Part shown: piece by piece, positions 1 through 39,624 of the stretch
How the letters are laid out: the number at the start of each line of letters is the position of its first letter
Position numbering within the stretch: position 1 is the first letter of the stretch
From: Treponema sp.
GTDB taxonomy: Bacteria > Spirochaetota > Spirochaetia > Treponematales > Treponemataceae
Assembly: GCA_024691265.1 (NCBI GenBank)
Contig: JAILNT010000209.1
Span: 1 to 39,624, forward strand
Length of the DNA: 39,624 bases
Direction: 5' to 3'
Translations under genes and position numbers: made by a program
Notes under the pieces: generated by a model
What the model saw: only the letters and a program-made list of their open reading frames with translations
Database searches by the model: none
What the model was told of the DNA's origin: nothing

Positions 1-25
1 GGGATAAATTAGCAGAAAAAGTTTT

Positions 26-3000
26 TTACTCTTTCTTTAAGTATGCTGTTTCATAAGCATTAGAAGTCTTAAAGGCTACTACAGATTCAACAGTTGCAGG
101 AGTTGCTGTAGAAGGAGAAGCTCCGTCTACAGACTGTACATTCTGTAAAACAGAAGTTGTCTCACTCGTCCAGTTATTACTTGACTCAAGTGAAATTGTG
201 TTTTCCTTGAGGGCGTAATGACCGCTTCCAACTGAAGGAATAATCATGAAGTCCCAAGAAGCAGAACTTGAAGAAGCAGGAGCAGCTGTTCTGTATGCAT
301 ACTTCACAGCATTTGCAGTATTTGCCTTGTTAAGATAAGTCATTGTAGGAACATAACTTTCCCCGTCATAGTATACAGAAATACTACCGTATGAAAGAGA
401 ACCATTATCGTCAACAACTTCTTCACTAGCAAAGTTATAGCTGCCTGAAGAATATTTTCCGAAGAGATAACACATCTCGCCATCTTCATTGTTGTACATA
501 ATATGAATATTGTTAGCTCCATCAATCTTCATGCTTACCTCTCCAGAACAAGTTTTTCCAGTAGAAATTCTCGTCCACTGACTTGCAAGCGAAGGCTCGC
601 TAGAAGAAGCTACAGCAACACGAAGCTCTGAATTATTACCGTCATAATAAGCAACTACAGGATAGCCCTCTGTTGTTACATCTATTGCAGCAGAAGAACC
701 TGCAGAAGAAGACTGGTCATCTGCAGCAGAGAAAGAAGTTAAATCAGCAGTTGCTTCTCCTCCAACAACATTCATATCACCCTTATAAATAGTCGCTGTA
801 ATACTACCAATATTGTCACTTGTTAAGAAGCTAACGGCTTTATCCCAACCAATTGTCGCAGCACTACCATTATCATCTGTACCAGATACAGCCGTAATAG
901 TTCTAAGCTCAATCTTGTAAGAACCATTAGTATTCAAAAGAATTGCTACAGTATCTCCTACTTCAGGATTCAAAGCACCATCATAGAAACTTAACCCACT
1001 ATAAGAAAGTGAAGTTGTACTATAACTATTTGCAGAAGTGATATTGGTATTTATTACAAAAATTTCTGTAGAATAAACAGCACTATTGCGATATGTTCTA
1101 GCTTTAGACGCATCACCTATATCATCTTTGGAAACTGCGGAATGAATGTAATCAAAACTTGCAAGAACATTGTTGTATACATTCACAACTTCCTTATATG
1201 TTTTTCCTGCTGTTACACCACTGACAGTATTACTCTGTGTAAATGTGTGCAACCTATCCTGTCCAGTATAGCCACCGTCAAGGACAACCCAACCATTTAT
1301 AGCTCCACTGTTATAATTAAATTTGCTTTCATCACTTATATCTACTACTGAATATTTGAGGCTTTCAGAAACATTGTCATACCAGATATTGTGCAAATAG
1401 TTACCATAACGGGCAGATTGAGGATTCTCGAACGAACCGAGGCGACGATTTACGTCATAGCTTTCAAGGCTATAGTACGATGTTTTGTTGCCGCTAGAAT
1501 CCAGATTGAATGTCGGGTTTCCATCAACAGTTGCCGTATATCCTGAATATGATGTTGAATTCGTCATAAAATCAGACGGCAAGTTGATTGAGCCTGAACC
1601 ACCGACAATATGAGTACTAGACATACCGTTTCTACCGAATGTACCACCCGAACCCTGATGTTCAGGAATGAATGTTATGTTGGCACCACCACTAGTTCCT
1701 TTCTGGTCAAATGCGATTCCTGTATAAACAGAAGGCTGATCATAGCATCGGAATACGGCAGATGAAATTCCACCCAAGCCCTTGTTTATCATTATGTTCG
1801 AATTCGACTGAGCAGCCCATGACGCATAGAGATTTCCATCTTTGTCGGCAGTCATTACCGGCTGCTGAAGCTCTGCACCGTCGCTAGTATTGTTGAAGTA
1901 ATTACCAAGATTCCATACGCTCAAATATCTATTATCTGCTGCAGTGTATTTTGTAGAACTTCCTCCCATCTTGAATTCTTCAGAATTATAAGCTTCACTA
2001 TCAGAATTACTGTTATTCAAAGATGAAGTTCCACATGTTACAGTCAAAGCCCCGGAACGAGCAGGCACAGTCATTGTAAATGAAGCCCTTGCTGTTGCAG
2101 AACTATTTGTAGCAGTATAAGAAGTTTCTGTATTATTAGAACCTACAGTCCATGTACCTGCTGTTCCAAAATTAAAGCCTTCAACAGTAAGAGTTTCACC
2201 CTCTGCAACTGCATAACGACCGATATAAGAACGATTCATTGTACCGCCAGAAATTGTATCTTCTCTTGTAATATCTGTGATATATGGAACTACACTAATT
2301 TTATAGTAATTAGTTTTTGTGTCAGAACTTGTTTGTGTACTGCTTGCATCACTTTCAAGAGCAGAATCTGAAACAGTCTTTGCCTGTGTTGCTTTTACAG
2401 CAATAACCTTGCTTGAAGCATTTCCAAAATATGCAGTATCAAGCAATAAAGTCCAGTTTGCAGTGTGTCCGCTCTGGCTAATCTCTCCATCATCTTCAAC
2501 AGTTAAATTATAACCGTTGCTTGAAAGGTCGCCATCAGAAGACCAGCTAGCAGATTTTGCTGTATAGCTACTTGTCGCTATATTTTCCCCAGCATAAGAA
2601 ATAGTTACAGAAGCAAGTCTCTGGTCATCATATATACTACCTGTTAGTTTTACTACACCTGAAACAGAAGGAATTGTTCCAAGGTCTATATGACCCATTG
2701 CTGTACTATCATTGTAATAAATAGAATTATCAGATGAACTTGTCCAGTAGAATGGATTTATAGAGCTTGTAGGATTAACTTCGTCAACAACATCAATTAT
2801 AAAGTCACTTACATAAAGAACACAGTTCTGGCTGTCTTTTCCCTGTGTTTTTTCTTCTGTAGCGTCCCAGAATGTAAATGACATTTGCTTTCCGCTGCCG
2901 TCTGTAGTAGATGAAAGCTCATCTTCAGAACTTACACCTGCAACCGTTGTGCTATCAAGAATAAAGCCATACATAGAATAGCTCATTCCATAATTTGTAA

Positions 3001-6000
3001 CATAATTTGAATTGTATGCAGCATCAGTGAAAGTTACAGAATTGCTATCAGAGAATGCAACTGTTGCACTAGTTGAACTAATAGAAGAAAGTGAAACGTC
3101 ACTATCAAGCAGAGCATCTCCGCTTCCTTCTACAGGACTTGTAGTTGTTGAACTTGCATCTTGCTTGAATACCATCTTCAAGCCATTATTACCGCCTGTA
3201 AACTCTCCAATAACAGCAAGTTTATCTTTAATAGCAAAGGCTGAATCATATCCATAGCTACTAGCTGCTGTTTTAAGAGTATTTGTTGAAGAATATTCGT
3301 TAGAAGAATCTACACTCATTGCATAGCCCTGGAATTCAGAAAGTGACCATGAATCATCACCATTCAAATCTGTTCCAAGATAAACTTTTGCAAGGCGAGG
3401 AACATTATTTACAATTTCCGCACTCTGAACATATTGAGAAACATTACCAGCTTCATCAAATGCAAGAATTACAAGGGAAACAGGACCGTCTGCCATATTG
3501 CCGGAATGAATTGAAGCTGTCCATGACCATGAAGAACCAGAACTCTTGAATGTTTCAGGCATTCCGTCTCCATCGTCTGTTGTTGAGAAATTCCATGAGA
3601 AGCCATTATTATAGCTTGCAGTAGCAGCTTCTGTTGTAGCATCAATAACCTGAGCATAAGGGAAAGCGGCTGTAGTTGCAGTTCCGTCTGTTGCAGAAGC
3701 AAATGTAACCTTACCAGTACTGCTATCGATTGCAGTAATTACACGGTAAAGACCTCCGATATAAATAAGTCCACCATTTCTTATATGGCTGTTACCTGTA
3801 ATATCTTCTGAATTTGAAGGGGTAAAGCTTGTTGTATCTTCCTGACTTCCTTCAATTCCGCTCTTTCCGTACATATAATAACTTGAAGAATCTTGTGTTA
3901 TTTCAAAACTATCAAGATTATCTTTTATAATTTCCTTGCTAGAAGAAAGCATAGGATCAAGAATGCACTCATTTCCAGAAGTTAAAACATCATCTTCACC
4001 ACGCATAAAGTAGAATACAATCTTTTCTACTCCAGAACCTGTATCTGTTGAAGTTCCGCTAATCTTATAAGAGAAATTAGAATCTTCAATATCTGTTCTT
4101 GTTGAAGCAGAAGCAAATGCTTCATCATTACCCTTTATAGAAGAAAGAGTTGGAGCCTCATTATCAATATAAAGAGAATAAGTTGCTGTTGAAGAATGTG
4201 CAGTACCACTTGTTGAATTATCATAGGCTTCAACAGTATATGTTACGCTTGAAGATGATTTATCTACTGGAATATAAATTATTGCAGTATTAGCAGTAGA
4301 TGAAGAATCCACATAATAATCAGTATTTACAGTAAGCTTAGAAGAATTCTTTTTTACTGAAATTGTACTTGTATCTATTCCAGATTCATCTGTAAATGTA
4401 GAAACAATATACCAGTCACCTTTCAAATACATTCCTGATGTATAAGAATTTGTTGCAGATGCTGTTGCATTTGTAAAGCTTGTTCCATCTGTATAGCTTG
4501 AGCCGTTATCATATTGAGCCAAAATAGAGCTATAAGTTGGAGCATTCTTATCAATATATATTGTATAAGAGCTAGACCAGGCACCAATTTTTCCAAGAGC
4601 ATTAACAGCACAAGCCCTTACTCTTATCTCTCTTATATCGTCACTATCGTCATCATCAGGGTCAAGACCATTATTTGTATTAATGCTTATATTCCATGAA
4701 GAAGAAGACTTTGAAGCCTTTATACCCCACCAGTTACTACTAGTTGTTTCACTAGTCCAGCCTGTTATTTCAGTTACATCAGAATTATTAGACTGAACAT
4801 TTGTTAAAAGACTTTCAGCATCAACAATAGTATATCCGTCAGCACAAGATTCAAGATAAGTTGAATCATCAGAATCGAAAGAACCGTCATTGTCGTAATC
4901 TATCTGAAGATAAACAGAATCAACTGTAGTAGTTCCGCTTGGAATTTCTATAGCACCAGAAAGTCTTATTGTACCACTTAATGTGATGTAAGATTTTCCA
5001 GAATCATAATCATCTTCAGTAGGATAAGTAAAGGTTGTTACAGGCTTATCAGCATCAGGATTATGCTTCAAGCTAGACTTTAGAATACTTGCATTTCCAA
5101 GAGCATCTTTTGCCCTGAAATATACAGGTATTGTATATATACCGTCTGAATAAGAGCTGTAATAACTATCACTATCATAATTTTCAAGACTTGGGTTACT
5201 AGAAGAATCCAATACAAATTCCCACTGTAAAACAGAAGTTGTTTTTGTATTTCCACCCCAGAAACCTGTTCCTGAGCTAAGAGCCAAAAGTTCTGTATCG
5301 CTTAAAGCCTGCTGTTCAGTTGTAGGAATCATGTATTCAATAGACTCTACAGTTGAACCACCTGTATCAGTAGAAGAACCTACAAGACTTATACTGCCTG
5401 TAACCTCTTCAGAAGAAGATGGGCTTGTGAGATTAATTGTAGGACCTGTATTATCCAACATGAATGTGAAAGAGTTACTTCCAGAAAGTCCACTATTATC
5501 ATAAGAAGTTACTTTTACTGTAATAGAACCCGTTGTAAATGAGCTTAAAGGAATATCCCTTATATACCAGCTTGCAGAAGTTGAGCTTGTTGTAGTGTCG
5601 AATTCATCGCTATCAACTGTATAAGATGAATAATCTGTGTCTGCAATCGTTGAAGCTGTTGTATAATACAAAACACTATCTGTACTTGTACTTGAAGTTA
5701 AAGTTGCAATAATGCCGGCAATACCGTTTGCATCACTAGCAGTTATCTTAAAGTCAACAGTATTTGTATCTCCACCAAGAACAAGACCTGTAGAAATAGA
5801 AGTTGAAACTTCTTCATTATCTACTGTTGTAACATAAACCGCACTGTCTACAGTAGGAGAATTACTGTCGGCATTGTAATTCAAAGCATCCGTATTATCC
5901 ACAGTAGACGTATCAGCAGAAAGATAAAGATAAGGAACATACTTTACAGTATAACTTGTTGAATCCTCTGCGGTAACGCTTTCAGCTTCTTTTCCTGTAT

Positions 6001-9000
6001 AGAACACAGCACCGTTATTATCTACTACATAGAAATATACAGTATGTGCTCCATCGTTTGTATCATAAGGAGTGAAAGTCCATTCACCAGTAGAGCTATC
6101 AAATGTTGTTATATCATAAGAAGCAGAAGCTACGGCAACCTTAGTTGTTATAGTTGTTCCGCTTGTTTCACTTGTAACAGAGCTTGAATCAATAGCTGTA
6201 AGCTGACTTGTTGTTGCAATAAATGTAGTTACAACAGAATTGTCAGAAGAATCATCATCTGAAATACTACCAGAAATTTGAGCATTTTCACCATTCTTTA
6301 AAACATAGCTATCATTATAACTAGAAAGGCTTGTTACCTTTATTGTAGGTCGGTCTGAATCCTGCTTTGTTATAACAGTTTTACTTGCAGTTCCTTCATT
6401 TCCAGCCTTATCAGTCATAGTAAGCCTAAATGTTACAGAGCTTCCATCACTAACTTTTGTTGTATCAAATACACTAGAAGTCCATGAATAGCTTGTAGAA
6501 CCGTCTGTAATAGAATATTCTTCAACTTCTTCACTGCTATCATCAAGAAGCTTTATCACTGTCCAGCTTGAAGAATCAGAAACATCTCCTGTTGTATATT
6601 CAAGCTTTATCTTACTAAGATTTGTATCTTTTGCAGTTCCTGTCAAAGTAAGGTCTTTATTAACCTGAATGCCATCTGTTGAAGAATCTGCATCTGTTAT
6701 AGTGCTAAATGAACCTGTTGGAGCTGTTGTATCATATTCCAAAGAGAAAAGATTTACATTTGTAGCATTTCCAACATTATCACTAACAGTTACGGCAACC
6801 GTCCCTGTTGAGAAATTAGCCTTTGGAATTACAAGAGTCCATGTACTATCTTCTTTTGTTGCTTTTACAGAACTATCTGTTTTTAATACAACACTTCCAA
6901 TTCCTGAAGAAACTTTTGAATCAGAATCAGCAGAAAGAGTCTGTTCTGTGTCGCTTGCTGTAAGCTTAACAGTAACAGATTCTGTACTGCTATTTACATA
7001 TTTTACAAATGAAGAAGAAAGACTTGTTTCATCATCTACAGATACAAGCTCAATATTATCAGAATCAGGAGCCTGAGAATCAAAATAAGCAACTAAAGAA
7101 GATGTCCAATATGTAATATTTCCTGCAGTATCTGTTGCACGGAAATAAATATAATTCTTTGCATAATCGCTTGAAAGAACTGCTGTTGCAGAACCATTCC
7201 ATGCAGTAGATGAAGAAGAACTTGAAGAGGACATTGTACTCCAGCTTCCGCTTTCATCATAACTAGCTTTTGTAGATACCTGATATTCTACAGAAGAAAT
7301 ACCACTAGTTGCATCTGTTACACCAGCTCTAATTGTTACAGAAGAATTCTTATACCAAACACGAGTTACAGTTTCATCGTTTTCAGTAGCCTCATCTGTA
7401 TAAGTATAAGCTGTAGTTGTTATTGTTGGAATAAGACTACTTGAAGATACACTTGAACTATCAGTTGAATCATAAGCAGTTGTTCCAAATACAGGAGCTA
7501 CAGTATCTATTGTAACTGACCGAGTAAGCTCTTTTGTTTTAAAAGCTACATCAGTAGCCGTAATTGTAAAGTCATAGCTTCTATCAGAAAGATTAAGTTT
7601 ACTTAAATCAAGCGACCAGTTATAGTCACTTGGTTCCGATGTTGCAGCAGTAAGACTTATAAGAGAATCTTCATCACTACTGCTTAAAGTTTGATTATTA
7701 CCATCTGCATCAGTGTAAGAAACAGAAATAGAAGCTAATTCATTAGTATCCCATGCTTTTCCAGTAAGAGTAATAGCTTCATTTGTAGTTACGCTTGCAC
7801 TATGACTTTCAGTTAAATTTGGAGCTGCTGTATCATATACAAAGCTCACAGTATCAGAAGTTGTTTCATGACCAAGATAATCTGTTGCAACTACATAAAT
7901 TTCAAAAGCACCCTCGCTATCTCCTAATGAAAGATTTTCAACTTTCCATGAAATATCACTACCAACAGTAGAAGAAAGAGTAACTTCCTCGCCGTCGTAT
8001 AATTTTGTACCAGATTTTGTAAGAGTATATTTTAAGCTCTTTATGCCAGAACCTTCTTCTGTGAAGGTTCCCTGTATTGTTTTTGTTGTAGAAGAAACAA
8101 TTTCATCTGCAGAAGGGCTTATAATACTAACTACAGGAGCTGTTGTATCAACAACTAAAGTAAATGTATAGCTTGTACTTCTTCCAGCCTTATCTGTTAC
8201 AGTTAAAGTATAAACATAGCTTCCATCTGTAGAACCATCATTTACAATTTCCCATGTATTATCAGAAAGTGTAAGTTCTGTTTCTTCATTGTTTAATGTA
8301 TAACTAATCTTAGAAAGATAAGTTTCTGTTACTTCTCCAGAGAAAGTAACTTTACCAGTTGAATAATATTTTTCGCCAGATTCAACGGTCGTATCAGTTA
8401 AGGCATTTACATCACTATCATATAATTTTACACCAGTGTCAGGCGTCATAGTAATTGTTGAAGAAGGAGTATCCATATCAACTGTAATAGCTTTTGATGT
8501 TGTTGTGGAATTTCCTGCAACATCAGTTGCTACAAAAGAAACAGTATGTTCACCTGCTGTTGTAATTTCAGATAAATCTACACTTGCAGACCAAGTTCCC
8601 TTACTTGTATTCATAGAAACCTGAGTAGCATTACTAGTATCTGTATCAATATAATATTTTATGCTTTCAATTCCACTTACTGTATCAGACATAGTTCCTG
8701 TAAATGAAATTGATTCTGCATCATCTCCACCTTTTTTATAAACAGCAGTGTTGTTTGTAACAATATCTGCACTTCCATCTATTGTAGATAATTTTATAAT
8801 AGGAGCCGTTGTATCAACATAATAACTAATAGAATATGTACTTGCTTGTCCGTAAGCATCTGTTGCCGTATAAACAACAGAATAATTACCATCAGCTTCT
8901 GGAACAGTTATTTTATCAGTAAGATTAAATGTAGTTGAATCATCTTCAGACTCTGTAACAGAAAGAGTACTTGTACCATCACCAGAAGAAGTTACAGTTA

Positions 9001-11590
9001 AACCTCCACTTCCATCTGTTATGGTTGCAGAAACGTCAAAACTAGAACTATATGTATTTCCGCTTGAAGGAGTTACATTACTGAATTCAGGTGCTCCGTC
9101 ATCAATAGCAACAGCAAATACAGAATCTTTAAGAGTTGCATAAGATGTTTCATTTGCTGTATCGGTAACAACAAATTTCAAATCATATAAAGCTTCAGAA
9201 AGAGAAGCAGAAGCAGAAGCAAAAGAAACATTAGAAAGAGAATATGAAGTTGAATTTATATTTTCCTTTGTAAATAAAGCTTTATATTCACTGTCAGCTT
9301 CAGAATGCTTTTTGTAATAAATTACAACAGAACTTATTCCGTCATCATCTGTAACTGTTCCTAAAAGTTGATTATTGCTTTTTGTTCCAAAAATATTTGT
9401 TACAGAAACATTTGAATCAGCATAAGCGGCTTTTATACCAGCTGCATCAGTAATTTCTTTATTTGCATTACTCAAAGTTACGCTAGGAGCATCTGTAGAC
9501 TGGTCAAGCTTGTAAGAACCTGTATAGCTTCCTGTATTTCCAGCCTTATCAGTTGCAGAAACTGTAAGAGTAAGAGTATCACCGTCATTAAAAGCAGTTG
9601 TATCTATACTAGAAGCAGAGAAAGTATAACCTGATGTTAAACTTTCAGAACTAGAATTACCGCTTGCATCTTTTAAAGTGTAGCTCACAGAAGTTATTCC
9701 AGATAAATCACTTATAGTTCCATTAAAATTGATTTTTCCGTTAAGACAAATAGAACTATTTCCATCTGAATCCGTAACAGTAACATAAGGAGTCAAACTT
9801 GAAAGGCTGACTTCAGGAGCTGTCGTATCAAGATGAATAGAACGGGAAGCTTCTGCAGAAGTATTATTACTAGAATCAGTTGCAGAAATAGCGATTGTAT
9901 AAAGATAATTTACATCAGAATTATCTGCTGTAAATTCATGATAGCCAGAACCCTTTGTAATATCCAATGTCCATGCATAATCATCAGAATAACTTGCAGT
10001 TGTGCTGCCTGTTATTGTTGAATAAGCAGAAGGAACAGTGCTTGAATCTTCACTTGTAATAGTAAGAGTATAATTTACAGTAACATCATCTTCACCAGAA
10101 GCCGGAACTGCAGTACCTGTAAAGGTAAGACCTGCGGTTGTGTTTATATAAGAAAGAGAAGCAGGGCTTTCAATCTTTACTGTTGGAGGATTACCAGAAG
10201 CACTTAATTTAAAGCCGTAATAACCAGAATTAGGCTCTAAATCCAAACTTCCAGTATCTTCACCAGAAATAAGAATTAAATATGTACTTCCTTCTGCAAG
10301 TTCTGTTGGTAAAGTAAGAGACCATGTATAGCTTTCTACAGAACCAGAAGAATAAGAAGAATTATTTGCAAAATTGTAAACAGGGAAATCTGTGCTTACT
10401 TCATGGTCATCTGTTGCAGCAAAAGATTCTGGGTCAGCAACTATATTTTCTATTTCTTCACTGCTTTCACTTCCTGTAACCTTATACCAGTAAGCTTTTA
10501 ATGTTGCAGGCTTAATATAATTACCATCTGCACCAGGGCTTACTGTAACAGTAACTTTCTGACCAGAAACTGCAGAAAGATTAGCAAGAGCAGACATATT
10601 TGCAGCAGAATAACCGGCAATAGCGTATGTAGGACTTGCATTTTTATCAAGTGTGAAATATGTTCCAGTCTGTTCTATGCTTGCAAGCTTAGTTTTAACT
10701 TCCGCAACTTCTGATTCACTAAGAGATTCTGTAGAGCAATCATAAGTTCCGTTAATAATTTCCATAAGCTCTGTAACAGTAACGCTTGAAAGCAAGCTAT
10801 CTTCACTATAATCATCATATAAATAGCAACTTGTAGACTGATTACCAGCTTCATCTGTTAATGTTATTTCACAATAATAAGGGCTTGTCTGTGCATCATC
10901 AGCAGAACCATAAATAGAATTATAGTTATCATAGATAGTACCTGTACTGCTATCAGAATATTTTGCAATTACAACACTTGTACCGCCGGCTGTGCTTACA
11001 TTTGTGCTTGTATAAGAACCGTATTCAACAGATTTATCTGCATTATATACAGCAACTTCCATTTGTGAGATTGTATGGTCATCTGCTATCTCACCTGTAA
11101 TTTTGAAAGTTTTTCCGTATGCAGTAGGATTAGAAGAATCAACAGAAGCAGGGCTCTTCAATATGAAAACAGGGGCTGTATTATCTATTTCAAATTTGCG
11201 TGAAACTTCACCTGAAGAACGACCTGAACCATCATAAGCTGTAATAGTTGCAGTCCATTCACCATCTTCAAGGTCACCTTTCTTAAAATCATAAGACCAG
11301 GTATTCCCCTTTATAGAAGCGTAAATTGCGTCTTTTGTATATGTAACGGAATTAGAAAGACTTGCATAACTTAATATAATTTTTACAGAAGTAACGCCTG
11401 TATCATCGTCACAACTTCCGGCAAGAGAAAAATCACCGCTTATAACAGAATTAAGTTCAACGGAAGTAATACTTAAAGTAGGAGATTCTGTATCAACTTC
11501 ATCTCCAAGACCAACTTCACAGGCAGAAAATACCAATGAAACAAGAGCAATAAGTATTGGTAAAACAAAAACTTTTTTAAGACCATACAT
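26..11590 (-). CDS. Giant Ig-like repeat lipoprotein (3854 aa)
   Basis: Predicted surface or periplasmic lipoprotein; no enzymatic role is visible. The start is set at the ATG at 11590 because a GAAGGGG ribosome site (11600-11606) lies 9 nt upstream; the ATG at 11596 is too close and still earlier starts lack a site. The N-terminus is YGLKK, a hydrophobic stretch, then a lipobox ending FSAC. From about residue 45 to 2750 there are roughly 14 or more Ig-like modules. Their boundaries show as recurring D-T-T-A-P, D-N-T-A-P or D-K-A-G-N motifs, about 90-110 residues apart in the clearest stretches. Around residues 3100-3180 is an IPT/TIG-like segment (VAEGETLTVEGFNFG). The last 650 residues contain short repeats such as MTADKDGNLYASW and VTTEGYPVVAYYDG, suggesting a beta-propeller. 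The protein is very rich in Ser and Thr. There is no cell-wall anchor, consistent with a diderm spirochaete. It lies 115 bp downstream of the other Ig-repeat gene and is probably co-transcribed with it. Adhesin or envelope scaffold is a guess from architecture. Confidence 0.85.
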   Translation of the reverse strand: MYGLKKVFVLPILIALVSLVFSACEVGLGDEVDTESPTLSITSVELNSVISGDFSLAGSCDDDTGVTSVKIILSYASLSNSVTYTKDAIYASIKGNTWSYDFKKGDLEDGEWTATITAYDGSGRSSGEVSRKFEIDNTAPVFILKSPASVDSSNPTAYGKTFKITGEIADDHTISQMEVAVYNADKSVEYGSYTSTNVSTAGGTSVVIAKYSDSSTGTIYDNYNSIYGSADDAQTSPYYCEITLTDEAGNQSTSCYLYDDYSEDSLLSSVTVTELMEIINGTYDCSTESLSESEVAEVKTKLASIEQTGTYFTLDKNASPTYAIAGYSAANMSALANLSAVSGQKVTVTVSPGADGNYIKPATLKAYWYKVTGSESSEEIENIVADPESFAATDDHEVSTDFPVYNFANNSSYSSGSVESYTWSLTLPTELAEGSTYLILISGEDTGSLDLEPNSGYYGFKLSASGNPPTVKIESPASLSYINTTAGLTFTGTAVPASGEDDVTVNYTLTITSEDSSTVPSAYSTITGSTTASYSDDYAWTLDITKGSGYHEFTADNSDVNYLYTIAISATDSSNNTSAEASRSIHLDTTAPEVSLSSLTPYVTVTDSDGNSSICLNGKINFNGTISDLSGITSVSYTLKDASGNSSSESLTSGYTFSASSIDTTAFNDGDTLTLTVSATDKAGNTGSYTGSYKLDQSTDAPSVTLSNANKEITDAAGIKAAYADSNVSVTNIFGTKSNNQLLGTVTDDDGISSVVIYYKKHSEADSEYKALFTKENINSTSYSLSNVSFASASASLSEALYDLKFVVTDTANETSYATLKDSVFAVAIDDGAPEFSNVTPSSGNTYSSSFDVSATITDGSGGLTVTSSGDGTSTLSVTESEDDSTTFNLTDKITVPEADGNYSVVYTATDAYGQASTYSISYYVDTTAPIIKLSTIDGSADIVTNNTAVYKKGGDDAESISFTGTMSDTVSGIESIKYYIDTDTSNATQVSMNTSKGTWSASVDLSEITTAGEHTVSFVATDVAGNSTTTSKAITVDMDTPSSTITMTPDTGVKLYDSDVNALTDTTVESGEKYYSTGKVTFSGEVTETYLSKISYTLNNEETELTLSDNTWEIVNDGSTDGSYVYTLTVTDKAGRSTSYTFTLVVDTTAPVVSIISPSADEIVSSTTKTIQGTFTEEGSGIKSLKYTLTKSGTKLYDGEEVTLSSTVGSDISWKVENLSLGDSEGAFEIYVVATDYLGHETTSDTVSFVYDTAAPNLTESHSASVTTNEAITLTGKAWDTNELASISVSYTDADGNNQTLSSSDEDSLISLTAATSEPSDYNWSLDLSKLNLSDRSYDFTITATDVAFKTKELTRSVTIDTVAPVFGTTAYDSTDSSSVSSSSLIPTITTTAYTYTDEATENDETVTRVWYKNSSVTIRAGVTDATSGISSVEYQVSTKASYDESGSWSTMSSSSSSSSTAWNGSATAVLSSDYAKNYIYFRATDTAGNITYWTSSLVAYFDSQAPDSDNIELVSVDDETSLSSSFVKYVNSSTESVTVKLTASDTEQTLSADSDSKVSSGIGSVVLKTDSSVKATKEDSTWTLVIPKANFSTGTVAVTVSDNVGNATNVNLFSLEYDTTAPTGSFSTITDADSSTDGIQVNKDLTLTGTAKDTNLSKIKLEYTTGDVSDSSSWTVIKLLDDSSEEVEEYSITDGSTSYSWTSSVFDTTKVSDGSSVTFRLTMTDKAGNEGTASKTVITKQDSDRPTIKVTSLSSYNDSYVLKNGENAQISGSISDDDSSDNSVVTTFIATTSQLTAIDSSSVTSETSGTTITTKVAVASASYDITTFDSSTGEWTFTPYDTNDGAHTVYFYVVDNNGAVFYTGKEAESVTAEDSTSYTVKYVPYLYLSADTSTVDNTDALNYNADSNSPTVDSAVYVTTVDNEEVSTSISTGLVLGGDTNTVDFKITASDANGIAGIIATLTSSTSTDSVLYYTTASTIADTDYSSYTVDSDEFDTTTSSTSASWYIRDIPLSSFTTGSITVKVTSYDNSGLSGSNSFTFMLDNTGPTINLTSPSSSEEVTGSISLVGSSTDTGGSTVESIEYMIPTTEQQALSDTELLALSSGTGFWGGNTKTTSVLQWEFVLDSSSNPSLENYDSDSYYSSYSDGIYTIPVYFRAKDALGNASILKSSLKHNPDADKPVTTFTYPTEDDYDSGKSYITLSGTIRLSGAIEIPSGTTTVDSVYLQIDYDNDGSFDSDDSTYLESCADGYTIVDAESLLTNVQSNNSDVTEITGWTSETTSSNWWGIKASKSSSSWNISINTNNGLDPDDDDSDDIREIRVRACAVNALGKIGAWSSSYTIYIDKNAPTYSSILAQYDNGSSYTDGTSFTNATASATNSYTSGMYLKGDWYIVSTFTDESGIDTSTISVKKNSSKLTVNTDYYVDSSSTANTAIIYIPVDKSSSSVTYTVEAYDNSTSGTAHSSTATYSLYIDNEAPTLSSIKGNDEAFASASTRTDIEDSNFSYKISGTSTDTGSGVEKIVFYFMRGEDDVLTSGNECILDPMLSSSKEIIKDNLDSFEITQDSSSYYMYGKSGIEGSQEDTTSFTPSNSEDITGNSHIRNGGLIYIGGLYRVITAIDSSTGKVTFASATDGTATTAAFPYAQVIDATTEAATASYNNGFSWNFSTTDDGDGMPETFKSSGSSWSWTASIHSGNMADGPVSLVILAFDEAGNVSQYVQSAEIVNNVPRLAKVYLGTDLNGDDSWSLSEFQGYAMSVDSSNEYSSTNTLKTAASSYGYDSAFAIKDKLAVIGEFTGGNNGLKMVFKQDASSTTTSPVEGSGDALLDSDVSLSSISSTSATVAFSDSNSVTFTDAAYNSNYVTNYGMSYSMYGFILDSTTVAGVSSEDELSSTTDGSGKQMSFTFWDATEEKTQGKDSQNCVLYVSDFIIDVVDEVNPTSSINPFYWTSSSDNSIYYNDSTAMGHIDLGTIPSVSGVVKLTGSIYDDQRLASVTISYAGENIATSSYTAKSASWSSDGDLSSNGYNLTVEDDGEISQSGHTANWTLLLDTAYFGNASSKVIAVKATQAKTVSDSALESDASSTQTSSDTKTNYYKISVVPYITDITREDTISGGTMNRSYIGRYAVAEGETLTVEGFNFGTAGTWTVGSNNTETSYTATNSSATARASFTMTVPARSGALTVTCGTSSLNNSNSDSEAYNSEEFKMGGSSTKYTAADNRYLSVWNLGNYFNNTSDGAELQQPVMTADKDGNLYASWAAQSNSNIMINKGLGGISSAVFRCYDQPSVYTGIAFDQKGTSGGANITFIPEHQGSGGTFGRNGMSSTHIVGGSGSINLPSDFMTNSTSYSGYTATVDGNPTFNLDSSGNKTSYYSLESYDVNRRLGSFENPQSARYGNYLHNIWYDNVSESLKYSVVDISDESKFNYNSGAINGWVVLDGGYTGQDRLHTFTQSNTVSGVTAGKTYKEVVNVYNNVLASFDYIHSAVSKDDIGDASKARTYRNSAVYSTEIFVINTNITSANSYSTTSLSYSGLSFYDGALNPEVGDTVAILLNTNGSYKIELRTITAVSGTDDNGSAATIGWDKAVSFLTSDNIGSITATIYKGDMNVVGGEATADLTSFSAADDQSSSAGSSAAIDVTTEGYPVVAYYDGNNSELRVAVASSSEPSLASQWTRISTGKTCSGEVSMKIDGANNIHIMYNNEDGEMCYLFGKYSSGSYNFASEEVVDDNGSLSYGSISVYYDGESYVPTMTYLNKANTANAVKYAYRTAAPASSSSASWDFMIIPSVGSGHYALKENTISLESSNNWTSETTSVLQNVQSVDGASPSTATPATVESVVAFKTSNAYETAYLKKE

Positions 11591-11705
11591 ACGCATAAAC
11601 CCCTTCACTACAAATAGCATTTTATAAATAAACAAGCGTGATAAACTCTCTACTTTCTATAACTCTTGTTTTATATTTTTATATATTTTCTATAATTAAT
11701 ATCTT

Positions 11706-14700
11706 TTAGAATACATTTACCCTTGCACCTACAGAAATCTGGAATACCATATTTTCAACACTTGAGTTACCCGAAGAAGAAATATCAGACGGGATAAACC
11801 AAAGCTGAGGTTCTGTGTAAAGTGAGAAAGTACGGAACATCTTTCTTCCGTAAATAGTCACCTTAGGGAATTCAAGCTGAGCTATAAGAGCTGAAAGAAT
11901 CTGAGCTTCTCCACTACCACTTTCATCAAAACGAGTAAAGTTTGCTCCTATAGCAAGAGAACTTGAAAGCCAGCTCCAATCCGGCCCAAATAAAGACCTG
12001 AAAGGCAAATAACCAACATTTGCAAGAATCTTAAGCCCCATTACATTGCTGCCACCGTATCTCATGTTAGTTTTGCGGAACATATTTCTTTGTGACTGTG
12101 TAAACTGTCCCCATTGAGCCTGAAGTTTTACGTTATCATCAAAGAAAGTTAATCCCACACCAACATTAAAGAGAGTTGCACCCCAGAATTGACTATCAAA
12201 ATACAAGCCCTGAATAAAGCCTGGAATCTCATAAGCTCCCTTATCACCTTTTCTTAAAGAAAGAGTTACTCTCTTTAAGCCGATATTGTCTGCTGCAAGA
12301 CCTGAAAATTCTAACTTCTGGTTATATCTTCCGCCTGCATCTGGAGCTATAAGTCTTACAGTAGGCTTTGTGTGGTCAATCTGAACAATGGCACGAGTTA
12401 CACTTGTTGCACCATCTATTGCAGTTGCCTTTACAAGTATGAAGTGGAAACCTTCTTTCATGTCTTCATTTTCGATTCTGTACTTCCATTCATTTTTGTT
12501 TTTAGCTACAGTTTTGAATGTTCTTCCATTGTCGAAACTGATTTCAATAGATTCAATTTCCTTTGTGCTTAAAAGCTCTTTTATTTCTTTCTTTTTAAGT
12601 CCAGCTTTTTCTTCTTCCGGAATATCATCTTCTGTGAATACATAACCTGCACGACCACGAAGATAAGGGCGGTTATAAGCAAAATCACCATAAACAAATT
12701 CATTAGAAGCAAAATTATCTATAGTTACCCAGCAACCCAAAGCCGTATATTCAATATTTTCTAAAGGAGAAAGTATTCTGTCTTTTTCAGTTACAGCTGC
12801 CACCTGAATTGAATGGATTCCATCTGTAAGAGAAACAGCATCAGGGCCTAAAGAAAACTTGTAATAACCAGATTCAGAAAGTTTTGTAACCGCAACAGGA
12901 ACGTTATCAACTAAAAGCTCAAGACTTCCAACTTCATGTTCACTTTCTACCTGACCATAAATATTGAAATCACCCTGCAAATGCTGTCCGTTCAAAGGAT
13001 AAAGCAAAGAAACTTCTGCCACAGGAGATTCTTTATCAAGCCCTACATTACGGCTTATACGAGTAATATTACCAGCAGCATCTGTTCCAACAAGTTCAAT
13101 GTTATAAACACCACTGTTCAAACTAGAAATATCAAAAGCCTGTGTGATAATAGAATCAGGTTTTAAATTTATACTCTTTAATTCTTCAGGAATTGCATTT
13201 CCTTCAAGACTGCTGATATTTACATAAAGAGTTTTTAACTCAAGGTTATCTGTTGTTTGACCAGAAAGGAAAATTGTTCCAGATGTTTTTGAACCGTCTA
13301 AAGGAAGTTCAAGATTAAGATAAGGAGAAGTATTATCTGTTGTAAGCATGCTTGAATAGAATGCTTTTATTCCGTACCAGTCTGTAATTCTTATAAATAC
13401 AACATGTGTTCCATCTGGTACGACATTTGTATCAAATGTATATTTCCATGTAATATCCTGTTTTTCATGACTGTATTCAGCTACAGCTTTATTATAAGTA
13501 TTTCCGTTATCAATAGAAATCTCTATGAGAGAAATACCGTTTTTATCACTTGCAGTACCTTCAAGAGTTACCATATCGCGTACAGTTGTACTAATAAGAG
13601 GTAATGTCATTTCCCCCTTAGGTTCTTCCAATGAAACTCTAAACGGACGCTGCACTTCATGACCTTTTACACCGTGTAAATCTTCTGCATAAACAGTTAT
13701 TACATGTTCATTGTCAGTAAGTGACTTTATAGGAATATCAATAGAATACTTAAAATCCATTCCGTCTAATTTCTGATATTCATTATCATCTATTTTCCAG
13801 TAAATCGAACAAGGACCATCATCATCATAAATAACACCTGAGATTACAAAATCCCTTGTCATTACGGCATTTTCTTCAGGTAAATGTATTTCTGACACCG
13901 GTAAATCAGATTCAGCATCGATTATAAAATCATACTTATTTATTTTTAGAACATTACCGCTTGCATCAGTAAAATCAAATTCCATGTCATCTTTCAAAGG
14001 ACTTGCACTTGTACCAACATACATATTTGGCATCATAGAAACTGCCATTGGAGTTCTCATATCTCCAGCATATTCAGCCATAGACACAAGACCTGCATCT
14101 TTTACAAGGAATGCAATTATATTTTCACCGTTTATAACATCTCCACTTTCAGGGATTATTACTTCGGCTTCCGGTGCAATCGTATCTTTTTGAACTGCTG
14201 TTGCAGCATAACCTGTTCTTCCACAGCTATTTGTTGCTCTAATATCAATTCCCAAAAGACCATCTTCAAGAGAAGATACATCAAGTTCTGTTCCAAAAGT
14301 TAATTCATAAGAAGCAGTTTTCGTAGCTGGAAGTTCTTTCCAATTCAAACCGCCGTCAAGAGAATATTCAAGCTTAGAAAGTTCTACAGTATCTGAAACT
14401 TTTCCAGAAAGCTGCACAGTATTCTGTATCCATCTTCCAGAAATTGGATTTTCAATAGATATAACAGGTTCATTTGTATTTACAGTAAAAGAAATTTCAT
14501 CTGTTGTATATTTTATTCCGTTCGCATCTTCTACAGTAAGAGAAATATTGTCATATACGCCGTCTTCTTTTGCAACAATATTTATTAAGCTGTCTGTTAC
14601 AGAAAGTTCAAGACCTTCGGCTTTTCCGTTTAATTGAGCTTTAACAGGAAGAGGAACATTTGCATAAGCTTCTATAGAATCATTGGCACGCATTAAAGCT

Positions 14701-17138
14701 TCATGTTTTATCCAATATACTTTATTAGAATTATCTATAAGCTCTGCATCTTTTTCCCTTACTACACTTATTGAAGCTACAACTCTTGCACTTGCACCGC
14801 TTTTTGTTTTTATGTCTGCAACAATACCGGTAAGACGAGAAGGAAGATTATAAAGATAAATCTTTGCTTCATAGCTTCCGTCATCATTCTTTACAAGCTC
14901 AGCTTTTCCATTTTGCATAGCGTCTCCGCCATGAGCCTCAGGTCCTGTAATAGAGTAGAGTACTTCTGTTATAACTTCATTTGTCTGAATATTTAATACT
15001 GCAACTTTATCAAGCTCTTTCTTTGACTGATAAGAAAGAGGAATAGTCATTCCGCTAAGATAGGTTTTTCCGCAAACAGTAGAAAACCAGGCTTTAATAG
15101 GGTTTGTTTCTTCGCTTGCAGATACAAAAGTTAGAGGTCTACTTTCATACTTCAAGCCCTGATTAGTTGTAACAACAACCTTTACACTTTCGCTTTTTCC
15201 TTCTTCTGAAGTTGTGTGAATCACAATAGAATTACCTGCTAAAGAAGCCTTTGCAAAAGGAGTTTCAGGAACAATTTCAACTTTTTCTGCTACTCCGCCT
15301 ACAAAATAGCCTGATATAGGGTGTTCTACATCACAAACAACAACACCTTCCGGGCTTACAGTACTATCAGAGAAAAATACATTTGTATCAAAAACAGAAA
15401 TATGAGTAAGGTCTTTTACATTTACTTCATATTTTTCTGTATAAATCTTTCCATTTATGTTCTTTGCATTAATTTCTATCTCAACAATTCCCCATGGACT
15501 ATTGTCGAAGGGAATATTTACATTTACTTTATTTACACCAGGCTTTAATACAATGTCGTTTTCTTCGCCTTTCTTTCCGTTACAAGTGAATGTATACCAA
15601 ACTCTTTCAAGACCATCAAAAGAAGTTACATCTGTTACAAGCTTTGCATTACTTTCACTTTCTATAAGCATTCCATCTGAGAAATCTGTATTGCCATCAG
15701 CATTAGAAATATATGCAGCAGAAATTAGCGGGTGCTCTTCAAGTACATTAAATAAAACTGTCTGCTCATGGCTTTCAACACCGTTTTTATCAATAGCAGT
15801 TACAGAAATTGAATGCTTTCCGTTAGTAAGTTCTGGAAGCAGAACAAAAAAAGCTCCTTCACTAGAAAGACTATTAACTTCGCCGCCATCTATTTTATAT
15901 CTGATTTCTGCAACACCATCATCATCTGTTGCAAGCCCTCTAAGATATGAATATTTAACTTTCTCATGTTCAATGTTCATATTTTCAAAAGGAGTCTGAA
16001 TAGAAAGAATAGGTCTGTCTAATTCCTGATTAAGAAGAATTTCGTGTTTTACTGTTGTTACGTTACCACTTTCGTCACTAGCCGTTACAATAAAATCCAT
16101 GCTTTTTTCTTTACGGCCAACAGTATCTACATCTTTTACCCAATAAGGATTACCCGGTACAAGCTCAAATTCTCCGCTTTCACTACCGAATCTCCATGTA
16201 AGTTTTTTAACGCCTAAAGTATCCTTTGCATAACCGGCTACAGTAAACTTTCCTTTATTTATACTGCCAGTTTTTGGATAAACAACTTTTACTTCTGGAG
16301 CAGTATTATCTATAAAATATAAGAAAGAATAGATATTTTCTGTGTCAAAATTATCAGAAGCCCTGAACCATATTACAGTAGGCCCATCAGGGAGCTTTGT
16401 TGTATCTACTGGAACTTTGAAATTCCAATGACTCTTTAATCCTTCTTCATTTACAGCCTTATATTTTTCTTCTTTGATTTTTGCAGGTAAAAATGTTTTT
16501 CCGCCATCAATGCTATAGCTTAAGCTTTTTATACCGTTACCATCTTTTACTTCTCCGGAAAGATTTATTTTTCCAGATACAAGCTGACCCATTGTATGAT
16601 TTGTTACCTGTGTTGTAGGTTGTCGTCTGTTAAGCTGCCAGCTAATATGATGAGCATGTCCCTTTAAGCCGTTTATATCAACGCCATAAGCATCTATTGT
16701 ATGAAGTCCTTCAAATAAATCATTAGTATCAAGATAATAAGACCAGAATTCTTTTCCTTCTGCTCTTACCGGATTTTCTGCATCACCATCGAGAATGAGT
16801 TCAACATATTCAACAGCATCATCATCAGCACAAACACCAACTATATTTAAGTTGCCTGTTACTTCCATGTTTTCAAGAGGATTTGCAATTTTTGTTACAG
16901 GTAAATCAGATTCAGGGTCTACATAAATATTAAAAGGTCCACCGTACTGAGTATTTCCACCCTTATCATCAACAGTAACTAAAATGTTATATTTTCCTGG
17001 CTTTTTATTTTCGAGGTCAAATTCTTCCTGCCAGCTATCCATTTTTTCAACATTTTTACTTTCAACCCTATTGCTTTTAGCCTGTAAAAAAACAGGTAAA
17101 CAAACCATCACCATAACCAATAAGAAGCAATTCTTCAT
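11706..17138 (-). CDS. Ig-like repeat protein with C-terminal predicted outer-membrane beta-barrel (1810 aa)
   Basis: The start is the ATG at 17138, 10 nt after AAGG; an in-frame TTG three codons upstream is too close to that site. Residues 1-20 form a signal peptide (MKNCFLLVMVMVCLPVFLQA). About 11-12 Ig-like modules follow to about residue 1630, marked by boundaries such as FIDNTAPEVKV, TVNTNEPVISI, TTDNTSPYLNL and QIDHTKPTVRL, with repeated phrases like SLDGG or SIDNG and GLKSLSYSI. From about 1640 to the end the composition changes to alternating aromatic/polar strands (GLYFDSQFWGATLFNVGVGL, FGPDWSWLSSSLAIGANF, VTIYGRKMFRTFSLYTEPQL) and the chain ends in a C-terminal Phe. This is the pattern of an outer-membrane beta-barrel inserted by BAM. 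The order resembles a type V passenger followed by a translocator, but I recognise no named autotransporter domain. It has its own promoter at 17234-17262 and precedes the giant lipoprotein gene. Confidence 0.85.
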   Translation of the reverse strand: MKNCFLLVMVMVCLPVFLQAKSNRVESKNVEKMDSWQEEFDLENKKPGKYNILVTVDDKGGNTQYGGPFNIYVDPESDLPVTKIANPLENMEVTGNLNIVGVCADDDAVEYVELILDGDAENPVRAEGKEFWSYYLDTNDLFEGLHTIDAYGVDINGLKGHAHHISWQLNRRQPTTQVTNHTMGQLVSGKINLSGEVKDGNGIKSLSYSIDGGKTFLPAKIKEEKYKAVNEEGLKSHWNFKVPVDTTKLPDGPTVIWFRASDNFDTENIYSFLYFIDNTAPEVKVVYPKTGSINKGKFTVAGYAKDTLGVKKLTWRFGSESGEFELVPGNPYWVKDVDTVGRKEKSMDFIVTASDESGNVTTVKHEILLNQELDRPILSIQTPFENMNIEHEKVKYSYLRGLATDDDGVAEIRYKIDGGEVNSLSSEGAFFVLLPELTNGKHSISVTAIDKNGVESHEQTVLFNVLEEHPLISAAYISNADGNTDFSDGMLIESESNAKLVTDVTSFDGLERVWYTFTCNGKKGEENDIVLKPGVNKVNVNIPFDNSPWGIVEIEINAKNINGKIYTEKYEVNVKDLTHISVFDTNVFFSDSTVSPEGVVVCDVEHPISGYFVGGVAEKVEIVPETPFAKASLAGNSIVIHTTSEEGKSESVKVVVTTNQGLKYESRPLTFVSASEETNPIKAWFSTVCGKTYLSGMTIPLSYQSKKELDKVAVLNIQTNEVITEVLYSITGPEAHGGDAMQNGKAELVKNDDGSYEAKIYLYNLPSRLTGIVADIKTKSGASARVVASISVVREKDAELIDNSNKVYWIKHEALMRANDSIEAYANVPLPVKAQLNGKAEGLELSVTDSLINIVAKEDGVYDNISLTVEDANGIKYTTDEISFTVNTNEPVISIENPISGRWIQNTVQLSGKVSDTVELSKLEYSLDGGLNWKELPATKTASYELTFGTELDVSSLEDGLLGIDIRATNSCGRTGYAATAVQKDTIAPEAEVIIPESGDVINGENIIAFLVKDAGLVSMAEYAGDMRTPMAVSMMPNMYVGTSASPLKDDMEFDFTDASGNVLKINKYDFIIDAESDLPVSEIHLPEENAVMTRDFVISGVIYDDDGPCSIYWKIDDNEYQKLDGMDFKYSIDIPIKSLTDNEHVITVYAEDLHGVKGHEVQRPFRVSLEEPKGEMTLPLISTTVRDMVTLEGTASDKNGISLIEISIDNGNTYNKAVAEYSHEKQDITWKYTFDTNVVPDGTHVVFIRITDWYGIKAFYSSMLTTDNTSPYLNLELPLDGSKTSGTIFLSGQTTDNLELKTLYVNISSLEGNAIPEELKSINLKPDSIITQAFDISSLNSGVYNIELVGTDAAGNITRISRNVGLDKESPVAEVSLLYPLNGQHLQGDFNIYGQVESEHEVGSLELLVDNVPVAVTKLSESGYYKFSLGPDAVSLTDGIHSIQVAAVTEKDRILSPLENIEYTALGCWVTIDNFASNEFVYGDFAYNRPYLRGRAGYVFTEDDIPEEEKAGLKKKEIKELLSTKEIESIEISFDNGRTFKTVAKNKNEWKYRIENEDMKEGFHFILVKATAIDGATSVTRAIVQIDHTKPTVRLIAPDAGGRYNQKLEFSGLAADNIGLKRVTLSLRKGDKGAYEIPGFIQGLYFDSQFWGATLFNVGVGLTFFDDNVKLQAQWGQFTQSQRNMFRKTNMRYGGSNVMGLKILANVGYLPFRSLFGPDWSWLSSSLAIGANFTRFDESGSGEAQILSALIAQLEFPKVTIYGRKMFRTFSLYTEPQLWFIPSDISSSGNSSVENMVFQISVGARVNVF

Positions 17139-17233
17139 TTTTTTCAAACCTTAAAATATCTTTAATTGCAAAAATGCTTAACTTGTATAAATATAATTAA
17201 TATTTAATTTTGTTTATTTAGATAGGGAACGAT

Positions 17234-17262
17234 ACTATATAACTTTTTTCTATTCTTGTAAA
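17234..17262 (-). promoter_or_regulatory. Sigma-70-type promoter of the Ig-repeat/beta-barrel gene
   Basis: On the minus strand, TTTACA (17257-17262) and TATAGT (17234-17239) are separated by exactly 17 bp, each one mismatch from consensus. Transcription would start near 17227, giving a leader of about 90 nt before the ATG at 17138. Confidence 0.6.
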
Positions 17263-17310
17263 CAAAATCTCCAATTTCTCCAACAAAATAATTTAATATT
17301 ATATTCTTAA

Positions 17311-17336
17311 AAGAATCTGCAAAAAACAGATTTTTT
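17311..17336 (+). terminator. Terminator-like hairpin in the region between the Ig-repeat genes and sir2
   Basis: The arm AAGAATCTG pairs with CAGATTTTT around a 7-nt loop (one G-T pair), and a run of T follows on the plus strand. A smaller palindrome (ATTCTT/AAGAAT, 17303-17316) overlaps its 5' side. No plus-strand gene precedes it in the window, so it could end a small or antisense transcript or simply insulate sir2. Confidence 0.35.
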
Positions 17337-17346
17337 ATGTCTAATT

Positions 17347-17369
17347 TCAGCCTTGATTTTGAAAAAGAA
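17347..17369 (+). repeat. 23-bp direct repeat, copy 1
   Basis: TCAGCCTTGATTTTG followed by AAAAAGAA, identical to the copy at 17527-17549. The two copies start exactly 180 bp apart. Copy 2 overlaps the proposed sir2 promoter; copy 1 has no clear -10 element at the matching distance. Confidence 0.9.
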
Positions 17370-17373
17370 ATAA

Positions 17374-17432
17374 TTGCAAGTTAAAGGGGTAATATCATGA
17401 ATAAATTTGAATAATACCCCCTTAAACCGCAA
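17374..17432. repeat. Imperfect 23-bp inverted repeat with AAGGGG/CCCCTT core
   Basis: Arms 17374-17396 and 17410-17432 match at 17 of 23 positions when one is reverse-complemented; the best part is TTAA-GGGGTA. They flank a 13-nt spacer. The element lies between the two 23-bp direct repeats. It contains a minimal ATG-to-stop frame of five codons after an AAAGGGG, which I consider incidental. It may be a regulatory hairpin or a remnant of a small mobile repeat. Confidence 0.55.
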
Positions 17433-17526
17433 ATTTTAATAAAATATCACTTTTAAGCAGTCTCAACAGAATTTTGGCTTAACCTTCAAAACAAAAATAA
17501 ATTAGTCTTTCAATAAGCAAAAAAAA

Positions 17527-17549
17527 TCAGCCTTGATTTTGAAAAAGAA
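17527..17549 (+). repeat. 23-bp direct repeat, copy 2
   Basis: This is identical to 17347-17369 and ends 18 bp before the sir2 start codon. Its internal TTGATT (17533-17538) is the candidate -35 element of sir2. Apart from the repeats and hairpins listed, I see no gene in the 429 bp between 17139 and 17567. Confidence 0.9.
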
Positions 17550-17561
17550 TTGACATATCCT
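17533..17561 (+). promoter_or_regulatory. Possible sir2 promoter giving a leaderless mRNA
   Basis: TTGATT and TATCCT are separated by 17 bp. The expected start of transcription, about 7 nt after the -10, falls on the A of the ATG at 17568. No convincing Shine-Dalgarno sequence precedes that ATG, which is consistent with a leaderless transcript. Confidence 0.35.
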
Positions 17562-17567
17562 TTATTC

Positions 17568-18314
17568 ATGGCATCTACACAAGAACAAATTGAACAGCTG
17601 CAAAGATTCATAGATGAAAGCAGCAATATAGTATTTTTTGGTGGAGCTGGTGTATCAACAGAAAGCGGTATCCCAGATTTCAGAAGTGTTGACGGACTCT
17701 ATCATCAAAAATGGGACTATCCGCCAGAAACAATATTAAGTGCAACATTCTTCCATGAAAAAACAGCCGAATTCTACAGATTTTACAGAGAAAAGCTTAT
17801 TATAAAGGGTGTTAAACCAAATACAGCACATAAAAAACTTGCAGAACTTGAAGAAAAAGGAAAATTAAAAGCCGTTGTCACACAGAATATTGACGGACTT
17901 CATCAAATGGCAGGAAGTAAATGTGTATATGAACTTCATGGCAGCACATTAAGAAATTACTGTACAAACTGCCATGAAGCCTATGATATAGACTTTATAG
18001 CTAAAAGTGCAGAAAATGCAGACGGCATACCTCATTGTAAAAAATGCAATGCAATAGTAAAACCAGATGTTGTTCTTTATGAAGAAGGCTTAGACAATGA
18101 AGTTGTAGACGGAGCTATAAAAGCAATTTCAAATGCAGACATGCTTATAATAGGAGGAACTTCACTAACAGTTTATCCTGCAGCCGGTCTTGTTACCTAT
18201 TACAAGGGAAATAAACTTGTTGTAATAAACAGAGATGCAAATGCTAACGATGTTTATGCAAATCTTGTTATTCACGATTCAATCGGAAAAGTTTTAGGAC
18301 AGATAAAGGCATAA
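17568..18314 (+). CDS. cobB: Sirtuin NAD-dependent protein deacylase (SIR2/CobB family)
   Basis: Removes acyl groups from protein lysines using NAD+ in the cytoplasm. At 248 aa it has typical bacterial length. Visible motifs are GAGVSTESGIPDFR for NAD binding (residues 26-39), TQNIDGLH (105-112), the catalytic His124 in ELHG, two zinc Cys pairs (CTNC and CKKC), and GTSLTVYPAAGL for the NAD ribose site. I use the ATG at 17568; an in-frame TTG at 17550 would add six residues but lies inside the promoter-like region and has no better ribosome site. It stands alone on the plus strand, converges on parB and shares a bidirectional hairpin terminator with it. Whether it acts on acetyl, succinyl or other acyl groups cannot be read from the sequence. 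Confidence 0.93.
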   Translation: MASTQEQIEQLQRFIDESSNIVFFGGAGVSTESGIPDFRSVDGLYHQKWDYPPETILSATFFHEKTAEFYRFYREKLIIKGVKPNTAHKKLAELEEKGKLKAVVTQNIDGLHQMAGSKCVYELHGSTLRNYCTNCHEAYDIDFIAKSAENADGIPHCKKCNAIVKPDVVLYEEGLDNEVVDGAIKAISNADMLIIGGTSLTVYPAAGLVTYYKGNKLVVINRDANANDVYANLVIHDSIGKVLGQIKA

Positions 18315-18318
18315 AAAA

Positions 18319-18350
18319 ATACGGGGAAATATTCCCCGTATATATTTATA
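18319..18350. terminator. Bidirectional terminator between sir2 and parB
   Basis: A perfect 10-bp stem (ATACGGGGAA / TTCCCCGTAT, 18319-18341) encloses a 3-nt loop. It has A-rich sequence on the 5' side and T-rich sequence on the 3' side, so it can serve both convergent genes. Confidence 0.85.
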
Positions 18351-19310
18351 CTAGTTTTCTTTATTTCCAACTAAAATATTATAAATACGCTCTAAATCAG
18401 AACGGCTAAAATAATCTATCTGTAAGCTGCCTCTTTCAAGGTTACCTTTTAATACAACCTTTGTTCCCAAAACATCAATAAACTTTTGCTCCATTGCGTT
18501 TATATCAGGGTCACGGGAAGCATTATTCATTGTATCTGTTATAGAAGAATTAGCATCACTCTTTTTTGTTTCAGAATTTTCAAGACCAGCAGAAGAAGAA
18601 TTATTCAAAAGAGAAGCTTCTTTTTCTGCATCACGAACAGACATGCCATTACCAACAATCTTTTCAAAAAGACCTTTCTGGGCTGTCATAGAAGCAACAG
18701 AAAGCAAAGCTCTTGCATGACCGGCTGATATCTTTCCATTTATTAAAGCACCCTGCATTTCTTCAGGAAGCTTCAAAAGACGCAAAGAATTAGCAATAGT
18801 AGAGCGTTTCTTTCCAACTCTTTTAGCAACATCGTCCTGGCTTAGGTTCCCCATCTGCATAAGATGATTATATGCATTTGCTTCTTCAATAGGATTAAGG
18901 TCTGCCCTTTGAATATTTTCAATAAGTGCAACTTCTAATTTTCTTACATCACTATAATGTCTAAGCTGAACAGGTACCTTTTCAAGCCCTGCAAGCATAG
19001 CAGCTCTAGTACGTCTTTCACCCGCAATTATATAAAAAGAACCGTCTCCGGCATCTTCAATAGTTATAGACTGAACAACGCCATGTTCTTTTATAGATTC
19101 TGCAAGTTCCTGTAAAGCGTCTTCGTTAAATTCCTGTCTAGGTTGATGAGGATTAGGCTTTAAAAGAGCTGGATTAACCCATAATTGCCCGTCATCATCT
19201 ACGTTTATCCCCGCAGGGAAAGCTTTATTTACTGTGGCATGTTCACTTTCAGTATTTTCTTCTTCTAAAAGAGCTCCTAGCCCTTTTCCTAAACCACTTC
19301 TTCTAGCCAC
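18351..19310 (-). CDS. parB: Chromosome-partitioning protein ParB (Spo0J/Noc family)
   Basis: DNA-binding CTPase clamp that loads at parS and recruits ParA and SMC for origin segregation. The 319-aa chain shows the N-terminal ParA-stimulating segment (RRSGLGKGLGALL), HQPR (55-58), GVVQSI, the CTP-binding GERRTRA motif (97-103), and a helix-turn-helix (LSQDDVAKRVGKKRSTIANS). A variable Ser/Asn-rich linker precedes a C-terminal dimerisation domain. It starts at a GTG overlapping the parA stop by 8 bp, with an AGAGG ribosome site inside parA, so translation is probably coupled. I found no obvious parS site (TGTTTCACGTGAAACA type) in the window. Confidence 0.95.
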   Translation of the reverse strand: MARRSGLGKGLGALLEEENTESEHATVNKAFPAGINVDDDGQLWVNPALLKPNPHQPRQEFNEDALQELAESIKEHGVVQSITIEDAGDGSFYIIAGERRTRAAMLAGLEKVPVQLRHYSDVRKLEVALIENIQRADLNPIEEANAYNHLMQMGNLSQDDVAKRVGKKRSTIANSLRLLKLPEEMQGALINGKISAGHARALLSVASMTAQKGLFEKIVGNGMSVRDAEKEASLLNNSSSAGLENSETKKSDANSSITDTMNNASRDPDINAMEQKFIDVLGTKVVLKGNLERGSLQIDYFSRSDLERIYNILVGNKEN

Positions 19311-20058
19311 GATTCATAACCTCTTTGGCAAGTTTCTCATAGCTTTTTGCACCAATGCATGAAGGGTCATATTTACAGATAGGAAGTCCATTAGAAGGAG
19401 CTTCAGACAATCTGATATTGCGAGGTATTATTGTTGAAAAAACAAGGTCTTTAAAATAAGATTTTACCTGACCAACAACGTCCTGAGCCAAACGTACACG
19501 GCTGTCATACATTGTAAAGAAAATGCCACCAATCTTAAGATTTGGATTAATGCCCTTCTGTACTTTTTTTACAGTCTGTAATAAAAGTGTTATTCCCTCC
19601 AAAGCGAAATACTCGCACTGCATAGGAACGAGTACGGCATCAGAAGCTGCTAATCCATTAAGGGTAAGGATTCCTAAAGATGGAGGACAATCTATCAATA
19701 TATAATCGTAAACATTCCTTAAAGGTGCAAGTGCATTCTTTAGATAATATTCACGGTCTTTTTGTTCAACAAGCTCTATTGCTGCTCCGGACAAATCTAT
19801 AGAAGCTGCTATTGCATCAAGATTAGCAACGTCTGTATGCTTTATAACCTGCTCCGAAGTTGCGGTTCCTGCCATGAACTCATATACTGTTGGCTTTTCT
19901 TTTGAAAGACCTACGCCGCTAGACATATTCCCCTGAGAATCGAAATCTACCAAAAGGACTTTTTTACCAGCAAGTGCTATATATGCTCCGATATTTATTG
20001 CAGATGTTGTTTTTCCAACTCCACCTTTCTGATTTACAAAAACAAAAACCTTACCCAT
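19303..20058 (-). CDS. parA: Chromosome-partitioning ATPase ParA (Soj/MinD family)
   Basis: Walker-type ATPase that binds DNA non-specifically and moves ParB-parS complexes. The protein (251 aa) begins MGKVFVFVNQKGGVGKTT with the deviant Walker A KGGVGKT at residues 11-17, then VDFDSQGN and DCPPSLG (Walker B region). I chose the ATG at 20058, where homology starts. An upstream frame reaching 20124 would add 22 residues unlike the family. No Shine-Dalgarno sequence precedes either. A TATACT-like -10 lies at 20089-20094 (minus strand), giving a leader of only about 24 nt. It is first in a parA-parB operon divergent from the methyltransferase gene. Confidence 0.95.
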   Translation of the reverse strand: MGKVFVFVNQKGGVGKTTSAINIGAYIALAGKKVLLVDFDSQGNMSSGVGLSKEKPTVYEFMAGTATSEQVIKHTDVANLDAIAASIDLSGAAIELVEQKDREYYLKNALAPLRNVYDYILIDCPPSLGILTLNGLAASDAVLVPMQCEYFALEGITLLLQTVKKVQKGINPNLKIGGIFFTMYDSRVRLAQDVVGQVKSYFKDLVFSTIIPRNIRLSEAPSNGLPICKYDPSCIGAKSYEKLAKEVMNRG

Positions 20059-20138
20059 AATAACTAGTGTATCATTTTTTGTTTTTGAAGTATACACTAT
20101 TTTTTCACAAACTAAGCAAGACATTTTCAGGAGTCTTT

Positions 20139-21302
20139 ATGATTATAGCAGCCACATTTTCAAAGGCAACAGGCGAAGTAGAAACAAGATTAGGCAGAAA
20201 ATACATAAAAGCGAGATTTTTCTATAACAAGAATAAAGAATCTTACGATGCAGAATATTTTACAGAAAAGCAAGCCTTTCAGAAAACATTGACAAAAGAA
20301 GATTTTGATAAATTTTTAGAAGACGAAGTAGGGAAGTCTTTCAAGAATTGCGTTTACAGAAGTGAAAGCGAAGAAGTAACTTTACTAACTAATAAAAAGG
20401 GTAAAGTATCTAAGCTTGTAAAGCCTTTAATAAATGCAAAAAGCATAGCAAAAAAAGCTTTAGATAAAAGCGGTAACAGAAATCTAAACAGAACTAAAAA
20501 TTATATCTTACAGGAAGGAACAGTTTTTCCTTTTCTTGTAAAGCTTGGTGTTATGACAAAAGAGGGAAAAGTCATAGCCCAAAAATATGATAAATACAGA
20601 CAGATAAACAGATTTCTTGAATATATTGCAGATGTAAGCCCAGAACTTGAAGCCATAGCCTCAAATGGAAATACTATAAAAATTGCGGATTTTGGCTGCG
20701 GTAAGTCTTATCTCACTTTTGCAATATATCATTATCTTCATGAAATAAAAAAGCTGCCTGTTGAAATAATCGGCTTAGACTTAAAAGAAGAAGTTATAGC
20801 AAACTGTGCAAATCTTGCAGAAGAATTCGGCTATGATAAGCTTCATTTTTCAGTAGGCGATATTGCAAAATACAGCCATGATGGTTCTTTAGACATGGTT
20901 ATAACACTTCATGCCTGTGATACTGCTACAGATTATGCACTTGCTTTTGCGGTTGCCCATGATGCAAAAATTATTTTAAGCGTGCCTTGCTGCCAGCATG
21001 AAATAAATGCACAGCTTTCAGAACATAAGAAAGAAATTGACGAAGCTTTTGCACCTTTAATGAAGTACGGCATAATAAAAGAACGCTTTGCAGCTCTTTG
21101 TACAGATGCAATAAGGGCAGAAACCCTTGAGCAGGCAGGCTACTCTGTACAAGTGCTTGAATTTATAGATATGGAGCAAACTCCAAAAAATCTTCTTATA
21201 AGGGCTGTAAAAAAGCAAAAGTCCCCGGTTTCTGAAAAAGAAATATCAGTCCTAGAAAAAGCTTTGCATATTACACCTACAATAAGAAAGCTTATCAAGT
21301 AA
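20139..21302 (+). CDS. SAM-dependent methyltransferase, Methyltransf_32 (METTL25-like) family
   Basis: Predicted class I methyltransferase, 387 aa. A ribosome site AGGAG (20129-20133) is 5 nt before the ATG at 20139, so the longer frame beginning at 20067, inside the divergent parA leader, is not used. The N-terminal third is a lysine-rich domain without a recognised fold. The SAM-binding domain starts near residue 180 with ADFGCGKSYLTF, followed by IIGLDLK and ITLHACDTATDYAL. A conserved SVPCCQHE motif near residues 280-287 is characteristic of the PF13679 group, which includes eukaryotic METTL25 and GSTCD. The substrate is not predictable from sequence; RNA or protein are both possible. A hairpin follows at 21315-21343. 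Confidence 0.85.
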   Translation: MIIAATFSKATGEVETRLGRKYIKARFFYNKNKESYDAEYFTEKQAFQKTLTKEDFDKFLEDEVGKSFKNCVYRSESEEVTLLTNKKGKVSKLVKPLINAKSIAKKALDKSGNRNLNRTKNYILQEGTVFPFLVKLGVMTKEGKVIAQKYDKYRQINRFLEYIADVSPELEAIASNGNTIKIADFGCGKSYLTFAIYHYLHEIKKLPVEIIGLDLKEEVIANCANLAEEFGYDKLHFSVGDIAKYSHDGSLDMVITLHACDTATDYALAFAVAHDAKIILSVPCCQHEINAQLSEHKKEIDEAFAPLMKYGIIKERFAALCTDAIRAETLEQAGYSVQVLEFIDMEQTPKNLLIRAVKKQKSPVSEKEISVLEKALHITPTIRKLIK

Positions 21303-21314
21303 ATTCACACCCCC

Positions 21315-21343
21315 TATCAATTCCCCTCTAAGGGGAGTTGATA
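21315..21343. repeat. REP-like palindrome between convergent genes
   Basis: A 13-bp stem with one T-G pair (TATCAATTCCCCT / AGGGGAGTTGATA) around a CTA loop, lying between the methyltransferase and HAD genes. Neither side has a strong T tract, so it may terminate weakly in both directions or belong to a dispersed palindromic repeat family. Confidence 0.6.
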
Positions 21344-21401
21344 TAGAGTTTATAGGAAGTTATCAATTAGCGAAAAAGTCTATTTTATTACAAAATATAT
21401 T

Positions 21402-22253
21402 TTATAAAACATATTCTGCAATAAAGTCGCCTATACCGTCATGTTCATTATCTTTTCTTGTTACGTATGAAGCAATGTCCTGAATATAAGGAAGTCCGTT
21501 ACACATTGCAACACTATGATGAACCATTTTTATCATCGATTCATCATTCATACTGTCGCCAAAACCCATAGTTTGATTTTTATCAATACCGAGCTTTTCT
21601 GCAAGAATCATAATGGCTTCACCTTTTCCACAATTTGCCGGCATTACTTCAAGGAAGAATGGCTTACTTGTAAATACTACGGCTTTATCGCCAAGATTTT
21701 TTTTCAATATTTCCTGCAATACAGAAACTTTTTCAGGTTCACCAGGAATAACAAGCTTTATTTGTCCTTTTGCAAGGAATTCTTCAAAATCATCTCTAAC
21801 ACATATCTTTAATTTACAAAGGTCTGCGTCAAGTCTAGTCCATTCATTATCAACAGAAGGGTAAATAGTAGAAGCATCATATGTTTGACAAGCCAGTCCC
21901 ATTTTTTTTGCTTCATTATATGCATATAAAAGAATATCGCCTTCAACCGTTCTGTTATAAATTACCTTGCGTTCGTGCAAGTCAAATATAACAGCTCCAT
22001 TCATTGCAATTATATATCTTCCAAATTGTGTTCCGGCTATATTAAGCTGCCGGACAAAAGGTAAAATGCCATTTTCAGCCCTACCAGAACACGGAACTAT
22101 ATAGATTCCTTTCTGTGCAGCTTTCTGAAGCATTTCCACAGTATAAGGAGTTATAACTAAATCATGATTTAAAAGAGTATCATCTAAATCAAGTGCAATA
22201 ATTTTAACATCAACCTTAGAAGAAGGTAATTTTATAAGAGGATAACTAGCCAT
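21402..22253 (-). CDS. Cof-type HAD-IIB family phosphatase
   Basis: Cytoplasmic phosphatase of the haloacid dehalogenase superfamily, 283 aa, typical length for the Cof/YidA group. Motif I is ALDLDDTLL (nucleophile Asp22, acid/base Asp24). Motif II is in IVPCSGR (Ser/Thr), motif III is a Lys following the cap, and motif IV is GFGDSMNDESM for Mg2+. The cap between about residues 90 and 200 is of the C2B type. The physiological substrate, usually a sugar phosphate, flavin or pyridoxal phosphate in this family, cannot be assigned. The start lacks a strong ribosome site; an internal start is possible but would remove little. It converges with the methyltransferase gene. Confidence 0.9.
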   Translation of the reverse strand: MASYPLIKLPSSKVDVKIIALDLDDTLLNHDLVITPYTVEMLQKAAQKGIYIVPCSGRAENGILPFVRQLNIAGTQFGRYIIAMNGAVIFDLHERKVIYNRTVEGDILLYAYNEAKKMGLACQTYDASTIYPSVDNEWTRLDADLCKLKICVRDDFEEFLAKGQIKLVIPGEPEKVSVLQEILKKNLGDKAVVFTSKPFFLEVMPANCGKGEAIMILAEKLGIDKNQTMGFGDSMNDESMIKMVHHSVAMCNGLPYIQDIASYVTRKDNEHDGIGDFIAEYVL

Positions 22254-22295
22254 AAGGCTACTTTATAGGGCTTTGGATATATTGGTCAAGTAAGA

Positions 22296-22366
22296 AGCGG
22301 ATAACGGGAGTCGGACCCGCGTAGCAGCCTTGGGAAGGCCGAGTAATACCGTTATACCATATCCGC
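22296..22366 (-). tRNA. tRNA-Gly (anticodon CCC)
   Basis: The acceptor stem GCGGATA pairs with TATCCGC and the discriminator base is T. The anticodon stem CGGCC/GGCTG holds loop TTCCCAA, anticodon CCC (complement at 22332-22334). The T stem GCGGG/CCCGT holds loop TCCGACT, with C at position 55 where T is nearly universal. The CCA end is not encoded. Confidence 0.93.
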
Positions 22367-22379
22367 AGAATGGAAAATC

Positions 22380-22408
22380 AGTATAGCAAATAATAAAAGT
22401 AAATGCAA
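22380..22408 (-). promoter_or_regulatory. Promoter of tRNA-Gly
   Basis: On the minus strand, TTGCAT (22403-22408) and TATACT (22380-22385) are separated by 17 bp, placed about 14 bp before the mature tRNA 5' end. Confidence 0.7.
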
Positions 22409-22422
22409 ATTAAAAATATTTC

Positions 22423-22451
22423 TTGCAAAATCGAAAAAGCGGCTGTATCAT
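22423..22451 (+). promoter_or_regulatory. Promoter of the 22.5-kb small RNA candidate
   Basis: TTGCAA and TATCAT are separated by 17 bp on the plus strand, divergent from the tRNA-Gly promoter 15 bp away. The -10 lies inside a stretch (22439-22450) that matches the conserved 16S rRNA 3' region GCGGCTGGATCA at 11 of 12 bases, so chance or rRNA ancestry are competing explanations. Confidence 0.5.
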
Positions 22452-22457
22452 CATAAA

Positions 22458-22570
22458 TGTAAACTTATTAAAGACACCTCCTATCTTAGGTCTTAAAGTT
22501 TGCGTCTTTTCATTTTCTTTTTCTCACTTCTGATGCCGCCCAAACTGCTATTGGACGGCATCTCTTTTTT
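22458..22570 (+). ncRNA. Candidate small RNA, about 113 nt, with anti-Shine-Dalgarno-like motif
   Basis: No ORF fits here, yet the stretch has a promoter at the right distance and a strong terminator (22532-22570). The 5' part carries CACCTCCTATCT (22475-22486), which matches the 16S 3'-tail CACCTCCTTTCT at 11 of 12 bases and could pair with ribosome binding sites. A pyrimidine-rich single-stranded stretch (22506-22530) precedes the terminator. I recognise no Rfam family in it. The end is well supported; the start is a prediction. Confidence 0.45.
22532..22570 (+). terminator. Rho-independent terminator of the small RNA candidate
   Basis: GATGCCG-C-CCAA pairs with TTGG-A-CGGCATC (11 pairs, one mismatch) around a 7-nt loop, then TCTTTTTT on the plus strand. 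On the minus strand no T tract follows, so it is not the terminator of the chemoreceptor gene. Confidence 0.8.
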
Positions 22571-22577
22571 ATGAGCT

Positions 22578-24713
22578 TTATACTTTGAAATTGTCTATTT
22601 GAGAACCAATTTTAGAAATAGAAGCTTTCATCTGTTCAACTATAGATTCAAGCATATATTTTATTGAAGAAATCTTTTCTGCATTAGTTGTCATAAGATT
22701 TACACTATCTTCCATATTGCCAGTAGAATCTTTTAAGCGGCGAACTTCTTCAAGTATAGCTTCGTTTCCAGACGACATTTCAGAAGAAGCCTGTCTGACT
22801 TCTGCAGTGCTGTCACTCATTTCGTGTAAAGCAAGGCTTATCTGTCGGCTTCCTTCCTGCTGTTCTTCCATTGCACTTTTTATCTGTCGAACAAGCTGGT
22901 CTGTTTCTTTTATGCTTGAAGTAACATTTCCAAATGTTTCTATTGTAGAAGCTGAAACTGTTACAACAGAACCAATAGACTCTTTTATCTTTGCAAGCTG
23001 TTCACCAATAGTTCTTGACTGTTCTGCGGAAGTTTCAGAAAGCTTTCTAATTTCGTCCGCAACAACACTAAAGCCTTTTCCTGCATCTCCTGCATGAGCG
23101 GCTTCTATTGCAGCATTCATAGCAAGTAAGTTTGTTTGGCTTGCTATACTTGCAATAGCTTCGTTTGCTTCAAGCAGCATTTCAGACTGAGCTTCTATCT
23201 GGCTAATTCTTTCATTTACTTCAGATTGCTGCTCATTTCCTGCTTTTACATGTTCTTCAAGTACCTCAAATGACGAAGCCATTTTTGCAACAGATTTATT
23301 AACGCTTCCAATATTTCCAATCATTTCTTCTACGGAAGCACTTGCCTGTGTTACTCCTGCTGATTGTGTTTCAATCATTTTTTCAAGAGAACCGATATTT
23401 GAAGAAATCTGATTTACAGCACTTGAAGTTTCATCAACACAAGCTACCTGACTGCCAAGCTGCCCATGAACCTGCTTTACATTATCCAAGATTTCTGTAA
23501 TAGCAGAAGCCGTATCTTCTAGTCCTAAATGTAATGTTCCTTCACTTTCATCAAGTTCAATTCTTGAAGCTTTTATATCCATCATAATATTTTGAAGCTT
23601 TTCAACGAATTTATTGAAGCCGCCTGTAAGCATTCCAACTTCGTCACGAGTAAGAACAGGTATTCTTTTTGTGAGGTCTGCTGTTCCTGATGAAATATCA
23701 ATAATACGCTTTTCAACCTTTCCTAAAGGTCTTAATGACATATAAATACTAAATTGGGCTGTTATTATCAATACAAGGGTAATAATTATTACACTTATAA
23801 CAAGAATGTGCTGAAGATTTACGGCTGTTGCATAAACCTGACTTTTAGGGATAACAAATAAAATTCCCCATGGAGTGCCCTGGACAGGTCCATAAACAAC
23901 AAGGTTTTTATTTTCTCCTGTAACCCAGCCTGCACCTCTGTTTCCTTTGCACACATCTTCTACAAGTGTATTAAGACCTGTAAAACCAAGCCCTAAAGAA
24001 TCCGCATTCTTAAAATTCGCCCTCATTACAATAGAATCATCTGGAGGATAAGCCATAACTTCCCCATCGTTATCTATTAATATTGCATAGCCATTTTCAC
24101 CAAGTTTTATTGCATTTATAGCTTTCATGAGTGTTGCATGACCTACAGAAGCGGCAAAAAAACCAATTCTCTTTTTATTTCTTGTTATACTTTTACAAAC
24201 ATAATAAACAGAATCTTCTGCACTAGTTCCATAAGGGTGGCTTATATACTGCTTTAAATCCCCGGATTTCATATTTTTATAAAAATCCAGATTAGAAACA
24301 TCTATAACCTTTCCATCATCGAAATAGCCAAGATTTGTTTCATAATCGCAATAGAGAACGCTTTCAAAATCTCCGCTTCTGGCTTTTTCATGAGCTACAA
24401 GCCAGTTAACCAAATCTTCTGTTGTAAAGCCTGGTGTTTTAGCAGCATCGGAAACTGTATACATGCGAAGCTGCTGCATAAACTTGCTGTTTCTATAAGC
24501 AAGTCCCTGAATCGTAGAATCGAGAAGCTCATTTGTAGTGTCTGTAAAGCTTCTTTCTAATTCCCTAGAAACAAAAATTAAACTTACTGCTACAAGCATA
24601 GACAGTAAAACAACGATTTCGGCTCCTAATATAAAGCCGATACGAACAGACATTTTTGTTTTTCTTTCTTTTTTTAGATTTGTTCTACTTTCCGTAGTTT
24701 TTTTTAAAAACAT
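22578..24713 (-). CDS. mcp: Methyl-accepting chemotaxis protein with periplasmic Cache-type sensor
   Basis: Transmembrane chemoreceptor that controls CheA. The ATG at 24713 is used because AAGGAG (24720-24725) lies 6 nt upstream; a TTG two codons earlier is inside that spacer. The 711-aa chain has a basic N-terminus, TM1 at about 22-45, a periplasmic dCache-like sensor to about 300 (includes [16 protein letters not shown] and [16 protein letters not shown]), TM2 at about 302-325, HAMP ([20 protein letters not shown]) and a long signalling coiled coil. The hairpin tip is [20 protein letters not shown], the conserved CheA/CheW contact region. No C-terminal CheR pentapeptide is visible. Cache sensors often bind amino or carboxylic acids, but the ligand is unknown. 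No chemotaxis partners are adjacent. Confidence 0.95.
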
Positions 24714-24815
24714 AAGCAACTCCTTATACTTAATGTATATCAGACACTTAGGAACGCATTATAGAAAATAGAACAATATGGAGCAATACAAATAACTGCT
24801 TAATTTTTATAAAAA

Positions 24816-25265
24816 TTAAAAATTTACAGTACTTTCAACATTTCCTTCAGAATCGAACACTGTTAAAGTTCTTTCCTTATAATCACAAACGCTCTGAAGC
24901 TTGCCGTCTTCATTATAGACAGTCATTTTTATAGCCCGACCTGTTCTTCCAAAAAATTCTGTAACCTCTCTTGTTCCTGCAATCTTATTTTCACTATCAA
25001 GATAAAAATATGTAATAGTTACATAGCCTTTTACAATTTTTACGCTACCAATCAATACATTATTTTTATCATAAATATCAGTTCCAACAACCTTTCTGTA
25101 TTCTCCTTTAGTATCTATATTTCCGTCTTTATCAATGCTCTTTTCATAGAAAACATTGTCCATAAACTTAATTTTCCAGTTATCTCTGTAAAGGGTAATA
25201 TTAGAAATTGCCCAAACACAAACTGATACAAACAATAAACATGTACAAATAATAATCTTTTTCAT
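24816..25265 (-). CDS. Small secreted protein of unknown function
   Basis: I do not recognise a family. The start is the ATG at 25265, five bases after AAGG; the GTG two codons earlier overlaps the ribosome site. The 149-aa product begins with a clear signal peptide (MKKIIICTCLLFVSVCVWA), then a charged, strand-rich body. Several short units resemble one another (SIDKDGNIDTKGEY, VYNEDGKLQSVCDY, VFDSEGNVESTV), reminiscent of the D-x-x-G-N/K turns of MORN/YwqK-like beta repeats. It is transcribed toward the chemoreceptor gene and divergent from the ABC transporter operon. Periplasmic location is likely; a role in sensing with the neighbouring receptor would be speculation. Confidence 0.7.
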   Translation of the reverse strand: MKKIIICTCLLFVSVCVWAISNITLYRDNWKIKFMDNVFYEKSIDKDGNIDTKGEYRKVVGTDIYDKNNVLIGSVKIVKGYVTITYFYLDSENKIAGTREVTEFFGRTGRAIKMTVYNEDGKLQSVCDYKERTLTVFDSEGNVESTVNF

Positions 25266-25343
25266 ATACACCTTCTTTATTTTATGTGGACTTAAAAAAT
25301 ATATTTAAATTCTAAAACCAAATAGTCTTTTTGACAATAAAAC

Positions 25344-25372
25344 TTGACAGCAACAGTTTTTTTAGATACATT
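25344..25372 (+). promoter_or_regulatory. Promoter of the ABC transporter operon
   Basis: A perfect -35 TTGACA (25344-25349) is 17 bp from TACATT (25367-25372). A second TTGACA at 25331-25336 has no matching -10. The transcript would have a leader of about 45 nt ending in the strong ribosome site AAGGGGAG (25411-25418). I see no riboswitch or T-box in it. Confidence 0.6.
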
Positions 25373-25425
25373 AGCTATGTTACTTTATAAAGATACAAGA
25401 TTCTTTAATAAAGGGGAGAATACTT

Positions 25426-26415
25426 ATGAAATTGACTAAAACTTTACTGGCAATGACTCTTGCGGCAACAAGCCTTGTATCATTAAATGCACAGGAATAT
25501 AAAATTGGAATTGCAAAAATCGTACAACATGTAGCTCTTGATTCTGTTGAACAAGGTGTAAAAGATGTTGTAGATGAATATGCAAAAAATAAGGGTATAA
25601 AAGTTAGCTATGACCTTCAAAATGCAAATGGCGACCAAAATACAGCCCGTCAGATTGCAAATAAATATAAGAATGAAAAAGTTGATGTAGCTGTAGGAAT
25701 TGCAACACCTATAGCAATAGCTATGGCTATGACCATGAAAGATACTCCTATAGTATTCGGAACTGTTACAAATCCTATAGAAGCTCACCTTGTAGACACT
25801 TTAGAGCATGGAAAAAATAATATAACTGGTATGAGTGATGCTATTCCAACAGAACAGCACATTAAATTATTTAAGGAAATTGCCGGTATAAAGACTTTAG
25901 GCTATATCTATACAAGTAGCGAAGCAAATTCAAAAAGTGCATTAGAGCTTGTAGAAAAGGGTTGTAAAGAAGCAGGCATTAAGCTTGTAACACAATCAAT
26001 TACAAATTCTTCTCAAGTTAAACAGGCAGCTCAAACTCTTGTTCGCCGTGTAGATGGTCTTTATCTTTCAACTGATAATACTGTATTCAGTGCTTTATCT
26101 GCTATTGTACAGGTATTTAATAAAGCAAAGAAGCCTATTTTTAGCGGAGACGTAACAGGAGCTATGAAAGGCGGTATTTTCATGGCTTCAGGTTTTAATT
26201 ATTATAAGGCAGGAAGAGCTACTGGTGAAATCGTTGTAAAGATTCTTGAAGGTGAAAAACCTGAAAATATTCCTGTAAGACTTATGACAGAAGCAAGCGA
26301 CAGTGATTTATTATTTGACACAGATGTTGCAAAAGCATGTAAAATAAATATACCAGAGAATTATTTGAAGCAGGCAAATATGATTTACTCTGCTGGAAAA
26401 TTAACTCAGAAATAA
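25426..26415 (+). CDS. ABC transporter substrate-binding protein (PF04392, TrpX-like)
   Basis: Periplasmic binding protein, 329 aa. A signal peptide ends at about residue 22 (SLNA-QEYK) without a lipobox Cys, so it is predicted soluble in the periplasm. Family features include IGIAKIVQHVALDSVEQGVKD near the N-terminus, the QNANGDQNTARQIANK helix, FGTVTNPIEAHLV, and a C-terminal lobe with KPIFSGDVTGAMKGG. In streptococci relatives are linked to tryptophan uptake (TrpX), but family members elsewhere bind other small molecules, so the ligand here is unproven. First gene of a five-gene operon; the next gene starts 23 bp later. Confidence 0.9.
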   Translation: MKLTKTLLAMTLAATSLVSLNAQEYKIGIAKIVQHVALDSVEQGVKDVVDEYAKNKGIKVSYDLQNANGDQNTARQIANKYKNEKVDVAVGIATPIAIAMAMTMKDTPIVFGTVTNPIEAHLVDTLEHGKNNITGMSDAIPTEQHIKLFKEIAGIKTLGYIYTSSEANSKSALELVEKGCKEAGIKLVTQSITNSSQVKQAAQTLVRRVDGLYLSTDNTVFSALSAIVQVFNKAKKPIFSGDVTGAMKGGIFMASGFNYYKAGRATGEIVVKILEGEKPENIPVRLMTEASDSDLLFDTDVAKACKINIPENYLKQANMIYSAGKLTQK

Positions 26416-26438
26416 AAAGATAAAGCAGGATTGTTTAG

Positions 26439-27347
26439 ATGGCTCAGGGAATACTTATTGAAGGTCTAATATATGGAATAATGGTTCTTGGCGTTTTTGC
26501 CACGTTCCGAGTATTGAACTTTTGCGATATGACGGTTGACGGCAGCTTTCCAATGGGAGCTTGTGTTCTTGCAGCCTGTATTGTCAAGGGTATTTCCCCA
26601 TCTCTTGCCCTCCTTATTGCAACTTTAAGCGGTATTTTAGCAGGGCTTGTTACAACAATAATATATACAAAATTCAAGATTCCTGATTTACTTTCAGGTA
26701 TTCTTACAATGACAATGCTTTATTCTATAAATCTTAGAATTATGAACGCTCCAACCCTTGACCTTTTAGGTTATGATACAGCTTTTACAAAGGGTTTTGC
26801 AGCGAATCTTCCTGATGAATGGGGTATTGTTCTAACCGTAATAATTTTTGTAGTTTTCATAAAGTTACTATTAGACGTTTTTTATCATACCGATATGGGT
26901 CTTACTATGGGAGCTTTAGGTTCTAATGCTCAAATGGTTATTTCCCAGGGCGTAAATCCGAATATATTAAGAGCTATTGGTATCTGTCTTGGAAATTCCC
27001 TTGCAGCTTTATCGGGTGCTTTATGGGCTATGTACCAGGGCTTTGCAGCTGTAGGAAGCGGAACGGGTGTTGTAGTAAGCGGACTTGCTTCTTTAATGCT
27101 TGGTGAATTCGTTTTAAAAAGCAATAAAATTGTATTACAAACATTAAGAGTTCTTATTGGTTCTATAATATATAGAGCACTTATGTATTTTGGAAGAAAT
27201 TACGGTTACATGATAGGAATGAAGAGTGATGACATCAATCTTCTCACAGGTATTTTAATTATCTTGTGTCTTCTTATTTCCCATGTTGATATAAGAAATT
27301 TTTTACAAAGTCATTTAACACACCCAGATAATAAAAAACAGGAGTAG
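26439..27347 (+). CDS. ABC transporter permease (BPD_transp_2 / LivH-like family)
   Basis: Inner-membrane permease of the importer, 302 aa with about eight or nine hydrophobic segments. It contains VLNFCDMTVDGSFPMGACV near residues 27-45, a phrase typical of the permeases paired with PF04392 binding proteins, and an EAA-like loop (GVNPNILRAIGICLGNSL) that would contact the ATPase. A single permease gene suggests a homodimer. The ribosome site is AGGA, 8 nt before the ATG. The gene sits between the binding protein and ATPase genes, all on one strand. Confidence 0.9.
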   Translation: MAQGILIEGLIYGIMVLGVFATFRVLNFCDMTVDGSFPMGACVLAACIVKGISPSLALLIATLSGILAGLVTTIIYTKFKIPDLLSGILTMTMLYSINLRIMNAPTLDLLGYDTAFTKGFAANLPDEWGIVLTVIIFVVFIKLLLDVFYHTDMGLTMGALGSNAQMVISQGVNPNILRAIGICLGNSLAALSGALWAMYQGFAAVGSGTGVVVSGLASLMLGEFVLKSNKIVLQTLRVLIGSIIYRALMYFGRNYGYMIGMKSDDINLLTGILIILCLLISHVDIRNFLQSHLTHPDNKKQE

Positions 27348-27357
27348 AATAAACATT

Positions 27358-28152
27358 ATGCTTAAATTACAAGACATCAATATAATTTTTAATGCTCATA
27401 CTCCTGACAGAAATCACGCACTTAAAGATATTAATCTAAAGATAAACGAAAAAGATTTTATAACTGTTATAGGCAGTAATGGAGCTGGTAAATCTACTTT
27501 ATATAATGTAATTGCTGGCACTTTATACCCAACTTCCGGTTCAATTATACTTGAAAAAGATGGTGTAGAAAGAAATATCACAAAGGATAAAGAATATAAA
27601 AGAGCTTATTATATAGGACGAATCTTTCAAAATCCGCTTCTTGGAACGGCGGGAAAAATGACGCTTGAAGACAACATGATGATATGTAGTAAAAAAGGCT
27701 TTAAGGGCTTAAAAATCAGCATGAACAACAAAACGAGGTCATATTTCCGTGATGAACTTGCAAAGCTTGGTATGGGTCTTGAAAACCGTTTGCATGATAA
27801 TGTGGAACAATTCAGCGGCGGACAAAGGCAGGCTTTAACCCTTCTTATGGCTGTTATGTCTAAGCCTGATTTATTGCTTTTAGATGAGCATACAGCAGCC
27901 CTTGACCCGACTAATGCAGATATTGTTATGAAATTAACAAGGCAATTTGCAAAAGAATATAATCTTACAGTTATGATGATTACCCATAATATGCAGCATG
28001 CTCTTGATTATGGCTCTCGCCTTTTAATGATGGATAGCGGGCGTATATTACTGGACATTGATAAAGAAGAAAAAGCAAAACTTACAATGGACGACCTTGT
28101 AAAACAATTCAAAGATATAAAGCTTTCAAATGACCAAATGCTTTTGCAATAA
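27358..28152 (+). CDS. ABC transporter ATP-binding protein of the TrpX-like importer
   Basis: Cytoplasmic ATPase subunit, 264 aa. Walker A is GSNGAGKST (about residues 38-46), the Q-loop is FQNPLLGT, the signature is FSGGQRQ, Walker B is LLLLDEH, with a D-loop AALDP and H-loop MMITHN. Note that Walker B ends in DEH followed by TAALDP, the usual arrangement for amino-acid-type importers. The AGGAG upstream overlaps the permease stop codon and is 13 nt from the ATG, a long spacing that suggests modest translation or coupling. It pairs with the adjacent permease and binding protein. Confidence 0.93.
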   Translation: MLKLQDINIIFNAHTPDRNHALKDINLKINEKDFITVIGSNGAGKSTLYNVIAGTLYPTSGSIILEKDGVERNITKDKEYKRAYYIGRIFQNPLLGTAGKMTLEDNMMICSKKGFKGLKISMNNKTRSYFRDELAKLGMGLENRLHDNVEQFSGGQRQALTLLMAVMSKPDLLLLDEHTAALDPTNADIVMKLTRQFAKEYNLTVMMITHNMQHALDYGSRLLMMDSGRILLDIDKEEKAKLTMDDLVKQFKDIKLSNDQMLLQ

Positions 28153-28184
28153 AGATTTTTATTAAAATAAACGAAGCTAAAAGC

Positions 28185-28769
28185 ATGAGAAAGTATTTTG
28201 CTATTGTTCTCTTATTTTCCTTGGCTATTTTTCGCCTCTCTGCTAGTGATATATATTTTTATCCTGGTATAAATCTTGATGTCGCATTTTCTTATATAAA
28301 AGATGAAGATTTATCAGAAGACGATGATGTTTTTTATACTTCTTTTGGAATTGATGCAGGAATCGCTGCGGAGCTGAATATTTCAATAGATTCTCTTTTT
28401 TTAGGTGGCTATTATAAGTTTGGAGTTTTTGACTCTAGCAGAGTAAACAAGAAGCAGGAAAAAACTATATCATATTCAGGCTTTTATCAGGAATATTCTT
28501 TAGGCATAGGCTTGATTGAAGAAGATAGTGAAAATGGCACAAATGGAGCTTTTATGCTCTATCCCTTGATATTCAGAAATGGTTTCGCCTATGATGGTGA
28601 AGAATGTGATTCATTTATAAACTGGTGGAAATCAGGAATACAATGTTCTTATTCAATTTTTATGGTAGGAATCAATATAAACTGGGTTACAAGTATTGAA
28701 GGAGATTTTAGCTTTGACTTATTTCCTGATTATTATTTAGGAATAAGATATAGCCCTTTCTTCTTATAG
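28185..28769 (+). CDS. Small predicted outer-membrane beta-barrel protein
   Basis: A 194-aa protein not assigned to a named family. The signal peptide ends at about residue 20 (FRLSA-SDIY). The mature part shows alternating hydrophobic strands with aromatic girdles (DIYFYPGINLDVAFSYI, FLGGYYKFGVF, YQEYSLGIGLI, MVGININWVTSI, YYLGIRYSPFFL) and acidic turns, fitting an eight-stranded barrel. It lies 32 bp after the ATPase gene and 20 bp before the EIIC-like gene, so it is part of the operon. It could provide outer-membrane access for the transported solute, but this is inference from position. Confidence 0.7.
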   Translation: MRKYFAIVLLFSLAIFRLSASDIYFYPGINLDVAFSYIKDEDLSEDDDVFYTSFGIDAGIAAELNISIDSLFLGGYYKFGVFDSSRVNKKQEKTISYSGFYQEYSLGIGLIEEDSENGTNGAFMLYPLIFRNGFAYDGEECDSFINWWKSGIQCSYSIFMVGININWVTSIEGDFSFDLFPDYYLGIRYSPFFL

Positions 28770-28789
28770 CAAAAAGGTGGTAAAAGGAT

Positions 28790-29887
28790 ATGAATAAGTA
28801 CGTCAAAAGATATGCTGTTGACGCATTAGGCGGTATGGCTTTAGGTTTGTTTTCTACTTTAATTGTAGGACTTATTATAAAGCAGATAGGTGGTTTCTTT
28901 CCTAAAGAAGGCTCTAATACCCTTGTTTATACAGGAATGTTTTTTACAAGAATAGGGCAGCTTTTAACTGTATTCACAGGAGCAGGTATTGCAGCTGGTG
29001 TTGCCCATGCCCTTGGAGCTCCAAAGCTTGCAATATATGGTTCTCTTCTTACAGGTACTGTAGGAGCCTATTCAACAAAATTTATTCAGGCAATTACAAG
29101 CGACAATCTATCGTTCATAGCAACAAATGGAGCTGTAACTCTTGCAGGCCCAGGAGACCCTTTAGGAGCTTTTGTAGCCGCCCTTATTGGTGCTGAACTT
29201 GGTCGTTTGATAGCAGGAAAAACCAAAATAGATATTCTTGTAGTTCCAGCTGTAACTGTAATTACAGGAACTATTGCTGCTGTAATATTTGGACCTCCTC
29301 TTGCAAGTTTTGCGTCATGGATAGGAGGCTTAATAAACATAACAACTGAATTGCATCCTTTCTTTATGGGTATTCTTGTTAGTGTAATAATGGGTTGTCT
29401 TTTAACTCTGCCTGTAAGCTCTGCTGCTATTGCAATAATGCTTGGTATGACAGGGCTTGCCGGAGGAGCTGCAACAGCAGGCTGTTCTGCTCAAATGATA
29501 GCTTTTGCCGTAATAAGTTTTCATGATAATGGCTTTAATGGTCTTTTTGCCCAGGGAATTGGAACTTCTATGCTTCAAATTCCGAATATTGCAAAGAATC
29601 CTAGAATATGGCTACCTGCTATAATAACAAGTGCAATAACAGGCCCTATTGCTTCATGTATATTGAAAATGGAGACACTTCCGGCTGGAGCTGGTATGGG
29701 TACAAGCGGACTTGTAGGACAGATTATGACTTTCCAGGCAATGGCAGGAAAGGAAAATGCCATTATCATTATTCTGAAAATGCTTGTAATCGATATTATT
29801 CTACCTGCAATTATTTCTTTTGCAATCTACAAGTTTATGAAGAAAAAGAACTGGATTAAAGACGGCGATATGAAGCTCGAATCATAG
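28790..29887 (+). CDS. PTS EIIC-like membrane protein (PF13303, PTS_EIIC_2)
   Basis: A 365-aa polytopic inner-membrane protein with about ten hydrophobic segments and Gly/Ala-rich loops. The family signature is visible in YAVDALGGMALGLFSTLIVG, the GPGDPLGAFVAALIGAELGR loop, and SSAAIAIMLGMTGLAGGAA. AGGTGG lies 9 nt before the ATG. Although the family is named after PTS enzyme IIC, no EIIA or EIIB domain is fused or encoded nearby, so phosphorylation-coupled sugar uptake cannot be assumed. It may be a stand-alone transporter or regulator. Last gene of the operon, followed by a hairpin terminator. Confidence 0.85.
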   Translation: MNKYVKRYAVDALGGMALGLFSTLIVGLIIKQIGGFFPKEGSNTLVYTGMFFTRIGQLLTVFTGAGIAAGVAHALGAPKLAIYGSLLTGTVGAYSTKFIQAITSDNLSFIATNGAVTLAGPGDPLGAFVAALIGAELGRLIAGKTKIDILVVPAVTVITGTIAAVIFGPPLASFASWIGGLINITTELHPFFMGILVSVIMGCLLTLPVSSAAIAIMLGMTGLAGGAATAGCSAQMIAFAVISFHDNGFNGLFAQGIGTSMLQIPNIAKNPRIWLPAIITSAITGPIASCILKMETLPAGAGMGTSGLVGQIMTFQAMAGKENAIIIILKMLVIDIILPAIISFAIYKFMKKKNWIKDGDMKLES

Positions 29888-29907
29888 GCTTTCTAAAAAG
29901 AATTTAT

Positions 29908-29955
29908 GGCTGCAAATATAATAAGCTTTAAGCTTTTTGCAGCCGGATTTTATTA
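29908..29955 (+). terminator. Terminator of the transporter operon
   Basis: GGCTGCAAA (29908-29916) pairs with TTTGCAGCC (29936-29944), enclosing a smaller AAGCTT-based palindrome. GGATTTTATTATT follows on the plus strand. Confidence 0.7.
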
Positions 29956-29966
29956 TTGTAATTTTT

Positions 29967-30002
29967 AAAATAAAAAAGGTCTCAGAAAAACTTTCTAAGA
30001 CC
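29967..30002 (-). terminator. Minus-strand terminator of candidate RNA C
   Basis: GGTCT-x-AGAAA pairs with TTTCT-x-AGACC (29978-30002, one internal mismatch). On the minus strand the hairpin is followed by TTTTTTATTTT. Confidence 0.75.
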
Positions 30003-30081
30003 GAGGTAGTAGGAAAATTATTATGGGGTTTAATCTATGAACCCTGTGAAATAAACATTAAGATTTTGATTACTCCACATA
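29967..30081 (-). ncRNA. Candidate small RNA C, about 115 nt
   Basis: A consensus TATAAT (complement of 30088-30093) precedes it on the minus strand, although no good -35 is visible. The RNA would contain a hairpin GGGTT/AACCC and end in a terminator at 29967-30002. A GTGGAG and a seven-codon frame (MFISQGS) occur, but the spacing of about 14 nt is poor, so I treat it as noncoding. It faces the transporter operon's 3' end. Confidence 0.3.
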
Positions 30082-30124
30082 TTTATTATTATAATTCAGT
30101 TATTAAAAAAATCATGTTTTTAGG

Positions 30125-30157
30125 AAATAAAAAAGGGCTAACACACCTGTGAAGCCC
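30125..30157 (-). terminator. Minus-strand terminator after the tRNA-Ser/tRNA-Arg unit
   Basis: GGGCT pairs with AGCCC, with an inner CACA/TGTG region, at 30135-30157. TTTTTTATTT follows on the minus strand. Confidence 0.75.
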
Positions 30158-30202
30158 TAAACAAAGAATAGAAAACGTTATTTCCTATATTCGGAAAAAG
30201 TT
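30125..30202 (-). ncRNA. Candidate small RNA B, about 78 nt, or tRNA operon trailer
   Basis: Bounded by a promoter-like pair (30209-30238) and a terminator (30125-30157). It contains a small TTTCC/GGAAA hairpin (30181-30197). It lies just after tRNA-Arg, so it may simply be the 3' trailer of the tRNA-Ser/tRNA-Arg transcript. Confidence 0.3.
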
Positions 30203-30208
30203 AAGCTA

Positions 30209-30238
30209 ATTATAAACCCGTTTGAACAAACGTGCAAA
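30209..30238 (-). promoter_or_regulatory. Promoter-like element with a palindromic spacer
   Basis: A perfect -10 TATAAT (complement of 30209-30214) and TTTGCA (30233-30238) are separated by 18 bp. The spacer holds the palindrome CGTTTG-AA-CAAACG (30219-30232), a plausible operator. Confidence 0.4.
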
Positions 30239-30247
30239 TAAAAAAAA

Positions 30248-30322
30248 TGAGACTGACACGACTTGAACGTGCGACCCCCACCTCCGCAGGGTGGTGCTCT
30301 AATCCAGCTGAGCTACAATCTC
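30248..30322 (-). tRNA. tRNA-Arg (anticodon GCG)
   Basis: The acceptor stem GAGATTG/CAGTCTC has discriminator A. The D loop carries GG and A20 (an arginine identity element). The anticodon stem CCACC/GGTGG holds loop CTGCGGA, anticodon GCG (complement at 30285-30287). The T loop is TTCAAGT. CCA is not encoded. Most bacteria use an ACG anticodon, read as inosine, for CGN codons, so GCG is unusual. It is co-transcribed with tRNA-Ser 10 bp upstream. Confidence 0.9.
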
Positions 30323-30332
30323 AAAAAAAAAG

Positions 30333-30417
30333 CGGAGCGAGAGGGATTTGAACCCCCGATACCTTGCGGTATAACGGTTTTCAAGACCGCCGCGTTCGAC
30401 CACTCTGCCATCGCTCC
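30333..30417 (-). tRNA. tRNA-Ser (anticodon TGA)
   Basis: The acceptor stem GGAGCGA/TCGCTCC has discriminator G and a long class II variable arm. The anticodon loop CTTGAAA gives TGA (complement at 30381-30383). The T loop is TTCAAAT. Its promoter lies at 30431-30460. Confidence 0.96.
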
Positions 30418-30430
30418 AAAATGGAGTTTT

Positions 30431-30460
30431 AATATAGCATTTTTTATATAATAATGTCTA
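30431..30460 (-). promoter_or_regulatory. Promoter of tRNA-Ser/tRNA-Arg
   Basis: On the minus strand, TAGACA (30455-30460) and TATATT (30431-30436) are 18 bp apart, each one mismatch from consensus, about 14 bp before the tRNA-Ser 5' end. Confidence 0.65.
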
Positions 30461-30471
30461 GTCCCCCTTGG

Positions 30472-30510
30472 ATATAAAAAAACAGCTCCGGAAGGAGGGT
30501 CCAGAGCTGT
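30472..30510 (-). terminator. Strong minus-strand terminator of candidate RNA A
   Basis: ACAGCTCTGGA pairs with TCCGGAGCTGT (11 pairs, one T-G) around the loop CCCTCCT, then TTTTTTT on the minus strand. Confidence 0.85.
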
Positions 30511-30536
30511 AAAGTAGTGTGAAAAAAAGAGGAATG

Positions 30537-30555
30537 GAGAATGAATATCATTCTC
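30537..30555. promoter_or_regulatory. 19-bp Fur-box-like palindrome
   Basis: GAGAATGAATATCATTCTC agrees with the classical Fur box GATAATGATAATCATTATC at 15 of 19 positions and is a perfect 8-bp dyad. It lies just downstream of the predicted start of RNA A, so it could be an operator or simply an RNA hairpin. Confidence 0.4.
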
Positions 30556-30570
30556 TTTGGTTTGTTCATC

Positions 30571-30600
30571 ATAATAAACACTGCTATTCATAAATGGTAA
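30571..30600 (-). promoter_or_regulatory. Promoter of candidate RNA A
   Basis: On the minus strand, TTACCA (30595-30600) and TATTAT (30571-30576) are separated by 18 bp. Confidence 0.5.
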
Positions 30601-30621
30601 CAAAAAAATTACATTTTTTAT

Positions 30622-30663
30622 TTAAAATAAAAAAGCCATTCCTAGAATTAACTAAGAATGGCT
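30622..30663 (-). terminator. Terminator of tRNA-Phe (and possibly the nrd operon)
   Basis: AGCCATTC-x-TAG pairs with CTA-x-GAATGGCT (30634-30663, 12-position stem with one mismatch, 6-nt loop), then TTTTTTATTTT on the minus strand. Confidence 0.85.
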
Positions 30664-30673
30664 GAATATTAAT

Positions 30674-30746
<73 letters not shown>

Positions 30747-30757
30747 ATAGGCTTTTA

Positions 30758-30786
30758 TTTATACCAATAATATTCATTCAAGTCAA
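30758..30786 (-). promoter_or_regulatory. Promoter of tRNA-Phe
   Basis: On the minus strand, TTGACT (30781-30786) and TATAAA (30758-30763) are 17 bp apart. The -35 overlaps the stop codon of the upstream hydrolase gene. Confidence 0.7.
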
Positions 30787-31328
30787 GACTGTTTCAACTC
30801 ACCTATAAAAACAAGCTTTTCAGATTCTGACAACTGGTTTGGATTTGTACCCTCTACATCTAAGGGGACAGCTAAACCTAAATCTTTATAATAGTTTTTC
30901 CAATAATCAGATATTTTGTTATTTTTATCTCCAAATTGCATTGGTATAGTAGAAAAAATAGGAAGAATTGCAGCTACATACTGTGAGCAATAAAATTTTC
31001 CATTATCAGGATAAAAGCTATCGTTATAATCTTTTCCTAAATGTTTTTCTGCTTCCGCTATTACATTTTCTACATTTATATCAGGGTAGCGGTAAACAAA
31101 TATTTCTCTTTTTTCTTCTTTCAAAAAAGAATGAAAATCTTGTTTTACAACTCCCTTTTTTCTTGTGGCATGATAAATTTTTCCGTTAAGATAAATACCA
31201 ACATGGCTATAGTTACTTGTTGTATCTATTATTACTTTGGAAAATTCAGAAGCATCTCTCATAAAAAGCAAATCGCCGGAAACTAATTCTTCTATGTTAA
31301 CTTTATTAGCATTAATTTTAATATTCAT
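30783..31328 (-). CDS. YiiX-type NlpC/P60-related cysteine hydrolase (Peptidase C92)
   Basis: Predicted papain-like amidase or peptidase, 181 aa. The ATG at 31328 overlaps the end of nrdG by 11 bp; longer frames would run far into nrdG. Family features are the SGDLLFMRD start of the fold, the permuted catalytic His42 in YSHVGIYL, KHLGKDYND, and nucleophile Cys114 in GKFYCSQYVAA. No signal peptide is present, so it would act in the cytoplasm unless exported another way. It is the last gene of the nrd operon; no functional link to nucleotide reduction is known to me, and its placement may be passenger-like. No terminator separates it from tRNA-Phe. Confidence 0.85.
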   Translation of the reverse strand: MNIKINANKVNIEELVSGDLLFMRDASEFSKVIIDTTSNYSHVGIYLNGKIYHATRKKGVVKQDFHSFLKEEKREIFVYRYPDINVENVIAEAEKHLGKDYNDSFYPDNGKFYCSQYVAAILPIFSTIPMQFGDKNNKISDYWKNYYKDLGLAVPLDVEGTNPNQLSESEKLVFIGELKQS

Positions 31329-31866
31329 TTTTCTTTTTACCTGTCCATCTTTCTTGTTCTGAAAGTATAGGTTCTGTAATTTTACCAGCCGATTCATCAT
31401 AAATGAGCATTGATTTACGACTTTCTATAATACGCTGATTAGAACTTCCCCTGAATCTTAGGCTTAAAGTTCTTTTTTCAAGAATGAAAGGACCATCTAT
31501 AAGGATATCAACATTTCTTAATAAATTAAGTCTGTTTTCGTCTTTAGCGGAAAGGAGTTCTTCCCATATAAAACCTGTATAGCAGGCAACTTCATAACCA
31601 GCTTCTTTTAAGAGTCTGGCTAATTCAGCAAATTCATTACTCTGATATAAAGGATCTCCACCGCTAAAAGTCACACCTTTACAAAGAGGATTTTTCTTCA
31701 CTATTGAAAAAATATCTTCTGGAGACATTATAGTTCCAACGTTAAAAGCATGAGTTTCTGGATTGTGACAAGCTTTACAATTATGAGCACAGCCCTGGGC
31801 AAAAACCGTAGTTCTTAATCCAGGACCATCAACAATGGAATCGCCTATGATACCTGCTATATACAT
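31318..31866 (-). CDS. nrdG: Anaerobic ribonucleotide reductase activating enzyme NrdG
   Basis: Radical SAM enzyme that cleaves S-adenosylmethionine to place the glycyl radical on class III ribonucleotide reductase. The 182-aa product begins IIGDSIVDGPGLRTTVFAQG and carries the CxxxCxxC iron-sulphur motif (Cys26, Cys30, Cys33: CAHNCKAC), followed by TFSGGDPL (SAM-binding GGD/E region). It is slightly longer than the E. coli enzyme because of a charged C-terminal tail. It starts 7 bp after the small glycyl-radical gene without a strong ribosome site, so translational coupling is likely. That position makes the 64-aa neighbour its likely substrate. Confidence 0.95.
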   Translation of the reverse strand: MYIAGIIGDSIVDGPGLRTTVFAQGCAHNCKACHNPETHAFNVGTIMSPEDIFSIVKKNPLCKGVTFSGGDPLYQSNEFAELARLLKEAGYEVACYTGFIWEELLSAKDENRLNLLRNVDILIDGPFILEKRTLSLRFRGSSNQRIIESRKSMLIYDESAGKITEPILSEQERWTGKKKNEY

Positions 31867-31873
31867 AAATATT

Positions 31874-32068
31874 CTAGTTAAGTCCGTGCTTTACTCTATC
31901 ATGTTCTTCTGCACGCTTAGCATCATTAAAACGGTCTAGAGTACCAACAAGATAACCTGTAATGCGTCTGATTCTTTCAAATCCAACATCATGACCAAAA
32001 CCTGTATCCTCACGCTCTTCAACAGCTATAGAGCTAGGAATAACTTCATTTTCTACTGCTACTGTCAT
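31874..32068 (-). CDS. Stand-alone glycyl-radical domain of class III ribonucleotide reductase (64 aa)
   Basis: The second half, RIRRITGYLVGTLDRFNDAK followed by RAEEHDRVKHG, aligns with the C-terminal end of single-chain NrdD; the E. coli counterpart as I recall it reads RRVCGYLG then RPFNAGK, with the radical at its glycine. Gly38 in RRITGYL is thus the predicted radical site. The first 28 residues are a variable, acidic stretch. The gene has a strong ribosome site (AAGGAG, 8 nt before the ATG) and lies 39 bp after the stop of the 789-aa catalytic chain. It therefore looks like a genuine separate subunit, not a sequencing error. It would dock in the NrdD barrel and be activated by the adjacent NrdG, comparable in concept to GrcA (YfiD) replacing the radical domain of pyruvate formate-lyase. 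Confidence 0.85.
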   Translation of the reverse strand: MTVAVENEVIPSSIAVEEREDTGFGHDVGFERIRRITGYLVGTLDRFNDAKRAEEHDRVKHGLN

Positions 32069-32107
32069 AAAACCATCTCCTTAACTATTTTTGGTTATTT
32101 ATGTTAA

Positions 32108-34477
32108 TTAAAAATAACGAGCCATATTCAAAGGGAATTTCTTTCTAAGTTCAGCAATCTTTTCAGGAGAAAGACTTTCTCCCTCTCGTCTACCACATCT
32201 AGGGCAAACATCTCCGATTACACCGACATAACCGCATAATGGGTCTCTATCTACAGGGTGATTAACACTTCCGTAACCAATTCCAGCATCATGCATACAT
32301 CTAACTACGCTTTCAAAAGCTTCAACATTATTTGCTGTGTCCCCATCAAGTTCAACATAAGTAATATGTCCTCCATTAGTTAAAGCATGGTAAGGAGCTT
32401 CCTTGTTGATTTTTTCAAAAGCACTTATATGATAATAAACAGGTATATGGAAAGAATTTGTGTAATAGTTTCTATCTGTTACACCTGGAATTATTCCATA
32501 TCTTCTTTTATCTAATCTTACAAAGCGACCACTTAAACCTTCTGCTGGTGTTGCTATAAGTGCAAAATTCAAACCACGCTTTTCAGTTTCCCTATCAAGG
32601 TAATTTCTCATGTAGCCAACAATCTCAAGACCTTTTTTCTGCATATCATCACTTTCACCATGATGATGTCCATAAAGAGCAACAAGAGTTTCTGCAAGTC
32701 CTATAAAACCAACGCTTAAACTACCATGTTTTAATACTTCCTCTACTTTGTCCATTGGTCCAAGCTTTTCGCTACCAAGCCAAACACCTTGTCCCATAAG
32801 GAATGGATAATTATAAACATGCTTATTGCACTGAATCTTGAAACGGTCTAGCAACTGCTGCACAACAAGAGCCAGCATTCCATCAAGTTTCTCATAAAAA
32901 AGCTTTTCATCGTGCTTGCTTTCAATAGCAAGCCGAGGAAGGTTTATTGAAGTAAAAGAAAGATTGCCACGGCGAGGGGAAGTTTCATGCTCTCTGTCAT
33001 AAACATTACCCATAACACGAGTTCTACAACCCATATATGCAATTTCTGTTTCCGGGTGACCTTCCTTGTAATATTGTTTATTAAAAGGTGCATCGATGAA
33101 ACTGAAATTAGGGAATAATCTTTTTGCACTAACTTCACAAGCACGAATAAACAAATCGTAATTAGGTTCACCGGCATTATAGTTTATGCCATCTTTTACC
33201 CTGAAAATCTGAATAGGGAATATAGGTGTTTCCCCCATTCCCAATCCTGCATCTGTCGCATCAAGCATATTTTTCATAACCATGCGACCTTCAGGACTTG
33301 TATCAGTTCCGTAGTTTACAGAGCTAAATGGAGTTTGAGCACCTGCTCTTGAATGCATTGTATTCAAATTATGAATTAATGCTTCCATAGCCTGATAAGT
33401 TGCTCTGTTTGTTTCTCTATAAGCTTCTTTTAATGCAAATTTCTGAGCATTTTCTATAATTTTCTCAGAAAAACCTCGTCTGGTAAAAGCATTCTTTTCA
33501 GCCTGTAAAAATCTATTATCAACAGCAAGACATCTCTTAAATAGAGTTTCTGCTTCGATTTTTTCATCAATAGCTTTTATAACAGCCTTTATATCTGTTT
33601 TGCTTTCACCATCGCATTCTTTTGCTAAAGCATTGAAAGCCTTTACATCTGAATCTTTTTCATCAGCACTCATAGTCATAACTTCAAGAGCTCTGAATAT
33701 ATCAGCTGAATAAAAAGTCTTATAAGATTTTGCAACTCCAGGAGCAAGACCTCTATCAAAATCAACAATACTCTGACCACCATGCTGGTCATTTTGATTA
33801 GATTGAATTGCTATACAAGCTAAAGCTGCATAACTTTGAATACTGTTAGGCTCTCTTAAATAGCCATGTCCTGTACTAAATCCTCCCTTAAAGAGTGAAG
33901 AAAGCTCTATTTGACAACAAGTTGTTGTTAAAGAATAAAAATCAAAATCATGAATATGAATATAGCCGGAATGATAAGCGTCTGCCTGTTCCTTTGTAAG
34001 CAGATATTTTTCATAGTAGTCTTTAGCAGCTTCACTTCCATACTGAAGCATTGTTCCCATAGCTGTATCGCCATTAATATTGGCATTATCACGCTTTAGG
34101 TTACTTTCTTTTGAAGCAGAATTTGTAAGCTCATCAAAAGTACGCATGAGATGAGAATTCATCTCTCTATTATTTTTCCTTTTGTTTGCACAAGCTACAT
34201 ATTCTCTTAACACAGAATCATATCTACCATCTTTTTTCAGAAGAGCTTCTACACTTTTCTGAATCTGGTCACTCGATACACTCTCTAAAAGAGATGCTTC
34301 CAATTCGTCCACTAATTGTTTTATGACATCATTTCTAAAATCTGACTCAAGAACATTAGTGCCACAATTCCCATTTTCTGACTGAACAAAAGCCTTTACA
34401 ATCGAAGTTTCAACCTTATTTCTATCGAAATCTTCAGTACTTCCATCGCGTTTCTTAACTGTAATTGATTTCTCCAT
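32108..34477 (-). CDS. nrdD: Anaerobic ribonucleoside-triphosphate reductase, catalytic chain lacking the glycyl-radical tail
   Basis: Reduces ribonucleotides to deoxyribonucleotides without oxygen. The ATG at 34477 follows AGGG; upstream extension would run into the promoter. Of 789 aa, residues 1-100 are an ATP-cone (VKKRDGSTEDFDRNKVETSI). The ten-stranded barrel follows with Cys187/Cys188 (TTTCCQIELSS), SVNYGTDTSPEGRM, and the finger-loop Cys484 in MGCRTRVMGN, the expected thiyl-radical residue. The C-terminus carries a zinc-site remnant (Cys748, Cys758, Cys761; CGYVG and CPRCG) and stops at LNMARYF. The RxxGYL radical loop normally found next is absent here and is encoded by the following 64-aa gene. 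Three Cys plus a nearby His (NHPVDRDPLC) may bind the zinc. Two NrdR-like boxes control the promoter. Confidence 0.95.
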   Translation of the reverse strand: MEKSITVKKRDGSTEDFDRNKVETSIVKAFVQSENGNCGTNVLESDFRNDVIKQLVDELEASLLESVSSDQIQKSVEALLKKDGRYDSVLREYVACANKRKNNREMNSHLMRTFDELTNSASKESNLKRDNANINGDTAMGTMLQYGSEAAKDYYEKYLLTKEQADAYHSGYIHIHDFDFYSLTTTCCQIELSSLFKGGFSTGHGYLREPNSIQSYAALACIAIQSNQNDQHGGQSIVDFDRGLAPGVAKSYKTFYSADIFRALEVMTMSADEKDSDVKAFNALAKECDGESKTDIKAVIKAIDEKIEAETLFKRCLAVDNRFLQAEKNAFTRRGFSEKIIENAQKFALKEAYRETNRATYQAMEALIHNLNTMHSRAGAQTPFSSVNYGTDTSPEGRMVMKNMLDATDAGLGMGETPIFPIQIFRVKDGINYNAGEPNYDLFIRACEVSAKRLFPNFSFIDAPFNKQYYKEGHPETEIAYMGCRTRVMGNVYDREHETSPRRGNLSFTSINLPRLAIESKHDEKLFYEKLDGMLALVVQQLLDRFKIQCNKHVYNYPFLMGQGVWLGSEKLGPMDKVEEVLKHGSLSVGFIGLAETLVALYGHHHGESDDMQKKGLEIVGYMRNYLDRETEKRGLNFALIATPAEGLSGRFVRLDKRRYGIIPGVTDRNYYTNSFHIPVYYHISAFEKINKEAPYHALTNGGHITYVELDGDTANNVEAFESVVRCMHDAGIGYGSVNHPVDRDPLCGYVGVIGDVCPRCGRREGESLSPEKIAELRKKFPLNMARYF

Positions 34478-34492
34478 ATTTCCCTGTATAAA

Positions 34493-34522
34493 AGTATAAA
34501 CACCACATCTAGCGTCTGTCAA
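34493..34522 (-). promoter_or_regulatory. Promoter of the nrdD operon
   Basis: On the minus strand, a perfect -35 TTGACA (34517-34522) and TATACT (34493-34498) are separated by 18 bp. The first NrdR-like box fills the spacer. Confidence 0.75.
34500..34515. promoter_or_regulatory. NrdR-box-like operator 1
   Basis: ACACCACATCTAGCGT agrees with the NrdR consensus acaCwAtATaTwGtgt at 12 of 16 positions and lies between the -35 and -10 of the nrd promoter. Confidence 0.65.
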
Positions 34523-34531
34523 CAATCCTAA

Positions 34532-34547
34532 ACACTAACTGTACATT
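34532..34547. promoter_or_regulatory. NrdR-box-like operator 2
   Basis: ACACTAACTGTACATT is a weaker match (10 of 16) but starts exactly 32 bp, three helical turns, from box 1. That spacing is characteristic of paired NrdR boxes. Confidence 0.5.
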
Positions 34548-34788
34548 TCCAACATAGTTATCAACACTCTATTCTTTCGCAAAATAAAAATTTAAGCCAA
34601 AGAAAAAAATATCTTTCCACCATAAATTAGTTTTATGTACAAACAAACTCCATTTTTAAGGAATTTGTTATATGCCTTGAATATTTTTTATATATATTCT
34701 CATTCTATGGAATTTATCTTGAGCTGTTGTTAATTAATATATATGGGTGTCACTAGAAAAAAATCAATTATTCCTATACATTTAGAAT
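34548..34788. other. Intergenic region upstream of the Wadjet genes
   Basis: AT-rich, with no ORF. An inverted repeat AACAAACTCC / GGAATTTGTT (34642-34651 and 34660-34669, one mismatch) could be an operator. Possible jetA promoters are TTGAGC (34719-34724) with TATATG at a short 15-bp spacing, and TATACA (34775-34780), whose expected start coincides with the jetA ATG. No ribosome site precedes jetA, and a TAG lies two codons upstream in frame, so the start is fixed at 34789. Confidence 0.45.
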
Positions 34789-36321
34789 ATGCAAAATCCT
34801 TCCAGTTCGTATTTCGATTTTCTGTTAAAAAATGACAGCGGAGTACGTCTTCTAAGGTCAAGGTCCGCTCAGGTAACAATATCATTTTTTTATAACATAT
34901 TCAGAGAAAAACACTTACAAGTTGTGGAGGCTGACGAATTTGAAAGCATGCTTGTAACATTTCTCAATACTGATAACCCTGATGAAAAGGAGCTTGAAGA
35001 AGACGCAACAGAAAGTCTTGCAGCACAAAATCAAAACACACAGATAGAATATTTCTCAGATGTAGTTGAAAGAGCAAAGTTATATATAAATTACTGGTGT
35101 TCAGAAGAAAGGGCTTACCTAAGACGATATCATAACGCCCAAGGGCAAACAGTTATAGAACTCAATGCAGGGATAGAAAGATTATTTAACTGGCTTGAAG
35201 ATTGTGAACAAACAAGTTTTATAGGTACCGAATCTAGATTTAAGAATATTCTTCAACAGCTTAAAGATTTGAAGATTCACACTAATAAAGATGTAGACAA
35301 ACGTATTGCAGCTCTTCAAGAACAGAAAGATAAAATTGAAAGAGAAATTGAAACAATAAAAAAGACAGGAGAAATGGAGCTATACACCCCTGTTCAAATC
35401 TCTGAAAGACTTTCTGATATAAGTAAAAATTCAAGAGAATTGCTTAGCGATTTCAGACAGGTTGAAGATAATTTCCGTAAAATCATGCAGGATATTTACA
35501 AGGCTCAAAGCGAAGAAGACAGTTCTAGAGGACAGATTTTAGGTTATACACTTGATACTAGTAGAAAGTTAAGGGAATCCCCTCAGGGACAAACATTTCA
35601 ATCTTTCTGGAATTTTATTTCACAAGACAGGGATAACGAAATAAATAATCTTGTAAATTCTATTATTGAGAACTCTGTCAATAATAATTCTGAACTCTGG
35701 CATGACGATTTTATGCTTGAATTGAAAAAGTATCTTTATCAGGCAGGTCATAAAGTTGTTGAGCAAAACAGAACTCTTACAGAGAGAATAAATAAACTTT
35801 TGTCTAAGCAAGATTTAAATGAAAGACGGCAGATTAATGTTCTTACATCTCAAATCAAAAAAGGAATGTTAGAATATAAAGAAAAGCTCATAGCAGGAAA
35901 AAAAGAAGTGGAAGAAGATTTTATGTTCTTAGATGGAAAAGCTTCTCTTTCTTTTCCTCAAACCCGTTATGCAGTATTTCCAGAACACAGAAATAAAGCT
36001 GCTGATATCAAAGTATTTGATGGAAATCTTCTGGATTCTAATGTTTTTTCAAGTCTGCTTCATCAGTTTTATATTGATGATAAAGTCCTTAAAAAACATC
36101 TTTCAGATTTCAGACATAAAACAGATAAAAAACAATTTACTCTAAAAGATGTTATTGATGAGTATCCTATACAAAAGGGCTTATCGGAACTTATAGCATG
36201 GTTTGAACTTGCTATGCATACAGATAAAGTAGTTATAACAGACGATAAAAGAGACACTATTCAATATTCAAAGAACGGTACTATAAAATCAGTAACAGTG
36301 CCAAGGACAATTTTTTCATGA
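34789..36321 (+). CDS. jetA: Wadjet type I protein JetA (DUF3375, MukF-like kleisin)
   Basis: Kleisin subunit of the JetABC SMC complex, which extrudes DNA loops and directs cleavage of small circular plasmids. It is 510 aa, typical of DUF3375 proteins. The N-terminus FDFLLKNDSGVRLLRSRSAQ and the following FFYNIFREKHLQVVEADEFE are characteristic of the family, as is the mid-section with a charged coiled coil (about 165-200) and the C-terminal DEYPIQKGLSELIAWFELA winged-helix region. Its stop overlaps the jetB start as ATGA. There is no Shine-Dalgarno sequence, so a leaderless mRNA is possible. Confidence 0.93.
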   Translation: MQNPSSSYFDFLLKNDSGVRLLRSRSAQVTISFFYNIFREKHLQVVEADEFESMLVTFLNTDNPDEKELEEDATESLAAQNQNTQIEYFSDVVERAKLYINYWCSEERAYLRRYHNAQGQTVIELNAGIERLFNWLEDCEQTSFIGTESRFKNILQQLKDLKIHTNKDVDKRIAALQEQKDKIEREIETIKKTGEMELYTPVQISERLSDISKNSRELLSDFRQVEDNFRKIMQDIYKAQSEEDSSRGQILGYTLDTSRKLRESPQGQTFQSFWNFISQDRDNEINNLVNSIIENSVNNNSELWHDDFMLELKKYLYQAGHKVVEQNRTLTERINKLLSKQDLNERRQINVLTSQIKKGMLEYKEKLIAGKKEVEEDFMFLDGKASLSFPQTRYAVFPEHRNKAADIKVFDGNLLDSNVFSSLLHQFYIDDKVLKKHLSDFRHKTDKKQFTLKDVIDEYPIQKGLSELIAWFELAMHTDKVVITDDKRDTIQYSKNGTIKSVTVPRTIFS

Positions 36322-36962
36322 AAGATAATGCATGGGGTGCAGTTTGCGTAAAATTATTGCAAGGCCCAATTTATAGAACAGGTGCAAATGATAGCACATG
36401 GAATAGTCTTACAAGCTGGATAAAAGACATAAATGAATATTTTTCAAGATTAAATCTAAAAGTTACGGTAAATGACAATGACGGTTATGCTTATCTTGAG
36501 CAAATCGAAGATGCCGAAGATACAAATAAAATACCTCGCTTAATAAAGAAAGTTCCCTTAACTATAGAGCTTTCATTATTGTGTGTTTTACTTAGAGAAG
36601 CTTTAGATGATTTTGATGTATCGGAATCAGAAGACGCTTTTCTTGTTATGAAAGAAAGTGAAATAAAAGACATGATGATGCCTTATATGAAAAATATTCC
36701 TGACCAAACAAAAATATACAGGAAACTTGATGAATATTTGAATCAGCTTGTTCGTTTATCTTTTATAAGAGAAATAACAGACATAAAATCTGAAAATAAT
36801 AATCAGCAGAGAGATAGAGAATACGAAATCAGAAGAATTATAAAGGCTAAAATAGGACCTTCTTTTTTAGCTGAATTCAAAAAGCGTTTGAACAATATTC
36901 TTGATAATACAGAAAGCGGATATGAAGAAGTAATGAAAGAAGAGGTTTCTGAAGATGACTAA
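36318..36962 (+). CDS. jetB: Wadjet type I protein JetB (DUF4194, MukE-like KITE)
   Basis: KITE-type dimer subunit of JetABC. It is 214 aa. The N-terminal AVCVKLLQGPIYRTGANDST, W-rich helix and LNLKVTVNDNDGYAYLEQIE are typical of DUF4194. Next come the conserved PLTIELSLLCVLLREALDDF helix and a C-terminal part predicted as tandem winged helices (YEIRRIIKAKI), ending in an acidic tail. It overlaps jetA by 4 bp and jetC by 8 bp, so the three are made in coupled fashion. AAGGA 11 nt before the ATG is the probable ribosome site. Confidence 0.93.
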   Translation: MKDNAWGAVCVKLLQGPIYRTGANDSTWNSLTSWIKDINEYFSRLNLKVTVNDNDGYAYLEQIEDAEDTNKIPRLIKKVPLTIELSLLCVLLREALDDFDVSESEDAFLVMKESEIKDMMMPYMKNIPDQTKIYRKLDEYLNQLVRLSFIREITDIKSENNNQQRDREYEIRRIIKAKIGPSFLAEFKKRLNNILDNTESGYEEVMKEEVSEDD

Positions 36963-39624
36963 TGAATTATTTTCCTCAACTGGCTATAGAATGGATTTTT
37001 TTCAGATGTATAACTGGGGAGTATTCGATAAAGCTATATATACTGTTGACTGTAAAGGTAAATCAACTCTTCTTACTGGAGAAAACGGAAGTGGTAAAAC
37101 ATCTTTAGTAGATGCAATCATGACTCTTCTTGTTCCTCAAAATATGAGATATTACAATCAATCGTCTGGTTCAAACAGAAAACATGACAGAAACGAAGAA
37201 AGCTATGTTTTAGGTGCTTACGGAACAAGGCAGGAAGATAACAGTGAATATGCAAAAACTCAGACATTAAGAGATAATAGTACTTATTCAATACTCACAG
37301 CATGTTTTACAGATACAAGCTTACAAAGTTCTGTAAGTCTTTTACAGGTACGCTATTTTACAGGAGAAACTTTACAAAGAGTTTTTGCCCTTTCACGTAC
37401 AAAAGTGAGTATACAGGATATAAAAGACAGTCTTTCGAAAAGAAATCTTTCGATTGATAGAACTGCAAACTGGAAAAGAGTTCTTTCTGAAGATTTTGGA
37501 ACAATATTCTTTCAGGATAACTTTAAAAAATATTGTGATACTTATTCAGCTATATTCGGATTCAGGTCTGATAAAGCACTTCGCCTTTTTACTCAAATTG
37601 TAGGTCTAAAAGTTCTCGGAAATCTTACAGATTTTATCAGGGCAAACATGCTTGAAGAACATGATATTATTTCTCGATTTGACCAGCTGAAAGAAAACTA
37701 TACCAATTTGATGCAGAGTAATAACGAGATTCTAAAAGCAAAAGCTCAAATTGAATTACTAGAACCTATAAAAGAAAGCGGTGAAAATTATAGGAAACTC
37801 TTTGCAGAAAAAGAAAAACTTGAACAGTTAAAACAATGCTCTCCAATCTGGTTTACAAGCCAGGCAAGGGCTATTCTTTCTGATGACCTTGAAAATATAA
37901 GAGACACCTTACAAATAAATATAGATAGTAAAAAGAAAGAAGAAGAAACTCAGCAGGCTATTCAAGAAGAAATAGACGGAATAAAACTGTCAATTGCACA
38001 AAATGCTGTGACTCTCCGCTTGAAGTCTATAAAAGACAAGATGGAAAGCCTTGAAAAGGAAAAAAAGTTTGTTGATGATACTAAATCAAGTTATATTGAA
38101 AAACTGGATAAAGTAGGTATTGAACTTCCTTCTAATGCAAAAGCATTTAATGATACAAAAAAAACTATCGAAAATGCTATTGAAAGTGAAAATCAAAAGA
38201 AAGATAAATTAGATAAGCAAAGACTTGCCTTTTATGCTAATGATACAGGCACAGACAGTAAAATCGATTCTATCAAAAATGAACTTGCTTCTCTTGGAAA
38301 AAGAAAGTCAAATATTCCGCTTGAAAATATTGATATAAGAGCTTCAATTTGCAGAGCTTTATCGTATGAAGAATCTGAAATCCCATTTGCTGGAGAACTT
38401 CTCATGGTAAAAGAAAGCGAAAGTAAATGGGAAAATTCAATAGAAAAACTTTTACACAATTTTGCCCTTACGCTTTTGGTTAAGCCTGAAATTTATGAAG
38501 AAGTTACAGACTATATAAAAAATACCAATATGAATGGTAGAGTTGTTTATATAAAAACAGAAGATGAACTTGTTCTTGCAGATGATGATTCAACAGATGA
38601 AAATACTGTTCCAGGGAAAATAAAAGTAAGAGAAGAACATGAACTTGCATTATGGCTTAAATCTTATATACAAGCTCACTTTAATTATCTTTGTACAGAT
38701 GATACAAAAGAACTTGGTAAAACAAGTCATGCAATTACTTCGTCTGGACTTATAAAAAAAGGGCTTAAACATGAAAAAGACGATAGAAAACATATTGCAA
38801 ATGCTTCTCATGTATTAGGCTGGAACAACAGCTATAAACGGCAAAAACTTTCTTCAGACCTTGATGATTTAAAGAAAGCTAATGAAGAAAGATTAATAAA
38901 AGAAAAAGAAATAATAAATGAAATAACATCGATTGATGAAAAAATCCGTACTCTAAAAAATCTTGAAGATATAAAAGACTGGTCTTTTATAGACACAGAG
39001 TCTTATATAAAACAGCTTGATGATTTACAGCATGAACATGATGAAATACTCAATAGCGATATGAGTATAAAAGAATTACACAAAAAGCTTGAAATAAAAA
39101 CTGAAGAATATAAGAAAATTACAAACAGAATAAATACTCTTACAGGTATAATTGCTATTCTTCAGGATAAGCAAAAGCAAAAAGAATATAACCTTGGAAA
39201 ATACAATTCTACCTGGGAATTACTCAAGGGAAATGCTGATGATGAAGAAAATGACATTCAGAAAGAAGTCTTTTCTGCATTCGAAAAAGAGTATGAAAAA
39301 TACTTACAGGCAAAATCTATAGATGAACTTGAAAAGTTTAGTGCTCTTATAAATGATGATATTGAAACAAGAATGGAAGCTTGCGATAAAAAATCAAATG
39401 AGATAGCACAAGATTTTGTAAAAAAAATGAGCATAATAAAGAATCCTAGTCAAAAACTAAGAGAAAGCTATGGTGATTGGTCTAGTGATTTCTTAGATAT
39501 GGACGCATCTCCTGAATATTTAGACGAATACATTGCAGTTTATAATAGACTAAAGAAAGATGATTTACCTCAATATATTTCTCAATTTCAACAGTATTTA
39601 CATGAAACTATGAATGACAATATT
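36955..39624 (+). CDS. jetC: Wadjet type I protein JetC (MukB-like SMC ATPase), 3' end beyond window
   Basis: Motor of the JetABC complex. The frame is open for 890 codons from the ATG at 36955, preceded by GAGG inside jetB, to the window edge, so the gene is truncated by the window, not broken. Family members are about 1100 aa. The head begins GYRMDFFQMYNWGVFD, with Walker A GENGSGKT at residues 42-49 and the type I phrase LLVPQNMRYYNQSSG. A long coiled coil starts at about 220. A globular hinge-like region spans about 460-620 (ICRALSYEESEIPFAGELL), followed by the returning coil. Signature and Walker B motifs should lie past 39624. The nuclease gene jetD, encoding a toprim-domain partner, is expected next. 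Confidence 0.92.
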   Translation, partial: MTNELFSSTGYRMDFFQMYNWGVFDKAIYTVDCKGKSTLLTGENGSGKTSLVDAIMTLLVPQNMRYYNQSSGSNRKHDRNEESYVLGAYGTRQEDNSEYAKTQTLRDNSTYSILTACFTDTSLQSSVSLLQVRYFTGETLQRVFALSRTKVSIQDIKDSLSKRNLSIDRTANWKRVLSEDFGTIFFQDNFKKYCDTYSAIFGFRSDKALRLFTQIVGLKVLGNLTDFIRANMLEEHDIISRFDQLKENYTNLMQSNNEILKAKAQIELLEPIKESGENYRKLFAEKEKLEQLKQCSPIWFTSQARAILSDDLENIRDTLQINIDSKKKEEETQQAIQEEIDGIKLSIAQNAVTLRLKSIKDKMESLEKEKKFVDDTKSSYIEKLDKVGIELPSNAKAFNDTKKTIENAIESENQKKDKLDKQRLAFYANDTGTDSKIDSIKNELASLGKRKSNIPLENIDIRASICRALSYEESEIPFAGELLMVKESESKWENSIEKLLHNFALTLLVKPEIYEEVTDYIKNTNMNGRVVYIKTEDELVLADDDSTDENTVPGKIKVREEHELALWLKSYIQAHFNYLCTDDTKELGKTSHAITSSGLIKKGLKHEKDDRKHIANASHVLGWNNSYKRQKLSSDLDDLKKANEERLIKEKEIINEITSIDEKIRTLKNLEDIKDWSFIDTESYIKQLDDLQHEHDEILNSDMSIKELHKKLEIKTEEYKKITNRINTLTGIIAILQDKQKQKEYNLGKYNSTWELLKGNADDEENDIQKEVFSAFEKEYEKYLQAKSIDELEKFSALINDDIETRMEACDKKSNEIAQDFVKKMSIIKNPSQKLRESYGDWSSDFLDMDASPEYLDEYIAVYNRLKKDDLPQYISQFQQYLHETMNDNI

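Follow-up and report, generated by a model that had tools for sequence, protein, structure and literature searches.

In a 39,624-nucleotide contig of a Treponema sp. genome (hereafter the window, meaning the whole stretch of DNA that was analyzed), we find a giant Ig-repeat lipoprotein encoded next to a second Ig-repeat protein that ends in a predicted outer-membrane β-barrel. Across spirochaete families, the two genes are retained or lost jointly, and the proteins are therefore very probably partners in an undescribed system of the cell envelope. We see about an even chance that the pair forms the two halves of one spirochaete system, in which a family of giant surface lipoproteins relies on the barrel protein as its conserved outer-membrane partner. 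This reading is built on the sequence architecture of both proteins, the predicted barrel, a family motif, co-occurrence and synteny. The window is contig C223 of a genome of 2.43 Mb in 452 contigs that is ~88% complete.

Architecture of the two proteins

Both genes lie on the minus strand, the barrel-protein gene upstream and the giant lipoprotein gene downstream, as open reading frames uninterrupted by stops and separated by 70 bp. Together with the Pfam matches to Big_13 and Big_7, these frames (26..11635 and 11706..17147) confirm the original prediction of two giant same-strand genes with Ig-like modules. The features are as follows, in window positions:

26..11635, minus strand: giant GLG-family lipoprotein gene, 3,869 aa counted from the first TTG, with its stop at 26-28
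11596 and 11590, minus strand: candidate ATG starts of the giant lipoprotein gene
11519..11590, minus strand: signal peptide and lipobox LVSLVFSA-C39, from the sequence; Cys39 codon at 11519-11521
11492..11521, minus strand: family signature CEVGLGDEVD right after the lipid-attachment Cys, from the alignment of members
2336..11503, minus strand: Ser/Thr-rich array of Big_13/Big_7-type Ig-like domains, from Pfam and composition
2006..2296, minus strand: VPYI segment and TIG/IPT-like domain, conserved; borderline in Pfam
29..1918, minus strand: predicted β-propeller C terminus (low-confidence model; best fold matches to PLL/PHL and AAL-type fucose-binding lectins)
11636..11705, minus strand: intergenic gap of 70 bp, in which a terminator-like site was sought and none found
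11706..17147, minus strand: barrel-protein gene, 1,813 aa; likely ATG at 17138, as originally predicted
17076..17138, minus strand: Sec signal peptide MKNCFLLVMVMVCLPVFLQA without a lipobox, from the sequence
12228..17045, minus strand: Big_7-type Ig-like array, conserved well near both ends and less at residues 500-900
11709..12209, minus strand: C-terminal 8-stranded β-barrel domain, residues 1647-1813, with an invariant final Phe

Promoter-like sites were no more frequent than in shuffled sequence.

In the barrel protein, Pfam detects Big_7 over seven stretches (E = 5.7e-61), as well as Big_13 and Big_3_3. The AlphaFold2 model of residues 1289-1813, computed with 62 orthologues, has a mean pLDDT of 82 and reaches ~90 over most of the barrel domain. 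Eight strands are predicted at residues 1647-1811, within a C-terminal domain of ~165 residues, and the in-out alternation of hydrophobic and polar residues is strong in most of them. Phe is the final residue in 101 of 101 full-length orthologues, a C-terminal Phe being the usual barrel-assembly signal. The signal peptide, the eight strands and the terminal aromatic residue place the modeled protein in the class of BAM-assembled outer-membrane barrels, and the C-terminal outer-membrane barrel of the original prediction is thereby supported. The model further suggests a small barrel that would anchor its own protein and form no wide pore. In the Pfam and NCBIfam scans, no profile specific to the barrel sequence was found. 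A sequence search of the PDB with the barrel profile returned only a generic adhesin Ig domain and one chance match, and Ig domains dominated the Foldseek matches of the barrel model, among which no barrel relative could be named.

In the giant, the lipobox LVSLVFSA-C39 closes a hydrophobic signal segment, with EVGLGDEVDTESP directly after Cys39. The lipobox and its Cys are conserved across 51 distinct sequences, themselves selected by the motif, and are invariant in 18 that were aligned; in the family motif C-x-x-GLG-xx-VD-xx-P, those 18 show no variation at C, GLG, D and P. A lipobox with a conserved Cys after a hydrophobic signal marks the giant, by its sequence, as a predicted bacterial lipoprotein, in agreement with the lipid anchor first proposed for it. 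Ser and Thr make up 29% of the giant in the window. Pfam matches Big_13 (E = 1.3e-18, six stretches), DUF4625 and, weakly, Big_7, and from the length of the protein we estimate ~30 Ig domain-equivalents. The lipoprotein N-terminal profile also matches an Ig stretch of the barrel protein (E = 6e-7). This match and the Pfam make-up indicate that the Ig modules of the two proteins are related but not one repeat.

The last 750 residues of the giant contain a conserved VPYI...G.Y.V..GE....GFN segment that resembles TIG/IPT, followed by propeller-type repeats. The IPT/TIG segment noted at the outset falls within this conserved stretch but is borderline in Pfam, which finds it in one of 14 members (E = 0.39). 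The model of the C-terminal head has a mean pLDDT of 50, with ~82 over model residues 571-660. Its best PDB matches, consecutively at the top, are Photorhabdus PLL/PHL fucose-binding lectins (E from 6e-6), and the next are a putative Pseudomonas aeruginosa neuraminidase, glycosidase propellers and AAL-type lectins. The suggested propeller-like C terminus thus has β-propeller lectins as its closest folds, and the test for PLL/AAL-type lectins gave a propeller fold match, but from a model of low confidence; a PDB sequence search with a profile of the giant C terminus gave no match. Many β-propellers are enzymes or are not lectins, and we treat a carbohydrate-binding head, as modeled, as a lead only.

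The giants beside other barrel orthologues are also Ser/Thr-rich lipoproteins with the same signature after the Cys, mostly ~1,500 to 6,000 aa long, with an overall range of ~1,500 to >7,000 aa. The TIG-propeller module, detected with a separate profile, occurs in frames as long as the GLG frames (for example, 3,305 aa on G020:C20, 3,918 aa on G003:C18 and 6,178 aa on G048:C1). The equal lengths of the frames carrying the two ends argue for a single architecture of lipobox, GLG motif, Ig array, TIG and propeller.

Neighborhood, divergence and co-occurrence across relatives

We compared synteny in 79 named loci, kept out of 236 relatives in the GTDB collection, all from Treponema or Spirochaetaceae/Spirochaetales and including Brucepastera; barrel orthologues are present in T. 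ruminis, T. zioleckii, T. bryantii and others, and these three are among the loci kept; the assignment of the window to Treponema is thereby borne out. A giant adjoins the barrel gene on the same strand in 35 of the 79, mostly 7-500 bp away. The GLG motif identifies 33 of these, and in the other two (L138 and L142) a giant with its N terminus cut off lies directly upstream. Within Treponema loci, the orientation of an adjacent pair is always the same, with the giant on either side of the barrel gene; in order-level relatives, it is often ~1 kb upstream. Other families of the class have it directly downstream (G207, G294), upstream (G160, G242) or convergent (G064, G171). The 2.8-Mb complete genomes of another Treponemataceae genus encode a 1,556-aa barrel protein and, 21 bp further on, a 2,144-aa GLG lipoprotein. 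Conservation as neighbors in related genomes, on which the original prediction had staked itself, is therefore found in many genomes. Many T. bryantii-like genomes carry the barrel gene alone and the giants elsewhere, so the two genes are not jointly transcribed as a rule.

Directly upstream of the barrel gene in the window lie a divergent Sir2-family gene and then parB/parA (17550-20124), a placement that recurs in many relatives. At 34789-39624 on the plus strand, we also observe Wadjet type I defense genes, cut off at the end of the window, with matches to JetA (DUF3375, E = 5.8e-96), JetB (E = 1.1e-50) and the start of JetC (E = 5.8e-206). After the barrel gene, genomes of the T. bryantii-like clade have genes for a 371-374-aa secreted protein, a TPR-like protein and a 779-791-aa protein, and then mnmE. 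This block replaces the giant at G015:C11:404518-410989 and G024:C8:211518-217856, and in G015 two GLG-type lipoproteins come after it. In another class of the phylum, G072:C28 (L262:1868-19380) carries a distant barrel relative and then two large lipoproteins in tandem, in which GIG and GAG take the place of GLG.

In some lineages, genes for membrane-anchored proteins or lipoproteins of 306-371 aa lie between the giant and the barrel gene. This family has no Pfam match and shows a faint similarity to substrate-binding proteins; its members include G056:C81:16022-16942, G048:C1:2244436-2245524, G055:C2:52152-53267, G047:C43:15752-16828, L255:12123-13121 and L264:6213-7172. G048 carries several copies, of which two or more lie close to other GLG lipoproteins. 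We rejected a substrate-binding-like third gene (f4, f5, f6) as a universal component, as clear matches occur in only four of 59 relatives and in none from the window's genus.

The two families differ in rate and in number. Across the 79 loci, identity in the barrel protein is 45% over 99% of its length, rising to 62% within the barrel domain; for the giants, the figure is 17% over 55% of their length (45 compared, some cut by locus ends). Reference identities from the neighborhood are 74% for ParA, 55% for ParB and 66% for Sir2. As a rule, the barrel gene is single in a genome, while several giants are often present, in some cases in tandem (G001:C2, G003:C18, G009:C76, G028); G003 has three tandem giants on C18 and its barrel gene far off on C7. 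One conserved hub with several variable clients fits these data better than two equal adhesins.

Among 59 relatives, a profile of lipobox, GLG and first Ig domain finds a GLG lipoprotein in 44 of 44 barrel-positive but only 1 of 15 barrel-negative genomes. The counts are 74 of 74 versus 1 of 19 in the order-level part of a phylum sample of 295 genomes, each at least 90% complete, which overlaps with the 59 relatives, and the 11 other barrel-positive genomes listed from the same class all have a GLG lipoprotein. The Fisher p values (~1e-12 for the 59 relatives and ~3e-18 at order level) are descriptive, ignore phylogeny and are inflated by phylogenetic non-independence. Four genera (g1, g14, g22 and g24) each include genomes with both genes and genomes with neither, so the correlation does not derive from one ancestral split. 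The TIG-propeller module, as a second marker, is found in 40 of the 44 barrel-positive genomes and in none of 14 with neither gene. The claim that the two proteins belong together therefore gains support from both sides: many genomes have the genes side by side, and gain or loss of the two families is joint even where they are unlinked. Genomes with both families may also simply be richer in Ig-repeat surface proteins.

Each sample contains one exception. G321, from the 295-genome sample, has GLG lipoproteins and no detected barrel gene. In G007, among the 59 relatives, the GLG frame is interrupted by a stop codon at the contig end and the propeller is present only as short fragments (L273 = G007:C168:5001-15158, minus strand, frame 5453-10156); this frame is perhaps decaying after loss of its barrel partner. 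The barrel gene is also absent from the 1.0-1.2-Mb genomes G099, G113 and G137. G099, a 1.1-Mb single-contig genome of genus g22 and the smallest of its family, lacks both genes, and the other sampled members of g22 have both; in size it resembles the reduced treponemes of the syphilis type.

Models for the probable partnership

We infer physical contact between the two proteins, a surface location, glycan binding and an order of assembly as follows. The barrel protein would be secreted by Sec and then inserted by BAM through its C-terminal 8-stranded barrel, with its Ig rod most likely extending into the periplasm or along the membrane, and would act as the conserved, usually single-copy platform, in one version an anchor or stabilizer of the giants. 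The giant would be tethered to the outer membrane near this platform by its lipidated Cys and GLG-VD linker, and its Ig-domain stalk would carry the TIG/propeller head at the distal C terminus. The head would probably bind glycans, which would make the giant a surface adhesin fiber. A surface stalk with such a head would follow the anchor-extension-adhesion layout described for filamentous adhesins (PMC7616799).

An unlikely alternative makes the barrel protein a delivery factor in the outer membrane, either a flippase or an assembly partner, dedicated to GLG lipoproteins. The periplasmic Ig rod would recognize the GLG-VD linker, and the barrel, with or without BAM, would move the lipidated N terminus to the outer leaflet, by analogy with Slam and the neisserial lipoproteins or with RcsF interlocked with OmpA. 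The invariant motif lies immediately beside the Cys that is lipidated, the very place expected for a delivery signal, and one barrel protein has several clients. In their distribution across genomes, these clients depend on the barrel almost absolutely. The sole GLG frame found in barrel-less G007 is broken by a stop, whereas G321 has GLG lipoproteins without the barrel. The substrate genes are often adjacent, as they are for Slam, and spirochaetes are said to lack Slam and probably to have an undiscovered lipoprotein flippase (PMC7857515), but the eight-strand pore here is too small, the domain organization is unlike that of Slam and no DUF560/Slam family match was found. Because an eight-stranded barrel is too narrow to translocate folded domains, export would need a BAM-assisted or interlocked mechanism. 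In addition, the small genomes G099, G113 and G137 argue against a general spirochaete flippase, as they lack the barrel gene. That the barrel protein is a delivery factor for GLG-VD-marked surface lipoproteins, and the first spirochaete counterpart of Slam, is in our view unlikely, as is the accompanying idea that a small barrel and an Ig rod take the place of a large pore.

It is also doubtful that both proteins are periplasmic. The spirochaete periplasm is wide, and with the lipoprotein held at the inner or outer membrane, the Ig rods could bind each other or peptidoglycan to form a scaffold controlling how wide or how stiff this compartment is. A stalk of ~30 Ig domains would however exceed 100 nm at ~4 nm per domain, and the fast divergence, varying length and lectin-like head of the giants are more typical of surface proteins. 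The strongest argument for a scaffold comes from the barrel protein, whose Ig domains are strongly conserved, unlike typical surface-exposed parts, so that a periplasmic location of these domains is at least as likely as a surface one. Moreover, BAM substrates with a C-terminal barrel leave their N-terminal part in the periplasm by default. A complete genome of the same family (G099) does without the pair, which speaks against such a scaffold. Finally, it is very improbable that the two are unrelated ordinary adhesins that are neighbors by chance and co-occur through shared ancestry or lifestyle: Ig-repeat proteins are common and the genes are unlinked in many genomes, but the points against it are that the two are lost or gained jointly across families and inside at least four genera, that they recur as same-strand neighbors in both orders, and that the barrel is single-copy and the giants multi-copy.

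Reviewers expect that an undiscovered outer-membrane translocation system brings spirochaete lipoproteins to the surface (PMC7857515). The pair is a specific candidate for this role: its signal is recognizable, its presence or absence follows a rule across genomes, and some of its hosts can be cultured (T. ruminis, T. bryantii and T. zioleckii). This makes the surface-delivery question testable for GLG-class lipoproteins. As two halves of one surface system, the pair would add a very large, lectin-like-tipped and probably surface-located protein family to the envelope of gut and, judging from genome size, probably oral treponemes. Given the head model, the giants are plausible tools for attaching to mucus or plant glycans.

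Comparison with known systems

That the pair belongs to no named system, as originally stated, holds in the libraries and open-licence papers searched. We found no described Treponema pair of giant Ig-lipoprotein and barrel protein in the open-licence literature; a T. denticola match there is TDE0362 (T-Mac), a different protein. The defining features tested (a DUF560 profile, 14 strands, TPRs and POTRA/TpsB) are absent, so we do not count the pair as a member of a named system. The barrel protein has no PF03797 match and eight strands instead of the 12-stranded barrel of type Va autotransporters, and its barrel is C-terminal, not N-terminal before the Ig domains as in intimin/invasin (type Ve). 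With regard to two-partner secretion (TpsA/TpsB), neither protein has a POTRA/TpsB or TPS-domain match, and the barrel is small compared with one of 16 strands. The eight strands recall OmpA, but here they are C-terminal and lack an OmpA domain.

The Lig proteins of Leptospira (LigA, LigB and LigC) are surface-exposed lipoproteins built from Ig-like domains in tandem; in LigB and LigC, a distinct extension follows at the C terminus (PMC7821625). The giant is likewise a giant spirochaete lipoprotein of tandem Ig-like domains. It has a lipobox but no Big_2 (PF02368) match in the Pfam scan, and we therefore exclude it from the Lig family. In place of the Big_2 domains of Lig, the giants have Big_13/Big_7 domains, the GLG motif and a TIG-like and propeller head; in addition, they are often two to three times longer and are tied to an outer-membrane barrel protein, whereas the passages of PMC7821625 considered name no outer-membrane partner of Lig.

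Slam is an outer-membrane barrel with an N-terminal extramembrane domain, often encoded beside its lipoprotein client (PMC7857515), and the barrel protein resembles it in all these respects. Slam, however, combines TPRs with a barrel predicted to have 14 strands and occurs mainly in proteobacteria. The barrel protein has Ig domains and eight strands in their stead and no DUF560/Slam match in Pfam or NCBIfam, and we do not count it as a Slam. In the RcsF-OmpA complex (PMC4942254; PMC7553776), a lipoprotein is combined with a barrel in such a way that its lipidated end is brought to the surface. RcsF itself is a small sensor of stress whose folded domain is periplasmic, and a likeness to RcsF-OmpA interlocking would be one of analogy.

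In CdrA/CdrB, a second protein, an outer-membrane barrel, keeps a long repeat adhesin at the cell surface (PMC7616799). There the C terminus of CdrA is retained through the CdrB pore, whereas in the pair the tether would be an N-terminal lipid and the predicted barrel is small. Like the giant adhesins LapA, MpIBP and GhpA, the giant combines a tandem Ig-like extension with a distal, here putative, binding head. Foldseek and sequence searches both match giant-adhesin Ig domains, the sequence similarity being limited to generic Ig domains. LapA, MpIBP and GhpA use other export routes and have no lipid anchor. By analogy, we liken the pair in its logic to Slam and its clients and to CdrA/CdrB, and propose it as a new form of surface-adhesin/outer-membrane-partner system.
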